A stretch of DNA of 64,000 bases, from positions 1 to 64,000 of the forward strand of contig NZ_LZRN01000021.1 in the NCBI RefSeq assembly GCF_001678675.1, in the 5' to 3' direction. Below, one piece after another: positions 1 to 64,000 of the stretch. Numbering within the stretch: the first letter of the stretch is position 1; each line of letters begins with the position of its first letter. The notes below the pieces were generated by a model. That model saw nothing but the letters and a program-made list of their open reading frames with translations. It did not search any database and was not told the origin of the DNA. This DNA comes from Gelidibacter algens. Its GTDB lineage: Bacteria > Bacteroidota > Bacteroidia > Flavobacteriales > Flavobacteriaceae. The translations under genes were made by a program, and so were the position numbers.

Positions 1-156
1 ATACTTCTCTGTCAATATTTGGAAGTAATGCCAATGAACAAACGATTAAAAGTGTAATTTTATTGAAATGAATAAAAAAGACCGTATTGCTCTTGATAAA
101 AAAATAACAAGAAAAACTTAAATCCTTTTTATTTTAAAAAAAGGAATATCAACTTG

Positions 157-785
157 ATGAAAAACTATTTATTTATACAAATGATTGTTTTACTTGTATT
201 TTGGGGTAGGACGCTTCAGATTTTGGAGATTGGTTAAGCTTTCGACCGAATTTTCAAATATTAAATTCTAAGATTAAAAATAACTTATCTATAGTTTTTC
301 CTGACAAATCTAACGTCGTTTCTAACAAATCGCAAGATCTTCAAATGGCAAAATTATTTGGTGTTTGCGATTTTGATTGTTCAATATTTGTTGACTTAAG
401 CGATAATGGAATTGAGTACTCAAACTATTCATACAAAATAGGTATTGATACCGATTTGCAACCAATCATAAAAGACCATATTCAATTTATGGAAAAAGTG
501 ACGTTTCCATATTTTGAAAAATTAAGCACAGTTAAAGGAATAAGTGATTATTTTAATAATAGATTACTTGCGTTGACTGACGAAGAATTGAAAGATAGAA
601 AGGTTATGAAATCTTTCCAAAAAGAAGAAGTTTTATGCGCGATCATTGCTTCGTATTTAGAGAACGAAGAGCGATTAACTGAAGTAATAGATACCTATAA
701 GAAATTATACTCAACTAGTGAGTTTTATTTTAATGATATTAATGTTTTGGATAATTGGATAAAGGATAATAATGAGGTTAATTAA
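157..785 (+). pseudogene. Small secreted protein, frameshifted near its signal peptide
   Basis: No family recognised. An ATG at 157 opens a typical signal peptide (MKNYLFIQMIVLLVFWG), but its frame closes at a TAA after about 26 codons. A second frame takes over at about 210 and runs open to 785, beginning DASDFGDWLSFRPNFQ and ending in an acidic, mostly helical tail. Together the two frames make a plausible protein of about 208 residues with one small indel near 204-212. An internal ATG at 345 would give only 146 residues and would lose the signal peptide, so I do not favour it. The stop overlaps the start of the next relic at 772, as expected of translationally coupled genes. Function unknown. 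Confidence 0.5.
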
Positions 786-1000
786 ATACATATTGTTATT
801 TATTTTTTTTGTTAAAACCAGGTGTGATGCTAGCTATAGAAATAGTTGTTTTAGACAATCAAAATAGTTTTTTTGAAGTTGATTATAATCAAACTAATTG
901 AGACGCATAAATTTGGTTAGGACAATTTTATTTACAAGAAGACGGTAAATGCAATGTTGTTGGCGATCGTTTAGAGTTTTACATAAAAACAAAGTCATGT
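772..1000 (+). pseudogene. Relic of a second small secreted protein
   Basis: An ATG at 772 overlaps the end of the preceding gene and encodes a signal-peptide-like start (MRLIKYILLFIFFVKTRC), but the frame stops after 31 codons. The neighbouring frame continues with protein-like sequence (LDNQNSFFEVDYNQTN, then IWLGQFYLQEDGKCNVVGDR), interrupted by two further stops. It then runs into the 5'-truncated oxidoreductase without an intergenic gap. This is a gene with several inactivating changes. No family recognised. Confidence 0.5.
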
Positions 1001-2329
1001 TTTTATAATTGGTTCAGGAATGGCAGGAATGACCATCGCCAATAAATGTGCCTCCAAAGGGCTAACAGTTGGGATTACAGACGAATTACCTTACGGTGGT
1101 ACTTGTGCATTGAGAGGTTGCGACCCGAAGAAAGTAATTATTGGCGCTACGGAAGTTCAAGAATTTGCTAAAAGGTTTAAAGGGAGCGGTATCGATACAA
1201 TACCCAAAGTCAATTGGAAAGATATAATGGCCTTTAAACAAACCTTTGTGGATGAAATGCCACCCAAATTAGAAAAAGGTTATAAAAAAATGGAATAGAT
1301 ACGTACCATAGTTCGGCAAAATTTCTGTCAGAAAACACACTAAAAGTTGGGAATGACAAAATCAAAGCGAAAAAAATTGTTATTGCATCGGGTTCAAAGC
1401 CAAGGGTTTTAGAATTTGAAGGTGGTCATTTTGCCAAAACCAGTACCGATTTCTTGAATTTAGAAGAATTGCCCAAATCTTTATTATTCATCGGTGGTGG
1501 ATATATTGCGTTTGAATTCGCACATATTGCAGCCAGATGTGGAGCAGAGGTAACTATAGTACATCGTGGAAATAATCCCTTGGAAAATTTTGAACAGGAT
1601 ATTGTAAAACACCTTGTTTCTGCCACAAAACAATTAGGTGTAAAACTTATTCTAAATACAGATGTAACGGCCATTGAAAAATTGGATAACAAGTATCGAG
1701 TTAAAGGTAAATCCGCGGAGAAAACAGAATATTTTGAAGCCAATGCTGTTTTTAATTCTGCCGGTCGACCACCTGCAATATTTGATTTGGATTTAGAAAA
1801 AGCAAATATTGCTTTTACAAAAAAAGGTATTTCAGTGAACGAACACCTACAAAATACATCAAACCCAATTATTTATGCAGCAGGAGATGCAGCAGATTCG
1901 GAAGGTTTGCCTTTAACGCCTGTTGCAGTTTTAGAAGGTCATACAGTTGCTTCAAATATTATCAAAGGCAATCATAAAAAAATAAGTTACCCGCCAATGC
2001 CCACGGTAGTTTTTACGTTACCTACTATGGCTTCTGTAGGCTATACTGAATCTAAAGCGAAAGAACTGAACTACAATATTCGGATAAATTATAAAGAGGT
2101 TGGTGATTGGTTTAATGCCAAACGATTGAACGTACCCGAATATGCATTCAAAACTATAATTGACGAAGAAACTCAAACAATTTTGGGAGCGCATTTAATC
2201 GGACCTCATACAGAAGAAACCATAAATCTCTTTGCGATGGCCATAAAAACAAAGATGAAGGTTAATGATATTAGAACAATGATTTTCTCATATCCAACAT
2301 TGGCTTCGGACATACCACATATGCTTTAA
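996..2329 (+). pseudogene. FAD/NAD(P)-dependent disulfide reductase (mercuric reductase-like), truncated and frameshifted
   Basis: This belongs to the class I pyridine nucleotide-disulfide oxidoreductases. Visible in order are the FAD Rossmann start (FIIGSGMAGM), the redox disulfide loop GGTCALRGC, the second nucleotide-binding fold (LLFIGGGYIAFEFAH), the FAD-binding AAGDAADSEGLPLTPVA region and the C-terminal dimerisation domain ending YPTLASDIPHML. The His-Glu pair that normally follows (HPT..E) is absent, so this is not a standard lipoamide dehydrogenase or glutathione reductase. The true start is missing: an in-frame stop lies just upstream of the Rossmann strand. A run of seven A at 1284-1290 lacks one base, which shifts the frame; from 1292 the second frame is open to 2329. 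Joined, it would be about 440 residues, normal for the family. A small cysteine-rich gene follows after 11 bases. Confidence 0.8.
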
Positions 2330-2340
2330 TAAAAAATAGA

Positions 2341-2553
2341 ATGGAAACTATATTAAAATCAGAAATTACCTGTCCAAACTGTGGACATAGAAAAGTAGAA
2401 GATATGCCAACAAACGCTTGTCAATTCTTTTACGAGTGCGATAATTGTAAAATTGTTCTAAAACCAAACGAAGGCGATTGTTGTGTATATTGTAGCTATG
2501 GCGATGAATCATGTCCTTCAATACAAGAAAATAATAAAGGTTGCTGTAGTTAA
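2341..2553 (+). CDS. GDCCVxC-domain small cysteine-rich protein
   Basis: A 70-residue protein of the GDCCVxC family, some of whose members elsewhere are selenoproteins. It has an N-terminal CPNCGH pair, a central C..F.YECDNC pair that looks like a zinc ribbon, then the signature GDCCVYCSYGDESCP and a terminal GCC. All positions here are cysteine codons, with no in-frame TGA. It starts 11 bases after the disulfide reductase, and the two were probably co-transcribed. The many cysteine pairs suggest metal or mercury binding, or a thiol relay to the reductase, but the biochemical role of the family is not established. The gene is intact although its partner is broken. Confidence 0.85.
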   Translation: METILKSEITCPNCGHRKVEDMPTNACQFFYECDNCKIVLKPNEGDCCVYCSYGDESCPSIQENNKGCCS

Positions 2554-2563
2554 ATATAGGTAT

Positions 2564-3279
2564 ATGTTAGCCCTTTATAAATTTACCCTAATCTTTTTTA
2601 CAGCATTTATGTTTTTCAATGACTTATACGCTCAAAAAGTAGTACATACGTTTTATAAAGAAAGCATCACCAAAAAGGAAATATCCAATTTAAAATCGTC
2701 CTATGGAAATAACAAAACCATTCTAAAGGATTTTGAAACCCAAACCTTAAAGGCACTCTCCTATTTCCCAGAACTTAAAGACATTAAAATAAAATTCAGG
2801 CTAAAAAATAGAACCACACCTTTAGCAACAAGACCCTCTTTTTTTAGCCTGCTCCGTTCTGCAAAAAATCGAACATATATCATTACTGTTAGTAAACAAA
2901 GCAATGCGGAATTAGATACCATTGCTTTAAAAAATTTGAAATTTAATGCACAAATTGGAGTAATTGGCCACGAATTGAGCCATATTTCCGATTATTTGAA
3001 TCGAGGTTTCTTAAAAATGAACAGCATTGGTTTAGATATTATTTTCTCAAAAAAGAGAATCGATGCATTAGAATTTAATACCGCATTAATCACGGTTTGG
3101 GGTTTCAACTGCTCGATTGGAGTATTAATGTGCGAGAAAATCTTGAAAATCCAAATTGGCTTGGAGCCGTTAACTCAAATGCCAATGAAAAAAGAGAACG
3201 TTATATGAATCCAAATACGATAATTGAAATTTTGCGTACACACCCGCTATATAAAGAAAGTATATATCTTCCCGAATAA
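2564..3279 (+). pseudogene. Secreted HExxH-type metallopeptidase-like protein, frameshifted
   Basis: The ATG at 2564 gives a signal peptide (MLALYKFTLIFFTAFMFF ... YAQ). An earlier in-frame start inside the GDCCVxC gene is unlikely. The zinc-peptidase-like motif GHELSH is at roughly residue 140, in a helix followed by YLNRGF. The frame breaks near 3081, where one C seems lost: the first frame continues with sequence that looks unlike the protein and ends at 3208, while the shifted frame reads NHGLGFQLLDWSINVRENL, the expected continuation, and ends at 3279 with IIEILRTHPLYK. The intact form would be about 238 residues. A second, worse copy of the 3' end lies at 9490-9617. Peptidase activity is inferred only from the HELSH motif. 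Confidence 0.6.
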
Positions 3280-3287
3280 TGTAGGCC
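3160..3287 (+). repeat. Direct repeat, left copy (3' end of metallopeptidase-like gene)
   Basis: The last 120 or so bases of the metallopeptidase-like gene recur, diverged, at 9490-9617. Both encode a version of NP.(T/K)IIEILRTHPLYK and end in GAATAATG. The longest identical stretch is the 20-base core ataattgaaattttgcgtac. The two copies have the same orientation and enclose 3.3-9.5 kb (Crp/Fnr regulator to SulP). Confidence 0.7.
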
Positions 3288-3288
3288 T

Positions 3289-3984
3289 TCAAAAGCTCAA
3301 ATCAATATTTAACAATTGAAGTATCTGTTCCTTGTTTTTTATATAAATAAGTCTTTTATCCACTTCGATAATCCCTTCTTCCTTAAACTGTTTGAGGCTC
3401 CTTCCCAAACTTTCTGGTGAAGTGCCAATAATATTAGCCAAATCTTCTCGTGTTAAATCAATACCACCTGCTTTATAATGTTTTTGGAATCGATTTTCTA
3501 AAATGAGCAAATTAATCGCCAATCGTGCATTTAGATTTTTTTGGGCCAGTACCGCAATGATATTGGCAAGAACTCCGAACTCATGACCAATATTTTTTAT
3601 AAAAGTGCGTTGCAAAGTAGGAATGTCCTTTAATAATTGAAAAAAAACATCTTTAGCTATAAAATTCACTTCCAAGTCTTCCAATGCCTCACAAGAATCT
3701 TGATAACGCTCTTCTCCAAATAAAGCATGATACCCTAAAACATCGTTAGGTGTGTAGATATAAAAAATTTGTTCTGATCCAGAAAAACTGCGCTTAAATT
3801 TTTTTGCCTTCCCTTTTTTAATTTGAAATATACCCGTAGGCACACCATCCTCATAAAATAGAAGACTTCCTTTTTTTATGATTAACGGCTCCATGGCAGC
3901 ATCAACCAATTTTTTTTCCTCAGTAGCCAATGCTTCAAAAAGTCGATCACTTTGAAAATCAAATTTCGGATAGAAGTTTTTCAT
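3289..3984 (-). CDS. Crp/Fnr family transcriptional regulator
   Basis: A 231-residue regulator of normal family length. Residues about 20-130 form a cyclic-nucleotide-binding-type beta roll (LIIKKGSLLFYEDG, then IFYIYTPNDVLGYHALFGEE). A long dimer helix and a C-terminal winged helix-turn-helix follow, with recognition region TREDLANIIGTSPESLGRSLKQFKEEG near residues 175-200. There is no N-terminal cysteine cluster, so it is not an Fe-S Fnr; the ligand is unknown. It is divergent from isocitrate dehydrogenase, and the 102-base gap holds a perfect 18-base palindrome about 40 bases upstream of this start, which suggests autoregulation together with control of the neighbour. It converges on the metallopeptidase-like gene with almost no gap. 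Confidence 0.9.
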   Translation of the reverse strand: MKNFYPKFDFQSDRLFEALATEEKKLVDAAMEPLIIKKGSLLFYEDGVPTGIFQIKKGKAKKFKRSFSGSEQIFYIYTPNDVLGYHALFGEERYQDSCEALEDLEVNFIAKDVFFQLLKDIPTLQRTFIKNIGHEFGVLANIIAVLAQKNLNARLAINLLILENRFQKHYKAGGIDLTREDLANIIGTSPESLGRSLKQFKEEGIIEVDKRLIYIKNKEQILQLLNIDLSF

Positions 3985-4015
3985 AAGTCAAAGATATACT
4001 AAATAACCTATAAAT

Positions 4016-4033
4016 ATATAACATATGTTATAT
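4016..4033. promoter_or_regulatory. Perfect 18-bp palindrome, probable Crp/Fnr operator
   Basis: The sequence atataacatatgttatat is a perfect inverted repeat with core TAACATATGTTA, in the gap between the divergent regulator and isocitrate dehydrogenase genes. It lies just upstream of a TAnnTTTG promoter box for the dehydrogenase, a position where a Crp-type protein could activate. The same 12-base core recurs at 26631-26642. Confidence 0.6.
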
Positions 4034-4052
4034 TTATAAATAACATTTATTG

Positions 4053-4060
4053 TATATTTG
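4053..4060 (+). promoter_or_regulatory. Bacteroidota -7 box for isocitrate dehydrogenase
   Basis: TATATTTG matches the TAnnTTTG -7 consensus of Bacteroidota sigma-ABfr promoters. It lies 25 bases before the ATG at 4086 and about 20 bases after the palindrome. Confidence 0.5.
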
Positions 4061-4085
4061 TATTCAATTTAAATTAATTCAAATT

Positions 4086-5305
4086 ATGAACGAAAGCAAA
4101 ATTAGTTTTGTTAAGGGAAAGTTACACGTCCCAAATCAACCCATAATCCCGTTTATTGAGGGGGATGGTATAGGTTCCGATATTTGGAAAGCCACTAAAT
4201 CAGTAATTGAAGCTGCTGTTCACAAAGCTTATGGCGATCATAGAAAAATACAATGGAAAGAAGTGTATGCAGGTGAAAAGGCCTTTGAAAAACAGGCGAG
4301 TGGTTGCCCGAAGACACTATAAAAAGTATTGAGAAATACCTTGTGGCCATTAAAGGCCCATTAACAACTCCGATAGGTGGCGGTATGCGATCGCTAAATG
4401 TGGCTTTACGTCAACAACTTGATTTATTTGCTTGTGTAAGACCCGTAAAATGGTATGAAGGGGTACCTTCTCCTGTTAAAGCGCCGGAAAAAGTGGATAT
4501 GGTTATTTTTAGGGAAAACACAGAAGATATTTATGCCGGAATAGAATGGCTAAATGGCACTCCCGAACTTGAAAAAGTAAAAAATTTCCTCATCAATGAG
4601 ATGGGTGTCACTGCAATTCGCTTCCCTGATACGGTATCCATTGGAATCAAACCGGTTTCAAAAGAAGGTACGGAACGTTTGGTTAGGGCTGCCATTAGAT
4701 ATGCTATTGAAAACAAAAAAGACTCTGTCACCATTGTTCATAAAGGCAATATCATGAAATTTACTGAAGGAAAATTCAAAGAATGGGGTTATCAGCTTGC
4801 CAAAGACGAATTCGCCGCAAAAGATTATGAAGGAGGACCTTGGCAGATGATTACAAAAAATGGACATCAACTAATTATCAAAGATGTCATTGCCGATGCC
4901 TTTTTGCAGCAGATTATTTTGAGACCCGATCAATATGATGTTATTGCAACGTTAAACTTAAATGGTGATTATATATCAGATGCTTTGGCCGCCATTGTTG
5001 GCGGAATCGGCATTGCGCCTGGTGCAAACATAAATTATAACACGGGTGTTTCCATATTTGAGGCCACACACGGTACGGCACCCAAATATAAAGACCAAGA
5101 TAAAGTGAACCCTTCGTCCGAAATACTTTCTGGTGTCATGATGTTGGAATATTTAGGTTGGCAAGAAGCGGCTGACCTTATCTTAAAAGGATTAAAAGGT
5201 GCCATTCGAAAAAAAACGGTAACGTATGATTTTGAGCGCTTAATGGAGGGAGCGACCCTTCTTAAATGTTCTGAATTTGGACAAGCGATCGTTAGTAATA
5301 TGTAA
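4086..5305 (+). pseudogene. icd: NADP-type isocitrate dehydrogenase, one frameshift
   Basis: This closely follows the E. coli Icd pattern over its full length: [12 protein letters not shown] near residue 20, [20 protein letters not shown], the substrate loop [54 protein letters not shown] and [11 protein letters not shown] near the end. It would oxidatively decarboxylate isocitrate to 2-oxoglutarate, making NADPH. One base is lost between about 4293 and 4300: the first frame stops at 4322 and the second carries [10 protein letters not shown] onward. The intact length would be about 406 residues, against 416 in E. coli. The start at 4086 matches homologues. Loss would be serious unless another copy exists or the shift is a sequence error. 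A malic enzyme follows after 19 bases. Confidence 0.85.
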
Positions 5306-5324
5306 CGAAAATATAGTTTATATC

Positions 5325-6938
5325 ATGGTGACAAAAAAAAGGAATTTCGATGTTTTATACGACGGTACCATAAGTAAATCGTTGGCTTTTTCATAAAAAG
5401 AGAGGGAACAATTAGGTTTGCGCGGTTTGTTGCCTTATTCCATTGTGGGCCAAGATATTCAAGTAAAACGTGTGATGGAGGGTTTGCGCCGAAAAGATTC
5501 AAATATTGAACGATATATTATGCTATCGGCACTTCAAGACCGCAATGAAAAGCTCTATTACAGAATAGCCAGCGACTATATAGAAGAAATTATGCCCATA
5601 ATTTATACGCCGATAGTTGGCGAAGCATGTATAGAATTTTCACATATTTTTAGACGCGCTAAAGGGTTTTATATAACTCCCGATGATAAAGGTGATCTAC
5701 TGAAAATTCTTGACAATTGGCCAGAAAAAGACATACGGGTTATTGTTATAACCGATGGACAGCGCATCTTGGGATTGGGAGATTTAGGAGCAAACGGCAT
5801 GGGAATACCTATAGGCAAGTTAGCCTTGTATACCGCATGCGCCGGAATTCATCCCAATCAATGTTTACCCGTAATGCTGGATGTAGGCACAAATAATAAG
5901 GAAATACGGGAAGATATATTGTATTTAGGCTATCCAAAAGAACGGATTAAAGGAAAGGCATATTTCGAGTTGGTCCATGAATTCGTAATGGCCGTTCAAG
6001 AAAAATATCCAAATGCACTCATCCAATTTGAAGATTTTTTGACTCCCAATGCTTATGCTTTATTGAATATTTATAAGGATAAAGTCCTCTGCTTTAATGA
6101 CGACATTCAGGGTACTGCAGCTGTTGCGTTGGCAGGTTTGTATGCCACCACTCGAATTACAAAAATTCCTTTTCCAGATTTGAAAATCATGTTTTTAGGA
6201 GCTGGGTCTGCGGCAACTGGTATAGCAGATCTTTTGGTTTTGGCATTGGTAAAAGAAGGATTGACCAAACAAGAAGCCTTGGATCGCTTATGGTTTGTTG
6301 ATATAAACGGATTAGTTGTGTCTAGTAGAACTGATTTAATGCCACACAATCTGCCTTATGCCCACAATCATCTTCCATCAAATTTTATTGAATCGATTAA
6401 AACAATAAAACCCCATGTATTAATCGGTGCAACTGGTGCCTTTGGAGCTTTTTCAAAAGAAGTCATTGCCATTATGAGTGACCTTAATGAACGCCCCGTA
6501 ATTTTTGCTTTGTCCAACCCAACTTCAAAGGCAGAGTGTACCGCAGAACAAGCCTATACGTGGAGTTATGGTAAGGCTGTTTTTGCCAGTGGCAGCCCAT
6601 TTGATATGGTTCAATTTAATGGAAAAGAATATCATCCAGGGCAAGGTAACAATGCTTATATTTTTCCAGGAATAGGATTAGGGGCTATTGTTGCTCATGC
6701 AAGCATAATTCCAGACGAACTATTCTTAACTGCAGCTAAAACCCTTTCTGAAACGGTAAGTGATAAAAACATAGAAGAAGGAGCCATTTATCCACGGTTA
6801 ACCGAAATCCGGACTATTTCATTGGAAGTTGCTCTGGCCGTTTCTGAAAAGGCGTTTGATTTAGGCATTGCGAGAATCAAAAAACCAAAAAATTTAAGAC
6901 AAACTATTTTAGATTATATGTACGATCCGAATTATTAA
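5325..6938 (+). pseudogene. maeA: NAD-dependent malic enzyme with an in-frame TAA at codon 24
   Basis: The enzyme oxidatively decarboxylates malate to pyruvate. From codon 24 on the family is complete: LGLRGLLP, the Tyr-bearing IYTPIVGEAC, a GDLGANGMGIPIGKLALY motif, FEDF (metal site), CFNDDIQGTAAV, LGAGSAATGIADLL (NAD fold), ALSNPTSKAECTAEQAY, and a C-terminal helical end. The natural start is ATG 5325 (MVTKKRNFDVLYDG). A TAA at 5394-5396 interrupts the frame where glutamine is plausible, so CAA to TAA is the simplest change. Translation could restart at TTG 5418, losing about 31 residues of the subunit-contact region. The full length would be 537 residues. It lies 19 bases after isocitrate dehydrogenase and both yield reducing power and CO2. 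Confidence 0.85.
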
Positions 6939-6971
6939 CTATTTATTAAAGACTATTTGTTATGATATTTT

Positions 6972-7355
6972 ATGAAAAAGGGAACAAAGCTATATAGTAT
7001 ATTAAAATTAAAATGTCCACGCTGTCAAATTGGAAATTTATTCAGCAATCCAGGATTATTTGTGTTTTCAAGAATCTTGAAAATGCCTGATAAATGCCCT
7101 CATTGTAAGCAAGATTTTAAGCTAGAACCAGGATTTTATACCGCTGCTTTATGGATTAGTTATCCGATGGTACTTATCATTTTTATCCCATTAATCATTT
7201 TAGGATTTTCATTGGATACGATTAATGGCTTTTTCAAATTGCTTTACCCATTCATCATTCTCTTTAGTTTTATGCTACAGATTCCGTTAATGCGGATTTC
7301 GAGAGCTATTTTACTGAATATGACCATCGATTATACGACAGAATGGCGAACATAA
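6972..7355 (+). CDS. DUF983 family membrane protein
   Basis: 127 residues. The N-terminal half has two CxxC pairs (LKCPRCQIGNLF near residue 15, and MPDKCPHCKQDF near 40) that would form a zinc ribbon. The typical EPGFYTAALWISYP follows, then two hydrophobic membrane segments at about 55-80 and 88-108. This layout is diagnostic of DUF983 proteins, which are common in Bacteroidota and alphaproteobacteria and whose function is not settled (often seen near respiratory genes). It lies 33 bases after malic enzyme and 36 before the SulP transporter, and may share their transcript. Intact. Confidence 0.85.
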   Translation: MKKGTKLYSILKLKCPRCQIGNLFSNPGLFVFSRILKMPDKCPHCKQDFKLEPGFYTAALWISYPMVLIIFIPLIILGFSLDTINGFFKLLYPFIILFSFMLQIPLMRISRAILLNMTIDYTTEWRT

Positions 7356-7391
7356 TAAACGTTTAAAATTCAATATTAAATCAGTTAGCCA

Positions 7392-9041
7392 ATGCACAAA
7401 GAATTTGTACCAAAATTATTTTCTCTTTTAAAGCAAGGGATATCAAAGGAAACTTTGATAAAAGATATTCTTTCAGGATTGATTGTAGGGATTGTAGCTT
7501 TACCATTGGCCATTGCTTTTGCAATAGCATCTGGAGTCTCTCCTGAAAAAGGGATCATAACCGCCATTATTGCAGGACTCATTATTTCGGCCTTTGGTGG
7601 AAGCAGAGTTCAAATTGGAGGGCCCACTGGTGCTTTCATCGTCATTGTTTATGGTATTATACAGCTTTATGGAATTGATGGCTTAATCATCGCAACCTTT
7701 ATGGCAGGGTTTCTAATGATTGGAATGGGGCTGTTACGTCTTGGAAACTTGCTGAAATTTATACCTTATTCCCTTATTGTTGGTTTTACCAGCGGAATCG
7801 CTTTAATTATCTTTTCATCACAGGTTAATGATTTCTTCGGGCTCCATATTACCAAAGTTCCTGCAAATTTTATAGATAAGTGGGTGGTCTATTTTGAATA
7901 CTTCAATCACATCAATTGGTTTGCTTTAGTCATTGCATTAGTCTCCATACTTCTTACCATCTATTTTCAAAAATTGGTAAAAAAAATACCAGGATCTATC
8001 ATTGCCATTATCCTATCAACCATTGTGGTCACTGTTTTTAATATTCCTGTAGATACCATTGAAAGTAATTTTGGTGCTATACCGAACCAGATTGGTTTAC
8101 CTCATATCCCGAACGTAAGTTTTAATACCATCCAAGCACTCATACAGCCAGCATTTGCCATTGCTGTTTTAGGTTCAATTGAGTCCCTACTTTCGGCAGT
8201 CGTATCAGATTCAATGATAGGAGGAAAGCATCGTTCCAATATGGAGTTGATTGCGATGGGAGGCGCTAACATCGTATCTTCCATGTTTGGAGGGATACCT
8301 GCGACAGGTGCGATTGCACGCACTGCCACCAATGTAAAAAATGGGGGACGAACTCCAATTGCCGGTATTGTACATGCTTTCGTTTTATTAGCAATCATGC
8401 TATTATTTGCTCCCTATGCCAAACTTATACCCATGCCTTGTTTGGCTGGAATTTTGATTGTGGTTGCGTTTAACATGAGTGAGTGGAGGCAATTCAAATC
8501 CATTTTAAAAGGCAATAGAATGGATATTATCATTATGCTAACAACATTTTTTCTTACCGTTATCTTTGATTTGGTCATTGCCATAGAAATTGGGATCGTA
8601 CTCGCTAGTTTTATGTTTATGAAACGAATGAGCCAATCTGTAAATATTCAAGATTTCTCATCAGATACTGAACATGGAGAACACCTTTTTGATGACGAAC
8701 TATTGGATATACCCGAAGGCGTTATTTTATATGAAATTAATGGGCCTTTATTTTTTGGGGCGGCCAGACAATTTCAGGAAACCATTATCAATACACATGT
8801 AGAACCCAAGGTTATTATTATTAGAATGCGTTATGTGCCCTTGATCGATGCTACAGGCTATCAGAGTATCAAGGAAATAATAAGAACCTATAAGGCAAGA
8901 AAAATAAAAGTAATCTTTTCAGGGATTAGCAAAACTTTGAGGAACGATTTTGAAAAAAATGAACTGTTTTCATTTATAGAAAGTGATTTAGTTGTGGAGG
9001 ATATTCAGACCGCCATTACGAGAGCCAAAGAAAATTTATAA
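7392..9041 (+). CDS. SulP family inorganic anion transporter with STAS domain
   Basis: 549 residues, the usual SulP length. The N-terminal consensus (DILSGLIVGIVALPLAIAFA, then GSRVQIGGPTGAF near residue 75) is followed by about ten further membrane segments to residue 415. A cytoplasmic STAS domain covers about 440-545 (GVILYEINGPLFFGAA, then IIIRMRYVPLIDATG). SulP proteins carry sulfate, bicarbonate, dicarboxylates or other anions, and sequence inspection cannot assign the substrate. Sitting after two decarboxylating enzymes, bicarbonate or C4-dicarboxylate transport is attractive but only an inference. Intact, unlike its upstream neighbours. A degraded 600-base stretch follows. Confidence 0.9.
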   Translation: MHKEFVPKLFSLLKQGISKETLIKDILSGLIVGIVALPLAIAFAIASGVSPEKGIITAIIAGLIISAFGGSRVQIGGPTGAFIVIVYGIIQLYGIDGLIIATFMAGFLMIGMGLLRLGNLLKFIPYSLIVGFTSGIALIIFSSQVNDFFGLHITKVPANFIDKWVVYFEYFNHINWFALVIALVSILLTIYFQKLVKKIPGSIIAIILSTIVVTVFNIPVDTIESNFGAIPNQIGLPHIPNVSFNTIQALIQPAFAIAVLGSIESLLSAVVSDSMIGGKHRSNMELIAMGGANIVSSMFGGIPATGAIARTATNVKNGGRTPIAGIVHAFVLLAIMLLFAPYAKLIPMPCLAGILIVVAFNMSEWRQFKSILKGNRMDIIIMLTTFFLTVIFDLVIAIEIGIVLASFMFMKRMSQSVNIQDFSSDTEHGEHLFDDELLDIPEGVILYEINGPLFFGAARQFQETIINTHVEPKVIIIRMRYVPLIDATGYQSIKEIIRTYKARKIKVIFSGISKTLRNDFEKNELFSFIESDLVVEDIQTAITRAKENL

Positions 9042-9117
9042 TATGACTCCCAAAAACGAAAGGAGCGGGAAGACTATGAAATCAATTTCATGGACTTCGT
9101 GTCTTACCTATCCATTT

Positions 9118-9463
9118 CATATTTTGAATACTACAGCTGCACAATGACCACCAAACCCAAAATTGTTGATGTATGAATAATCAACTGTTTTGGTTGTTTT
9201 TTTCCAAGTGTCACATTCAAATCAGTAGAAATTGCTTAATCAATTACTTTCGAATTAATTATTGGTGGAATCAAATCTTTGTGTATTGATAAACAAGTAG
9301 TTGCTTATTCAATTGCTACAATACCTCGCAAAATATGCCAGGTGACAAACTTTGAGCCACTAATACTAAATCTTTCTATAAGCTCTTAAAAAGCGTTTCA
9401 TTGGTTTTAGTTTCCTGATAAACCTCGAGGACCGGTAGATGTGGTGTGTGTGCATTGGTGTGA
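9118..9463 (-). pseudogene. 3' relic of a beta-ketoacyl-ACP synthase (FabF/FabB-like)
   Basis: The minus strand holds about 110 codons that align by eye with the C-terminal part of ketoacyl synthases: NAHTPHLPVLEVYQETKTNE (the His-containing segment), SGSKFV..HIL (normally GHLLGASG), GIVAIE..TCLSIHKDLIPP with INSKVID, then NNFGFGGHCAAVVFKI and a stop at 9118-9120. Several stops and frame changes lie between these pieces, and the 5' two thirds is missing. The gene cannot be functional. It would have condensed malonyl-ACP with acyl chains in fatty acid, polyene or flexirubin-type synthesis; which one cannot be told. It lies between the SulP gene and the right copy of the metallopeptidase repeat. 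Confidence 0.55.
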
Positions 9464-9489
9464 CAGAAAGTCTTAAAAGACAAAATTGT

Positions 9490-9617
9490 TTAGGCGCAGT
9501 TAATTTAAATGTTAACAAAAAAAGTGAACATTATACGAACCCGAGTAAGATAATTGAAATTTTGCGTACACACCCACTGTATAAAAGAAGCGCTAATTTA
9601 TCTGAATAATGTCAGGG
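9490..9617 (+). pseudogene. 3' relic of a second metallopeptidase-like gene (right copy of repeat)
   Basis: It encodes AVNLNVNKKSEHYTNPSK followed by IIEILRTHPLY and ends with two stops, matching the end of the gene at 2564-3279. Nothing of the peptidase motif remains upstream. It pairs with 3160-3287 as a direct repeat. Confidence 0.6.
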
Positions 9618-9666
9618 ATACACATTTCTAGCGTCACTTTACAAAACTAGTAGTGTTTCAAGCCAA

Positions 9667-10100
9667 ATGCAATTAAGCGTTCAAAATATCTTTCAAAAAA
9701 TAAAAAAACCATTCCAGCAAGGATTAAGCTGGAAAGAGGTAATTAAAGCCATTATTATTAGTTTGTTATTCACAGTTTTTCCCGTTTTTGGAGTCACAAC
9801 AATTTTAATCACGTTTATTGCAATTAAGTTCAAACTGAATTTACCAATTATGATTGTGATAAGCTATTTGGCTTCCTACCATTCATGCATTTAGGAGAAA
9901 CCATTATGAATACCAAACACACTTTACTAACAGTGCAAGAAATTAAAAATGCTTTTGATGTATCCTTTTTCGATACCATAAGACGTTTGCTTTTCGAATT
10001 GATATGTGGAATAAGTGGTTGGTTATTGGTCATGCTCCCTATAAGTGTAATAACGATATTTTTTAGTAATACGCTTAATAACCCAGAAAAAGCAAACTAA
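9667..10100 (+). pseudogene. DUF2062 family membrane protein, frameshifted
   Basis: The first frame, from ATG 9667, gives a short helical start, then GLSWKEVIKAIIISLLFTVF with PVFGVTTILITFIA, the hallmark of DUF2062, and stops at 9894. A second frame resumes with LPFMHLGETIMN and carries the last membrane segment (ISGWLLVMLPISVITIFF) to 10100. At the joint near 9862-9885 several residues of the usual loop seem lost along with the frame. The intact protein would be about 145-150 residues with three membrane segments. DUF2062 proteins are found fused or next to glycosyltransferases and acyl-chain enzymes, which is consistent with the ketoacyl synthase relic upstream, but no function is assigned. 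Confidence 0.6.
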
Positions 10101-10174
10101 AAATTTAACATTCTTTTTAGTGAAGAAGGTGTCAGGATTATAATTTTTGACGTCAATTAGTCAAACCATTGTTT

Positions 10175-11137
10175 ATGAGAGACTTATTTTTTTTATTCTT
10201 GCTTTCTTTTACGATAGTATATAAAAGTATGGCACAAACATGTTGTTCAGGTGGGGTTCCTTTATCTAGTAATCTTGGGCTACCAAACGAAGGTAAAGGA
10301 ATAATTATTATGGGTTTAAATTATGACTATAATAATTTAAATACTCTTAATGCCGAATCGTCCAAATTGGATGATAATTCCAGGCAACGAATTACTAATT
10401 CAATTTTACTCAATTTAGGGTATTCCATTACCGATAAACTCGCTGTAGAAGCTCTTTTATCTTGGGTGAATCAAACTAGAACTATTACACAGTTTGGTAA
10501 TGAAGAATTTACCGGCACCTCTGGTATTGGTGATGCTGTATTTCTAGTGAAGTATTCATTGCCGAATGTTTTAGGTAAAAACACTGTATTTAATTTTGGA
10601 TTGGGTACTAAAGCACCTTTTGGAAAATCAGATATCAAATCTGAACAAGGTATTCAACTTACTGCAGATTTACAGCCTGGCAGCGGGGCTTGGGATGGTT
10701 TAGGATGGCTGTCAATTTCGAAAGGTTTAAAAATTAGACCTTCAGCTACTATTTCTGGTAGCTTAACACATAGATTAACAGGAGTAAACAATTCTTATTT
10801 AAACAATGCTGCAACTTATGAATTTGGAGATGAAATACAAGCAAACATTGGTTACACAGACCAGGTTTTGCTTTTTAATACCCTTTTCAATCCAGGGCTG
10901 ATTTTTAAATATAGAAAAGCATTTGAAGATAAAATAGATAGCCAAGGTATTCCAAATACGGGTGGAGAATGGGTCTTTATTCGTCCCGAAATAACAGTTA
11001 AATTATCTCAAAATATAAGTATCAATACCAGATATGAATTACCTATATATAGCGTTGTTGAAGGAACCCAACTGACCCCAACATCAAGATTTACTACTGG
11101 CATATCTTTCAAATTGGAAACAAAAAAGAAGTATTAA
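10175..11137 (+). CDS. Outer-membrane beta-barrel protein of unknown function
   Basis: 320 residues from ATG 10175; a TTG two codons upstream is less likely. A signal peptide (MRDLFFLFLLSFTIVYKSMAQ) is followed directly by TCCSGGVPLSSNLGLP, a cysteine pair at the mature N-terminus seen in a set of flavobacterial proteins. The rest alternates amphipathic strands with Gly-Asn turns and ends in an aromatic strand (FTTGISFKLE), as in a barrel of roughly 12-14 strands. No plug or TonB box is seen. It is followed after 16 bases by a DUF3179 lipoprotein, so the two are probably co-expressed. A small-solute channel is a guess; intact. Confidence 0.65.
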   Translation: MRDLFFLFLLSFTIVYKSMAQTCCSGGVPLSSNLGLPNEGKGIIIMGLNYDYNNLNTLNAESSKLDDNSRQRITNSILLNLGYSITDKLAVEALLSWVNQTRTITQFGNEEFTGTSGIGDAVFLVKYSLPNVLGKNTVFNFGLGTKAPFGKSDIKSEQGIQLTADLQPGSGAWDGLGWLSISKGLKIRPSATISGSLTHRLTGVNNSYLNNAATYEFGDEIQANIGYTDQVLLFNTLFNPGLIFKYRKAFEDKIDSQGIPNTGGEWVFIRPEITVKLSQNISINTRYELPIYSVVEGTQLTPTSRFTTGISFKLETKKKY

Positions 11138-11153
11138 TATTAAATAATTAATT

Positions 11154-12218
11154 ATGAAAAAGGTCATATTATTAGCCTGCGTCGTTTTATTGTATTCGTG
11201 CAGCACTTCAAACACAAATGATGCAAATAGTCCTATTGAAGGACAAAACGGAAATGACAATAACCCAGAATGGAGTATTCCTATATCTGAAGTTTTAGAT
11301 GGAGGTCCTGGAAAAGATGGTATCCCTGCATTGGTAAATCCAACCTTTACAAATGCTCAAGGAGCAAATTATTTAAATGACACAGATCTGGTCATTGGTT
11401 TTAAAAATGGTAATGATGTTAGAGCTTATCCTCATGCCATTTTAGATTGGCACGAAATTGTAAATGACACTATAAATGATGTTTCCGTTGCAGTGACATA
11501 TTGCCCGCTTACAGGGACAGGAATTGGTTGGAATAGAATTATTAATGGGGTAGAAACCACATTTGGTGTTTCAGGTTTATTGTATAACACCAACCTCATT
11601 CCTTTCGATAGGGCTACAGATAGTAATTGGTCTCAAATTTTAAATGAAAGCGTTAATGGATCATTGATTGGAGAAAAAGCAGACTTGATAGGCCTTTTTG
11701 AAACCGACTGGCAAACATGGAGAAGCATGTACCCTAATACACAAGTATTAAGCAGTAATACAGGATTTTCCCGAACATATGGAATATCCCCTTACGGAGA
11801 TTACAATACTAATAACAATAGATTTTTGTTTCCTGTTCCTAAAGATCCAAGACTTCCTTTAAAGGAAAGAGTACATGCTATTATTAATGGAACTGATGCT
11901 AAAGTTTACAGGTTTTCTGATTTTCAATCAAATAATATTATACGGGATTCCTTTAAAGGTGAAAATTATTTGGTAGTCGGTAATCCTAATTTTATGGTAT
12001 CATTCAAATTGAGTGGGGATTTATCAATGCTGAATTTTGAATATATTCATAATGGTTCAGAAATATTATTAATTGACAATGAAGGAAACCAATGGAATAT
12101 TTTTGGAGAAGCAGTTTCTGGCCCAAGACAGGGATTCTTTATAGGTAATTCATCATCCCTTATGGCATTTTGGTTTTCTATTCCGGCATTTTATCTAACA
12201 GAAGTTTATGAAAATTGA
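11154..12218 (+). CDS. DUF3179 domain lipoprotein
   Basis: 354 residues. A lipoprotein signal (MKKVILLACVVLLYSC, with the lipid Cys at 16) is followed by a low-complexity Asn-rich linker and the DUF3179 domain from about residue 50. Motifs seen are GIPALVNPTF, DLVIGFKNGNDVRAYPHAIL with DWHEIVND, and VTYCPLTGTGIGWNR, the most conserved stretch with its Cys-Pro-Leu-Thr. Then comes SGLLYNTNLIPFDRATDS.W. The role of the family is unknown; the buried Cys near residue 118 and the conserved DWHEIVN pattern suggest an enzyme or ligand site. The protein is anchored in the outer or inner membrane facing the periplasm. It follows the barrel protein closely. Confidence 0.85.
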   Translation: MKKVILLACVVLLYSCSTSNTNDANSPIEGQNGNDNNPEWSIPISEVLDGGPGKDGIPALVNPTFTNAQGANYLNDTDLVIGFKNGNDVRAYPHAILDWHEIVNDTINDVSVAVTYCPLTGTGIGWNRIINGVETTFGVSGLLYNTNLIPFDRATDSNWSQILNESVNGSLIGEKADLIGLFETDWQTWRSMYPNTQVLSSNTGFSRTYGISPYGDYNTNNNRFLFPVPKDPRLPLKERVHAIINGTDAKVYRFSDFQSNNIIRDSFKGENYLVVGNPNFMVSFKLSGDLSMLNFEYIHNGSEILLIDNEGNQWNIFGEAVSGPRQGFFIGNSSSLMAFWFSIPAFYLTEVYEN

Positions 12219-12340
12219 TTAAAGAAATGATATTAATAAAAGAAAATGCATTCCAAAACATTGCCATTTTAGTATCTTGATGGTTCAAAAAAAATTATTG
12301 ATAACCCTATTGATTAATCTAGCACTAATAATTGAATAAC

Positions 12341-12964
12341 ATGAAACCATTAACTGTACCACTTCTTTTTATGGCCTTATTTAGTAACAATATCAAAGCG
12401 CAAAGCATCCCTGCTAATGCAGAAGACATAAGTCCATTGTTAATTGGTGAAACATTGCCTAAAGCAAAATTACAAGATTCAAAAGGCAACGCCTTTGAGT
12501 TAAACGATATTTTGAAAACCAAGCCTACCGTTTTAGTTTTTTATAGAGGTGGATGGTGCCCATATTGCAATCTTCAACTATCTGGATTGGCTTCCATTGA
12601 AAAGGACATATTAGCGTTGGGATACCAAATTGTAGCCATTAGCCCTGACGATTATCAAAACCTTAAGAGCACGGAAGAAAAAGACACTATTAATTATCAG
12701 CTATATTCAGACCAAGATGGAAAGTTAATACAAGAAATTGGTATCGCATTCAAAACTTCTTTAATTATCAAAGGCTATATAGCTACCAAAAATCAAAAAG
12801 GGAAAACATCAGAGGTAATACCTGTACCAACAGTAATGATAGTAAACACAAAAGGAGATATTTTGTTTGAATATATAAATCCTAACTACGAACAAAGAAT
12901 TTCAGGAGACATGCTTTTGGCAGTTTTAAAACAATCAGCTAAAACCCCAACAGTAGTTTTCTAA
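12341..12964 (+). CDS. Periplasmic peroxiredoxin-like protein (AhpC/TSA family)
   Basis: 207 residues from ATG 12341. The signal peptide ends near residue 21 (NNIKAQ). The thioredoxin fold has VLVFYRGGWCPYC at residues 63-76, with Cys73 and Cys76 in a CPYC motif rather than the lone peroxidatic Cys of classic peroxiredoxins. It continues with LQLSGLASIEKDILALGYQI, VAISPDD, and the cis-Pro region VIPVPTVMIVNTKGDIL near 160. This is the peroxiredoxin-like (AhpC/TSA, RGGWCPYC) family, expected to reduce peroxides or disulfides in the periplasm. It stands alone, with 120 bases of AT-rich sequence upstream. Confidence 0.8.
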   Translation: MKPLTVPLLFMALFSNNIKAQSIPANAEDISPLLIGETLPKAKLQDSKGNAFELNDILKTKPTVLVFYRGGWCPYCNLQLSGLASIEKDILALGYQIVAISPDDYQNLKSTEEKDTINYQLYSDQDGKLIQEIGIAFKTSLIIKGYIATKNQKGKTSEVIPVPTVMIVNTKGDILFEYINPNYEQRISGDMLLAVLKQSAKTPTVVF

Positions 12965-13131
12965 AATCCTTTTGAAATAATGAACTAATAAATTAAAATA
13001 TCCGGTGCATAACGGTGCGCTAATTACAGAAGAACCAAAGAATATTTTGCCAAAAACAACATAGATTATAATAAACAACGCTTCTAGAACCTAGCACTAA
13101 AAAAGATATTTAAATTAAAAGATTATATACC

Positions 13132-13891
13132 ATGAAAAAATACTTTTTAGCTTTACTTTTTTTTGCCGATGATTTCTTGCGGAAACAACGCTAATGGAAT
13201 TCCATCAATTGCTTACAGTACGAAAGCTGAAATGTCAGCTGAAGGAAAAACAATAGACCATAAACAATGGAATGATTTAGTGCAAAAACATGTTTCTGAT
13301 AAAGGGCATGTAGATTATAAAGGCTTTAAAAAAGATGAAGGAGCACTACAATCTTATTTGAACGATTTAGCCGAAAATTTACCACAAAAAACGTGGTCTA
13401 AAAATGCTGTTTTGGCATATTGGATTAATGCCTACAATGTCTATACTGTAAAATTGATTTTAGATAATTATCCTGTGAAAAGTATTAAAGAGATCAAAGA
13501 CCCTTGGGGCAAAAAGTTTTTTACACTTGGCAACAAAAAATATAGTTTAGAAGAAATTGAACACGAAATTTTGCGAAAAATGAACGAGCCTAGAATCCAT
13601 TTTGCCATTAATTGTGCCTCTTTTTCATGTCCTAATTTATCAAATCAGGCCTTTACGGCAGAGAACATGGAACAGCAATTAGATGCGGCGGCAAAGCATT
13701 TTGTGAATGATACTTCAAAGAATTCCATTTCTAAAGACTCGGTTGAAATTTCAAAGATTTTTGACTGGTTTTCTGGCGATTTCAAAAAACAGGGCACCAT
13801 TATCGATTTTCTGAATACTTACAGTACCATTAAAATTGATATAAATGCCAAGGTTAAATATAAAAGCTATAATTGGAATTTAAATGAATAA
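13132..13891 (+). pseudogene. DUF547 lipoprotein, frame broken in a T8 run of the signal peptide
   Basis: ATG 13132 starts a lipoprotein signal (MKKYFLALLFF), but a run of eight T at 13157-13164 puts the rest out of frame. With seven T the reading would be ...LFLPMISCGNN, a good lipobox. The downstream frame is open to 13891 and carries the whole DUF547 domain: WNDLVQKHVSDKGHVDYKGF, NAVLAYWINAYNVYTVKLIL (the core motif), IHFAINCASFSCPNL and IFDWFSGDF. The family is widespread, often secreted and of unknown function; the conserved Cys pair and Trp-Ile-Asn-Ala-Tyr core suggest a thiol-type enzyme. Because the damage is one base in a homopolymer, it could be a length-switchable tract, transcriptional slippage or a sequence error rather than a dead gene. 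Confidence 0.75.
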
Positions 13892-13937
13892 TTTAATTGT
13901 ATATTAATTAAAACCTCATAAAAAAAACACTTATGTG

Positions 13938-14990
13938 ATGCAAAAAGCACTCTATTTTATGCCAGATATAAGTGGTTTTACAAACTTTGTTAATCATACT
14001 GAAGTTGAGCACAGTATTCATATCATTTCAGAATTACTCGAAATATTATTGGATATCGCTGCGGTGGATTTTGAACTCGCAGAAATTGAAGGAGACGCCC
14101 TGTTTCTTTTTACAACCAAAATTCCAGATTATAAAAGGTTACTTCAACAAACAACCACAATGCTCGAAAAATTTCATGAGCATACAAAAATGTACGAAAC
14201 AAAACGTATTTGCGATTGTGGCTCTTGCAGAACAACTACAAATTTAGAGTTAAAGTTTTTGGTGCATTATGGCGAATTGAATTTTTTAAAAGTTAAAAAT
14301 ATTAAAAAACCCTATGGTAGAGAAGTGATTACAATTCACAGACTACTTAAAAATAAAGTACCTTTAAAAGAATATATTTTATTAACAGAAAGCGTTAACG
14401 AGCTGTACGATAATAAATTAGATGAAACCTGGACAAAGTCTAGTGACACATACGATTTGGCACAACTGGACTATTTCTACAAAAACTTTGGATATGTAAA
14501 AGACACTATAAGTAATATTAAAGAACATTCTGATAAAAGAGATGATTATTACAACACACCCTTTTTGAAGTTTGAGCATGTATTTATTGCCAATAAAGAT
14601 AAAGTGTACAAATATATAAGTGAGTTAAAATATCGGCATCTATGGGATAAAGATGCTAAACGGATAGAATTTGAAGAAAATAAATTAAATAGAGTCGGCA
14701 CGCAGCACAATTGTGTGCTAAATATTGGAAATCTTAATTTTGAAACTATTTCATCCAAAGATACGGATCAGTTGGCTTATGGAGAAACTACAGAAGATTT
14801 AATACTGACAAGGCGTTTTTCATATCTTATCAAGTTAGATAAGGAATCTGAAAATAGTACAAAGGTTACTACCGAACTGTACGTGGAATTTACAACTGTC
14901 GGTGCCTTTATGAAATCTAACCTCACTCGAATGATGAAAAAATCATGGAAAAATAAACTGGAAAACCTTCAAAATTTATGTAAAAAGTAA
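13938..14990 (+). CDS. DUF2652 (cyclase-like) plus SRPBCC-type protein
   Basis: 350 residues from ATG 13938 (a GTG one codon earlier is possible). The N-terminal half, residues 1-195, is DUF2652, an adenylate-cyclase-like fold: ALYFMPDISGFTNFVNHTEV, then AEIEGDALFLF, with metal-binding-type Asp and Gly-Asp positions. A cysteine cluster, ICDCGSCRTT, sits near residue 95. The C-terminal half (about 205-350) resembles a START/SRPBCC lipid-binding fold: HVFIANKDKVYKYISELKYR, HLWDK, then FTTVGAFMKSNLTRMMKKSW. The combination of a cyclase-like and a ligand-binding domain suggests small-molecule signalling, but no product is known for DUF2652. It ends 75 bases before the TetR gene. Intact. Confidence 0.75.
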   Translation: MQKALYFMPDISGFTNFVNHTEVEHSIHIISELLEILLDIAAVDFELAEIEGDALFLFTTKIPDYKRLLQQTTTMLEKFHEHTKMYETKRICDCGSCRTTTNLELKFLVHYGELNFLKVKNIKKPYGREVITIHRLLKNKVPLKEYILLTESVNELYDNKLDETWTKSSDTYDLAQLDYFYKNFGYVKDTISNIKEHSDKRDDYYNTPFLKFEHVFIANKDKVYKYISELKYRHLWDKDAKRIEFEENKLNRVGTQHNCVLNIGNLNFETISSKDTDQLAYGETTEDLILTRRFSYLIKLDKESENSTKVTTELYVEFTTVGAFMKSNLTRMMKKSWKNKLENLQNLCKK

Positions 14991-15031
14991 CAAACTTAAT
15001 ACAATGTTAAAATACTTTTTTATTTCTAACT

Positions 15032-15046
15032 GATTGTTTAGTTTTG
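15032..15046 (+). promoter_or_regulatory. TetR promoter with overlapping operator candidate
   Basis: TAGTTTTG at 15039-15046 fits the TAnnTTTG -7 box, and GATTGTTTAG at 15032-15041 overlaps it. The same decamer stands at 15654-15663 before the next gene, so this is a likely binding site of the adjacent TetR protein, giving autorepression. Confidence 0.5.
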
Positions 15047-15064
15047 TACTTTATTAAAATAGCA

Positions 15065-15628
15065 ATGGCAAGAAAAAAAGAATATATTGAAGAAGAAGTC
15101 ATAGAAAAAGCCATGAATTTGTTCTGGCGAAATGGCTACCAAACGACATCCATGCAAATGCTTGAAAAAGAAATGGGTATCAACAAGTTTTCCATATATG
15201 CGAGCTTTGGCAATAAAAATGGCGTTTTTATTGAAAGTTTAAAATGCTATAATCAAAAGCTCAACCAGCTTATGAGTAAGTTGAAAGCCTCTTCAAATGG
15301 CATTAGTGGGATCAAGGAATACTTCTACGATTTTATTGAATTTTCAAAAGAAACTGAAATTGCCAAAGGCTGTTTAATAACCAACACAGCCAATGAAATA
15401 GGAGAAGGTGCTGACCAAAAAATAAAGGATGTTTTGACAAATTTTACCGATAATGTAAGAAATGTATTTTCCGACATACTAAAGCAAGATAAAACTAAAA
15501 ATAGGGACGTCATTGAACACCAAGCAGATTATCTACTCATAGCAATGTTCGGGTTGTCATCTGCTACTAGAATATTTAATCAAACACAATTAGATAATTA
15601 TATTGACAACATATTCAAAAACGTATGA
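15065..15628 (+). CDS. TetR/AcrR family transcriptional regulator
   Basis: 187 residues from ATG 15065. The N-terminal helix-turn-helix spans residues 1-55: VIEKAMNLFWRNGYQTTSMQ, then EKEMGINKFSIYASFGNK, the TetR pattern. The C-terminal ligand-binding part includes AKGCLITNTANEIGEGAD near residue 100, found in TetR members that respond to electrophiles or phenolic compounds. It is probably a repressor of itself and of the cluster starting at 15703, because the same decamer lies before both genes. The ligand is unknown. Confidence 0.9.
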   Translation: MARKKEYIEEEVIEKAMNLFWRNGYQTTSMQMLEKEMGINKFSIYASFGNKNGVFIESLKCYNQKLNQLMSKLKASSNGISGIKEYFYDFIEFSKETEIAKGCLITNTANEIGEGADQKIKDVLTNFTDNVRNVFSDILKQDKTKNRDVIEHQADYLLIAMFGLSSATRIFNQTQLDNYIDNIFKNV

Positions 15629-15653
15629 CATTTTTTTTAGCTTAAAACCAAAC

Positions 15654-15663
15654 GATTGTTTAG
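15654..15663 (+). promoter_or_regulatory. Second copy of the TetR operator candidate
   Basis: GATTGTTTAG is preceded by AAAC, giving the near-palindrome AAAC-GATT-GTTTAG. It lies 40 bases before the AhpD-like gene and matches 15032-15041. Confidence 0.45.
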
Positions 15664-15702
15664 ATATAAGTAGCATAAATAATAAATTTAAAAACAGAAA
15701 CT

Positions 15703-16266
15703 ATGACAAATTTAAAAGTTCACAACATCGAATCTGCACCAGAAGGCAGCAAACCATTATTAGAAAAATCACAAAAAGCTTATGGTATGATTCCTGGCTT
15801 GCATGGTATGCTAGCTGGAGCACCAGAAGTACTTGAAGCATACCAAACATTACACGAGTTATTTGTTAACTCATCATTCAACAATGAGGAATTAACTGTA
15901 GTATGGCAAACCATAAACGTAGAACACGCCTGTCACTATTGTGTACCTGCACACACCGGTATTGCAAAAATGATGAAAGTAGACGATGCTATAACAGAAG
16001 CATTACGTAACGAAACACCTCTTGAAAACTCAAAATTAGAGGCATTGCGGACTATGACCTTAACTATTGTTCGTAATCGTGGACATGTAACACAAGAAGA
16101 TTTAAATGTATTTTACGCAGCTGGATATGAAGAAAGACAAGTATTGGAAATTATTTTAGGATTGTCTCAAAAAACGATAAGTAATTATGCAAACCATATT
16201 GCTAACACACCTGTTGATGAAGCATTTCAAAAATTTGCTTGGTCAAAAGAAAATGTGGTATCCTAA
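15703..16266 (+). CDS. Carboxymuconolactone decarboxylase / AhpD-like protein
   Basis: 187 residues, all alpha-helical. The AhpD-type redox motif HACHYCVPAH has Cys77 and Cys80 plus the proton-relay His, and is preceded by TVVWQTINVE. Such proteins reduce peroxides or act as peroxidase partners; the decarboxylase label is a family name. It heads a cluster of five genes (this, EthD, DsbA-like, haloacid dehalogenase, MarC remnant) behind a TetR operator candidate. A hairpin at 16291-16319 separates it from the next gene and may reduce downstream expression. Intact, with typical length and an unambiguous ATG. Confidence 0.85.
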   Translation: MTNLKVHNIESAPEGSKPLLEKSQKAYGMIPGLHGMLAGAPEVLEAYQTLHELFVNSSFNNEELTVVWQTINVEHACHYCVPAHTGIAKMMKVDDAITEALRNETPLENSKLEALRTMTLTIVRNRGHVTQEDLNVFYAAGYEERQVLEIILGLSQKTISNYANHIANTPVDEAFQKFAWSKENVVS

Positions 16267-16290
16267 AACCACAGATTGATTGATAGCTTT

Positions 16291-16319
16291 AAACCTTCCG
16301 TCGTAAGTGCGGAAGGTTT
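16291..16319 (+). terminator. Hairpin between AhpD-like and EthD genes
   Basis: AAACCTTCCG and CGGAAGGTTT form a 10-bp perfect stem around a 9-base loop. The following sequence (attaattatctt) is a poor T tract, so it may act as an attenuator or mRNA-stabilising hairpin rather than a full terminator. Confidence 0.55.
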
Positions 16320-16356
16320 ATTAATTATCTTAAAAACAAAAATCAAAAAAGAAAAC

Positions 16357-16665
16357 ATGATTAAATTAACAGTAATGTATCCAAATAGTGCTGATGTAAA
16401 ATTCGACAAAGACTATTACACAAATCAGCATAGTCAATTACTTAAAGATTTATTAGGTGATGCTATCATGTCATCTGATATTAATATGGGAATTTCTGGT
16501 GCAAGCCCAGATCAACCTGCCCCTTATGTGGTAATTGCGAATTTAGTTTTTAAATCAATGGAGTCTTTTCAACAATCTTTTGGAGCCAATGCAGAAAAAA
16601 TTTTAGCAGACCTTCAGAACTTTACAAACGTAAAACCTGACGTACAAATCAGCGAAGTAATATAA
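16357..16665 (+). CDS. EthD family protein
   Basis: 102 residues from ATG 16357; an earlier start at 16276 would read through the hairpin and is rejected. The pattern of a small dimeric ferredoxin-like barrel is clear: MIKLTVMYPNS..VKFD, then YYTNQHSQLLKDLL and PYVVIANLVFKSMESFQQSF. The EthD family includes proteins required with P450 systems for ether breakdown and many of unknown role, some acting as enzymes on small aromatic compounds. It lies 27 bases before the DsbA-like gene, with which it is probably co-transcribed. Confidence 0.8.
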   Translation: MIKLTVMYPNSADVKFDKDYYTNQHSQLLKDLLGDAIMSSDINMGISGASPDQPAPYVVIANLVFKSMESFQQSFGANAEKILADLQNFTNVKPDVQISEVI

Positions 16666-16692
16666 AATACGTTTCGTACTAAAAAAAATTTA

Positions 16693-17340
16693 ATGAAAGA
16701 AAAAATGAAAATAGATATCGTTTCCGATGTCGTTTGTCCTTGGTGTACCATCGGTTACAAACGATTGGAGAAAGCTATTTCAGAACTGGGCATTCAAGAC
16801 AAAGTTGATATAGAATGGCACCCTTTTGAGCTAAACCCAAACATGCCTGCGGAAGGTCAAAATGTACAAGAACATATCACAGAAAAATATGGCTCTACCC
16901 TAGAACAGCAAAAAGAATCGCAACAGCGAATGGCAGATATTGGTAAAGAACTTGGTTTTACCTTTGATTATTTTGATGCTATGAGAATGGTCAACACCTT
17001 TGAAGCACATGTCTTACTGGAATATGCGAAGGCATTTGGAAAACAAACCGAGATGAAAATGCGCTTAACAAGGGCATTCTTTTGCGAACGCAAAGACGTT
17101 TCCGATAGAGCCATCTTAAAACAAGCTGTACTGGATGTAGGTTTAGATGCAGAAGAAGCGCTGGCAAGATTAGACAGTAAAGAAGCACGTGACGACGTAA
17201 GAAGCCAACAAACTTATTGGAAAAATCTAGGTATTAACTCTGTGCCAACCATCGTGTTCAATAGGAAAAGTGCCTTGACAGGTGCGCAACCCGTCAACGT
17301 TTTTAACGAGGTTTTAACCAAACTTTTAAAGGAAGCATAG
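16693..17340 (+). CDS. DsbA family oxidoreductase (FrnE-like, cytoplasmic)
   Basis: 215 residues with no signal peptide. The thioredoxin-like start MKIDIVSDVVCPWCTIG has a CPWC motif at Cys15 and Cys18. A helical insertion follows, with the family motif EWHPFELNPNMP near 50-60 and LGFTFDYFDAMRMVNT near 95. The cis-Pro loop is GINSVPTIVFN near 190. FrnE-type proteins are cytosolic disulfide oxidoreductases linked to oxidative stress and sometimes to antibiotic synthesis. Two starts are possible (16693 or 16705). Its place between EthD and the dehalogenase suggests a thiol role in the same response. Confidence 0.88.
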   Translation: MKEKMKIDIVSDVVCPWCTIGYKRLEKAISELGIQDKVDIEWHPFELNPNMPAEGQNVQEHITEKYGSTLEQQKESQQRMADIGKELGFTFDYFDAMRMVNTFEAHVLLEYAKAFGKQTEMKMRLTRAFFCERKDVSDRAILKQAVLDVGLDAEEALARLDSKEARDDVRSQQTYWKNLGINSVPTIVFNRKSALTGAQPVNVFNEVLTKLLKEA

Positions 17341-17383
17341 CATTTATTAAGTTAAATGTATCCTGAAACAAGAAATCAAACGA

Positions 17384-18181
17384 ATGGAATACAACAGAAG
17401 AAACTTTATAAAAAACGTGGGAATTATGGGAACAACAGGAATACTTTTGCCAAACATGATGTTAGGCAACTCGGAAGAAAAAGAAGCGATGAATTTTACG
17501 AATATTCGACCGAAAGTGTTGTTTTTTGACGTAAACGAAACACTGCTAGACCTTACCCAAATGAAAAAGCAAGTGGCTGAAACTTTACAAGGCAGAGACG
17601 ATTTATTAGCATTATGGTTCACCACCATGCTTCAGTATTCTTTAGTGATGACCACGAGTGGACAATACGAACATTTCGGAAACATAGGTGCAGCAGCTCT
17701 GCAAATGGTAGCAGCAAATAACAACATTAACATCACAGAAGAGAAAGCCCGTAAAACCATTGTAAATGCGTTACGAGGCTTACCTGCACATCCAGAAGTC
17801 AAAGCCGCCTTGGCACAGCTCAAAGCAGATGGGTACAAATTAGTTTCTTTTACAAACTCATCCAATGAGGGAGTTAAAAAACAGTTCGAAAGTGCTGGCT
17901 TAACGGACTATTTTGACGAACGATTAAGTGTAGAGGACATTGGTAAATTCAAACCTTCTAGAGATGTCTATGATTGGGCAGCACGGAAAATGGGAGTCAA
18001 GCCAAACGAAGCAATGCTTGTTGCAGCACATGGATGGGATGTAGCAGGCGCACTTTGGGCAGGTTGGCGTGCCGCATTTATTAGTAGACCAGGACAACAA
18101 TTATTTCCATTGGCACCAAAAACCGAAATTGTAGAGTCTGACTTAAAAAAAGTAGCGGATTTACTTGTGACATATAGATAA
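17384..18181 (+). CDS. L-2-haloacid dehalogenase-type HAD hydrolase with a Tat signal
   Basis: 265 residues. The core is a type II haloacid dehalogenase: nucleophile Asp49 in KVLFFDVNETLLDL, the Ser/Asn motif FTNSSNEGV near 165, the Lys in GKFKPSRDVYDWAARKMG near 192, and HGWDVAGALWAGW near 223. It would hydrolyse L-2-haloacids, releasing halide. The N-terminus is unusual: MEYNRRNFIKNVGIMGTTGI with an RRNF twin-arginine motif and a hydrophobic stretch ending near residue 28, which predicts export through the Tat system, while textbook haloacid dehalogenases are cytoplasmic. Export after folding fits a periplasmic role on halogenated organics, plausible in a marine habitat. It follows the DsbA-like gene by 43 bases. 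Confidence 0.88.
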   Translation: MEYNRRNFIKNVGIMGTTGILLPNMMLGNSEEKEAMNFTNIRPKVLFFDVNETLLDLTQMKKQVAETLQGRDDLLALWFTTMLQYSLVMTTSGQYEHFGNIGAAALQMVAANNNINITEEKARKTIVNALRGLPAHPEVKAALAQLKADGYKLVSFTNSSNEGVKKQFESAGLTDYFDERLSVEDIGKFKPSRDVYDWAARKMGVKPNEAMLVAAHGWDVAGALWAGWRAAFISRPGQQLFPLAPKTEIVESDLKKVADLLVTYR

Positions 18182-18217
18182 AGAAATTATTCTTCTAAAC
18201 CTTCAAAGTTTATCTTG

Positions 18218-18658
18218 ATGTTTTTTGGTATTTCATTAAACGCTTTAAAAATTGCTGGCGGATTAATAATTGCCTCATCAGGTTTTGCTTTATTAACAGG
18301 AGAATTTAGCAAGCATAAAGGAATGAAAAAAGACAAGGTGCAAAAGGATATAAATAGCCGTTCAGAAATCTCATTAACGCCTTTGGCTATACCTATGATT
18401 GCTGGTCCAGGATCAATATCCTTGTTAATAGCTTATAATCAAGAATTTAAAGGGATCAACAATATCTTAATTATTCTTGGCGCAATTATAGTATCTACAA
18501 TTTTAATATATTTCATATTAAAAAGTTCATTTTATATTGTCAAAGCGCTTGGTGCATCAGGTATAAATGCATTATCAAGAATCATTGGATTCATTGTTAT
18601 CGCAATAGGCGTTGAGTTTATTTCTTCTTCTTTGGTAAGTATATTGAATATTGCTTGA
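18218..18658 (+). pseudogene. MarC family membrane protein, 5'-truncated
   Basis: About 147 residues against roughly 200 in intact MarC (UPF0056) proteins. Present are FFGISLNALKIAGGLIIA, the conserved PLAIPMIAGPGSISLLI and three further membrane segments. The first one to two membrane segments are missing. The reading frame continues upstream without a stop to 18182, directly behind the stop of the haloacid dehalogenase and in the same frame, so a deletion joined the two genes. ATG 18218 could still be used. MarC proteins were once thought to confer multiple antibiotic resistance; their role is unknown. Confidence 0.65.
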
Positions 18659-18775
18659 TGTTGAGATAAGTCACAGGTTTTATATCATATTATCCTGCAC
18701 GTTTTTTTTCTTCCTATGAATATCTAATTGTTAGTTTCCTCATTTTTTAGTCACTTGTTTTCCTTAAAATCTTAC

Positions 18776-19075
18776 TTAATTACTCCATTTGCTCGATATT
18801 TGTTTCTCTAAAAAATTGTTTTCAAGCAGGTCAGAGCTGTCTTCAATTAATACATTGTGTAAGGCACGTATAGCAAAAGACCAATATAGTACTCCTTTGC
18901 TTTTTGTATTCGTAACAACTACGTGCTTGACCTCTGTTTGCTTGTCAGTTAACTCCTTTATCTCGATCTTACGAACTCCATTAAATATTTTAGGTTTCGA
19001 AAAACATAATTGGATTATTTCATTCGAATTGTAATTTTCTACACAATATCTTATTGATCCGTGGCCACTTTTCAC
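18776..19075 (-). pseudogene. C-terminal piece of an SRPBCC-type protein
   Basis: 99 codons starting at a GTG, with an in-frame stop three codons upstream. The pattern SGHGSIRYCVENYNSNEIIQ, then IEIKELTDKQTEVKHVVV and ALHNVLIEDSSDLLENNFLE, looks like the second half of a START/SRPBCC (polyketide cyclase-like) lipid or small-molecule binding domain. The N-terminal half is missing, so I call it a remnant. It lies beside the left end of the large repeat. The family call is by eye only. Confidence 0.45.
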
Positions 19076-19225
19076 TCCAACCTAAATTTAACTTTTAAAT
19101 TTCATTTCTGGTCATTTTTATTTTGGCCAAATTCTATCAGCAAATTGAACTCTAAAATTTACTATCAACATTCTTAAGTTGCAAGTCATCATTACTTAAC
19201 TATGCATTAATACTGTAGTATTAAA

Positions 19226-19263
19226 TAAAAAAACCCGTTTCTGAGGTAGCAGTAACGGGTTTT
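19226..19263 (-). terminator. Intrinsic terminator of the repeat-borne gene, copy A
   Basis: Read on the minus strand, AAAACCCGTT and AACGGGTTTT form a 10-bp stem followed by seven T. In copy B (about 26681-26718) the stem is broken by base changes. Confidence 0.7.
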
Positions 19264-19576
19264 AATGTAGAGGACTAACTCAAAATAGGTTTCTAATCTT
19301 ATAGTCTTAGGTTTAAATTTAAAATTTTTACAAATTAACTGATTTAGATTCAGCCTAGGGTTACCGAAATATTATGTTAGCTTTAAGGTTTGATGGGAGA
19401 ATTTCCAATAATATCATTAATTGTTCAGTAATAAAGGCATAGAGGGTTCTAATTTGGTTATTTGAGTTTCGCAACTCAAATTTTCTCAACCTCTTTCTTG
19501 ATTTTTTGAAGTGCTGTAATCACAAATTCCAATTAAATTGAGCCTTTCCAATGATATGCAATTGTCTCAATTCGGG

Positions 19577-19980
19577 TTAACGTACAACGTAAACTGTTTG
19601 TTCAAGCAGGGGTTGGGTCTGTGGTAACTCAGGGAACATATAATTGATTAACAAACCAGCATTCCTATCTGCTTTGAGACGGGATAGGTGAAGCAGATGG
19701 GCATGCATTGATTTACTTTTCGGGTCTTGTTTCCCTGAATTCCATGGGGCCAAATCTGCATCTATATTTAGAAACAGACCATCCAAAAATATATCTGCCT
19801 TTCTAGAGTTATCATTACCGCTTCAATATAATATAAGTCATTGTGGATGCCCAGCCATTGGTTCCGGCAAGGCAAGAAGTCAGTTCCTCGCCGATAAAGT
19901 TTAAAATCGGGATGTTTGTTTTTATCTGTCATGATACTCAAAGTTCTTAGTGCCCCTTCAACGAGTGTGTAACGCTTACC
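19577..19980 (-). pseudogene. Unidentified gene remnant in repeat copy A
   Basis: Not recognised. Minus-strand reading begins LGKRYTLLEGALRTLSIMTD, continues KNKHPDFKLYRRGTDFLPC and NQWLGIHNDLYYIEA, then, after a frame change near 19790-19815, IDADLAPWNSGKQDPKSKSM, HAHLLHLSRLKADRNAGLL and INYMFPELPQTQPLLEQ, ending at a TAA at 19577. The sequence looks like a genuine conserved soluble protein; the upstream end is cut by the repeat boundary. See copy B at 27032-27435. Confidence 0.5.
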
Positions 19981-20196
19981 GAGATTGTAGAAAACATACT
20001 ATACCTAGCTTAATTTGGTGCTATGTAATTAACCAGTTATATCCCTATCACATATAGGAAGATGCCAATAGACTGAAAATTGAAGTATTTTTTAAGCATC
20101 AGAATTTAACTTTGGATTTGTATTGTAGTTCTTTTTTAAACAGAAAAGGGACTTTAAATATTTTGGACTAAATCAAAAAGGTATTTATCTTATAAT

Positions 20197-20738
20197 CTGA
20201 GTTCGACGTAAGAAAAAAGATTTTTTAAAATAGAAATAGCAATATTTAGTATATTAAGATTATGCTTACAATTTCTAAAGATAAAATTATTGAAATTTGT
20301 GTGCTATCGATTATTTTTGCCTTGTTTTTGGCCCTGCATTGACGACAGGACACCCTTAAAAAAAGACAATTTTTTTAAAGAAAATATTTGGTAGTCTATA
20401 TGGCGACAAAGGCTGTCTCAAAGGAACTTGCGGCCCTATTGTGCGACCAAACACTGCACCTTGTAACTGGTATCAGGAACAACATGAAAAATGTAATGAT
20501 AACCATGAGAGATAAGATATTGCTCAGAAAACTTTCAGTCATAGAAACCATTAACGATCAATCAATGAACATTGCCCAAGCTAAACAATCCAGACATAGG
20601 AGTTTTGGTAATTTTATTACAAATTTTGTCGCCAGTCTTATTGCTTATTCCTTTCAAGAAAATAACCAAGTATTAAGTTTGAAATAAAAAATATAGCCCA
20701 ATTGACCCTTTTCTGTTAAATCCTTATGTCGAACTCAG
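20197..20738 (+). mobile_element. IS982-family relic with internal deletion and both terminal repeats
   Basis: Terminal inverted repeats of 16 bases with one mismatch: ctgagttcgacgtaag at 20197-20212 and cttatgtcgaactcag at 20723-20738. Between them, ATG 20262 begins an IS982 transposase N-terminus (MLTISKDKIIEI, then a frame change), and 20388-20687 encodes the typical C-terminus: HLVTGIRNNMKN, KILLRKLSVIETIND, SRHRSFGNFITNFVASLIAY. The middle of the gene, with the catalytic core, is deleted, leaving 542 bp against about 1 kb for a full element. It is non-autonomous but keeps both ends, so it could be mobilised by an intact relative. No clear target-site duplication is seen. Confidence 0.8.
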
Positions 20739-20965
20739 TTTAAAAAAAAATAATTGAAGTAAAAAATTACTATTTCGATGCCGAAGTCATTAACATTGAA
20801 CTACACTTTGATTATACCTTAAAACTGGAATTTGCAAGAATATGACCGCTAGTTTTCTGTTGAATAAGATGGAGATTGTTTAAGAAGATGGTATTGATTA
20901 TTGCGAAATCGAGACCTCCCTTTACATTAAATTTTAATAGTTCTTGCGGCCTCGATTTTACGCAC
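20739..20965. other. Stretch without a recognisable gene beside the IS relic
   Basis: Short protein-like traces occur on the plus strand (for example YYFDAEVINIELHFDYTLKL, then a stop), reminiscent of DUF2442, but broken and too short to call. Confidence 0.3.
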
Positions 20966-21000
20966 ACAAAAAAACCCTCTCTTTTTACAGAAAGGGTTAA
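20966..21000 (-). terminator. Terminator of the phytase operon
   Basis: On the minus strand AACCCTTTCT pairs with AGAGAGGGTT (one internal mismatch) and is followed by seven T. It lies 26 bases after the phytase stop. Confidence 0.75.
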
Positions 21001-21025
21001 ATAAAAAACACTTATAAACTAGCTG

Positions 21026-22030
21026 TTATTTTAGTTTTAGAGAATCCAGTGAATGGAACATAAAATTCTGTTCATCATTCATAGACACAAATAGTCCATT
21101 GGGAAATTTGCTTCCTAAAGCTTTGGTTGTAACATCACAACCGTCTGTTTCCAGCGTGCCTAAGTTTAGTTTTTTAACGAATGTATTATCGCTACGTTTG
21201 TAAAAATTAAATGTATGGTCCTGCTGGTCTGACACAATAATATACCCCTTATCCCCTTCATAAGCTGCAATTGCAATACCTTCAATATCCCGACCAAAAT
21301 CTTCAGCTCCGAATAGTGCTAGTTCCTCATCGCCTTTCTTCGGATTGGCATAATATTTTCTGATACCAACACCTTCATCAGCATAATAAACGTATCCTAA
21401 AGCATCATCTACAGCAATAGCTTCAATTTCCTTTTGACCGCTAAACGTTCCGAATTTTCTCAAAAGATTGATTTTGATACCTAATGAATCTGAAAAGAGG
21501 TCATACTGATACAAGTAACCTTTTGTTGGCCCAAATTTTCTACTCAATATGATTGAAATATCTCCGCTTTCGGGATTCTTGTATAATGAAACTCCCATTG
21601 GTCGCTTCAAAGCGATATCGGTTTCATCTTCAAAAACCTTAAACTCTCCTAGCGGAACCATATCTGGAACAGAATATACTCTTATTTGATTTTTTTCTCG
21701 TTCTGTAAAGACCATAATATCTGTTTTCGTAGAATCAGTTACTGCAAAATCATACTCAATGTCTACGTTGTTTGGATAGCTAATATTAGTAAGACTTTTT
21801 TCATGAATTATTTTTCCGTCCAAATTGAATGCATACACACCTCCATTGACCTCATCTTTATCGGTACCGAAAATGATGCTTAATTCTGGATTTTGTTTGT
21901 TTACCCAAATAGCGGGATCATCACTATCATGAGGCATTTTTTCGGTCACCACTGTTGGTTTAATTTCTGGTAATTTTTCTTTACATGATACTATTATCAA
22001 TGCAAAAAAACAATAAATCAAATATTTCAT
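21026..22030 (-). CDS. Beta-propeller phytase, lipoprotein
   Basis: 334 residues from ATG 22030 (MKYLIYCFFALIIVSC, lipid Cys at 16). An upstream in-frame ATG would overlap the receptor gene. Beta-propeller phytase hallmarks run through the protein: DSDDPAIWVN near 43, GTDKDEVNGGVYAFNLDG, NNVDIEYDF, YYADEGVGIRKY, DIEGIAIAAYEGDKGYIIVS with DQQDHTFNFY. The acidic residues would bind calcium, and the enzyme would release phosphate from phytate outside the cytoplasm. It lies 4 bases downstream of a TonB-dependent receptor gene, an arrangement that suggests coupled hydrolysis and uptake of phytate or its products. A terminator follows. Intact. Confidence 0.92.
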   Translation of the reverse strand: MKYLIYCFFALIIVSCKEKLPEIKPTVVTEKMPHDSDDPAIWVNKQNPELSIIFGTDKDEVNGGVYAFNLDGKIIHEKSLTNISYPNNVDIEYDFAVTDSTKTDIMVFTEREKNQIRVYSVPDMVPLGEFKVFEDETDIALKRPMGVSLYKNPESGDISIILSRKFGPTKGYLYQYDLFSDSLGIKINLLRKFGTFSGQKEIEAIAVDDALGYVYYADEGVGIRKYYANPKKGDEELALFGAEDFGRDIEGIAIAAYEGDKGYIIVSDQQDHTFNFYKRSDNTFVKKLNLGTLETDGCDVTTKALGSKFPNGLFVSMNDEQNFMFHSLDSLKLK

Positions 22031-22034
22031 TTCC

Positions 22035-24872
22035 TTATTTTTTAAACAAATCATATTTCAAACCAAACGTAAGCCGTGTTTGATAATATTCCAGTTGCAT
22101 TGTTCTGCTGCTAACACCTTGATAATAACGTAATGGTTGATTTGTGATATTATTGATATCCAAATAAAACCTTAAGTTGTTTGTAATGGCAACATTCGCA
22201 TTAAAATCCAAAAAGAATTGCTCATCGTAGTATCTGTCCTCGAATGCACGACCACCAATTTCATCAACATAAGCATCGGAATAATTACTTGATAGTCTGA
22301 AACTCATTTTCTTTGTTGCATAACCCAAAGATGCATTGAACATATTTGGTGCTGTATTGGGTAGGTCTAAATCATTACGCTCATCTCCATCTTCGTTTCT
22401 GATACCATTGGCATCCGATGACAAGTGGGTGTAGTTGAGGTAAATACTGAAATTTTTAGCAAAACCTGGTAAGAAATCCAATTGTCGTTGCAAAGCAAAT
22501 TCAAAACCTAAAATAGATGCATCATCTCCGTTAAATGGCTGAAATACTTCAAATCCGCCTTCATTCTCAAATTGAAAAATATAGGTAAAATCCTTAATAT
22601 CCTTGTAAAATACGCCAGCAGAAACGATACCAACAGATTTAAAATAATGTTCGCCCATTAAATCAAAATTCATAGATGTTGTTGGGTCCAAATCAGAATT
22701 TCCTAGAATAATTTCTTCGTCTTCATTATTAATTTCCCTAAAAGGAACAAGGTCTACATAATTTGGTCTTGCAAGGGTATTGGTCCATGCAAATCGGACT
22801 ACTGTGTTTTTGGTCCAATCATATTTGAAATGAACGCCTGGTAAAATATTAGTATAGGCGTTTTCAGTTTTAATTTGATTGGTTCCATCGAAATCACCTT
22901 CTTCGTTAAAAATGATTTCATTTCCAGTACTTTTGATGTTGGTGTGCTCAACTCTTAAACCAGCTAGAACACTTAATTTTGGAGATAATTTTTGATTGGT
23001 CATGGCATAAGCTGCGTACACATTCTCATCAACATCAAAATTAGCGGTCAAATATTCATCTGGTAAATTCTCTCCTTCAAACAGGTCGGAATTGTTTAAA
23101 TCCAAACCGCCCAAAAATACTGGATTGGCAAAACTACCAATTAGATAATTGCTTCCTGCATTAAAATCGGAGTCGGAATAATCACGAGTCGGAATTCCTC
23201 CCAAAAATTCAAATTCGGCTCCAATAGGACTGTATTCCGTAAAATCATTGTCCCTATTTTTATTTTTAAAACGTGCTCTTGCTCCAAATTTTAAAAATCC
23301 ATTTTCTTTATCAAAAATATTCAATGGTAATTGAAAATTAACAAACGCATTATAGTCGGTTTCTTCCGTGTACTGATTTTCTTCTGTCAACTCGTCAAAT
23401 TCAAAATCATTATAAAGCGCATCGTTAGTATCGAGAGGAGAAAAGAAAGGCTTGTCTTCATCATTATTGAAAGAAATTCCATATTCACTCTCATATTCCA
23501 AATAGCGTTCATTTAAACGTTCTTCGGACGCTTTGGAAAATGATGCCATCCAGTCAATTTGTAAAGAATTGGCTAAATGTTCACCTCCGATACTGTAATT
23601 TTGCATGCGTTGGTCTTCCAACCGCGTATTTTTCTTACGTCCCCCAGCAATACCGCCTTTAGTTTGCCTTTTTGCCTCTACGGGAAACGATGTTAAGTTA
23701 CCATTTGCGTCTACTGTGAAATCGTCGATTCCGATATCTTCACCATCTAAAATTTCATGTTCCAAACGAAACCTATTCTCTCTATCATCTCTCCAGTTAT
23801 AGATAGATTTGAAATAAAGATTATTATTTGAATTCCACTTATAATCTAAATTGGCTGAAAAACTACGTCTCACACGTTGCACCAGGTATTCTCTTATTTC
23901 AAAAACGTTTGCATACGGATTGACATCTACCCCTTCTAAATTATCTTCGTCTCCCGCATTGTATTCAAATTCATCGTCCCATTCCGCTTCAATATTATCA
24001 CTCCCAAAATCATTGTCATTTATGGAAGCGGCAACCATCCATCCAAATTTTTGGTTAGCAGAACGGTCACCTAAAAGGAAGGAACCATTAATAATTCTTT
24101 TATCGGTTATGAAATTAATTCCAGAACCAGCAGTCGCCGATAATCGAAATCCTTGGGGCGATGTTCTGGTGATTAAATTAACCGAACCACCAAGAGCATC
24201 TGCTTCCATATCCGGTGTCACCGCCTTGTTGACTTCGATGGTTTGTATCATGTCGGCCGGAATTAAATCCATTTGTACATTTCTATTATCTCCTTCAGCT
24301 GATGGTATACGACTGCCGTTCAACGTCACAGAATTTAATTGAGGGGACAAACCACGAATGATAATATTCCGCGCTTCTCCTTGGTCAACTTGCATGGTAA
24401 TGCCAGGAATTCGTTTTACGGCATCTCCAATATTTGCATCAGGAAATTTACCTATCTGGTCAGTTGACACAATATTGGTGATGTTAGGCTTGTTTTTTTG
24501 AGTATTCAAAGCTCTCGCCTGTCCACTTAAAGCATATCCTACAACTTGTACCTCATTTAACTCGGTGCTTTCTGAGGTTAAAGTGATGTTTACATTGGTC
24601 GTTTTTGCGGCTGTTACAGTAACTTCTTCTTCAAAGTTTGCATAACCTAAATATTTTATTGAAAGCGTATGGGTTCCTTCAGGAACACCTACCATTGTAA
24701 ATTTACCATCGAAATCAGAAACGACTCCTTTATTGAGTTTTTCGATTGTAATTGTAGCTCCAGGAACAGTAATGCCATTTTCATCTGTAATGATTCCTTG
24801 AATGTTTCCTGACTGTGAAGAGCCGGAAAAGGATAAAAAAGTAAGGAATAGAAAAGTAAAATAATGTTTCAT
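22035..24872 (-). CDS. TonB-dependent outer-membrane receptor (phytase-associated)
   Basis: 945 residues. The signal peptide ends near residue 20. A carboxypeptidase-D-regulatory-like domain (about 22-108) starts GNIQGIITDENGITVPGATI. The plug domain (about 120-240) carries TNIVSTDQIGKFPDANIGDA, RIPGITMQVDQGEARNIIIR and MEADALGGSVNLITRT. A large barrel ends in YQTRLTFGLKYDLFKK. The lack of the SusC-type plug signature and of a SusD partner makes it a classic TonB receptor, not a SusC. With the phytase after it, the likely cargo is phytate, an inositol phosphate or a metal-phytate complex; this is inference. A secreted TPR/LuxR-type regulator lies upstream in the same direction. Confidence 0.92.
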   Translation of the reverse strand: MKHYFTFLFLTFLSFSGSSQSGNIQGIITDENGITVPGATITIEKLNKGVVSDFDGKFTMVGVPEGTHTLSIKYLGYANFEEEVTVTAAKTTNVNITLTSESTELNEVQVVGYALSGQARALNTQKNKPNITNIVSTDQIGKFPDANIGDAVKRIPGITMQVDQGEARNIIIRGLSPQLNSVTLNGSRIPSAEGDNRNVQMDLIPADMIQTIEVNKAVTPDMEADALGGSVNLITRTSPQGFRLSATAGSGINFITDKRIINGSFLLGDRSANQKFGWMVAASINDNDFGSDNIEAEWDDEFEYNAGDEDNLEGVDVNPYANVFEIREYLVQRVRRSFSANLDYKWNSNNNLYFKSIYNWRDDRENRFRLEHEILDGEDIGIDDFTVDANGNLTSFPVEAKRQTKGGIAGGRKKNTRLEDQRMQNYSIGGEHLANSLQIDWMASFSKASEERLNERYLEYESEYGISFNNDEDKPFFSPLDTNDALYNDFEFDELTEENQYTEETDYNAFVNFQLPLNIFDKENGFLKFGARARFKNKNRDNDFTEYSPIGAEFEFLGGIPTRDYSDSDFNAGSNYLIGSFANPVFLGGLDLNNSDLFEGENLPDEYLTANFDVDENVYAAYAMTNQKLSPKLSVLAGLRVEHTNIKSTGNEIIFNEEGDFDGTNQIKTENAYTNILPGVHFKYDWTKNTVVRFAWTNTLARPNYVDLVPFREINNEDEEIILGNSDLDPTTSMNFDLMGEHYFKSVGIVSAGVFYKDIKDFTYIFQFENEGGFEVFQPFNGDDASILGFEFALQRQLDFLPGFAKNFSIYLNYTHLSSDANGIRNEDGDERNDLDLPNTAPNMFNASLGYATKKMSFRLSSNYSDAYVDEIGGRAFEDRYYDEQFFLDFNANVAITNNLRFYLDINNITNQPLRYYQGVSSRTMQLEYYQTRLTFGLKYDLFKK

Positions 24873-25029
24873 TTTCGGTCGATTTTGTTATGAGGCAAAA
24901 CTAAATCGAAACATCTTTTAAAAGCTTTAGAATATATTAACAAATCGTAACTCACATTTAAAAACCTACTATATAACATAGCAACATTAACATTTACTTA
25001 ACTTGAAATTAAGGTCAACAAAACATATG

Positions 25030-26595
25030 CTATAAGTGTAGCAAATAGGCTTGCAAATCTTCTTTAGAATTTATAGGTAATTTTTTACGAACTCTATAAC
25101 GTGCAATTCTAACACTGTCTGAAGTAATATGAAGAATTTCTGCAATTTCCTTTGAAGATAAATTCAATCGAAGCAACATACACAATCGCATTTCAGAAGA
25201 TGACAATTTTTCTGAAGCAACATTTTTTATATTTTCGAAAAAAGTTGGGTGGATTTGACCAAAATAACCCATAAGTTCAATCCATTCGTTATTGTTGCTC
25301 AAATCTGATTCTATCTCCTCCACCAATTCCTGTAATTTAGTTTTGACCAGCTCGCTATTTCTGTCTTTTAGGTTCGAAAGAGTTCGAGAAACATCAAAAA
25401 GCATTTTGTTTTTATGTGCAATATTAAGGCTGTAACTAGTAAGTGAAGACACCTTAATATCTATTTCACGTTTCAGAGCTACTTCTTCTGCCATTTTCTT
25501 ATCGAGATCTGCCTGTAAAAGTTGTTGTTGATACTCTAATATTTGTTTTTCATGCCATCTTCTCTTTTTCCAGTATAACAGTCCTAATGCCAACGACAGA
25601 ATAATTGCACCAGAAACAATCAGAATTATATACTGTCTAACTTTATTAATTTGATTCTGTTTGTTGAGAAGCTGAACTTCAGCTTCCTTTTCTTTGACCT
25701 CATACAGCACTTGTAGGGCACTTACGATTTCAGAATTGTTGCGTTTCAACTCCACTTCATTTACAAGACTCTGTCTGTTAAGAAATTCATACGCTTTGGC
25801 AAAATCACCTAAAGCAGCATGGGTTCTTGCGAAATCTTTTAAAGCACTCCCCACTTGTGATGTGTTGCCTGTTTGTTCTGCCAATTGAAAAGCTTTTTCA
25901 GTGTAATTCACCGCTTTATAATAATTACCTGTTTTACGATTGACATCGCCTAGGTTATTGAGAATATTTATTTGCAAATTGGTGTCACTGTTTTTTGCAA
26001 AAGTTTGCGCCTTCTTGAAATATTGGTAGGCAAAATCAAATTGATCAAGATCTTCGTATATGCTTCCAATATTTTCATATGTACTGGCAAGTCCAGTACT
26101 GTCATTTAACGATTGAAAAATTGAAAGGCTAATATTTTGATGTTCAAGTGCTTTTTTGTAATTACCCTGCTTTTCGGCCACGCTTCCTAATAAAGCAATA
26201 GATATAGCTTTTCCTTTCTGGTAATTAAGATGTTCGGAAATTCTTAAGGTGCTTAAAGAAATTATTTTTGCCTCCTCATAGTTCTTTAACTCAAGGTGTA
26301 TGGTTGCGATTATGTTTTTAACATTAACCAGACTTGAGTCTTTCTTCCTATGGATATCAAGATAATTTTGATAATTTTTAATGGCCTCGCTATACAGTTC
26401 CAAACGATTGAAAAAATTGCCTATCCTCAAATATACTTGAGCTGTTTGTGAGGAATCCGAATTGTTTTTGGCTAATTCCAATTGGTCCTTTAAGGTGGGT
26501 AACTTTAAATCGAGCTCGTTGGAACCTGTTTGCGCATTTAAACAAAAGGTCGTCGAGATTCCTATAATTAAAAGAAGCCGTTTCAAAAAGGTCAA
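25030..26595 (-). CDS. Membrane TPR protein with LuxR-type HTH (non-ATG start)
   Basis: 521 residues from TTG 26595, or 518 from TTG 26586, which gives the better signal peptide (MKRLLLIIGISTTFCLNA). No in-frame ATG exists. Tetratricopeptide repeats fill residues about 50-300. One membrane segment (YIILIVSGAIILSLALGL) lies near 320. A coiled coil follows, and a C-terminal LuxR-type helix-turn-helix (SSSEMRLCMLLRLNLSSKEI, then ITSDSVRIARYRVRKKL) occupies the last 65 residues. Sensing in the periplasm and DNA binding by the cytoplasmic tail would make it a one-component membrane-bound regulator, probably of the phytase/receptor operon downstream. A TAACATATGTTA palindrome lies 36 bases upstream of TTG 26595. 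Confidence 0.85.
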   Translation of the reverse strand: MTFLKRLLLIIGISTTFCLNAQTGSNELDLKLPTLKDQLELAKNNSDSSQTAQVYLRIGNFFNRLELYSEAIKNYQNYLDIHRKKDSSLVNVKNIIATIHLELKNYEEAKIISLSTLRISEHLNYQKGKAISIALLGSVAEKQGNYKKALEHQNISLSIFQSLNDSTGLASTYENIGSIYEDLDQFDFAYQYFKKAQTFAKNSDTNLQINILNNLGDVNRKTGNYYKAVNYTEKAFQLAEQTGNTSQVGSALKDFARTHAALGDFAKAYEFLNRQSLVNEVELKRNNSEIVSALQVLYEVKEKEAEVQLLNKQNQINKVRQYIILIVSGAIILSLALGLLYWKKRRWHEKQILEYQQQLLQADLDKKMAEEVALKREIDIKVSSLTSYSLNIAHKNKMLFDVSRTLSNLKDRNSELVKTKLQELVEEIESDLSNNNEWIELMGYFGQIHPTFFENIKNVASEKLSSSEMRLCMLLRLNLSSKEIAEILHITSDSVRIARYRVRKKLPINSKEDLQAYLLHL

Positions 26596-26630
26596 AATAA
26601 ATACATTGCTTATTAACCTGTAAATAAACG

Positions 26631-26642
26631 TAACATATGTTA
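26631..26642. promoter_or_regulatory. TAACATATGTTA palindrome upstream of the TPR/LuxR gene
   Basis: A perfect 12-base inverted repeat, identical to the core of the palindrome at 4016-4033 beside the Crp/Fnr gene. It may be a second target of that regulator, placed just upstream of the TPR/LuxR gene on the minus strand. Confidence 0.5.
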
Positions 26643-26673
26643 TCTAAACTTTCTGTTTGTATGATTTTAATGT

Positions 26674-27524
26674 TATTAAATAAAAAAACCCGTTTCTGAC
26701 TTAGCAGTAACCGATTTTAATGTAGAGGACTAACTCAAAATAGGTTTCTAATCTTATAGTCTTAGGTTTAAATTTAAAATTTTTACAAATTAACTGATTT
26801 AGATTCAGCCTAGGGTTACCGAAATATTATGTTAGCTTTAAGGCTTGATGGGAGAATTTCCAATAATATCATTAATTGTTCAGTAATAAAGGCATAGAGG
26901 GTTCTAATTTGGTTATTTGAGTTTCGCAACTCAAATTTTCTCAACCTCTTTCTTGATTTTTTGAAGTGATGTAATCACAAATTCCAATTAAATTAAGCCT
27001 TTCCAATGTTATGCAATTGTCTCAATTCGGGTTAACGTACAACGTAAACTGTTTGTTCAAGCAGGGGTTGGGTCTGTGGTAACTCAGGGAACATATAATT
27101 GATTAACAAACCAGCATTCCTATCTGCTTTGAGACGGGATAGGTGAAGCAGATGGGCATGCATTGATTTACTTTTCGGGTCTTGTTTCCCTGAATTCCAT
27201 GGGGTCAAATCTGCTTCCACATTTGTCCATTGATCATCCAAAAACATATCTGCCTTTCTAGAGTCGTCGTTCCGCTTCAATATAATATAAGTCATTGTGG
27301 ATGCCCAGCCATTGGTTCCGGCAAGGCAAGAAGTCAGTTCCTCGCCGATAAAGTTTAAAATCGGGATGTTCGTTTTTATCTGTCATGATACTCAAAGTTC
27401 TTAGTGCCCCTTCAAGGAGTGTGTAACGCTTACCGAGATTGTAGAAAACATACTATACCTAGCTTAATTTGGTGCTATGTAATTAACCAGTTATATCCCT
27501 ATCACATATAGGAAGATGCCAATA
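26674..27524 (-). repeat. Large direct repeat, copy B (about 851 bp)
   Basis: Partner of 19219-20070. Copies A and B bracket 6.6 kb containing the IS982 relic, phytase, receptor and TPR/LuxR genes. Copy B keeps a longer open frame of the internal gene but has lost the terminator stem. Confidence 0.9.
27032..27435 (-). pseudogene. Unidentified gene remnant in repeat copy B
   Basis: Same unrecognised gene as 19577-19980. The upstream part reads LGKRYTLLEGALRTLSIMTD and NQWLGIHNDLYYIEAERRL, then stops. The adjacent frame gives an uninterrupted 87-codon tail (MTYIILKRNDDSRKADMFLD, then VEADLTPWNSGKQDPKSKSM). One frame change near 27260 separates them. Copy B differs from copy A around the frame change but is nearly identical in the last 65 codons. 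Confidence 0.5.
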
Positions 27525-27789
27525 AGTATTAAAACGATTTACTAAAATTCTTAACTATAGCTTTACCTTTGATACATTTTCAAAAGATTTAGTTTACACA
27601 GTTTGTTATTAGCTTTTTTATTATGACGTTTAATACAATCAAGACGTAGTATATATTCAAACCAGATTTGAGAAATTTAGTGGTGTTATACGCTGCTGCT
27701 TGTGATCAATTAGTAAATAATTAAAACGAAATCAAGCTACACTGTTGTTGAGTTTTTAATAGGTTTTGAAGGGTTTATATAAATGAATT
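27525..27789. other. AT-rich spacer without a recognisable gene
   Basis: Sequence between repeat copy B and the SusD terminator. No convincing frame or motif was found on either strand. Confidence 0.6.
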
Positions 27790-27828
27790 TCAAAAAGAAA
27801 GGCTGTACTCAAATGAGCACAACCTTTA
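27790..27828 (-). terminator. Terminator of the SusC/SusD operon
   Basis: On the minus strand a 14-bp stem (AAAGGTTGTGCTCA with TGAGTACAGCCTTT, one mismatch and a G-T pair) with a 2-base loop is followed by CTTTTTG. It lies 24 bases after the SusD stop. Confidence 0.8.
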
Positions 27829-27851
27829 CAATTAATCAATCACTTAAATTT

Positions 27852-29291
27852 TTAGTTTATCAGCCACATCACTCCGTTGATGTTGTCTCCTTCTGGAAAT
27901 TGACGGGTAATAGCGTCATTCAGATTCTCAGGATTGTTCACGGTTTCATTTTGAGGATACATAAAGCGTTTTGGGATAAGCCCATTGTTGAGAATACCAC
28001 CACCATCTACATTAAATTCTGGGAAGCCGGTTCTGCGCTGATCGTAAAAAATCTGCCAGCCGGTATTTAGAAATAAGGCAATGTGCTTTTGGGCTAGAAT
28101 AGTGGCAATATCTGCAGGATTCTGTAATTGAACTTTTGGATTTGCTAGATAATCAGCCGTATCAGTGATTCCATAAAAATTCATAGAAGCAGCTATTCCC
28201 GTTTTATAATATGAATCAGTAGCTGTGGTAATCCATCCTCGTGCGGCAGCTTCTGCAAGGGTAAATTGTAACTCAGGATATCCCATTAAAAGAGAAGGTT
28301 CATTGATAGGGTCATTATAATAGCGCGGCTTTATTCGGGATGCTTCACCGCTTACCGCCTTGGCACCATTATCACTTAAGGGAGCACTGCCATATAAACC
28401 TCCATAGGCTGTAAAATCTGTCACAGCTGCTGCCGAGGCATTTGGTTTTTTATCAGCAAAGGCAAATAGTCTCGGGTCTTCCAGATTTTGTAGACGTTCA
28501 ACAAATGACTGTTCCATATAGTAAGCCGTTTGTAAGGAGTTGCTATTGAATAATGGATATCTATTATCTTGGATATCTACATAGACTAAAGCAGCATTAT
28601 CAGTGTTGGATTCAAAAATAGGATACTGTGTAGGGTTATTTACGATCTCGTTAAATCGGGTAACAACTTCTAGATTTGAATTGTTGGTTTTTTTGGAAAG
28701 ACTCATCAATACTCTCAAACTATAGCTGTTGATGAGCTTACGCCACTTTGTTTTATCACCGTTATAAATTATATCACCTCGAATGGCTTCGTCATTTTGA
28801 GCCAGTTCTAAAGATGCTGTTTTTAAAGAATCTAATACCGATTTATAAATAGATTCCTGACTGTCATAAACGGGCATATATAAACCGTCTTCTGCCTGTA
28901 CAGCTTCCGTAAAGGGAACATCACCAAAAACACGGGTGAGTTCTACGGTGAAATATGCGTTGAAAAATTTTGCTAAAATTTGATACACTTCGGTCTCTGT
29001 GCGTTTAGATTCTTGAATCATTTTTTGCACCTGTTTCAGGATATCATAGTTGTCAAAGCCAGCCCGTTGCCAATTATAATATTGATAAGAGTCTGTACCG
29101 TCTGTATAGGTTAATTGTCGGCTTGCTAGTGCAGCATTTAGGCTGACGTTATTAAAAGCCGAAGTTTCAATGTTAGTTAGCAATAGATCTGGACTTACTT
29201 GTGTCGCGCGGTTGGGATCGTCCTGTAAATCTCCTACCTGAGAGCAACTTGCTAAAATCAGGAGGGAAAGAATGAGTATGTACTTTTTCAT
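27852..29291 (-). CDS. SusD/RagB family nutrient-binding lipoprotein
   Basis: 479 residues. Lipoprotein signal MKKYILILSLLILASC, lipid Cys at 16, then QVGDLQDDPNRATQVSPDLL, the usual start of the SusD-like_2 type. The SusD helical TPR region includes FFNAYFTVELTRVFGDVPFT near 108, a conserved motif of the class, and the C-terminal part ends in FPEGDNINGVMWLIN. It would sit on the cell surface and deliver ligand to the SusC channel encoded 18 bases upstream. Together with the phosphodiesterase gene at the head of the operon, the substrate may be a nucleotide, phosphodiester or phosphorylated peptide or glycan. Intact. Confidence 0.9.
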   Translation of the reverse strand: MKKYILILSLLILASCSQVGDLQDDPNRATQVSPDLLLTNIETSAFNNVSLNAALASRQLTYTDGTDSYQYYNWQRAGFDNYDILKQVQKMIQESKRTETEVYQILAKFFNAYFTVELTRVFGDVPFTEAVQAEDGLYMPVYDSQESIYKSVLDSLKTASLELAQNDEAIRGDIIYNGDKTKWRKLINSYSLRVLMSLSKKTNNSNLEVVTRFNEIVNNPTQYPIFESNTDNAALVYVDIQDNRYPLFNSNSLQTAYYMEQSFVERLQNLEDPRLFAFADKKPNASAAAVTDFTAYGGLYGSAPLSDNGAKAVSGEASRIKPRYYNDPINEPSLLMGYPELQFTLAEAAARGWITTATDSYYKTGIAASMNFYGITDTADYLANPKVQLQNPADIATILAQKHIALFLNTGWQIFYDQRRTGFPEFNVDGGGILNNGLIPKRFMYPQNETVNNPENLNDAITRQFPEGDNINGVMWLIN

Positions 29292-29309
29292 CTTCTTTAT
29301 TTTTAGAAA

Positions 29310-32300
29310 TTAGAATTTTGCATTGATGTTAAAACCAATATTTCGGGTGGCAGGTGCCTGAAGGTTATCTACCCCTGAGTCTGGATCAACATTCGATATT
29401 TTTGAAGCCAGCCAAAGATTACGACCTACCAGAGATACATCAAGAGCGTTAAATGGAGTGCGTTTTAAAAATGAATCCTTAAACTGGTAGGTTAAAGTGA
29501 CTTCCCTCAATTTGATAAAGCTTTCTTTGTAGAAATGGTAATTTTTATTCTGGTAATTACTCGTGGTCTGCATAAAGCTGATGTAATTAACAGCAACGTC
29601 GTTGGGCGCATAGGTGCGGGTATCTTCGGTGATGGTACCGTTTACATCATAACTTACAGAGCCACCAGTAACAACCACACCTTCGCCTACATAGGTGTTT
29701 TCACCATTTACAGCATCTTCTCTAAACTGATTAACCGTCCCTTTCGAAGTACCACCCCACCACATTTTCTGATTTGTAGTAGAATACATTAAACCTCCAA
29801 GGCGGCCATCTAACAAGAAAGAAAGAGAGAGATTTTTAAAGTTTAACGTGTTTGAAATACCATAGGTAAGATCTGGTTCATCATATCCTAAAAAACGGTC
29901 ATAGGGGTCTGATACTGGTAAGCCGTTTTCAAAAATTACTTGTCCGTCTGCATTGGTTTGATAGACGCTATAATAGATTTTATCTGTACGATCGCCTACA
30001 CGAATGTAGCCTTCGGTGTGCTCTCGGTCTCCATAAATTTCTTCTTGATATCTGCGGTAATGGCTTAGGTTTACCTGGGCAGTCCACTTAAAATTTTCAG
30101 TTTTAATTGGTGTGGCATCTAATGTAATTTCGATACCTTTTCGTTTAAATTGATTTCCATTTAAAAGAATACTGTTGTAACCCGAAGCATCAGAGATAGG
30201 ACTGTAAATAAGGTTGTTATAATCACGAGCTTGATAATAGGCAAGGTCAACCCCTAGTCGGTTTTGGAAAATTCTAAAGTTGGCGCCTACTTCCCAGGTA
30301 TCTGATGTTTCTGGCTTCAGATTAGGGGATAGTAAATTGCTTCCAAAATAGGTTGACGGTGTCCCATTCCAGGTAGTTCCTTTTTCATAGGCTAAAATAT
30401 AATTGTAAGGATCATCACCTATTTTCCCTTCGGAAACACGGGACCATGAACCTCTTAATTTTGCAAAGCTTACCCAATCCGGTAAATCAAAAAGACTGCT
30501 TAAAACTATGGAAGCAGAAGCAGAAGGGTAGAAGAATGAATTGTTTCCGTCAGGAAGTGTAGAAACCTTATCGTTACGACCGGTAAGTGACAGATAAAAT
30601 GCGTTGTAGAACTCAAGATCAACAAAGCCATAAAAACTATTGATGGTTTCTTTTTCTTCACGGTTAGAACCGAATAAAGTTGCACCTGCATTATTAGCTA
30701 AATTGTAAAACCCCGGAACGTTCAAACCATCAGTAGACTGGGAGGTATTCTTAGAATTTCGGTAGTAATTTACATAAGCAACTTCCGCTGTCAGGCCAAA
30801 ATTATCAGAAAGCTTTTTCTCGTAGTGCAATCCCATATCTGAGGTGATGTCAAAATATTCTGTTTGAGCAATAGAAAAGTTTCCGCGGGATTTACTTCCA
30901 TAGCCAATATAACTTTTCGGCTCTTTGTAATCGCGGTATAAGCTATATTCATTAATACCGGTTCTTCCCTTAAGACTTAAACCTTCTGTGATATCATAAT
31001 TGAAGGACGCATTACCATACACATTGGTTTTATTATAGCCTCTTAAATACTCGTAGGCTTGAAAATAAGGATTGTTGTAATAGGATATATTAAAATGTTG
31101 CTGCTGAATACCTTCCTGACCAGGTCTCCAATAATTTTTTAAATCCCGAACATCAACATCTGTACCTGTCCATAAAATAAGGTTGTACAGATAATTCGTT
31201 GGTCCGTAACCTACTTCGGGGAAGTTGCTGGTAAACTGTTTATTATAGGTAAGTGTTCCGTTAATGGTTAAATTATCTGAGGGTCTTATAGTACCGGCTA
31301 TATTAAAAGAGGTATTTTTTAGATCGGTATTGGGTACAATCCCTTTTTGATAGTTATTAGAAATAGACATGCGCACATCTGCTTTATCATTTCCCCAGCT
31401 TACGCTTACGTTGTTAGACTGAACAAGTCCCGTCTCAAAGAAGTTTTTAATATTGTCTTTCCCTCTTGAGATATAAGGAATGGAGAGCAATTCACCTGAT
31501 GCAGGATCTATGGGGCTGTTGTATTGTGTAGTCTCAAAAAAACCGCTTGCCGTTGTAGGATCTGCCTGGTCCAGACGTGGTCCCCAGATCCAGCCGCCAC
31601 CTTCAGTGCCAGAACCGCTACCGTTTTTGTAGGCATAAACGCCACGGTTTCCATTACCATAAGTGGTTTGTACATCTGGAACTCTAATAAAATCTGTTTG
31701 AAATAAAGTCGAATTGTTAACACTTACACTTAGTTTCCCTTCTTTGCCTCTTTTGGTAGTGATCATAATAGCACCATTACGGCCTACAGAACCGTATAAT
31801 GCTGAAGCGGTCGCACCTTTAAGAACGCTTATAGTTTCAATATCATCAGAGTTAACCTTCCAGATATCAAGCGTGCGATCAGGAATACCATCTATGACTA
31901 AAAGTGGTGTTGCACCGCGCAGTTGTATCGTAGGATTCTGAAACAGGTCTGTAGAGTTCTTAATATTCAAACCTGCCACACGACCAGAAAGCTGATTGAT
32001 AAAGTTAGGTTCTTTAGCTTTTTCCAGAGTAGTACCTTCCACTTCCTGAACGGCATAACCTAATGCTTTCACCTCTTTTTTAATGCCCAGAGCTGTTACA
32101 ACTACTGTATTAAGTGATTCAGCATTCTCGCTTAGTAGTATTTCCAGATTTGTTTGATTGGTAATAGTCACGTTCTGTTTTGTGAAGCCGATGTAAGAGA
32201 ATTGAAGTACTTCTCCTGATGTAACCTCAATAGAGAACTTACCGTCAAAATCGGTGACCGTACCTCTGGAGGTATCAGGTACCATGACTGTTACGCCGCC

Positions 32301-32402
32301 TAAAGGAACGCCGTTTGGATCTTTAACAGTTCCGCTAACTTGTTGCTGAGCAAAGCCTGCAAAGGAGAGCAGAACAATTAATAAGGGTAGAATCTTCTTC
32401 AT
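29310..32402 (-). CDS. SusC/RagA family TonB-linked outer-membrane protein
   Basis: 1030 residues. The signal peptide ends near 20 (FAGFAQ). A carboxypeptidase-regulatory-like domain (22-95) has VSGTVKDPNGVPLGGVTVMV, TVTDFDGKFSIEV and SYIGFTKQNVTI. The plug (110-230) has LEKAKEPNFINQLSGRVAGL, TPLLVIDGIPD and GSVGRNGAIMITTKRGKEGK, diagnostic of SusC. The barrel ends PATRNIGFNINAKF. It is the second gene of a three-gene operon: phosphodiesterase (22 bases upstream), SusC, SusD (18 bases downstream). Energy would come from TonB-ExbBD. Intact. Confidence 0.94.
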   Translation of the reverse strand: MKKILPLLIVLLSFAGFAQQQVSGTVKDPNGVPLGGVTVMVPDTSRGTVTDFDGKFSIEVTSGEVLQFSYIGFTKQNVTITNQTNLEILLSENAESLNTVVVTALGIKKEVKALGYAVQEVEGTTLEKAKEPNFINQLSGRVAGLNIKNSTDLFQNPTIQLRGATPLLVIDGIPDRTLDIWKVNSDDIETISVLKGATASALYGSVGRNGAIMITTKRGKEGKLSVSVNNSTLFQTDFIRVPDVQTTYGNGNRGVYAYKNGSGSGTEGGGWIWGPRLDQADPTTASGFFETTQYNSPIDPASGELLSIPYISRGKDNIKNFFETGLVQSNNVSVSWGNDKADVRMSISNNYQKGIVPNTDLKNTSFNIAGTIRPSDNLTINGTLTYNKQFTSNFPEVGYGPTNYLYNLILWTGTDVDVRDLKNYWRPGQEGIQQQHFNISYYNNPYFQAYEYLRGYNKTNVYGNASFNYDITEGLSLKGRTGINEYSLYRDYKEPKSYIGYGSKSRGNFSIAQTEYFDITSDMGLHYEKKLSDNFGLTAEVAYVNYYRNSKNTSQSTDGLNVPGFYNLANNAGATLFGSNREEKETINSFYGFVDLEFYNAFYLSLTGRNDKVSTLPDGNNSFFYPSASASIVLSSLFDLPDWVSFAKLRGSWSRVSEGKIGDDPYNYILAYEKGTTWNGTPSTYFGSNLLSPNLKPETSDTWEVGANFRIFQNRLGVDLAYYQARDYNNLIYSPISDASGYNSILLNGNQFKRKGIEITLDATPIKTENFKWTAQVNLSHYRRYQEEIYGDREHTEGYIRVGDRTDKIYYSVYQTNADGQVIFENGLPVSDPYDRFLGYDEPDLTYGISNTLNFKNLSLSFLLDGRLGGLMYSTTNQKMWWGGTSKGTVNQFREDAVNGENTYVGEGVVVTGGSVSYDVNGTITEDTRTYAPNDVAVNYISFMQTTSNYQNKNYHFYKESFIKLREVTLTYQFKDSFLKRTPFNALDVSLVGRNLWLASKISNVDPDSGVDNLQAPATRNIGFNINAKF

Positions 32403-32423
32403 TTTGAATTTTTTTAAGATGGT

Positions 32424-33667
32424 TTATTGTATTACCCAGGTATTTAGAGTGGTGTTTGTGGTTTCAAATAAAATTTTAGTAGGTATAGGTTGGCCTTCTT
32501 TTAGTGTAATTTTAAAGAATTCTGTTCCGCTTTCTGCAGTACCAAGTTGGGTATAGGTATCGTTACTTCCTGTTTTAAAATCATTAGTAGTACTGGCCGA
32601 AAGGATAACAGGAATCTTTTTTGAGGTTAGATTTTTCCAACTAATCGTTAGCAATTGATCTTTTAGAATGGCTTTGGGTTGTGTAATAGCTACCGGTTCT
32701 AGAAGGGACACGCCATCCCATTCATTTTTGATATTTTTTGGAACCGATAATTGTAAAAAACTAGTCATTGTAGGAAGTAAATCAACAATGGCCGGGGTTT
32801 CCGTTTTGAAGTAGGCGTTTGTTTCGGTACTGTTGGTAACAATCCATGTACTGCGTTCTCGGTCAGACTGACCGCCGTGGCCTTTACCGTCTTTGGCAGA
32901 GCGCCCGTGATCTGTAGTTACCAGAAATAACCAGTCTTCATCGTGATCTTTTTCGCGCAGCTTAACAGCATCATAAATTTTACCGATTAAACTGTCTTCG
33001 TATTTAATAGCTGCGGTAAGTTGTGGACTATCGCCATATACGTGACCAATATCATCTGAGTATTGCAGATAAACCCAGGAAAGATCAGGTGCCTCGGTTT
33101 CTATATACTTTGCAGCTTCGGTAGCGACTAAGGCATCTATATTTTTTATGTATTCTCGATTTTGATCGTGTGGAAAACGAACAGTGTCTAACTCAAAACC
33201 ATCAAAGGCATAATCTATTTTTACATTTTGAGTCTGTGGTAAACCTTCGCCTATGAGTTTGGTGCGGTTATCTAACCAGGTAGAGAAAACTGCTGTTTTT
33301 CCATTGGGGTTTGCGTCTTTATAAAGTTTAAAAATAGTAGGATAGTTGTAGTTGGGGTCTTTTATACTGTTACCCCACACATTGTGTTTGTTAGCCCATA
33401 CACCGGTAAGTAAGCTGTTGTAACCTACAGCCGAAATGGTAGGAGTTTCAGAATAGCCGTCTTTTAAACCACCTACATAAGCATCGCTGTACGCGCCTGC
33501 TTTTGCGATTTCGTCAAGACGGGGAGAAGGATTGCTTTTAAGCATGTCTGCTGCAATGCCATCTACAATTATAAAAACTACCTTTTTTTAAGGTTTTTTT
33601 GTTGTGCGTTCAAGGTGAATGAACAGCAGATTATCACGGAAAATAGAACATGTTTTAGGAGGCACAT
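32424..33667 (-). pseudogene. Alkaline-phosphatase-superfamily phosphodiesterase, frameshifted near the N-terminus
   Basis: The family is type I phosphodiesterase/nucleotide pyrophosphatase. ATG 33667 begins a signal peptide (MCLLKHVLFSVIICCSFTLN, then AQQ). A run of seven A on the minus strand (T7 at 33583-33589) lacks one base, so the frame breaks about 27 codons in. The next frame carries VFIIVDGIAADML (first metal Asp), GYSETPTISAVGYNSLLTGV (nucleophile Thr), YLQYSDDIGHVYG, LVTTDHGRSAKDGKGHGGQ (metal Asp, His, His) and IVDLLPTMTSFL. Without the signal peptide, an ATG at 33545 would yield a protein lacking the first metal ligand. It is the first gene of the SusC/SusD operon, so phosphate-ester degradation and uptake were probably coupled. 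Confidence 0.85.
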
Positions 33668-33822
33668 AAGTGGATTTTTTGTTTGATCCAAATGTACAGG
33701 GATTGAAAAATAGATAGACCTATCGTTCAGTTATATAATGTTTACATAAATGTTGTCTTTATATTATTTGGCAAATGCTCCTGCATAGTATTTTGCAAAC
33801 CCTATTTTTGATAATTTTTAGA

Positions 33823-34268
33823 ATGTTTAGAAAGCATCTGAGTACACAAAGATGTAAGGAAATTGTCGTTTCTTTTCACGAAGTGGCACGTGACTTAGGT
33901 CTTGAAAATGCTTATATTGCTATGCTTGCCCAGCATATGGAAATTAATAAAGGGCCTGTATTGCATTACTTCAAAGACAGAGAGGAACTACTTTTAGGTT
34001 TAATTGAATATATCCTAGAACATTATTTACGGGTTATGATTTCTGAAAGAAGTGATGTTATGGATTGTAAAGTTGATGTTATCCGATTTATTGAAGACCT
34101 TTTTGGCAGAGCCTCGATCGTCTATTTTGATGACGGATTTCTTTACAGTTGCTATGCTTTAATTTATAGAGTTGCGGAATTCAGATAAGTTTCAAATCCT
34201 ATTTAAAGGAACTGCATCAGGTAGTGTATAAAATAACTTGGAGACTTATTACTTATACTCATTTCTGA
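33823..34268 (+). pseudogene. TetR-type regulator, frameshifted and cut by the repeat
   Basis: From ATG 33823 (MFRKHLSTQRCKEIVVSFHE) an HTH of the TetR type follows: MLAQHMEINKGPVLHYFKDR, then EELLLGLIEYILEHYLRVMI. The frame stops at 34188, while shifted frames continue for a few dozen residues (SDKFQILFK, then KELHQVVYKITWRLITYTHF) up to a stop at about 34268, directly before repeat copy C. So it has at least two indels and a lost 3' end. It faces the phosphodiesterase/SusC/SusD operon across about 155 bases and probably once regulated it. The DNA-binding half alone could still be made. Confidence 0.65.
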
Positions 34269-34271
34269 GTG

Positions 34272-34461
34272 TATCTGCCTTTCTAGAGTTATCATTACCA
34301 CTTCAATATCACATAAGTCATTGCGGATGCCAGCCAGTGGTTACGTCAAGGCAAGAAGGCAGTTCCTCGCCGGTAGAGTTTAAAATGGGGATGTTCGTTT
34401 TTATCTGTCATGATACTCAAAGTTCTTAGTGCCCCTTCAACGAGTGTTTAAAGCTTACCGA
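34272..34461 (-). repeat. Partial third copy (C) of the large repeat
   Basis: About 190 bases from TATCTGCCTTTCTAGAG to GCTTACCGAG match the inner part of copies A (about 19791-19982) and B, same orientation, with roughly one difference per ten bases. It lies between the truncated TetR gene and the integrase segment. Confidence 0.8.
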
Positions 34462-34491
34462 GGTCACTCAAGGCTTTATCAAAAAGCATCA

Positions 34492-34523
34492 AAACCGCGC
34501 AAATCCTAGGATTTGCGCGGTTT
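34492..34523. terminator. Perfect 32-base palindrome, terminator or attachment-region hairpin
   Basis: AAACCGCGCAAATCC, TA, GGATTTGCGCGGTTT: a perfect 15-bp stem followed by CTTCATTTTT. It is much more GC-rich than its surroundings and works as an intrinsic terminator on the plus strand. It marks the left edge of the integrase segment. Confidence 0.65.
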
Positions 34524-34557
34524 CTTCATTTTTGGGAATTCATATAATTTGATGTTT

Positions 34558-34619
34558 TATGGTAGCTTATGGTAGCTATTCGGTAAGTTCCGATTATAAA
34601 TGGTAGCTTTAGCTACCAC
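34558..34619. repeat. ATGGTAGCT iterons and small palindrome before the integrase
   Basis: ATGGTAGCT occurs three times (near 34558, 34568 and 34600), and the last is part of the palindrome TGGTAGCTTTAGCTACCA. Repeats of this kind before a tyrosine recombinase gene may be arm-type binding sites or part of the attachment site. No matching copy was found on the right of the segment. Confidence 0.45.
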
Positions 34620-34710
34620 GAAGGGATTCAACATAAGGTTGAATATTGGTTATTATTTTAAGTTTGATTTGACTTTCGCGATGATTCAAGTTTAATTTAA
34701 AACCAAAGTT

Positions 34711-36067
34711 ATGCGTACTTCAAAAACATTTTCCATTCAATTTTGGATGGATACAAAGAAATCCAAGAATGGAGAGGGTCTCATTTATGCCAGAATTAAT
34801 GTAGATCAAAAAAGATTGAGCATTAGTCTCAAAAGAAAGTTGGCCATGGAGCAATGGGATTTCAAAACCCAAAAAACATCAAGGCACTTCACGGACCGCT
34901 AAAGAGTTTAATCGCTATTTAGATTTATCCAAATCCAAGCTCTTTAGGTGTTATCAAGAGCTGCGTGACAACGGAGAGGAAGTAACCAGCAAAGCCATCA
35001 AGAATCTCTTTTTAAATGAAAGCTCAAATGGCCATACACTTCAAGAGCTTATAGATTATCATTCAAACAAACTTGAAAATACCCATGCGATTGGGTCTAT
35101 TAGAAACTTCAAAGTAACTGAAGGTTATATTGATCGTTTTTTAAAGAAGAAACGACTTATGGATATTTCTTTATCAGGTTTGAATTTTGAGTTTCTGTGT
35201 GATTTTGAAAACTTTCTCAATTCCTACTACCCAAAAGGCCATCCAAAGGCAATGAGTCATAATACGGTGACCAAACACGTTCAAAGATTCCGAAAAATAG
35301 TAACACTTGCATACAATCTTGAATGGATGAAAGATGATCCCTTCCGTAGATGGAAATCATCGTTTGACAAAGTAGATAGAGAGTTTTTGTCTGACAACGA
35401 ACTTTCGAAATTGGCAAGCCATCATTTTAATATTGACCGCTTGGACCGTGTACGGGATCTTTTTGTTTTCGGCTGCTACACGGGTATTTCGTTTGTTGAC
35501 ATTAAGAATTTGACAAATAAAAATGTTTGGATAGGCGATGATGAAGGCAATAAATGGATAACCACTGTTAGACAAAAAACAAATACTAAGATTAAGATTC
35601 CCTTATTGTTCCGTGCTGAAGAGGTTCTGAATAAATATGAAAGTCATCCGGTTACTCAAGTATCAGGTACTCTTTTACCTTCCATAACCAATGAGAAGGC
35701 AAATCTTTATCTGAAAGAAATCGCCATCGAAGTTGGAATTGAAAAAAATCTGACTTTTCACATGGCACGTCACACTTTTGCAACAACGGTCGCTCTAAGT
35801 AACGGAATGCCTATTGAAACTGTTTCTAAAATATTGGGACATTCAAAAATCACAACCACTCAAATCTATGCCCGTGTAATGGATCATAAAGTAAAGTCCG
35901 ATATGGATGCCATTCAAAAAAGGCTTAACGAAAAGGCGAGGCAACTTGAAGAGGAAAAGGAACTTATGCATTTACGTGAAAAAATTATTGCCGCTGAAAA
36001 GAAAAATTATTCCCTTATGACAAAAGAAGAGCTTCTTAAGAAGTTGAATAATGTGCTTAAAGAATAA
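34711..36067 (+). pseudogene. Tyrosine recombinase (Bacteroidota integrase), one frameshift
   Basis: From ATG 34711 (MRTSKTFSIQFWMDTKKSKN) the arm-binding domain reads to a stop at 34902. The next frame, from about 34886 (GTSRTAKEFNRYLDLSKSKL), is open to 36067; one G near 34883 appears lost. A SAM-like core-binding domain (HTLQELIDYHSNKL to WMKDDPFRRWK) is followed by the catalytic domain: RVRDLFVFGCYTGISFVDIK, a Lys strand (TNTKIKIPL), HMARHTFATT and LGHSKITTTQIYARV with the nucleophilic Tyr. At the place of the first catalytic Arg (TGxR) the residue is Ser (TGIS), as described for the Bacteroides CTnDOT integrase. The joined length would be about 451 residues. A long charged C-terminal helix follows the Tyr. 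It lies next to a toxin-antitoxin operon and may have brought it in. Confidence 0.85.
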
Positions 36068-36105
36068 TCCTATTGTGACCGATGTTTCTAATCATACCAA
36101 ATCAC

Positions 36106-36205
36106 GTTATATGTAATTGCATATATAAATAAGAATGTCTCTGGGATTATACGTAATAACATATAATTGGATATATTTGCATACAGTTATATTTAATTGC
36201 ATATA
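36106..36205 (+). promoter_or_regulatory. Operator repeats upstream of the HipB-like gene
   Basis: GTTATATnTAATTGCATATA occurs at 36106-36125 and again at 36186-36205, and a related AACATATAATTGGATATA lies at about 36158-36175. The last copy abuts the ATG at 36206. Repeats of this type are expected for HipB, which binds several operators cooperatively to repress its own operon. Confidence 0.65.
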
Positions 36206-36427
36206 ATGAAAGAGTTATCAGAGTTTGTAAAAGAGCGTAGAAAAGAAGTCGGTCTAACCCAAGAAGAGTTTGCAGATAGGGCAGGAGTTGCACTTACTGT
36301 AATCAGAAAAATAGAGCAGAACAAAACAAATTTAAATCTTGAAAAAGTGAATCAAGTTTTAAAAATGTTTGGACACAAACTTGTACCCGTAAGTTTAAAA
36401 GAAGTGAATGATAATGAGACAAGCTAA
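36206..36427 (+). CDS. hipB: HipB-like antitoxin, XRE-family HTH
   Basis: 73 residues from ATG 36206. The protein is almost entirely a helix-turn-helix domain: LSEFVKERRKEVGLTQEEFA, DRAGVALTVIRKIEQNKTN, then LNLEKVNQVLKMFGHKLVPV. This length and the phrase LEKVNQVLKMFGHKL are typical of HipB proteins that precede split HipA kinases in Bacteroidota. It overlaps the next gene by 20 bases. It would repress the operon and may hold the toxin complex at the operators. No Shine-Dalgarno sequence is present. Confidence 0.88.
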   Translation: MKELSEFVKERRKEVGLTQEEFADRAGVALTVIRKIEQNKTNLNLEKVNQVLKMFGHKLVPVSLKEVNDNETS

Positions 36428-36746
36428 AATATATTATGACAAGGTGTTTTGCGGTCTTTTAACTGAGACAAATGACGGCGATTTTACATTCAGATACGAT
36501 GGCGATTATATAAATCAATATCCTGAGCAGTTTATAACATTTTCAATGCCAGTAAATAATGCAGAATATAAAGATAAGCGGTTATTTCCTTTTTTTGAAG
36601 GCTTAATCCCAGAAGGATGGTTGTTGGATATTGCAGCAAGGAATTGGAAGATTAATAGAAACGACCGTATGGGATTACTGCTCGCATGTTGTAAGAACTG
36701 TATTGGAGCAGTAAGTGTTGAACCTGTAAATGAAAATCATGAGTAA
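36408..36746 (+). CDS. hipS: HipS-like small protein (HipA N-terminal domain)
   Basis: 112 residues from ATG 36408, or 110 from ATG 36414. It corresponds to the N-terminal subdomain of full-length HipA kinases: AKIYYDKVFCGLLTETNDGD, FTFRYDGDY, then FPFFEGLIPEGWLLDIAARN and DRMGLLLACCKNCIGAVSV. In E. coli O127 HipBST the separate small protein HipS, not HipB, neutralises the kinase HipT. The same gene order here suggests the same division of labour. It overlaps the genes on both sides (20 and 17 bases), which implies coupled translation. Confidence 0.82.
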   Translation: MIMRQAKIYYDKVFCGLLTETNDGDFTFRYDGDYINQYPEQFITFSMPVNNAEYKDKRLFPFFEGLIPEGWLLDIAARNWKINRNDRMGLLLACCKNCIGAVSVEPVNENHE

Positions 36747-37677
36747 ATGTTTGTATTGTTATAAAGAAGTTGATTCCGATGGTGACTTTCATGAGGCGTG
36801 TAGCTTATCTTTTTTTGGTACAGAAATACCACCAAAAATTGAATACGAATTAGATGAAATGTATGAATTGGCAAAACAGGTAATTGAGAGAAGTGTTTCA
36901 GTTCCAGGGGTACAACCAAAATTGTCAATGTCGGTATTAATAGATGATAGAACTCACAGTAGATTAACGGTGGTTGGTGCTTTAGGTGGGAATTACATTT
37001 TTAAGCCACCATCAACGGACTTTAAAGAGATGCCAGCAAATGAGCACTTGACGATGAAAATGGCAGCTCTATTTAGTATTGATGTTGTCCCAAATTCGCT
37101 TATTAAGTTGGCTTCTGGGGAATTGTCTTATATCACTAAGCGCATAGACAGAGCAGAAGACGGCGCTAAAATACATATGATTGATATGTTTCAGGTATTG
37201 GAAGCTTTCGACAAGTACCGAGGTTCGATGGAACGTATTGGAAAAGCTATTGAAGCACATGCAGCAAATACGCTTTTAGATAAGCTACGTTTTTTTGAAC
37301 TTGGTGTTTTTTCATATCTGACCGGAAATAACGATATGCATTTAAAAAACTTTTCGATGATAAAAACTTCTTATGGTTGGGCATTATCGCCAGCATATGA
37401 TTTATTAAATGTGAAAATTGTAAATCCAGAAGATACCGAGGAATTAGCATTAACAATTGCAGGAAGAAAGAAAAGAATAACACTTCAAAATTTTCTTGAT
37501 TTTGCTGAGGGTTTGCAGCTTTCTAAGAAACAGATCAATGGCGTTTTAAGACGTTTCAAAGAGTTACAACCGAGTGCTTTGAGCTTAATTGAAGCGTCCT
37601 TTTTGAGTGAGGAGATACAAGTCGGATACAGAAAAACTTTATTAAGTCGATATGAATTATTCAATTCAGAAATGTGA
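36730..37677 (+). CDS. hipT: HipT-like Ser/Thr kinase toxin (HipA C-terminal domain)
   Basis: 315 residues from ATG 36730 (or 36739). A zinc-ribbon-like start, KCLYCYKEVDSDGDFHEAC, is followed by the kinase core. Visible are the Gly/Ser loop SVPGVQPKLSMSVL near residue 60, NYIFKPP with the ATP Lys, PANEHLTMKMA, the catalytic loop TGNNDMHLKNFSMI near 200, and the metal-binding LSPAYDLLNVK near 222. HipA-type kinases phosphorylate aminoacyl-tRNA synthetases and stop growth, giving persistence; HipT acts on TrpS in E. coli. The target here is unknown. Adjacency to an integrase fits a mobile addiction or defence module. Intact. Confidence 0.88.
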   Translation: MKIMSKCLYCYKEVDSDGDFHEACSLSFFGTEIPPKIEYELDEMYELAKQVIERSVSVPGVQPKLSMSVLIDDRTHSRLTVVGALGGNYIFKPPSTDFKEMPANEHLTMKMAALFSIDVVPNSLIKLASGELSYITKRIDRAEDGAKIHMIDMFQVLEAFDKYRGSMERIGKAIEAHAANTLLDKLRFFELGVFSYLTGNNDMHLKNFSMIKTSYGWALSPAYDLLNVKIVNPEDTEELALTIAGRKKRITLQNFLDFAEGLQLSKKQINGVLRRFKELQPSALSLIEASFLSEEIQVGYRKTLLSRYELFNSEM

Positions 37678-37745
37678 TTTTATCTGATTTGATTTTATGT
37701 GTTCATTAATTAAATATGTTCAGTCACAGTGAAAATTAAGAAAAA

Positions 37746-37925
37746 TTGAACACATTCATTAGTCAGGTATGCTTCAACGGTTTTGACTGAAAATCCAACT
37801 CGTTGGCTATTTCTTGTTTTTTTTTATCCTCATATCGAGTTGATATAAAAACCTCTTTTGTTAAGCCAGGAAGTTCCTAAATAGTGGTATCCATTGTTTG
37901 AATTAGGTGCTTTTTATTGATCATA
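37746..37925 (-). pseudogene. Relic of an ECF-type sigma factor (region 4)
   Basis: The minus strand reads ELPGLTKEVFISTRYEDKKK, QEIANELDF, then, after a one-base shift, FSVKTVEAYLTNE: the sigma region 4 helix-turn-helix pattern LP....VF..SR.......EIA..L..S..TVE. Regions 2 and the start are missing and the piece before ELPG contains a stop. Such sigma factors commonly control SusC/SusD loci through FecR proteins, and none is otherwise present here. Confidence 0.6.
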
Positions 37926-38126
37926 CTCGATATTTTGTTTTTTTGGAACTCTCAACATTCTCAACATTTACTTAAAGTTTTCAACGGGTTTAATAGTGAC
38001 AGTCCCTAAATATATCCACCTTGTTATTTAAAGCTTTGGTTGTCTATGAAGAAAATTAATAATCCTTTTTTTTATTAGAGGAATTAATTGGAAACTAGTG
38101 ATTATGATTTAATAGTCGGAATACCT
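37926..38126. other. Spacer between sigma relic and antiporter gene
   Basis: AT-rich sequence with short T tracts. It holds no open frame of note and no strong terminator for the minus-strand operon that ends at 38127. Confidence 0.5.
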
Positions 38127-39485
38127 TCAAATAGTGTGTCCTAATATGAGATAGATGATACACGTAATTCCTCCCGCAATCAGCGTATATGGTAATTGGG
38201 TCACCACATGGGCCACATTGTTGCACTCAGTGGCAGAAGCGGATAATATGGTGGCATCTCCGTAGAAACAGGCATGAGAGCCAAAAGCTCCTGCACTTAT
38301 AACTGATCCAATCGCCAACCAAATATCTACTCCCATGCTTTGTGCCAATGGAATTATAACAGGTAGTGATATGGCATAAACACCCCAAAAAGAACCTGTT
38401 GCAAAGGTTATAAGCGCTAGAGAAACAAATGCAATTACCGGTAGATATTCTTTGTTTAACCATGGGGATACACTCTCAATAACATAAGGTGTGAGTCCCA
38501 TTTGATCGTTTACATCTTTGAGAACAAAAGACATAGTCACGATGGCTAGGGCATAAAGCATGGTTTTAAAACCCTTGAAAACACCATCCATAGCCTGTGC
38601 AAATGACATTACCTTACTCATTGCAAAGTAGGCTACAGTAAACGCTATTGCAGTGATGACCCCTCTCAAGGCATCAATATCAAAATAAACGGTAGCACAG
38701 ATAAGTACTAAGATAGGAATTACAAAATATGAGAGTTTTGGTTCTTTATCCGATAAATATTCTGGTATTTCCAGACTTATAGTATCTGAATCTGGTGGTT
38801 TAAGTATTCCTTTTTTTGCCCTTTCCTCAGCCTTTTTCATAGCCCCTAAAGGTGGTATCAGATTGATTGCCACTAGCGGAACTAAAAAGGCTGCCACCCA
38901 GCCGTAGGTTATATATGGAATAGCTTGAAGGTAACCAGCTAAACCCTCACCTTGTGCCACCACGCCTTCACTTTCCAAAAGTCCAGAAATAAATATCGCC
39001 CAAGTGGATAAGGGTATAAGCACACAAACAGGGGCAGCAGTGGAGTCAACTATATATGCTAGCATCTCTCTAGGTACATTAAAACGATCAGTAACTTTTT
39101 TCATAGAACTACCTACTGTCAAAGCATTGAGGTAATCATCTATAAAGATACAAAGTCCCAATAACCATGTTGCAAGCAACGCCTCTTTCCGGGTTTTGAC
39201 AAATTTTAATAGATACCCAGAAAAAGCGTTTGTCCCACCTGATTGTGCCAATAGATAGATTAAAGATCCAAAAAGTCCACAAACCAAAATAACCCAACCA
39301 ATAGCGGCGTCTTGCATTACCAGCAGAAGAGAATTGGTAAAATCAGAAAATGAACTTTTATAGGAAATAATTACAAAACCTATAAACGATCCTCCTACTA
39401 GGGCCTCAAAGGTTTTTCTTGTGATCAATGCTAAAATTATTACAGTAACCGCGGGTACCAAACTGATAATGCCCCAATTTTGCAT
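38127..39485 (-). CDS. NhaC-family sodium/proton (or amino acid/amine) antiporter
   Basis: 452 residues with about 11-12 membrane segments. NhaC-type motifs include LLGLCIFIDDYLNALTVGSS near 110, VDSTAAPVCVLIPLSTWAIF, FATGSFWGVYAISLPVIIPL near 362 and SAGAFGSHACFYGDATILSA near 400. The family contains Na+/H+ antiporters and also malate/lactate and amino-acid exchangers. It is the last gene of a tight operon (5 bases after the serine hydrolase) with a deiminase and an aminotransferase, so it may import an amine, guanidino compound or peptide fragment rather than serve pH homeostasis. Intact. Confidence 0.88.
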   Translation of the reverse strand: MQNWGIISLVPAVTVIILALITRKTFEALVGGSFIGFVIISYKSSFSDFTNSLLLVMQDAAIGWVILVCGLFGSLIYLLAQSGGTNAFSGYLLKFVKTRKEALLATWLLGLCIFIDDYLNALTVGSSMKKVTDRFNVPREMLAYIVDSTAAPVCVLIPLSTWAIFISGLLESEGVVAQGEGLAGYLQAIPYITYGWVAAFLVPLVAINLIPPLGAMKKAEERAKKGILKPPDSDTISLEIPEYLSDKEPKLSYFVIPILVLICATVYFDIDALRGVITAIAFTVAYFAMSKVMSFAQAMDGVFKGFKTMLYALAIVTMSFVLKDVNDQMGLTPYVIESVSPWLNKEYLPVIAFVSLALITFATGSFWGVYAISLPVIIPLAQSMGVDIWLAIGSVISAGAFGSHACFYGDATILSASATECNNVAHVVTQLPYTLIAGGITCIIYLILGHTI

Positions 39486-39490
39486 ATCTT

Positions 39491-40801
39491 TTAATTTTTA
39501 GGAATTGCGTTCTGCTCTATTGTTTTGAGATAAGGAAAAACCGTTTGAAAAATATCTTCCTCGACTTGATAAAAGGTACTCTTTTCTCCATACTCAAATT
39601 TGTTTTTACTCCCGTTGGTTATAAAAATGATACCACTCCTTTTATCTTTTTCCAAATACATATCGCTCAGTAATCCATAGGCAATTCCAGGATGGCCTAC
39701 CATTTTCCTGTCCGGAAAAATGATGTCTCCGTTAGGTGTATTTGTTGTTTGATGTATGCCAATTCCGTAAGACAAAAAGAAGTTCTCCCAGGTGTCTCCG
39801 TTTTTACCATTATATTCCCATTGACTTTTCAACATAAAATCTACAGTTGCTTTTTCTAAAATTTGATTGTTATTATATGTGCCATCATTCATTAACATTA
39901 TTGCGATCGCAGACAAGTCTTTTGCAGAACTTCGGAGGCTACCTTGTGGCCCAAAAAGCAATCCATTTTGTCCTAGCTCATAACCTTCAAATGCACGGTT
40001 TTGGGGCAATTTGTCACTATAATCATCAGCCTGTGATATCCATTTTTCATCATCATAGGTATATAAGACAGCTAAAGAATCCAGATGCGTCAAATTGGCC
40101 ACGTTGAAATCGGCCTTGAGGGCCATAGGTTTAAAGATTTCTTTTCGACAGTAATTATCTAAGCGTTGCTGACTTACGTTCTCTATGACTGATGCTATAA
40201 TACCCCAAGAACAATTGGCGTATGAGAAATAGTCACCTGGTGAATGATCTGCAAACTGATCGTCCGTAAAATAACTTTCATTGCTCAAAAAAAGCTCCCT
40301 AATGTCTAATTTTTCAGATATCATATCGTTCGAAAAACGTTGGTACCCTTCACCATCCCTGATGCCACTTTGGTGACTCAATAATTGTTTTAAGGTAATG
40401 GGGATATCTGGAAATTTAGGGTTTCTTAAAGACCATCCCAAATAGTTGCTTATATCAGTATCGAGATCTACTTTACCATCTTCCCAAAGTTGCATTATGG
40501 CGATTGCAATTATTGTTTTTGAGATAGAAGCCACCCGATATATTGTATTTTCAGTAATAGGAATATGTTGAGACATATTTGCTTTTCCGAATGCACTATG
40601 CCAAGCAATTTTACCATCTGATAGAACTAGTACTGACATACCAACAAGCTCATTTTTAATAAAAACCTCCTCTAATTTATTTTTCAAGGCTATAGAATCC
40701 TTTTCATTTAGTAGAGCTTTCAAATCAGATTTTTCCTTACAAGAAACAACCATTATGAGCGACATTAAGAAAATGGTAAAAGTTAAACGAAATCTTTTCA
40801 T
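39491..40801 (-). CDS. Serine hydrolase of the beta-lactamase family, lipoprotein
   Basis: 436 residues. Lipoprotein signal MKRFRLTFTIFLMSLIMVVS with Cys21. Class C beta-lactamase / DD-peptidase fold: ASISKT (SxxK) near residue 94, IAIMQLWEDGKVDLDTDISN, LLSHQSGIRDGEGYQ, the Tyr motif DYFSYANCSWGI near 191 and a Gly-rich C-terminal strand (MVGHPGIAYGLLSDM). Related proteins include esterases, D-amino-acid peptidases and amidases. Its place between a deiminase lipoprotein and an antiporter suggests it trims an extracytoplasmic precursor so that a small amine can be taken up, but the substrate is unknown. It lies 9 bases after the deiminase. Confidence 0.85.
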   Translation of the reverse strand: MKRFRLTFTIFLMSLIMVVSCKEKSDLKALLNEKDSIALKNKLEEVFIKNELVGMSVLVLSDGKIAWHSAFGKANMSQHIPITENTIYRVASISKTIIAIAIMQLWEDGKVDLDTDISNYLGWSLRNPKFPDIPITLKQLLSHQSGIRDGEGYQRFSNDMISEKLDIRELFLSNESYFTDDQFADHSPGDYFSYANCSWGIIASVIENVSQQRLDNYCRKEIFKPMALKADFNVANLTHLDSLAVLYTYDDEKWISQADDYSDKLPQNRAFEGYELGQNGLLFGPQGSLRSSAKDLSAIAIMLMNDGTYNNNQILEKATVDFMLKSQWEYNGKNGDTWENFFLSYGIGIHQTTNTPNGDIIFPDRKMVGHPGIAYGLLSDMYLEKDKRSGIIFITNGSKNKFEYGEKSTFYQVEEDIFQTVFPYLKTIEQNAIPKN

Positions 40802-40810
40802 TTTTACTGA

Positions 40811-42202
40811 TTAATTTTTCGATTTTAATAAAGGTTCGTTCATTGTAATGCAATGAATACCTCCACCTCCAAAGTTGACAGCTAATGCATTAATCATGAC
40901 GATTTCACGTTCGGGAAATAATTTTTGTAATATGTCTCGCACTTCTTGATCTCTTTGAGCCACAATTTCATCCATCCCCTCTGAAAAATATTTTTGACCA
41001 ATCACGACCTTATCTGTAATCAAAAAATTTAAATAGCTGGCAGCGGCGATTACAGTGATTTCTTCACCCTTTGGAAAAACAGACCCGTCCTCAAAATTTA
41101 AACTACTTATAAAATCGTAAACTAAATCTCCAGGTTTCATTTGACCCAGAATAAGTTTAGGTAAAGGCATACGCACGATGTGGAAAGGTTTTCCGTTTTG
41201 ATCACTGGCTTTTTTAAGTATTTGATAGTTCTCTTCCATGCGCTTATGGTTTTCAGCCGCTACGGGATCGTTCATATCTTCTGGCTTTACAACGCCTAAC
41301 AGAATGGTGGAATCGTTGACAAACCGTGCAAATTCATCAGTATGGCCATTGGTGGTCACAGCTGTGTATGCTTGATTGCCATTCTCAAGTTGAATGGTTC
41401 CCTTAAAAGTATGATCGTCTTCCATTAATCCTTTCTTTAACCAAATAATCTTTTTGACGCCCAAAACTCTTTTAAATTCCAGCTCCATAGCCGCCAAATC
41501 CATATAAGGATTTCGACCTTTTTCCACAATTTCGGTCAGCATGAGAACACCTCTGCCGTTGAGCTCTCTATTTCCACCTTCGCTAACCATGTCAGAATAA
41601 ATAACAGGGATATTTAGTAATTTTGCTACCTCTTCATCGTATTTTTCCATACGGATGGTATAGTCATCCATGGCATTGCTATCCGTATAGCCCCAAGCAT
41701 TAAATCCAAAATCAACTATTGCCTTTTTACCGTTGGTCAGTTCCACAAAATTGGGACCCATATCTCTAATCCAGAATTCCTCAGAAGGAATTTTAACCAA
41801 TTTCACCCAGCCATTATCCAAATATGCCTTAGGTATAACATCTTGAGCCCTCCTAAAAAGAGTGTCATTTGCAACAGAGACCATAATGTGTTCTTTATTG
41901 ACTAAAGCATTTATAATTTCTAAAGTTACCTTTTCATTAGATTTACCATTAAGATGATCGTTTGGAGGCCAGATGAGCCAAATATTTTCCTGTGCTTCAT
42001 ATTCCGCAGGTTGTCTCAGGACTGTTACATCAGCGTCTACAGAGAATTTATTAGAAGGTCCTGGTTTACAATTGCTAATTGTTAAAAAAATCACGAGACA
42101 ACTGGCAATAACGCCTAGTCTTTCCAAATAGCCTTTAGTGCCCAAAAGTAATCTTCTGGAAAAGTGTTTTGAAATCCAAGATAAAAAGCAGCTTTTTTTC
42201 AT
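40811..42202 (-). CDS. Agmatine deiminase family lipoprotein
   Basis: 463 residues. After a basic, unusually long N-terminus a lipoprotein signal is plausible (VIASCLVIFLTISNC, Cys45). The guanidine-deiminase fold is complete: FWIRDMGPNFV at 143-153, GGNRELNGRG near 210, TNGHTDEFARF with His287, and the catalytic GGGGIHCITMNEP with Cys451. These match agmatine deiminase and bacterial peptidylarginine deiminase. It would convert agmatine to N-carbamoylputrescine and ammonia, or citrullinate arginine residues. The lipoprotein signal places it outside the cytoplasm, unlike typical AguA. Its ATG overlaps the aminotransferase stop by four bases. Confidence 0.85.
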   Translation of the reverse strand: MKKSCFLSWISKHFSRRLLLGTKGYLERLGVIASCLVIFLTISNCKPGPSNKFSVDADVTVLRQPAEYEAQENIWLIWPPNDHLNGKSNEKVTLEIINALVNKEHIMVSVANDTLFRRAQDVIPKAYLDNGWVKLVKIPSEEFWIRDMGPNFVELTNGKKAIVDFGFNAWGYTDSNAMDDYTIRMEKYDEEVAKLLNIPVIYSDMVSEGGNRELNGRGVLMLTEIVEKGRNPYMDLAAMELEFKRVLGVKKIIWLKKGLMEDDHTFKGTIQLENGNQAYTAVTTNGHTDEFARFVNDSTILLGVVKPEDMNDPVAAENHKRMEENYQILKKASDQNGKPFHIVRMPLPKLILGQMKPGDLVYDFISSLNFEDGSVFPKGEEITVIAAASYLNFLITDKVVIGQKYFSEGMDEIVAQRDQEVRDILQKLFPEREIVMINALAVNFGGGGIHCITMNEPLLKSKN

Positions 42203-43600
42203 AGGTGACCCTCCTTATGCAACGTGGTTACAGTTTCCAATATACTGTCTTTTAAAATACCGATGGTCTCATCTATAGCATCTTTATCATAAGTCAATGG
42301 AGGAGAAAGTACATTTAATGGGCCAATGGGCCTAATAATCAAACCTCTCTTTTTCGATGCAGTGTATATTCTTTTACCAATATTAACTTCCATTGGAAAG
42401 GAGGTCTTGGTTTTTTTATCGGTCACATATTCCAGAGCCAACATAAAATGACTTCCACGCACCTCACCTACAATCGGTAAATCTTCTAAGGTTGTAAGTT
42501 GTTCCTTAAAATAAGGACCCCATTTATTGACATGCTCACAGAAGCCATCGCGCTCCAGGATTTCAATATTTTTAAGCCCTGTTGCACATGCAAGAGCATG
42601 GCCGGAGTAAGTAAAGCCATGAGAAAAATAAGGATTGTCGGCTTTGGGTCGTGAAATTACCTCATGCATTGCTGAAGAAATTACGGTAGCTCCTAAAGGA
42701 ACGTAACCCGATGAAAGTCCCTTGGCTAATACCATTATATCAGGCTGAACCTTAAACATTTCTTTGGAAGTAATCATTTTTCCCAAACGCCCAAAAGCGG
42801 TAACTACTTCGTCGGCTATGGTTAGAATTTCATATTTTTTACACAATGCGTAGGCTTTTCCAAGATATCCTTCTGGGGCAACAATTACACCACCAGCACC
42901 CATGATGGGTTCTGCAATGAAACAGGCAATGTTATCAGCACCAATCTCGATAATTTTAGTTTCCATCTCATCAATTAGATAATCACAATATGAATGACTA
43001 TCAATCCCTTCAGGTTTTCGGTAAGGATAGGGGGTAGGATAGGTAAGTGATATCATCCTTTGGCAGATCAAAGCCGATATGTGTAGAAGCTATTCCAGTA
43101 AGTGCGTGTGCTAAATACGTACTGCCGTGATACCCTAAATTGCGTGAAAGGATTTTCTTTTTTTTAGGTTTCCCCAACATGTTAAAATAATAATGAACCA
43201 TTTTAATCGCTGTATCATTTGCCATAGAGCCCCCTGTTCCAAAAAAAACATGATTAAGTGTTCCTGGACATAGAGAGGCCAATTTTGCCGCTAAATTTGC
43301 GGCTGAAGGGGAGGTGGAGTCCTCAAAGGTATTATAGTAGGCCAAGTTTCTAGCCTGTTCTCCAATATGTGCAGCCAACTCTTCATTACCGTGTCCTATG
43401 TTTACACACCAGAGTCCAGCAATTCCATCTAAATATTTTTGCCCTTGTTGGTCATAAATAAAGTGTCTGTGTCCTTTGGCATATACAGTAGATCCTTCTT
43501 TTGAAAAGTTTTCGAAATTGGCATAGGGGTGAATGACATGGTTTTTATCATTTCTCCAAGTTAATTCTAAATCTTGATTAGGATTTAAACTTTTATGCAT
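42199..43600 (-). pseudogene. Class III aminotransferase, one-base shift in a G5 run
   Basis: ATG 43600 opens HVIHPYANFENFSKEGSTVY, DQQGQKYLDGIAGLWCVNIG, FFGTGGSMANDTAIKMVHYY and NLGYHGSTYLAHALTGI. The frame ends at 43010. The shifted frame, from about 43033, continues PYPYRKPEG, AEPIMGAGGVIVAP, DEVVTAFGRLG, the PLP lysine in VLAKGLSSGYVPLGATV and FTYSGHALACATGL to 42199. One C seems missing from a C run (G5 at 43029-43033 on the plus strand). Joined, it is about 466 residues, like beta-alanine-pyruvate or putrescine-pyruvate aminotransferases. It heads the operon with the deiminase, serine hydrolase and antiporter, and lies divergent from the Lrp gene. The shift may be a sequence error. Confidence 0.85.
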
Positions 43601-43699
43601 GCTACAAGGATTTTAAATTGTTGATCTCACAAGAAAGTAATTGTCAGAATGCAAGTAAAGCAATAAAATGCAATTTAGTAACTAAAAATAAGAAAAAAA

Positions 43700-43738
43700 T
43701 GCATAATTATATTGTTTAATTGTATATTTTGCATAATA
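43700..43738. promoter_or_regulatory. Spaced TGCATAAT repeats, Lrp operator candidate
   Basis: TGCATAAT occurs at about 43700 and 43730, thirty bases (three helical turns) apart, in very AT-rich DNA between the divergent aminotransferase and Lrp/AsnC genes. This spacing suits an Lrp-type octamer. Confidence 0.45.
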
Positions 43739-43780
43739 TTGATAAATGGAACGTGTTACAAATAAAATGATTCTTGAATT

Positions 43781-44284
43781 GTGAAAGAGAGCAAATTTGA
43801 ATTTAGTGTCACCGATAAGGCCTTATTGCAATTTTTTAAAAGAGATGGAAGGATGTCTTTTACTGATATCGCATCTGAACTTAAATTGTCGGTATCTACG
43901 GTAAGAAACCGATATAATAAGCTTGTGGAAGAAGGAGTTCTTCATATTCTGGGCTGGGTGGATCCCACCAAAACAGGCTTTAATTCATACAACAGAGTAA
44001 CCATTGAAGTTAGCCCGTCCAACTTGATTGATTCCGTGGCAGACGAATTGATGAAAATTAAGGAAATATCCTTCCTAGCGCTTACATCTGGACCTTCAGA
44101 TATAGAGATTAATTTAATTTGTAGGGATAATAGACATCTTTTGGATGTAATGAAAAAAAACATCTTTACTATTCCAGGAGTAAAAAACACACAATCAACA
44201 ATATACTATAATGTTTATAAATGGGCTGATCACGAAATGAATATTGAATTACCAGCATCTCCATTGGACTCTAAAAAAACATAA
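43781..44284 (+). CDS. Lrp/AsnC family transcriptional regulator
   Basis: 167 residues from GTG 43781; no in-frame ATG is close. N-terminal HTH: DKALLQFFKRDGRMSFTDIA, SELKLSVSTVRNRYNKLVEE. The C-terminal AsnC effector domain (about 70-150) has VTIEVSPSNLIDSVADELM, FLALTSGPSDIEINLICRDN and IPGVKNTQSTIYYNVYK. Lrp-type proteins sense amino acids or related metabolites. Placed between the two operons and just ahead of the carboxypeptidase-like hydrolase (11 bases), it probably controls both in response to an amine or amino acid of the pathway. Intact. Confidence 0.9.
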   Translation: MKESKFEFSVTDKALLQFFKRDGRMSFTDIASELKLSVSTVRNRYNKLVEEGVLHILGWVDPTKTGFNSYNRVTIEVSPSNLIDSVADELMKIKEISFLALTSGPSDIEINLICRDNRHLLDVMKKNIFTIPGVKNTQSTIYYNVYKWADHEMNIELPASPLDSKKT

Positions 44285-44295
44285 ATCTCATCTAA

Positions 44296-45543
44296 ATGCT
44301 TAGAATAAACGGCAACAGATTATGCGAAAAACTTTTTGAGATGGCTAAGATTGGAGCGACCACTAAAGGCGGAGTGTGCCGTGTTGCTTTAACAGAACAA
44401 GACAAGTTAGGACGAGACTTATTTATAAAATGGTGTTTGGAAATTGATTGTGTAGTTGATATTGATCAACTGGGAAACATCTTTGCGAGACGCTTGGGAA
44501 GGAACAATGCCGCTCCGGCCGTTATGATTGGAAGCCATTTGGACTCTCAGCCAACTGGAGGCAAATATGATGGTGTTTTAGGGGTGTTGGCTGGCCTGGA
44601 AGTACTTCATACGCTGCATGATGCCAATATTGTCACCGATGTACCACTAGAAATTGTGTCTTGGACCAATGAAGAAGGTGCAAGATTTTCTCCCGCAATG
44701 GTTGCTTCTGGGGTATTTGCTGGTGAATTCAGTTTGGACTTCGCATACAATAGAGAAGATAAAGTGGGCACGAAGCTACTTGATGCGTTAGTGGAAATTG
44801 GTTATAAAGGGAAGAGTGAAGTGGGAAATAGAAAATATAAAGCCACTTTTGAACTTCACATAGAGCAAGGTCCAATTTTAGAAGCTGCGAAAAAATCAGT
44901 AGGTATTGTAACAGGTGTTCAAGGTATTCGCTGGTATAATCTCCTTCTCAATGGAAAAGAGACCCATGCAGGACCTTCCCCTATGAGCTTTAGAAAAGAT
45001 CCTATGCTAACGCTATCGAGACTTTTACCAAGAATTTTCGAACTTACCAAAATACATGGTCCAGACGCCAAAGTGACTGTCGGGTATATCAACGCCTTTC
45101 CTGGGGTTAGAAATACAGTTCCGGGATACTTGGATATTTCCGTGGACATGAGACATCCATGTGAAGAAATTCTTTTCAAAATGCATCAAGATTTGACAGC
45201 AATAGTCAATGTTGAAAAACATATTGATCAAGACGTTGGCCATCTTGAACTTGTCTGGTATTCCCCTCCAGTAATGTTTGATACCGGATGTATTGAAGCT
45301 GTCAAAAAAGCAACGGAGAAACTAGCTATCCCCTCAATGGAAATTGTTAGTGGTGCTGGACATGATGCCGTGTATATTTCCAAAGTAGCACCTACTAGTA
45401 TGATTTTTATTCCCTGTACCGATGGCCTGAGTCATAACGAATTGGAACATGCGGAAAAGGTAGATATTATTAACGGTACTAATGTATTATTGGCAGCGGT
45501 ACTAGAAATGGCAAATGACTGTGATTTGGAATTTAGAAACTAA
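44296..45543 (+). CDS. M20-type N-carbamoyl amidohydrolase (hydantoinase/carbamoylase family)
   Basis: 415 residues. Metal and substrate motifs of the carbamoylase / beta-ureidopropionase / allantoate amidohydrolase group: GSHLDSQPTGGKYDGVLG near 75, WTNEEGARFSPAM near 124, ELHIEQGPIL near 190, the dimerisation loop GKETHAGPSPMSFRKD near 217, and GAGHDAVYISKVAPTSMIFI with GLSHNELE near 355-385. It hydrolyses the ureido group of N-carbamoyl compounds to amine, CO2 and ammonia. With a deiminase, an aminotransferase and an aldehyde dehydrogenase around it, N-carbamoylputrescine is an attractive substrate, although that step is normally done by nitrilase-family AguB. N-carbamoyl amino acids or beta-ureidopropionate remain possible. 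Confidence 0.9.
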   Translation: MLRINGNRLCEKLFEMAKIGATTKGGVCRVALTEQDKLGRDLFIKWCLEIDCVVDIDQLGNIFARRLGRNNAAPAVMIGSHLDSQPTGGKYDGVLGVLAGLEVLHTLHDANIVTDVPLEIVSWTNEEGARFSPAMVASGVFAGEFSLDFAYNREDKVGTKLLDALVEIGYKGKSEVGNRKYKATFELHIEQGPILEAAKKSVGIVTGVQGIRWYNLLLNGKETHAGPSPMSFRKDPMLTLSRLLPRIFELTKIHGPDAKVTVGYINAFPGVRNTVPGYLDISVDMRHPCEEILFKMHQDLTAIVNVEKHIDQDVGHLELVWYSPPVMFDTGCIEAVKKATEKLAIPSMEIVSGAGHDAVYISKVAPTSMIFIPCTDGLSHNELEHAEKVDIINGTNVLLAAVLEMANDCDLEFRN

Positions 45544-45556
45544 ACATTAACGTATC

Positions 45557-47050
45557 ATGAAAGCAAAAATCCAACATGCAGAATTGTCTCCCAAAACCAA
45601 ACAATTTTTGGACACACCTCCACGGATGTTAATTGGAAATGAATGGGTTAAAAGTCTATCCAATAAAACCTTTGATACAGTAAACCCCGCCGATGGTAAA
45701 GTCATCCTTCAAATACCCTTAGCTGACAAACGCGATATTGATGCAGCGGTAGTGGCAGCCAGACATGCTTTTAAAACCACATGGAAAGATGGGGTAAGTC
45801 CCACACAAAGAGCAGAGCTCTTATGGGATCTTGCCCGGCTTATGGAGAGAGATTTGCAGGTATTTATGGAACTTGAAACGCTTGATAATGGAAAACCCTT
45901 GTCTAAATCTAAATATGATGTACTGGGTGCAATCAACCATTTAAAATATTACGCGGGGTGGGTGACCAAAATAAATGGAAGCACAGTTCCGGTTGGATCA
46001 AATAAATTGGTCTATACAAAAAAAGAAGCTTTGGGGGTCGTGGGTCTAATTGTTCCATGGAATTTTCCACTTATGATTTCCATGTGGAAACTTGCCCCTG
46101 CTTTAGCTTGCGGAAATTGTTGCATACTCAAACCCTCAGAACTGACACCACTCTCAGCGCTTTATCTGGGTCATCTTATTATTGAAGCGGGTTTTCCGGC
46201 GGGTGTAGTCAATATTGTTACAGGAGAAGGAAGTCCTGCCGGAGAAGCAATTTGCCATCATATGGATGTCGATATGGTTAGTTTTACAGGATCTACAGTG
46301 GTAGGAAGAAAAATAATGGAAGCTGCCGCTCAAAGCAATTTGAAAAAGATCAGTTTGGAACTGGGAGGCAAATCACCCAATGTAATATTTGATGATGCTG
46401 ATTTAGAAAAAGTGTTTGAAAATCTGCAATGGAGCAGCTTTTACAATACTGGTCAGGAATGTACTTTGGGATCTAGAATTTATGTACAGCAATCAATTTT
46501 TGACAAGACGGTCGCAAATTTGAAGGAAAAAGCTGAAAAGATGACTATGGGTAACGGTTTTGACGACCATGATCTTGGCCCTATGATCAGTGAAAAACAG
46601 TTGTCAAACGTCATGGATTATATTGATTCAGGTAAAAAGGAAGGCGCTGTATTGGTATGTGGCGGTAAGCGCATCTTTGCAAATCTTAGAGATGGTTATT
46701 TTTTAGAACCAACAATATTTACCAGTCAAAGTGACGGTTTAAGAATTGTCAAGGAAGAAATTTTTGGGCCTGTTGTGGTCATCTTGCCTTTTAATGACTT
46801 CGATGATGCGATACTAAAGGCCAATAATTCTTCATATGGACTTGCAGCTGCCGTTTGGACCCAGGATTTATCAAAGGCCCACAATTTTGCAAATAAGGTT
46901 GACGCTGGCACCGTATGGGTGAATGGCTATGATCTTTTTGATGCTGCCGTTCCCTTTGGAGGTTTTAAACAAAGTGGAAATGGAAAAGAAATGGGAGTTA
47001 ATGCAATTGATCAGTTTACCAAAGAAAAAGCCGTATGGATTGTACTTTGA
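45557..47050 (+). CDS. NAD(P)-dependent aldehyde dehydrogenase
   Basis: 497 residues, full length. Motifs: FDTVNPADGKVI near 38, IVPWNFPLMISMWKLAPALA near 165, SFTGSTVVGRKI near 243 (cofactor binding), the general base in LELGGKSPNVIF near 272, the catalytic Cys in FYNTGQECTLGSRIYV near 300, and EEIFGPVVVILPF near 400. It is closest in pattern to betaine-aldehyde, aminobutyraldehyde and phenylacetaldehyde dehydrogenases. In this locus 4-aminobutanal, formed by the aminotransferase, is the likely aldehyde, giving GABA. It follows the carbamoylase by 13 bases in the same operon. Intact. Confidence 0.92.
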   Translation: MKAKIQHAELSPKTKQFLDTPPRMLIGNEWVKSLSNKTFDTVNPADGKVILQIPLADKRDIDAAVVAARHAFKTTWKDGVSPTQRAELLWDLARLMERDLQVFMELETLDNGKPLSKSKYDVLGAINHLKYYAGWVTKINGSTVPVGSNKLVYTKKEALGVVGLIVPWNFPLMISMWKLAPALACGNCCILKPSELTPLSALYLGHLIIEAGFPAGVVNIVTGEGSPAGEAICHHMDVDMVSFTGSTVVGRKIMEAAAQSNLKKISLELGGKSPNVIFDDADLEKVFENLQWSSFYNTGQECTLGSRIYVQQSIFDKTVANLKEKAEKMTMGNGFDDHDLGPMISEKQLSNVMDYIDSGKKEGAVLVCGGKRIFANLRDGYFLEPTIFTSQSDGLRIVKEEIFGPVVVILPFNDFDDAILKANNSSYGLAAAVWTQDLSKAHNFANKVDAGTVWVNGYDLFDAAVPFGGFKQSGNGKEMGVNAIDQFTKEKAVWIVL

Positions 47051-47073
47051 GAAGCCAGCTTTCCACTTTACAG

Positions 47074-47253
47074 TCAGTGCGTGGAGAGGGAATATATCCA
47101 CACGACATGAATGATAACCAATACTTAAATTTTATCTCAAGCCTTGGAGTTGCAAATACAGGTATTCAAAGAGCAGATAAAGCAGGCTTTGGAAATTTTG
47201 AAAAGGGAGTATCAAAACAGTATTACCCTGAAACACCATGCCTAATTAAGTAA
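47074..47253 (+). pseudogene. N-terminal relic of a second class III aminotransferase
   Basis: The frame reads SVRGEGIYPHDMNDNQYLNF, ISSLGVANTG, which resembles the start of acetylornithine/GABA-type aminotransferases (VRGEGIYL.D..G..YLDFISGLGV..LGH). It then passes into an unrelated-looking tail (GFGNFEKGVSKQYYPETP) and stops. Only about 60 codons remain directly behind the aldehyde dehydrogenase. A GABA transaminase would be the next step of the proposed pathway, but the match is short. Confidence 0.4.
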
Positions 47254-47301
47254 TTAAAAAATTTTTAAAATTATGTAGTTCATTTAAATATGATCACATA
47301 T

Positions 47302-47338
47302 ATCAAATATTAACACGCAACAATAATCAAATATTAAC
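47302..47338 (+). promoter_or_regulatory. Direct repeats ATCAAATATTAAC upstream of the SusC gene
   Basis: ATCAAATATTAAC at 47302-47314 and 47326-47338, 24 bases apart, just before the SusC gene start at 47356. A regulator site or promoter element is likely; which protein binds is unknown. Confidence 0.4.
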
Positions 47339-47355
47339 TTGAATCTTAAATAATT

Positions 47356-50300
47356 ATGGAAAAAAAATCAATTAGTTTCTTATTGTTCTTTATCATGGCT
47401 TCGGTTGTTGCTATGACGTATGGGCAAAGTATTTCAGGTACGGTAACAGATCCATCTGGTCTTCCATTAATAGGCGTAAATGTTCTGGTCAAAGGAACTT
47501 TTAATGGAACTCAGACTGATTTTGACGGAAAATATTCCATAGAAGCACGCACGTCAGATGTGCTGGTGTTTTCTTTTATAGGCCAAAAAACGGTAGAGCG
47601 CAACGTAGAAAATAACACAACCATTAATGTGCAAATGGAAGAAGACGCTGCGCAATTGGAAGAAATTGTAGTTATCGGTTATGGTAGCCAGAAGAAAAGC
47701 GATCTTACTGGATCTGTGGCTAGTGTTAATGGTGAAGATATTGCCAGACTGCCAGTGTCAAGTTTGGACAAAGCCCTCCAAGGGAGGGCTGCAGGTGCTT
47801 ATATCAGTTCTCCTTCAGGAACGCCTGGGGCTGGTATGAGCATACAAATTAGAGGGAGTACCTCCTTGTCTGCCAGTAGTGAACCCTTATATGTCATCGA
47901 CGGCGTTCCAATGATTTCCGAAGATCTCTCTGGATTGTTTTCTGGGGGACAAAAAACCAATTCAATTGCTGATATCAATCCGAATGACATTAAAGCGATT
48001 GAAATTCTTAAGGATGCCTCCGCAACGGCCATATATGGTTCAAGAGGTGCTAATGGTGTTATTATCATCACCACTAAAAGAGGTCAAACAGGGGCTCCAA
48101 AAATTAATTTCAATAGTTATTACGGTTTTCAAACCATCACCAATCAAATTGATATGTTAAGTTCAAAAGAACAACTGGAACTTATGGATGAGGCTGCACG
48201 TCAAGATAATAGAGATTTGGGTACTAACTATCCTGATAATTACGTGTCTGATCTTTGGGGCTATGATCCTAACGATCCTGATTTACAAAACACAGATTGG
48301 TACGATGCTATTTTTAGAACAGCAGCCATTCAAAATCAAGATTTTTCAATTTCTGGGGGTACTGATAAGATCAAATATTACACATCACTTGCCTACTTTG
48401 AACAAGAAGGCACCCAACTGGGGACAGGATTCGAGCGTCTCAGTGCAAGAGCTAATTTAGATAGTGAAATTAATACGTGGCTTAAGATAGGCACAACCAT
48501 TTCCGTAAGCCGAACCAATCAGCAGCGTACTATTAATGACAACTCACTTTATGGTGTTGTTATAAACACCTTGGCAGGTGATCCCTTAATGCCCGTAAGA
48601 GAAGAAGATGGCAGCTATGCTGATCCATTCAACTATTTTGGTTGGTGGATGCTCGACAATCCAGTGCTTGTAGCTGAGGAATATAAAAGAACTACCAAAA
48701 CGGTTAGAGGCTTAGGGACTATTTTCGCAGAAATTTCTTTAACTGATGCGCTCTCTTTTAGACATTCTACGTCAATTGATTATACGAGTTTGGTAGATGA
48801 GTCCTACACCCCGATTATTTCGAGGGAATCGGTCAACTCAGGAGCTAATGGTCTTGGAACCTATGGTTCTACTGAAGATTTTACATGGATTACTGAAAAT
48901 TACTTCTCCTACAATAAGAATTTTGGAGATAAGCATAATCTGGACGCTATCGTCGGCATCTCATACCAAGCTTCAAATAGAAATTTTGCAAGTATTAGCG
49001 CACAACAATTTCCAAGTGATCAGTTTGTAAAATTAGCCACCGCCGCCGAGATTACTGCAGCTTCCACCGCAGGAACAGAATGGGGTCTTGCTTCTTACTA
49101 TTTTAGAGCTAATTATGGGTATGATAATAAATATTTGCTGACTTTTTCCGGACGTGCTGATGGATCTTCTCGCTTCGGGCAAAATAACCGATTTGGAATT
49201 TTCCCATCTGGTTCTGTAGCATGGCGCATAAGCCAAGAAGATTTCCTCAAAGAATCCGAGACTATTTCTGATTTGAAGTTGAGAGTTAGTTATGGCGTCA
49301 CTGGTAATCAGGATGGTATAGGCAACTTTGCATCGCGAGGCTTGTATGGCATAGGAAATTACCGTTCTGGTGCAACTTTGGTTCCATCTCAATTAAGCAA
49401 CCGAAATTTGAGTTGGGAAAGAACAACCCAATATAATTTTGGAATGGATTTAGGGCTATTTAACAATAGGTTGACATTAACCACAGATTACTTTATAAAA
49501 GACACAGATGATTTATTGTCGAGCAGATTAATACCAGGGATTTCAGGATTTCCTAGCGTTCTTGATAATATAGGTGCGGTAACAAATAAAGGATTTGAGC
49601 TGTCCATAAGCGGAGATGTTCTAAGAGGCGATTTCAACTGGAATTCTTCATTCAACATATCATTTATTCGTAATGAAGTTAAAAACCTTGTGGTTGATGA
49701 TCAAATAATTAGCGATTCTCACATTCTTAAGGAAGGCTATCCTATTGGAACATTTTTCTTGATTGATCAAAAAGGAGTAGATCCTCAAACAGGAAACATA
49801 ATATGGGATGATTTCAATGGAGATGGTATTATAAATGCTGATGATCGCCAAATCGTTGGGAGTGTGCAGCCGGACTTCTTTGGAGGTTTTAATAATGCTT
49901 TTAGCTATAAAGGCCTCGATCTTAGTTTTCTCTTCCAATTTTCAGTGGGGAACGAAATTTTTAACCATAGTAGAGCAATTTACGAAGGTTTGGGATGGAG
50001 CCGCATAGGAACTGGATTTCCGTTGCCTGATGGCAATAACCATGTGTTGGCACGGGACCGTTGGCAGGAGCCAGGAGATATTACTGATATTCCGAGGGCT
50101 TCATTAGAAGATGGTAACTGGAAGGAATATTCATCACGCTGGCTAGAGGACGGATCTTTTGTTCGACTTAAAACCGTGAACCTAGGTTATAACTTCCCAG
50201 ATCAAATTCTTTCTAAATTAAATTTATCGAACTTAAGGGTATACGTCCAAGGACAAAATCTTTTGACATTTACCAAATATACTGGATTTGATCCAGAGGT

Positions 50301-50397
50301 CAGCCAAAATGCACGGGATCCAAGAATTGCCGGATCAGACTTTGGGACTTTGCCACAGAGCAAAAGCTATACATTAGGGATTAACATCGGACTTTAA
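47356..50397 (+). CDS. SusC/RagA family TonB-linked outer-membrane protein
   Basis: 1013 residues. Signal peptide to about 24 (VAMTYGQ). The regulatory-like domain (26-100) has SISGTVTDPSGLPLIGVNVL and TDFDGKYSIEA, then VVIGYGSQKKSDLTGSVASV (TonB box and plug start). The plug has LDKALQGRAAGAYISS, IRGSTSLSASSEPLYVIDGV and SRGANGVIIITTKRGQTG. The barrel ends SKSYTLGINIGL. It pairs with the SusD-type gene 11 bases downstream. Following the carbamoylase and aldehyde dehydrogenase genes, it would import the compound degraded by the locus or a precursor such as a peptide. Intact. Confidence 0.95.
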   Translation: MEKKSISFLLFFIMASVVAMTYGQSISGTVTDPSGLPLIGVNVLVKGTFNGTQTDFDGKYSIEARTSDVLVFSFIGQKTVERNVENNTTINVQMEEDAAQLEEIVVIGYGSQKKSDLTGSVASVNGEDIARLPVSSLDKALQGRAAGAYISSPSGTPGAGMSIQIRGSTSLSASSEPLYVIDGVPMISEDLSGLFSGGQKTNSIADINPNDIKAIEILKDASATAIYGSRGANGVIIITTKRGQTGAPKINFNSYYGFQTITNQIDMLSSKEQLELMDEAARQDNRDLGTNYPDNYVSDLWGYDPNDPDLQNTDWYDAIFRTAAIQNQDFSISGGTDKIKYYTSLAYFEQEGTQLGTGFERLSARANLDSEINTWLKIGTTISVSRTNQQRTINDNSLYGVVINTLAGDPLMPVREEDGSYADPFNYFGWWMLDNPVLVAEEYKRTTKTVRGLGTIFAEISLTDALSFRHSTSIDYTSLVDESYTPIISRESVNSGANGLGTYGSTEDFTWITENYFSYNKNFGDKHNLDAIVGISYQASNRNFASISAQQFPSDQFVKLATAAEITAASTAGTEWGLASYYFRANYGYDNKYLLTFSGRADGSSRFGQNNRFGIFPSGSVAWRISQEDFLKESETISDLKLRVSYGVTGNQDGIGNFASRGLYGIGNYRSGATLVPSQLSNRNLSWERTTQYNFGMDLGLFNNRLTLTTDYFIKDTDDLLSSRLIPGISGFPSVLDNIGAVTNKGFELSISGDVLRGDFNWNSSFNISFIRNEVKNLVVDDQIISDSHILKEGYPIGTFFLIDQKGVDPQTGNIIWDDFNGDGIINADDRQIVGSVQPDFFGGFNNAFSYKGLDLSFLFQFSVGNEIFNHSRAIYEGLGWSRIGTGFPLPDGNNHVLARDRWQEPGDITDIPRASLEDGNWKEYSSRWLEDGSFVRLKTVNLGYNFPDQILSKLNLSNLRVYVQGQNLLTFTKYTGFDPEVSQNARDPRIAGSDFGTLPQSKSYTLGINIGL

Positions 50398-50408
50398 AAA
50401 CTTTTAAA

Positions 50409-51743
50409 ATGAAAAATATATATATAACACTTTTCGCATTTTTGTTCATGCTGTCCTGTGACATTCTCGAACCAGAACCATTACAGTCGTTAGATTCTAG
50501 CACCGCTCTTGCAGATGCCGGGTCTGCAAAAGGAATTTTGGCGGGAGCCTATACACTTTTGCAGGATGCAGATTATTATGGCTCGGAATATCCATTGAAT
50601 TCTGAACTTCTTGCCGACAACGCGATTTTTCAAGGATTTTATCAGTCACAATCAGAATTAGACCAGAAATTAGTGCCTATCACTAATTTATGGATTACGA
50701 CCATTTGGCCTGATATTTATATAGTTGTCAATTCTGCAAATCTTTTGATAGCTGGGGTTGATGATATAGACGATCCAGCACTTGACAAAGATGCTATAAA
50801 AGGAGAAGCCTATGCTCTAAGAGCGCTGGCCAATTTTGACTTGCTTAGGGTTTTTGGAGAACATTTTGACAATTCGTCGCAATTTGGTATTCCGTTGCTT
50901 TTGGAGCCAATCCCAGATAATGATTTCAATCAAATACCAGATTTGGCCCGCAGTTCTGTCGAAGATGTTTATGATCAAATCATTAGTGATTTAGATCAAG
51001 CCATTGCCTTGACCGAAGGAAGTAGTGATACTTCAACCATGAACTATTGGGCCGCCCTTAGCTTGCGTGCACGAGTAAATCTTTATAGAGGCGAATATGG
51101 TCAAGCCTTTATAGATGCCAAAAAAGTGATTACTGAGGGTGGTTTCAGCTTGGAAGAAAATTTGGACGATGTGTTCTACACTACAGATGCATCAGCTGAA
51201 TCGATCTTTGAGTTGGAGTTTAATGAACAAGACCAGAGTGCCTTTAACACTTATCTTTATAGAAGGGATGAATATAACGTTGATCCTACTTTACTCAGTT
51301 CATTTGAGACAGGAGATTTGAGAAAAAATTATTTTACGAGACTTAGAGGGCGCAATCGTACTACTAAATATTCTGACAATACAAATTCAAATAATTTCAA
51401 AATCTTCCGATTGGCAGAATTATATCTTATCCGTTCAGAAGCTGCAGTCTTTGCAACTAATGATCCTGATGCGGGTACCGAAGATCTAAACACGATAAGA
51501 AACAGAGCAGGGTTAGATGATCTTGCTCCAATTTTGACCACCTCTCAATATGTCGATGCGTTATTATACGAAAGAAGAGCTGAGCTTAACTTTGAGGGGC
51601 ATCGGTTTTTTGATCTAGTCCGTTTGGGGAAGGCTGAGAGTGTTCTCGGTTTGGAAGCATTTAGGAAAGTGTTGCCTATTCCACGAACAGAACTTCAAGT
51701 TTCTGATGCTTTAGTTCAAAACCCTGGGTATCCTAGTAATTGA
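50409..51743 (+). CDS. SusD/RagB family nutrient-binding lipoprotein
   Basis: 444 residues. Lipoprotein signal MKNIYITLFAFLFMLSC with Cys17, then DILEPEPLQSLDSSTALADA. SusD motifs: KGEAYALRALANFDLLRVFG near 128 (the conserved ALRA..YFDL pattern), ARVNLYRGEYGQAF, FRLAELYLIRSEAA near 335, and LNTIRNRAGL with LLYERRAELNFEGHRFFDLV and LGKAESVLG near 385-420, typical for the RagB/SusD family. Surface-exposed partner of the preceding SusC. A strong bidirectional hairpin follows. Intact. Confidence 0.93.
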   Translation: MKNIYITLFAFLFMLSCDILEPEPLQSLDSSTALADAGSAKGILAGAYTLLQDADYYGSEYPLNSELLADNAIFQGFYQSQSELDQKLVPITNLWITTIWPDIYIVVNSANLLIAGVDDIDDPALDKDAIKGEAYALRALANFDLLRVFGEHFDNSSQFGIPLLLEPIPDNDFNQIPDLARSSVEDVYDQIISDLDQAIALTEGSSDTSTMNYWAALSLRARVNLYRGEYGQAFIDAKKVITEGGFSLEENLDDVFYTTDASAESIFELEFNEQDQSAFNTYLYRRDEYNVDPTLLSSFETGDLRKNYFTRLRGRNRTTKYSDNTNSNNFKIFRLAELYLIRSEAAVFATNDPDAGTEDLNTIRNRAGLDDLAPILTTSQYVDALLYERRAELNFEGHRFFDLVRLGKAESVLGLEAFRKVLPIPRTELQVSDALVQNPGYPSN

Positions 51744-51790
51744 TAAACCTTGGGATCAACTCAGGTTTAAATTTTTAGCTAAGCTTAATT

Positions 51791-51845
51791 AGCACTAGGA
51801 GAAAGTAGAAGCATTAAAAACTTTTACTTTCTTCGAGTGCTTTTT
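51791..51845. terminator. Bidirectional terminator between SusD and Cry-DASH genes
   Basis: AGCACT (51791-51796) and GAAAGTA (51801-51807) pair with TACTTTC (51825-51831) and AGTGCT (51836-51841), followed by TTTTT. The converging genes end 47 bases before and 18 bases after it. Confidence 0.75.
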
Positions 51846-51862
51846 CATTTAAAATTAGATGG

Positions 51863-53272
51863 CTAACTTTCCTCAACAGATTTTTTAATTCTATTGATGG
51901 CGCGTTGCCATTTGTCAAAAACAGTTGTGGGCGCTGGATAATTGGGAATATCGTATTCCCATGGTGCGTAAATGCGATGATCGTTAACGTCACTCAACTC
52001 AGAAATGTAAGTCTGGATAAAAGCTTTGGCATCATATTTAATGGCTTGATTGACGGGGTTGGTATAATATATTTCAAAAGCTTGCATGTGCCAATTCATC
52101 CAGTTAGCGCTGACATCATAATCAATCAGCTTACTTTCAAAATACGAAGCCCCCCAAGTCCAATCAATATTCAAATCTTTCACAAAAAAACTAGCACAAT
52201 TTACCCGGCCTCTGTTGCTCATATATCCAGTTTGGTTAAGTTGTCTCATGTGTGCATCAACAAAGGGAATACCTGTGGTTCCTTCTTTCCACTTATCAAA
52301 AAGGATCTGATTGTTATCGAAATTTGTTGTCTTATTCTTAAACCCAGAGGTCCCAAAAATGGAATTCCCGAATTTCATGCCCTTAAAAGTGAAATAATCT
52401 CGCCATACCAATTCAAAAATAATCCACCATGTACTTTGGTTTTTTTTGATCTGCAGTTCATATGCTTTCACAACCTTATAAATCTCTCGAGGTGATATAC
52501 AACCCAATGCGAGATAAGGCGAAAATTTTGAACTGTAATCCATTCCTAATGATTTATTTCGTGTCCATCTATAAGCCGTCAAATGCTCTGATTGAAACGT
52601 ATAGTAATTCAGGCGTTCCAATGCCGCAGATTCTCCACCCATGACATAAGGCGTTGATTGGTCATAGTCCTCTTTTGTAAACCCATAGATTGTATATGAA
52701 GGAAATGGTGTGTTTTTGGCTTTGAGATGCGCGTTGATTTTTGATGGTGATTTGAACGGAATTCTCGGTTCACTTTGTTTTGAGGTCGGAATGCGATAGG
52801 CCTTACTAGTGAGTGGAATATCAGCAATAGTAAAAGGAATATCGTCCTTGTGATAGAGGGTTTTGCCCCAATAAAAATTAAAAGCTATATCTGGAAGTTT
52901 TTCTTTTAATCGGTCGATGAGCTGCAACTCTTCAAAAGCATATTCTGTTTCGGCAAAAATTTCAGTAATACTATATTCCTGAACCAGTTTTGGAACATCG
53001 ACAAGGGCAGAATCAATGGTAATAATAAGTTGACCATTGATTTTTTTGAGATTTTGTTGCAAATCCATTAGTGATTGCTCCAGAAATTTGAAACGAAGCA
53101 CATCTGCTTTTCTAAAACCATAGTGTCGTGTCGTAAAAAGCGAAGACTCTATAGCATATACGCATACTACAACGTCACATGTTGCAATGGCTTGGCAAAG
53201 AGCTTCGTTGTCATGTAGTCTTAAATCATTTTTAAACCAGACAAGACCTATGGTCGATTTTATTTTTTGCAT
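51863..53272 (-). CDS. Cryptochrome DASH / photolyase family protein
   Basis: 469 residues. N-terminal alpha/beta photolyase domain (GLVWFKNDLRLHDNEAL near 10, ATCDVVVCVYAIES), then the FAD-binding helical domain: YSSKFSPYLALGCISPREIY near 255, FELVWRDYFTFKGMKFG near 295, GIPFVDAHMRQLNQTGYMSN with RGR near 345, and WGASYFESKLIDYDVSANWM with NWHMQA near 380. The pattern is that of Cry-DASH, which repairs cyclobutane dimers in single-stranded DNA and may act as a blue-light sensor. Photoprotection suits a surface-water organism. Intact, with 133 bases to the next gene. Confidence 0.9.
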   Translation of the reverse strand: MQKIKSTIGLVWFKNDLRLHDNEALCQAIATCDVVVCVYAIESSLFTTRHYGFRKADVLRFKFLEQSLMDLQQNLKKINGQLIITIDSALVDVPKLVQEYSITEIFAETEYAFEELQLIDRLKEKLPDIAFNFYWGKTLYHKDDIPFTIADIPLTSKAYRIPTSKQSEPRIPFKSPSKINAHLKAKNTPFPSYTIYGFTKEDYDQSTPYVMGGESAALERLNYYTFQSEHLTAYRWTRNKSLGMDYSSKFSPYLALGCISPREIYKVVKAYELQIKKNQSTWWIIFELVWRDYFTFKGMKFGNSIFGTSGFKNKTTNFDNNQILFDKWKEGTTGIPFVDAHMRQLNQTGYMSNRGRVNCASFFVKDLNIDWTWGASYFESKLIDYDVSANWMNWHMQAFEIYYTNPVNQAIKYDAKAFIQTYISELSDVNDHRIYAPWEYDIPNYPAPTTVFDKWQRAINRIKKSVEES

Positions 53273-53405
53273 ACATTATAATATTTTTGATGCCCTAAAA
53301 CTACATTCCAATACACTCATCAAAATACTTGGTAGCGTTGGATAAGTTTACTGAATCTCAATTTAAATTAGATTTTAATGCAGGTTTGAACATTAAGATG
53401 GATCC

Positions 53406-55220
53406 TTATAGCTCCGGGTTGTTTTCATAAATTCTGGTTGTGGTTTCAATTGATTCTTGTTGAATGGGCGCGTTCAAAGTGCAATTTCTTTTAAGTTGCT
53501 CTACCAGAATCAAACTTGTAGCGTTACAAGCTTGAAGTCCATAAGAGTATGGTCGGCAGCCAGCGGTATGGATAAAAGAAACATCGTGAATTCTTGTATC
53601 AGAATTACCTTTAGAATCTATGACGCTGTATCCGGAGTCCACGTCAATACCTCCAGTATATACATAGGCTTCATTATCTATAAACAAATGTGTATTTGAC
53701 ATTGAGGATTTATTTCTCATGGGCACCGACGGAGTTTTGAACTTCGCTCTAGCCTTCCGTACGTTGCCATTTGTTATCAATGTAGGGAATGGATAATCTT
53801 CGAATGCGATTTTACCCTGACCTGCACAATTAATAAACATCGCATAATCAACTGCTCTTGTAGCTTCATCACTGTTTGAAACTTGAATAGTTGTTTTACC
53901 AACCTCAGTTGAGGCTTCTAAAATTTCTACCTTTCCTTTTACTAATTCAATACAACCTGCATCATAAAGTGCGAGCAAAATAGTAGCTGAAGGTAATGGC
54001 AATGCTGCAATGACGTTCATTAAAAATGGCATGATCTGTTTTCTGAAAAACAGATGATCTTCAGCAGCTAATAACTCGGCGTGAAAATTGAGGCAGTACA
54101 TCAAATCATCAAGCGTTTCCATCCAGTGTGTAGGCTTATTTTGATCCATATATTCCTTTGCCTGCTCAAATTCTTTGCGCATGCCTTCAAAACAATTGAC
54201 GTACTCATGGGTGTGTTCCATGTGTTCTACGAATTCTAAAATCCCGGTGCTAGGTTGTGACAGCAAAACTATTAGTTTATCATTTTTGTCTTTTATAAAT
54301 GCTTCAATTAAGGCAGGACGGCAAATTTTGTCGAAAAAACTATCCAACGGTAAGAATCCCGAAGTATCAATTAATGACAAAATTTCCTGACGATCAGTGT
54401 GTCTATAAATTTCTCTCATGGGTTTTTCCTGTTCATATTGGAGGTGTGGCAGCCAACCCTCAGCAGAATGTAACACGATTTTAAATTTTTTCGCAAGCGG
54501 ATCCAATTTGAATGATAATCCACCAGCAGTTTTATGAAAAGTTCCGTGCCTATGTGCCAAAGAGGTGACCACATCAAATGCACTTAAAGATGCCCCAAGG
54601 ATACCTATAGTAAAATTGAAATAGGTGTTTTTGTCAGGTAGTAACTTATGTATAGGCCAAGGGGAACCGTAATATTTGTTTTCAGGATGGTCTTTTTCAG
54701 ACCAAATATGTCCTGTAGCTATAATGACATTGCTAAAATTTTCGAGAATTTGAGAGTTTGAGGTCAGCACATTTACTTTGTTGCTTGCTTGCGGAAGGAT
54801 ATCAATAATTTTAACTCCAAAATATTCATTCAGCACAAAGCCTGCGTTTCTTAAGTTTGCTATAATTTTGTCATACTGACTTTTGAAATAAAAGCCCAAA
54901 GCTATTCGGCTGTACACTTTTGATTTGCTTATTGGAAATTCTTCGATATTGAAACTTTCCAGAACTTTACATGGCTGAGATGTTAGCCAACTCGCAAAAC
55001 TTTCTTCTAACATCGGAATCTCTTCAGACGAAATATTGGACAAGTTGTAAATGTCAGTCATCTCCGGGTGATAGGGCATACCCATACCACCAATAGGTGA
55101 CTTTTCGAAGATTGTAATCGATTTAATATAATCCCTAAATTCAGATGCATGTTCATGAAGATGCTTCAAAACATAAATGGCCGATGGCCCTGATCCGATG
55201 ATAGCAATATGTTTTCCCAT
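53406..55220 (-). CDS. FAD-NAD(P)-binding protein (NAD_binding_9 type)
   Basis: 604 residues. The FAD Rossmann motif is at the very N-terminus (HIAIIGSGPSAIYVLKHLHE), followed by IFEKSPIGGMGMPYHPEMTD and YNLSNISSEEIPML. A second nucleotide motif, TIGILGASLSAFDVVTSLAH, is near residue 205. C-terminal segments include FINCAGQGKI and VSFIHTAGCRPYSYGLQACN. The family is found beside siderophore, amino-acid N-hydroxylase and light-related genes, but its reaction is unknown. Its neighbour Cry-DASH also uses FAD and is transcribed in the same direction with a 133-base gap. Intact. Confidence 0.82.
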   Translation of the reverse strand: MGKHIAIIGSGPSAIYVLKHLHEHASEFRDYIKSITIFEKSPIGGMGMPYHPEMTDIYNLSNISSEEIPMLEESFASWLTSQPCKVLESFNIEEFPISKSKVYSRIALGFYFKSQYDKIIANLRNAGFVLNEYFGVKIIDILPQASNKVNVLTSNSQILENFSNVIIATGHIWSEKDHPENKYYGSPWPIHKLLPDKNTYFNFTIGILGASLSAFDVVTSLAHRHGTFHKTAGGLSFKLDPLAKKFKIVLHSAEGWLPHLQYEQEKPMREIYRHTDRQEILSLIDTSGFLPLDSFFDKICRPALIEAFIKDKNDKLIVLLSQPSTGILEFVEHMEHTHEYVNCFEGMRKEFEQAKEYMDQNKPTHWMETLDDLMYCLNFHAELLAAEDHLFFRKQIMPFLMNVIAALPLPSATILLALYDAGCIELVKGKVEILEASTEVGKTTIQVSNSDEATRAVDYAMFINCAGQGKIAFEDYPFPTLITNGNVRKARAKFKTPSVPMRNKSSMSNTHLFIDNEAYVYTGGIDVDSGYSVIDSKGNSDTRIHDVSFIHTAGCRPYSYGLQACNATSLILVEQLKRNCTLNAPIQQESIETTTRIYENNPEL

Positions 55221-55645
55221 AAAAATTATTTACAAATAGTAGCAGAATTATTCTTTTGTTGACAAAAATCAATGTTCTGCGTTGAGGATTAAATATATTT
55301 AGAAAACGATCAATTCCCATGTTTTCAGCATATAATGAGTAACGGTATAGCAAAATTAATTAACGCTATTGCGGTACCTGTGTATTAGGTAATAATTTAG
55401 GTATTGAATTAAGGCTAATTTTTTCAACAATTTAATGTTCTAATTGAAATGCAATTTATCGTGGCTCAATTTACTAAGCACTAAAAGTCAATGTTATGAA
55501 CTGGTGGAGAAGTTGTGCTCTTGTTAGATATAAGTAAAGGTTATGACCATTTTTTAATCATTTGGGCTTAAAAATTTAATTTATTGAGTCCTATTTAATT
55601 GGTATTCAGAAGTAAATTACAGCTATAAATTATAAATTAAAGACT
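55221..55645. other. Intergenic stretch of 425 bases
   Basis: AT-rich DNA between divergent genes. Several TAAATTTA-type tracts but no convincing open frame, RNA gene or repeat were found. It probably holds the two promoters. Confidence 0.5.
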
Positions 55646-55897
55646 ATGGAAACGAATAACCACAAAGAAGGGAAAGTTGCAAAAACTATCGAAAAAGAAA
55701 CCTCAAAATTACCATCTGATTTATTCCTGTGGGCGGCTATTGGAGCAATGGGTGCTTCCTTAACGCTAAAATTACTTAACAAAAAAAACACAGCTCTATT
55801 TGTTGGGCAATGGGCCTCACCATTTTTGTTGCTAGGTGTTTACAACAAGCTTGTCAAATTGGAAGGGCACGATCAGGATGATAAAGATCCTAGTTAA
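55646..55897 (+). CDS. Small two-segment membrane protein of unknown function
   Basis: 83 residues with a charged N-terminus (METNNHKEGKVAKTIEKETS), two hydrophobic segments at about 27-45 (LFLWAAIGAMGASLTLKLL) and 50-66 (ALFVGQWASPFLLLGVY), and an acidic tail (EGHDQDDKDPS). Proteins of this kind occur in many Bacteroidota and are often stress-induced, but I cannot name a family. A strong terminator follows at once, so it is a monocistronic unit. Start ATG 55646 is unambiguous. Confidence 0.7.
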   Translation: METNNHKEGKVAKTIEKETSKLPSDLFLWAAIGAMGASLTLKLLNKKNTALFVGQWASPFLLLGVYNKLVKLEGHDQDDKDPS

Positions 55898-55919
55898 GTA
55901 TATCTGATCATTAAAAATT

Positions 55920-55951
55920 AGAGTCTAAGCTTTTCAGCTTAGACTCTTTTT
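55920..55951 (+). terminator. Intrinsic terminator after the small membrane protein
   Basis: AGAGTCTAAGCT, loop TTTC, AGCTTAGACTCT, then TTTT: a perfect 12-bp stem with a T tract. It may also serve the minus-strand gene ending at 56056. Confidence 0.9.
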
Positions 55952-56055
55952 CTTATCGGTTATTGCTACCACAATTCTTTGCTGCAATCTTGTTCTAATA
56001 GAGCAATTGACGTCAGGATGAAGATGCAGAGCGTAGTTTTAATTTTAATAGGCTA

Positions 56056-58419
56056 TCAATCGAATAAGCCTTTAATAAAATCTGTAACTGTTCCTAGGGC
56101 CTCCATCCCATTGTTGATGACCGTTTGTAGTCCGCTTGTTTGTATTTCCTCAAATTCAAGTTCACCTAGGCCTATTTCAAACTTTCCAAAGGTTTTACCG
56201 TTTTTATCATACATCAGTTCCCCTTTATCGTTGACCCATGCTTCATAGTCTTCGTTCCATTCCAATAGCTGCAGTTCACCCAAAGTTAATTCAAGCTTTC
56301 CAAAGGGTTTAAAATCTTTATCATACATCAGTTCGCCTTTATCGTCAACCCAGGCATTAAAGTCATCACTCCATTCTAACAATTCAATTTTTCCAACACC
56401 AAACTCAAACTTTTGTTTTCTCGTTTTTTTTGGTGGCAGTTTTCCCGGGCATTTTGTATCAATCATCTCATTTAAAAGTTGCCTTGCCATGGCGGCATCG
56501 CGTATCCTTTTTGAAGATGATTTCTTATTGGTATCCAGAAGGGCTGGGTCAAGTGGATTCAGGTCATCCAATACCTTTGAAAGCGGTACTAAATCATTGA
56601 TACCCATACCTGGTGGCGTGATGCTCCCATTGCCGGTTTTTGTAAATGGGTTTCCATATTTACCTGGTTCGGTGATGTAATTTTTATCGGTGCCATAACC
56701 TAGGGTCAAATTTCGATGCCTCGAGCCTACCGCTTTTTGAATGCCCCAACTATTGTCATTAAAGGTCGCGGCGTCAGCACTCAGCCGCAATTCATCCAAA
56801 CCAAATGGAATGCTTACCACAGCGGGACATGTAAAATTTGGAATGGCTGGCACCTCCATATAAGTGATACCATCACCATTTTGATTGACACAGGTTTGCG
56901 CAATGGCATACTGATCATGTACAGCATTCTCATACATTTTGGTAAGAAATGATGTCCAACTAATACATTGTGTCAGCACCATATTTTTGGGATTTCCTGC
57001 AATATACCAGCCCCAGGTGCAAAATGCATTCAACCAAACACGGGCTTCTTCAATTTTTGTTGCATGAAACTGTCTGATCAATGGGTTGGCATACCTTAAA
57101 AACTCATTGTTCTTTCTGTCATAATCGGCGCATTTATCATTTTCGCCGTAGGTTGTCATCACCAGTTTTTGCTTTTGAATTTCATCAAGTAAAGTCCTAT
57201 ATTCGGTAACATAATCTTGCTGCCAATTCAGCATGTGAAACATCAAAATCTTTTGTATATAAACTGCAGGTAAACTGATCATACTATAACCTTTCTGACT
57301 TTCCTTCATCATAACTTTGACAAACTCCGTTTCGCCTTGATCTGCCAATGCTTCAACTTCTGCGTTGCTGGCTTCTATCATGTCATCTATTTTATCCTCC
57401 AGACTGGTGAACATCTCCGAAAAGCCATTTTGGATGCTCCGGTTATTTTCATAAGCCGACACATCATCCACCAGCAACGGAATTTTTATCCAATCTTTTT
57501 TGAAATATTCATAGATGCTGATGCGGCTTTTCAATTTATTGAAATCAATTTTATCAAGACGGTTTTCTGCATTGACATTTTTAGCCATGTTTTCAGTAAA
57601 CGGATTGGGAGCCTGTTCAAAAGCCTCCACATAATGGTCAGCCGCTTTTTTGGGGTCGCCCCGCAATTCTTCTATCACCCCGCGGCATAGCGCTGTTTCA
57701 GGGTTGGACGGATTGCGGGCTGCGGCAAAACCAAAGAACTTGCTGGCTGTATCCACGTCTCCCAATTGCAGCCATGCATAGCCAAGATTGTGCAGCACCG
57801 TGCTGTTCAATGGGAATTGAACCTCTAATTTCTGTAGATAAGGAATGGCTTTTTCGGGATAACCGCTTTGAGATAGAATAGCGGCAAGATTGTTTTGATA
57901 AATACTATTTTTTGGCTCCGCCTGTACCGCTTTTACTGCCAGTCCGATGGCCACATAATTATGCCCCTGCATAAAAGAGATGGTAGCCGCCTCCATAAGC
58001 AGAGAACCCGAACTGGCTTTAGCCATAACGCCTGATAATATGGTTTTTTCAGACACCGGTATTTTAGCTATTAGCTTACTGTAAAGCAAAGCGGTATTGG
58101 CGGTCACATCGTCATCTGTAAATGGTTTTCCGGAAAGGCTGCTTATACGGGAGACATCTTTTGCCGGTACAAGTTTTTTGTTATCGGTAAAAGAAATGAT
58201 ATCAGATTCGGGCTTTTTTGCCATTTCTGGCATCATCTCTTTCATCATTTTCCTCATCTCTGTTTTTTCTTCCTCGCTCATATCTTTCATAGCAGCTTCC
58301 ATCGCCTTATCAATTTGCGATTGAGCCGTTTTTACTTTGTCGTTTTGTTTTGTTTTAGTTTGTGCCTGAGAAATAGTCAGCATCAAAAAAAACGTTGCTA
58401 AGAGAAGACACTTTTTCAT
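56056..58419 (-). CDS. Secreted TPR protein with C-terminal tandem repeats
   Basis: 787 residues. Signal peptide MKKCLLLATFFLMLTISQAQ. A charged Met/Glu-rich helix covers about 40-80 (MKDMSEEEKTEMRKMMKEMM). Tetratricopeptide-like repeats lie at about 150-260 (NYVAIGLAVKAVQAEPKNSI, LGYAWLQLGDVDTASKFFGF). A large cysteine-bearing middle domain of unknown type follows. Near the C-terminus two nearly identical units occur at about 680-760, each with LEW(S/N).D(F/Y).AWV(D/N)DKGELMYDK followed by FGK(L/F)E, and a partial third with GLGELEFEEIQ. No known family was recognised for the whole. It follows the OmpA-family gene by 63 bases, and the two probably act together at the outer membrane. GC content and codon choice look higher than in the neighbouring SusC loci. 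Confidence 0.75.
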   Translation of the reverse strand: MKKCLLLATFFLMLTISQAQTKTKQNDKVKTAQSQIDKAMEAAMKDMSEEEKTEMRKMMKEMMPEMAKKPESDIISFTDNKKLVPAKDVSRISSLSGKPFTDDDVTANTALLYSKLIAKIPVSEKTILSGVMAKASSGSLLMEAATISFMQGHNYVAIGLAVKAVQAEPKNSIYQNNLAAILSQSGYPEKAIPYLQKLEVQFPLNSTVLHNLGYAWLQLGDVDTASKFFGFAAARNPSNPETALCRGVIEELRGDPKKAADHYVEAFEQAPNPFTENMAKNVNAENRLDKIDFNKLKSRISIYEYFKKDWIKIPLLVDDVSAYENNRSIQNGFSEMFTSLEDKIDDMIEASNAEVEALADQGETEFVKVMMKESQKGYSMISLPAVYIQKILMFHMLNWQQDYVTEYRTLLDEIQKQKLVMTTYGENDKCADYDRKNNEFLRYANPLIRQFHATKIEEARVWLNAFCTWGWYIAGNPKNMVLTQCISWTSFLTKMYENAVHDQYAIAQTCVNQNGDGITYMEVPAIPNFTCPAVVSIPFGLDELRLSADAATFNDNSWGIQKAVGSRHRNLTLGYGTDKNYITEPGKYGNPFTKTGNGSITPPGMGINDLVPLSKVLDDLNPLDPALLDTNKKSSSKRIRDAAMARQLLNEMIDTKCPGKLPPKKTRKQKFEFGVGKIELLEWSDDFNAWVDDKGELMYDKDFKPFGKLELTLGELQLLEWNEDYEAWVNDKGELMYDKNGKTFGKFEIGLGELEFEEIQTSGLQTVINNGMEALGTVTDFIKGLFD

Positions 58420-58482
58420 GGGATGAGTTTAATTAAAATTCATTAAATTTTATTGTCAATTCATTCTGTTTCTTGGAATTAT

Positions 58483-60348
58483 TCAATACACAGGCACATT
58501 ACTAAAAGTGAATTTCATTTCACCGGAAAAGCCATTTGTGAAAGTCTGCTGCATGGCATCGCCTTTTGTGATAGGTTTCAAGCCTTCACTCATGATCCCG
58601 GCAATAAAATAGCCGCTTGCTTTTCCATCTTCTACCTTTTCTATCACAAATTTACAATTGGGAGATGCCGATGGTAATTTTTGACTTAGTGATTCCGTGT
58701 AGAATGTTGCCATGTGACCGTTTGCCACAACAGGAGAGAATTGATAGATATATGGCTTTTGTGCTGCGCCATAATGAAGAACAGCTTCAGTTTTTCTAAT
58801 TTCTGCAAATTTCTTTGTGCCATACAAAGGGTTCTTTCTGTTGTTATCCTCAAAATTGAAGGTTTCGGGTTTAAAGCTGATGTTTACAGATCGCAACTCT
58901 ATCTTGACATAATTTTCTTTGCTGTTGCCCTCTTCTTTACTGGCAATGAAGGTATAACTGGATTCACCCGTTTTCATAAATTGCGCAAAGGGTAGGTTAA
59001 CCGTAAGAATTTTACTCTGTAGCGCCACAGTTGCAGCACCTGAAGATGATAGCGCTGGGCTTGCTGCTCCAGGTTTGATGGTATTGGTAGAAGGTTTAGA
59101 AGTTTCGGCTGGCGGAATATATTTGTCAGCTCCTGGTTTAAAAATAAATTCTACCCGACGGTTCTGTGCTTTGCCTTCATACGATGTATTATCAGCAATG
59201 GGTTGCACTTCGCCCTGGCCTTCGGTTGTTAATTTACTTTCATCAATATTGTACTGGCTCATCAAGATTTCCCTTACAGCATCTGCTCTTTGTTGCGATA
59301 GTTTTAGATTGGCGGTATCGTCGCCGTCGCTGTCTGTATGGCCAACAATTTTTACGGGTGTTGTGGCCTCTTTTAAAATTTTGCTTACGTCATGCAACGC
59401 GCCCATGCTTTCCGGTTTTAGTTTGGCTGTGCCTGTGTAAAATAGAAGGTTGCTTATTAATTTTCCTTCTTCAAATTTCGCACGGGTATCGGGAATATCT
59501 TTTGCTACCCTTAAATTGCTTAAATAAAATTCTGAACCACCTACACTGCCAAATGCAAATTGCAATTGGTTTGGAAGGTATTCCTCACTCACGGCTGCAA
59601 GGTCATACAATTTGCGGTCGTTCCACCACATGCGAAAGCGTTTGCCCTGCACGCACATACTAATACGGACGGGAACAGTATTGCCATAAGGCAAACTTTC
59701 AGACATCGCATCTGATAATTTTTTATCGAAGGCGTACAAGCTTGCCCTGCTTTTATTATCTGCTGCAATAATTGCGGAAAAATTAACAGCTGGTTTTTTA
59801 TCATTCCGTAATATATTCTCATCGGTTACCATATTTCCGCCTGTGTTAATCAGATTGATGTCAATACGCGGATCATAGTTGTTTTTTACAATGAGCAGGT
59901 CGAACTCGATGGTGAAGTTATTGCCCCAGCTCTGCTTTTTGTTTCGGGTAATGTGCTGGGCGCTGGTAGACGACATCTTTAACCAATTACCCTCCAGCCC
60001 ATCAATGGTTACTACTTCGGCAGAAGTGGAAGTTATCCATCCTAGCGGTGCTTCGCCTATATTGTCATTTTCAAAATTGTCGAAATACAAAATAGTGGAA
60101 CCAGGCACAAAATCAAATTTACTATACACGTTTAGATTAGGGATGCCAGAGCTTGCTTTTACTTCTGTATTATCGGTTTCATCGGTTTTACCATTGACTT
60201 GGTTATCGCCAGAAGTCTCTTTTTCGACTGTTTTCTCTACTTTTTTCGTAATGGCCTCTTCGGCTTTCTGTTTTAACTTTTTGAGAAATTGGGCATTGGC
60301 ACCAGCAAACACCAAAAAAAATACGGATAAGAGAAGATACTTTTTCAT
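58483..60348 (-). CDS. OmpA-family protein with an internal peptidoglycan-binding domain
   Basis: 621 residues. The signal peptide ends near 20 (GANAQ). A Lys/Glu-rich region (KKLKQKAEEAITKKVEKTVE) and a concanavalin-like segment (about 80-295; TILYFDNFENDNIGEAPLGW, FTIEFDLLIVKN) are followed by the OmpA C-type domain at about 300-410: SNLLFYTGTAKLKPESMGAL, VGHTDSDGDDTANLKLSQQR, NRRVEFIF, with the Asp and Arg that hold peptidoglycan. A further domain of about 170 residues follows, which is unusual because OmpA domains are normally C-terminal. It lies upstream of the TPR-repeat protein on the same strand and divergent from a sensor kinase across 255 bases. Intact. Confidence 0.85.
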   Translation of the reverse strand: MKKYLLLSVFFLVFAGANAQFLKKLKQKAEEAITKKVEKTVEKETSGDNQVNGKTDETDNTEVKASSGIPNLNVYSKFDFVPGSTILYFDNFENDNIGEAPLGWITSTSAEVVTIDGLEGNWLKMSSTSAQHITRNKKQSWGNNFTIEFDLLIVKNNYDPRIDINLINTGGNMVTDENILRNDKKPAVNFSAIIAADNKSRASLYAFDKKLSDAMSESLPYGNTVPVRISMCVQGKRFRMWWNDRKLYDLAAVSEEYLPNQLQFAFGSVGGSEFYLSNLRVAKDIPDTRAKFEEGKLISNLLFYTGTAKLKPESMGALHDVSKILKEATTPVKIVGHTDSDGDDTANLKLSQQRADAVREILMSQYNIDESKLTTEGQGEVQPIADNTSYEGKAQNRRVEFIFKPGADKYIPPAETSKPSTNTIKPGAASPALSSSGAATVALQSKILTVNLPFAQFMKTGESSYTFIASKEEGNSKENYVKIELRSVNISFKPETFNFEDNNRKNPLYGTKKFAEIRKTEAVLHYGAAQKPYIYQFSPVVANGHMATFYTESLSQKLPSASPNCKFVIEKVEDGKASGYFIAGIMSEGLKPITKGDAMQQTFTNGFSGEMKFTFSNVPVY

Positions 60349-60603
60349 TGTATTAGTTTTTATTATTGTTATTATTCCACTCGGATGCAGGCTTGAGTTG
60401 TAAAGATTGTACGGGGAAAAAATAGTATGTCATAGTTTTGGTTTTCAAATATTTAGTAAAAATAATTCTTCCATGTATTAGAACACATCCCTTAAAAACA
60501 GGATTTTTAAAGACGGAAGCAAAAATCATGGAAAAAGGGGAGCGCCTACTTTAGGGTTTTTTGCTTAATTTGTATACTGATAATTAATAGATTGTTTTAC
60601 TGG

Positions 60604-62541
60604 ATGAGAAAACTTACAATCTTGCTTATTTTATTCTTCTCCCTGCAAACTGTGCATCCACAGCAGATTGATAAACGGGATAGTTTAATGAAGCTTTTGG
60701 TCAGGGCCAAAGAAGACACGGGTAAAGCAATGCTCTTATTACGTTTGGCAGACTATTATGAAACCAACAACCAAGATTCATCTGTTTATTATTTAGAAAA
60801 GTCAAAAGCACTCTCAGAGTCGCTGAAATTTGAAAAAGGTCTTTATCACTATTATGAACAAAGCGCCATTGTATCTTTCACCAAAGGAGATTATGGTAAG
60901 GCTATGGAAGAACAGAAAAGCGCACTTGCTCTTGCCAGAGAATTAAAAGATTCTTCCTTTGTAATCAACACACTTAATAATATCGGAATCGTGTATAGTT
61001 ATCTTGGGAAATTTGAAGAACAACTGGATTATACATTGCAGGTAAAGAATATGGTAGAGGCTATTAAGGATTCTTCTAAAATATCCGGCATATACCACAA
61101 TCTTGCCAATTGTTATGCTAACCTTAAACAATATAGGAAATCTACAGATTATGCCCTATTGTCTGTACAAGTTCACACAAGGTATAATAAACGAAATGAC
61201 TATATCAACAGGGTATATGCCACTTTGGGACAGAATTATGAGGATCTGCAAATTATTGATAGTGCTCTGTATTATTATGATAAAGCTATAAAGGAGTCTG
61301 TAAGACTAAATGACACCTATGCTGAAGCCGCTATATATGGTTACAAGTCTAACTTATATGCCAATCGCAACCAGTTTAGAGAAATGCTAAAAGCCTCTGA
61401 AAGATCCTTGTCTTTAGCAAGAGAACTACAAAGCAGGCAAATGCTGGCCAGTTCTCTTTATAATGTAGCATATGCAAATTTTTTTAATGACAATAATGCA
61501 AAGGCCAGAAAAGAGATCAATGAAGCACTTTTAATAGCAACAGAAGATTCGTTGACAGATGAACTGAAAAATAGTTACATCATTCTTTCTTACATCGCTG
61601 CAAAGGATGGTGATTATGCAACCTCTCTTTTGGCGAAGATAAAGTCAGATTCGATCCAGGAAGCAATTTTAAATGAGCAGGTAATTAAAAGTGCTGCAGA
61701 GCTGGAAAATAAATATGAAACTGAAAAAAAGGATAACCAGATTGAGCTTCAAACAGCAACTATCCTGAAAAAGAATGTGCTCAATTATATTTTAATTGGG
61801 AGTGCTATTACTATATTAATCATCTTTTTGCTTTCTTATCGTACCTATAAACACAAGAGAAAACTTCAGCAGCAACGGATAAATGAACTGGAGACAGAGA
61901 AACAACTAACCGCTACTGAAGCCGTACTTAAAGGTGAAGAACAGGAACGGACCCGACTGGCAAAAGATTTACACGATGGATTAGGAGGGATGCTTTCGGG
62001 CATCAAATATTCATTTACTACTATGAAAGGAAATTTGATCATGACAACTGAGAATGCTCATGCTTTTGAACGCAGTATGGATATGCTGGACAGTTCAATT
62101 AAAGAAATGCGGCGGGTGGCGCATAATATGATGCCCGAAGCTTTAGTAAAGTACGGACTTGATACGGCCTTGAAAGATTTTTGCAACGATATCAATCAAA
62201 GTGGGGCATTGAAGGTAACTTATCAATCCATCGGAATGGAGACTGCTAAAATTGATCAAACAACCGCTATTACCATTTATCGTATTGTGCAGGAACTGAT
62301 CAGTAACACCATGAAACATGCTACCGCAAAAAGCGCAATAGTGCAGTTAAGTAAAGTGGATGGCCCTTTAAACGTAACTGTTGAGGATGATGGGAAAGGG
62401 TTTGACACCCAAATTTTACAAAGGTCAAAAGGGATTGGCTGGACAAATATTCAAAGCCGTGTTGACTTTTTAAAAGGCAAATTAGATGTCCAATCTGCCA
62501 ATGGAAAAGGGACTTCTGTTCATATCGAATTTAATATATGA
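60604..62541 (+). CDS. TPR sensor histidine kinase (HisKA_3 / NarX-type)
   Basis: 645 residues from ATG 60604; a TTG four codons upstream is less likely. Signal peptide MRKLTILLILFFSLQTVHPQ. Periplasmic tetratricopeptide repeats span about 45-370, with a short helix run around 370-385. One membrane segment lies near 393-415 (YILIGSAITILIIFLLSY). The phosphoacceptor motif is RTRLAKDLHDGLGGMLSGIK with His457. The ATPase domain has LISNTMKHATAKSAIVQL, VEDDGKGFD and KGIGWTNIQSRV. It would phosphorylate the response regulator whose gene overlaps its stop by four bases. Located next to the OmpA and TPR-repeat genes, it may control them. Intact. Confidence 0.92.
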   Translation: MRKLTILLILFFSLQTVHPQQIDKRDSLMKLLVRAKEDTGKAMLLLRLADYYETNNQDSSVYYLEKSKALSESLKFEKGLYHYYEQSAIVSFTKGDYGKAMEEQKSALALARELKDSSFVINTLNNIGIVYSYLGKFEEQLDYTLQVKNMVEAIKDSSKISGIYHNLANCYANLKQYRKSTDYALLSVQVHTRYNKRNDYINRVYATLGQNYEDLQIIDSALYYYDKAIKESVRLNDTYAEAAIYGYKSNLYANRNQFREMLKASERSLSLARELQSRQMLASSLYNVAYANFFNDNNAKARKEINEALLIATEDSLTDELKNSYIILSYIAAKDGDYATSLLAKIKSDSIQEAILNEQVIKSAAELENKYETEKKDNQIELQTATILKKNVLNYILIGSAITILIIFLLSYRTYKHKRKLQQQRINELETEKQLTATEAVLKGEEQERTRLAKDLHDGLGGMLSGIKYSFTTMKGNLIMTTENAHAFERSMDMLDSSIKEMRRVAHNMMPEALVKYGLDTALKDFCNDINQSGALKVTYQSIGMETAKIDQTTAITIYRIVQELISNTMKHATAKSAIVQLSKVDGPLNVTVEDDGKGFDTQILQRSKGIGWTNIQSRVDFLKGKLDVQSANGKGTSVHIEFNI

Positions 62542-63155
62542 TGGTTACAAAAGTTTTTATAGTAGATGATCATTACATGGTAATTGAAGGTATTCGTTCA
62601 TTACTACAAAATGAAAAAAATATCGAATGGGCGGGGCATGCATCCAATGCTGCTTCCTGCCTTGCCTATTTACATCAGCAACAACCTGATGTTATTTTGA
62701 TGGATATCAATTTACCAGATAAAAGTGGCATCGATTTATGTAAAGAAGTAAAAGAAAAATATCCGTCTGTATTTATCATTGGGCTCAGTACTTTTAATCA
62801 GCTCAGTTTTATTCAGAAGATGATAGATAACGGCGCCTCCGGCTATGTGTTAAAAAATGCAACACAGCAGGAACTGATGGAAGCAATAGAAACAGTGGCA
62901 ACAGGAAAAACCTATTTAAGCTTCGAGGTTTCGCAAACACTGCGAAATACTAATAACAGCACAGTTGTATTGACCCGGCGTGAAAAGGAAGTATTGAATC
63001 TGATAGCGGAGGGAATGACCAATAATGAAATTGCAAAAAAATTATTTATCAGTACGACCACGGTTGATACACACCGAAAAAACCTTTTGGAAAAATTGAA
63101 TGCCAGGAACACTGCAGCGTTGATAAAATTGTCAATAGCACAAGGACATTTATGA
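62538..63155 (+). CDS. LuxR/NarL family response regulator
   Basis: 205 residues. Receiver domain 1-120: VFIVDDHYMVIEGIRSLL, phosphoacceptor Asp56 in DVILMDINLPDKSGIDL, GASGYVLKNATQQELM near 100. The LuxR-type HTH spans about 140-200: LTRREKEVLNLIAEGMTNNE, IAKKLFISTTTVDTHRKNLL. It is translationally coupled to the kinase (ATGATG overlap at 62538). DNA target unknown; the divergent OmpA-family promoter region is a candidate. Intact. Confidence 0.94.
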   Translation: MMVTKVFIVDDHYMVIEGIRSLLQNEKNIEWAGHASNAASCLAYLHQQQPDVILMDINLPDKSGIDLCKEVKEKYPSVFIIGLSTFNQLSFIQKMIDNGASGYVLKNATQQELMEAIETVATGKTYLSFEVSQTLRNTNNSTVVLTRREKEVLNLIAEGMTNNEIAKKLFISTTTVDTHRKNLLEKLNARNTAALIKLSIAQGHL

Positions 63156-63492
63156 GTGGTTTGCACGCTGTCTTAAAGAGCATTCTAGATTGAAGGAATT
63201 CTACATTCAGCACACAGCTAAAAACTCAGAGATTTCGTCTTCTACAAAAGTTGTATTTCGTCTGTCAAAACCCAAATATCTTCCGTTCCGCAGTACGGGC
63301 TATTTGTATAAGGTTTGATCCAGAAAAATGGAGCGCATTGAAAATGTCTTCGACGTTAAAAAAAAAAGGCATTAAACGTAAATGGCCAAACTAAAATCTG
63401 TTTCGAATTAGGCAATCGCGTTTATAATTTTCGTTTTATTCAATTTTGATGCTGTAGGAACAAATCTTAAATTCTTAAAACATTCTTCTGGA
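63156..63492. other. Intergenic stretch of about 340 bases
   Basis: Between the converging response regulator and UvrA-type genes. No open frame, RNA gene or clear terminator was seen. A poly-A run lies near 63360-63368. Confidence 0.5.
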
Positions 63493-64000
63493 TTAGGGCC
63501 GACCGTTTAAAGTTCTTTCTAAATAAATTGCTGTTTTACTTTGTTTGTTTTTTGCGATTTTTGATGGCGTTCCTTCCGCAACCACTTTTCCGCCTTCTTC
63601 TCCAGCGCCAGGACCTATATCGATAACCCAATCGCTGCCTGCCACGACCTGCATATCATGCTCTACCACAATGACGGTGTTGCCGGCATCAACCAAACGC
63701 GCCAATTGGAGTTGTAATTTTTGTACATCAGTTGGATGTAAGCCTGTCGTTGGCTCGTCTAAAATGTACAGTGTATTCCCTCGGCTCAGACGTTGGAGTT
63801 CCGTGGCAAGCTTAATGCGCTGCGCTTCTCCACCGGAAAGTTCAGTTGCTGGCTGGCCTAAACGCAAATAGCCCAAACCGACTTCCTGTAATACTTTGAG
63901 GGGGCGATTTACCCGGTCTTCTTTCTCAAAAAATTCCGCGGCTTCATTTACCGTCATACTAAGAACTTGGGCAATATTTTTTTTATGATACGTGACTTCC
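63493..64000 (-). CDS. UvrA-type excinuclease ATPase, C-terminal part (cut by window edge)
   Basis: The last 169 or so residues of a UvrA-family protein. The frame is open to the edge (VTYHKKNIAQVLSMTVNEAA). ABC motifs of the second ATPase: ELSGGEAQRIKLATEL (signature), LYILDEPTTGLHPTDVQKLQ (Walker B), VIVVEHDMQVVAGSDWVIDI. It ends TPSKIAKNKQSKTAIYLERT followed by four residues. UvrA recognises damaged DNA; short UvrA2-like versions act in resistance to DNA-binding drugs. The zinc fingers and first ATPase that would separate these lie outside the window. Confidence 0.92.
   Translation of the reverse strand, partial: EVTYHKKNIAQVLSMTVNEAAEFFEKEDRVNRPLKVLQEVGLGYLRLGQPATELSGGEAQRIKLATELQRLSRGNTLYILDEPTTGLHPTDVQKLQLQLARLVDAGNTVIVVEHDMQVVAGSDWVIDIGPGAGEEGGKVVAEGTPSKIAKNKQSKTAIYLERTLNGRP

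What the first reader, a model, noticed from the sequence alone, without database searches (positions are those of the whole stretch)
38127..51743. Possible complete agmatine-to-GABA locus using an M20 carbamoylase, with its own SusC/SusD importer
Seen: one divergon around an Lrp/AsnC gene holds an agmatine-deiminase-family lipoprotein (WIRDMGP, GGGGIHC), a class III aminotransferase, an M20-type N-carbamoyl hydrolase (HIEQGP, GHDA), an aldehyde dehydrogenase, an NhaC-type antiporter, a serine hydrolase and SusC/SusD, plus a relic like a second aminotransferase. Known: deiminase gives N-carbamoylputrescine, removal of the carbamoyl group gives putrescine, transamination gives 4-aminobutanal and dehydrogenation gives GABA. 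Inference: the locus runs this route, with an M20 enzyme replacing nitrilase-family AguB and the first step outside the cytoplasm. Alternatives are catabolism of N-carbamoyl amino acids or citrullinated peptides.
Basis: partly seen in the sequence, partly recalled or inferred. Interest (0 to 1): 0.75.

Follow-up and report, generated by a model that had tools for sequence, protein, structure and literature searches.

The report
Conserved agmatine-to-GABA breakdown gene cluster
This stretch carries most of a gene set, kept together in distantly related Bacteroidota, that probably breaks down the arginine product agmatine to the common metabolite GABA, possibly by an unusual order of steps; this is predicted from sequence and not yet tested.

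Summary
In detail: all named genes lie at the given coordinates. New: the class III aminotransferase (AT1) is split by a frameshift, and the 'relic' is the start of a second, GABA-transaminase-like aminotransferase (AT2), intact in relatives. The cluster (AT2)-ALDH-M20-Lrp / AT1-deiminase-serine hydrolase-NhaC recurs in nine loci from four family-level groups with correlated divergence, so it is a real unit. SusC was seen in two of the nine.

Agmatine is the likeliest substrate: sister deiminases sit beside an AguB-like nitrilase. That M20 replaces AguB is not supported: M20 keeps the carboxylate-binding Arg in 8 of 8 loci; a characterised relative hydrolyses N-carbamoyl-GABA; five of eight M20-cluster genomes have separate AguA and AguB homologues; the window's genome has an agmatinase operon, so this locus looks catabolic.

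Preferred model: exported deiminase makes N-carbamoylputrescine, which is imported; AT1 and ALDH oxidise its free amine end to 4-ureidobutyrate; M20 then releases GABA. This is Puu-like, with carbamoyl as protecting group. All substrate assignments are inferred. New variant of a known kind.

The parts
38127..39485 (-). NhaC-family (PF03553) transporter; proposed importer of N-carbamoylputrescine
   Evidence: 57-93% pairwise identity over seven loci; a homologue (43-44%) also lies near the AguB-linked deiminases in L066-L068. Substrate inferred
39491..40801 (-). PF00144 serine hydrolase with an N-terminal Cys as of a lipoprotein (SxxK, YxN, HxG; motif names recalled); role unknown, perhaps frees a guanidino compound from a conjugate
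   Evidence: present in 8 of 9 loci (not seen in L064)
40811..42202 (-). PF04371 agmatine-deiminase-like protein (DEIM), export signal by eye; proposed agmatine to N-carbamoylputrescine outside the cytoplasm
   Evidence: clade apart from AguA. The Cys of a lipobox is preceded by Asn here, and L046 has no such Cys, so 'lipoprotein' is less sure than 'exported'
42199..43600 (-). Class III aminotransferase AT1, split by a frameshift (ORFs 43010-43600 and 42199-43071); proposed to transaminate the free amine of N-carbamoylputrescine
   Evidence: one ORF in the 8 other loci; best model NF005447 in the 4 of 8 intact copies scanned, 596.8-664.9 bits, 3 of 4 over the cut-off of 618
43781..44284 (+). 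Lrp/AsnC-family regulator, divergent from AT1
   Evidence: at this place in 8 of 9 loci (not seen in L046)
44296..45543 (+). M20 carbamoylase; proposed 4-ureidobutyrate (N-carbamoyl-GABA) to GABA
   Evidence: E126, Q191, R286, H380 equal Glu131, Gln196, Arg291, His385 of RrCbAA (PMC10952681)
45557..47050 (+). Aldehyde dehydrogenase; proposed 4-ureidobutanal to 4-ureidobutyrate
   Evidence: GQECTL motif in 7 of 7; higher BLAST score with E. coli PuuC than with PatD in 7 of 7
47050..47250 (+). Relic of second aminotransferase AT2 (GABA-transaminase-like)
   Evidence: E 2e-9 to L046 AT2; AT2 intact at this place in L046, L064, L065, L079, L081
47356..50397 (+). SusC/RagA TonB-dependent transporter, accessory to the cluster
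   Evidence: TIGR04056, 972 bits; homologue 67% identical over 855 aa beside the L046 cluster
50409..51743 (+). SusD-like lipoprotein, presumed partner of SusC

Best explanation
The locus is a slightly decayed copy of a conserved catabolic cluster for agmatine (or an agmatine conjugate). The exported deiminase turns agmatine into N-carbamoylputrescine outside the cytoplasm; the NhaC-type transporter brings this in; AT1 transaminates its free amine to 4-ureidobutanal; the ALDH oxidises that to 4-ureidobutyrate (N-carbamoyl-GABA); the M20 enzyme removes the carbamoyl group to give GABA; AT2, where present, sends GABA to succinate semialdehyde. It works like the E. coli Puu pathway, with carbamoyl instead of gamma-glutamyl as protecting group. 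Shown: gene content, conserved linkage, correlated divergence, catalytic and ligand-binding residues. Inferred: every substrate, the order of steps and the transport step.
For: Nine loci keep the set. Pairwise identities of DEIM, M20, ALDH, NhaC and AT1 correlate at r 0.83-0.99 over 15-21 locus pairs (pairs are not independent). AT1 orthologue in 8 of 8 M20-cluster genomes and 0 of 8 others. Agmatine: in L066-L068 a sister deiminase is followed, 24 bp on in L067 and L068, by a nitrilase whose best model is AguB (311 bits in L067, cut-off 410, next best 124), as high as the AguA-linked AguBs of these and related genomes (295-330 bits), and which has a Glu at the MtCPA Glu187 spacing, 29 residues after the catalytic Cys, in 3 of 3 (role of Glu187 from PMC4812014). 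The deiminase lacks the carboxylate-binding Arg pair of PPAD, judged by spacing from the conserved Asp. M20: carboxylate-binding Arg in 8 of 8, and the relative RrCbAA hydrolyses N-carbamoyl-gamma-aminobutyrate. ALDH scores higher with PuuC, which acts on an N-blocked aminobutyraldehyde, than with PatD in 7 of 7. AT2 resembles GABA transaminases and PuuE. In the AguB variant neither AT1 nor the PuuC-like ALDH is in the cluster, and no AT1 orthologue is elsewhere in those three genomes (best 33-34%), as expected if AT1, ALDH and M20 form one module.
Against: No activity is known for any member. The role of the serine hydrolase (8 of 9 loci) is unexplained. The Asp that binds agmatine's amine in plant AIH (Asp220) cannot be placed with certainty in the deiminase because of a loop insertion: the residue four before the catalytic His is Thr (Asp or Glu in AguA), though an acidic pair precedes the insertion. 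The six AguB homologues of the phylum read have their Glu three residues further on, so the Glu187 argument rests on the plant enzyme alone. PuuC against PatD is weak evidence (all identities 36-42%). The M20 Arg is also in the five closest solved structures, so it may only mean no change. The AguB variant comes from one genus, and its ALDH and transaminase (SSADH- and GABA-T-like) would also fit 4-guanidinobutyrate. AT1 is frameshifted in the window, so the route may be broken there.
Confidence: 0.45

Rival explanations
1. One reading: the M20 enzyme hydrolyses N-carbamoylputrescine to putrescine, then AT1 and ALDH give GABA. M20 would be a further non-homologous N-carbamoylputrescine amidohydrolase besides AguB and AguY.
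For: The same gene set fits; AguB and M20 occupy alternative clusters with related deiminases; AguY shows that such replacement happens (PMC12283126, passages read). In the window's genome and two others (G256, G216) no AguB was found at E 1e-40.
Against: Carboxylate-binding Arg in 8 of 8 cluster M20s; five of eight M20-cluster genomes have separate AguA and AguB homologues; in the AguB variant AT1 and the PuuC-like ALDH are missing from the cluster, though this order would still need them.
Confidence: 0.2
2. The substrate is 4-guanidinobutyrate: the deiminase gives 4-ureidobutyrate, M20 gives GABA, a transaminase and the ALDH give succinate.
For: M20 specificity fits directly; in L067 the cluster holds only GABA-T-like and SSADH-like enzymes after the hydrolase.
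Against: AT1, present in 9 of 9 M20 loci, would have no step; the linked nitrilase has a Glu at the place of the amine-holding Glu187 in 3 of 3; the deiminase lacks the PPAD carboxylate Arg pair.
Confidence: 0.15
3. Another guanidino compound (an arginine-containing peptide, citrullinated peptide, or other guanidino acid) is taken up by SusC/SusD, cut by the serine hydrolase and degraded through an N-carbamoyl amino acid.
For: Conserved serine hydrolase with a lipoprotein-like N-terminus; SusC in two loci; M20 relatives act on N-carbamoyl amino acids.
Against: No PPAD-type Arg pair in the deiminase; linkage of sister deiminases to an AguB-type nitrilase.
Confidence: 0.2

Closest known systems
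E. coli Puu pathway (puuA-E, puuP, puuR)
   Same: Works alike under the preferred model: N-protected putrescine, an ALDH similar to PuuC (38-42% identity), removal of the protecting group, GABA transaminase (five cluster AT2s 37-41% to PuuE), transporter and regulator in one cluster (the pathway's chemistry is recalled)
   Different: Protecting group would be carbamoyl, left by the deiminase, so no ligase; transaminase instead of PuuB oxidase; M20 instead of PuuD; first step exported
AguA-AguB agmatine deiminase pathway
   Same: Deiminase of PF04371; N-carbamoylputrescine proposed as product
   Different: Deiminase is in a clade separate from AguA; carbamoyl group proposed to leave last, by an M20 enzyme
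AguA-AguY pathway (PMC12283126)
   Same: Non-AguB hydrolase linked to an agmatine deiminase
   Different: AguY is a different, amidase-type protein; no M20 enzyme was mentioned in the passages read
N-carbamoyl-beta-alanine amidohydrolase (M20; RrCbAA, 8c46)
   Same: Same family, catalytic residues and carboxylate-binding Arg
   Different: Genomic context is a deiminase/aminotransferase cluster, not pyrimidine degradation
Porphyromonas peptidylarginine deiminase
   Same: PF04371, exported
   Different: Lacks the Arg152/Arg154 pair that binds the peptide carboxylate (placed by spacing)

Membership tests
AguA agmatine deiminase (TIGR03380) | score over curated cut-off | tested here: not met
   189.6 against 381.8 bits; but the AguA-type protein of L084, beside an AguB homologue, also fails it (301.6), so the cut-off is strict for this phylum
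AguA agmatine deiminase (TIGR03380) | catalytic Cys, His and guanidine-binding Asp residues | tested here: met
   WxRDxGP, GHxDE and GGGG[IL]HC in 12 of 12 deiminases (9 M20 clusters, 3 AguB variants)
AguA agmatine deiminase (TIGR03380) | acidic residue that holds the amine of agmatine (MtAIH Asp220) | tested here: inconclusive
   loop insertion at this place
AguA agmatine deiminase (TIGR03380) | activity on agmatine | not testable with these tools
   needs assay
Peptidylarginine deiminase of PPAD type | Arg pair binding the substrate carboxylate (22 and 24 residues after Asp130) | tested here: not met
   Ala169 and Gly171 in the window; F[ND]xWG in 12 of 12; by spacing, no alignment with PPAD was run
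AguB N-carbamoylputrescine amidase | nitrilase family (PF00795) | tested here: not met
   the cluster hydrolase is M20
M20 hydantoinase/carbamoylase (TIGR01879) | score over curated cut-off | tested here: met
   395.8 against 204 bits
M20 N-carbamoyl-(omega)-amino acid hydrolase | Glu131, Gln196, His385 and carboxylate-binding Arg291 of RrCbAA | tested here: met
   E126, Q191, H380, R286; R286 in 8 of 8
M20 N-carbamoyl-(omega)-amino acid hydrolase | activity on 4-ureidobutyrate | not testable with these tools
   needs assay; reported for the relative RrCbAA
Putrescine aminotransferase / class III omega-aminotransferase | PF00202 and substrate specificity | tested here: inconclusive
   PF00202 met by both pieces; best model NF005447 has no named substrate
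Aminobutyraldehyde dehydrogenase (PRK13473, TIGR03374) | score over curated cut-off | tested here: not met
   478.7 against 615 and 384 against 909 bits
PuuC gamma-glutamyl-aminobutyraldehyde dehydrogenase (PRK09847) | score over curated cut-off | tested here: not met
   441.5 against 850 bits; the comparison with PuuC is of likeness, not membership

The most novel reading that the evidence does not exclude
A Puu-like agmatine catabolic pathway in Bacteroidota in which the carbamoyl group left by an extracytoplasmic deiminase acts as a free protecting group: N-carbamoylputrescine is oxidised at its amine end to 4-ureidobutyrate, and only then does an M20 enzyme release GABA. It would give an enzymatic source for 4-ureidobutyrate, a metabolite seen in stool and urine metabolomes.
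Probability: 0.42. Interest if true: 0.72.

Novelty: new variant of a known kind. Interest (0 to 1): 0.58.

Why it matters
It would add a route from agmatine to GABA that bypasses putrescine, avoids free 4-aminobutanal and needs no ligase for protection, with the first step outside the cytoplasm. It would suggest functions for at least six conserved gene families in Bacteroidota, and could correct readings of such loci as putrescine synthesis or allantoate degradation. 4-Ureidobutyrate is reported in human stool and urine metabolomes (single passages in PMC6356708, filed there under pyrimidines, and PMC12221752), and neither passage names a source for it.

Tried and rejected
The 'allantoate amidohydrolase' name of the best M20 model was not followed as a function: the closest solved relatives are named deacylase, amidohydrolase, carbamoylase-family amidase or N-carbamoyl hydrolase. 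M20 R272 (VRNTV) was first considered as the carboxylate-binding Arg; the numbering against 8c46 puts that role on R286, and R272 is variable (Q in L046, I in L079-L081). Absence of AguA/AguB in the own genome was not used as evidence, since 251 of 299 family genomes have no match to the deiminase at E 0.001. Plasmid search: 67 records, all under 60% identity; the 25 listed are 25-29% identical, those with annotation naming AguA or agmatine deiminase; neighbourhoods were not looked at. A structure prediction of the deiminase was unfinished and is not used. Ureidobutyrate-bromophenols of red algae surfaced in a search (in PMC9322897 the only hit was in its reference list) but nothing links them to this locus. 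Paper searches for the proposed pathway listed no description of it, as far as titles and starts of abstracts show: 3 of 3 listed; 20 of 20; 15 of 56; 20 of 228; 1 of 1; wider ones: 11 (20 of 38), 65 (20 of 222). Only open-licence PMC papers were searched. Notebook entries hold early, looser figures (M20 Arg '5/5', orphan identity '52-56%', 'HigB'); the report's figures replace them, and HigB was not checked by any search.


Full report
OBSERVATION. Gaps inside the arms are -4 to 13 bp, except 305 bp before SusC. AT1 is broken by a frameshift between about 43016 and 43047, in a stretch that holds a run of five C; in this 140-contig draft a sequencing error cannot be excluded. The relic after the ALDH is the start of a second aminotransferase, AT2.

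CONSERVATION. The deiminase, or a relative of it, was sought in 299 family genomes (48 with a match at E 0.001; 8 with 48% identity or more, the own genome included), 395 of the class (10 at E 1e-40), 395 of the phylum (11) and twice in 195 of another class (9 and 8; by their lists the same class); the sets overlap. 44 stretches were fetched for neighbourhoods: 16, 9, 15, 4. L042 and L061 look like the same place, L024 (3.2 kb) was not annotated, and about two tables were lost in a cut output. With the window, nine loci hold the M20 type of cluster: window, L040, L046, L055 (cut at both ends), L064, L065, L079, L080 (contig ends after M20), L081. Order: (AT2)-ALDH-M20-Lrp on one arm, AT1-DEIM-SerHyd-NhaC on the other. 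Exceptions: no Lrp ORF seen in L046; no serine hydrolase seen in L064; NhaC and the serine hydrolase swapped in L065; no AT2 beside L040; AT2 relic in the window; ALDH and AT2 not assessable in L055 and L080. SusC was seen near the cluster in the window and L046 only (67% identical over 855 aa). The carriers fall in four family-level groups: f1 (three genomes), f90 (three), f109 (two) and a MAG labelled Flammeovirgaceae; only the last is named. Pairwise identities of five proteins over seven loci correlate at r 0.83-0.99, which indicates joint inheritance, although locus pairs are not independent. An AT1 orthologue (59% identity or more) was found in 8 of 8 M20-cluster genomes searched, at the cluster, and in 0 of 8 comparison genomes (best 37%).

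VARIANTS. In L066-L068 (three genomes of one genus) a sister deiminase (42-43% to the window's) is followed by an AguB-like nitrilase on the same strand and stands divergent to an ALDH, NhaC and, further on, a transaminase (the transaminase lies outside the L068 stretch). In L067 the nitrilase scores 311 bits with TIGR03381 (cut-off 410; next model 124), the ALDH is nearest SSADH, and the transaminase nearest GABA transaminases. The nitrilase has a Glu 29 residues after the catalytic Cys in 3 of 3, the spacing of Cys158 and Glu187 in the Medicago enzyme, whose Glu187 holds the substrate amine (PMC4812014, passages). The six AguB homologues of the phylum read (L083, L084, L085, L087, L088, L089) have their Glu three residues later, so this match is to the plant enzyme. 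The variant ties the deiminase family to N-carbamoylputrescine, hence to agmatine. In other relatives (L041-L045, L056-L063) the deiminase stands without an M20 or AT1 gene in the stretch read, up to about 10 kb each side and less where contigs end.

IS IT AN AguA/AguB REPLACEMENT? The own genome has no other PF04371 match and no AguB above 82.7 bits. It has an arginine-decarboxylase-like gene (169.9 bits, cut-off 369) followed by an agmatinase above cut-off (229.8 against 174.3) and an ORF that looks like deoxyhypusine synthase by eye. Of the eight M20-cluster genomes searched, five (G861, G1005, G1039, G1079, G1107) have a separate AguA-type match in an open frame of 357-389 aa and a 302-330-bit AguB homologue; three (G000, G256, G216) have no AguB at E 1e-40. 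AguA and AguB are neighbours in G861 and G1005; in the other three they are on different contigs. None of the AguB matches in the 16 genomes passes the curated cut-off, so this cut-off is strict for the phylum. The cluster therefore coexists with AguA/AguB homologues and looks catabolic. In a tree of 30 sequences the deiminases of this kind split from the four AguA with 100/99 support, and the M20-cluster members are not one clade (at least 2 changes), with orphan genes among them; long branches make parts unsure.

ORDER OF STEPS. The R. radiobacter M20 enzyme binds the substrate's carboxylate with Arg291 and the carbamoyl group near Glu131, Gln196 and His385 (PMC10952681, passages). The alignment to its sequence (8c46) puts window E126, Q191, R286 and H380 there, all with the same offset. 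R286 is present in 8 of 8 cluster M20s; the neighbouring R272 is not conserved. The same Arg is in all five closest solved structures shown. The characterised enzyme is more active on N-carbamoyl-gamma- than on N-carbamoyl-alpha-aminobutyrate. So the M20 enzyme fits N-carbamoyl-GABA better than N-carbamoylputrescine. For N-carbamoyl-GABA to arise from N-carbamoylputrescine, AT1 and ALDH must act first. AT1 overlaps DEIM by 4 bp in the window. The ALDHs score higher with E. coli PuuC (aldehyde with blocked amine) than with PatD (free amine) in 7 of 7, though all identities are 36-42%, and the window's ALDH passes neither curated cut-off. The five enzymes then fill five steps from agmatine to succinate semialdehyde. 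Where the window lacks AT2, the own genome has a GABA-transaminase-like gene elsewhere (471.1 bits with TIGR00700, cut-off 506.65).

WHAT IS NOT EXPLAINED. The serine hydrolase (8 of 9 loci) and SusC/SusD suggest that the natural substrate may be a conjugate. The amine-binding Asp of AguA cannot be aligned with certainty. The transporter's substrate is inferred from position only.

NOVELTY. [quoted passage not shown] The chemistry of the Puu pathway is recalled, with gene names from the E. coli record. No description of a route through 4-ureidobutanal or of an M20 enzyme in agmatine catabolism showed in the listings of searches, of which 48 and 64 were seen in part; they cover open-licence PMC papers only.

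CHANGES AT CHECKING. The number of family-level groups was corrected from five to four; the Glu position in other AguBs, the failed PuuC cut-off and the AguA cut-off caveat were added.

Noticed in passing
L041-L045, L056-L062: Orphan deiminases of this kind (51-55% identical to the window's) in Arenibacter and other Flavobacteriaceae, with no M20 or AT1 gene in the stretch read; what they do is unknown.
   Followed up: partly
L052:1906-10862: A more distant deiminase relative lies convergent with SusC, SusD, a gene that by eye looks like an isoaspartyl peptidase and one like a YfcC transporter; this could be uptake of beta-aspartyl-arginine from cyanophycin.
   Followed up: no
L090:7544-9877 (own genome, contig C15): GABA-transaminase-like gene directly beside a nitrilase-family protein of unclear function that scores 85 bits with the AguB model (cut-off 410).
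   Followed up: partly
window 36408-37677: Two overlapping ORFs that by eye resemble the two parts of a HipA-type kinase, just outside the cluster.
   Followed up: no
window 35159-36067: ORF that by eye resembles a tyrosine recombinase, a possible sign of mobility next to the locus.
   Followed up: no
L086 (G710:C56) and G049:C11:237538-242804: A further nitrilase paralogue of the AguB family lies 3-4 kb from a class III aminotransferase (33-37% to AT1); perhaps a pyrimidine or beta-alanine locus.
   Followed up: no
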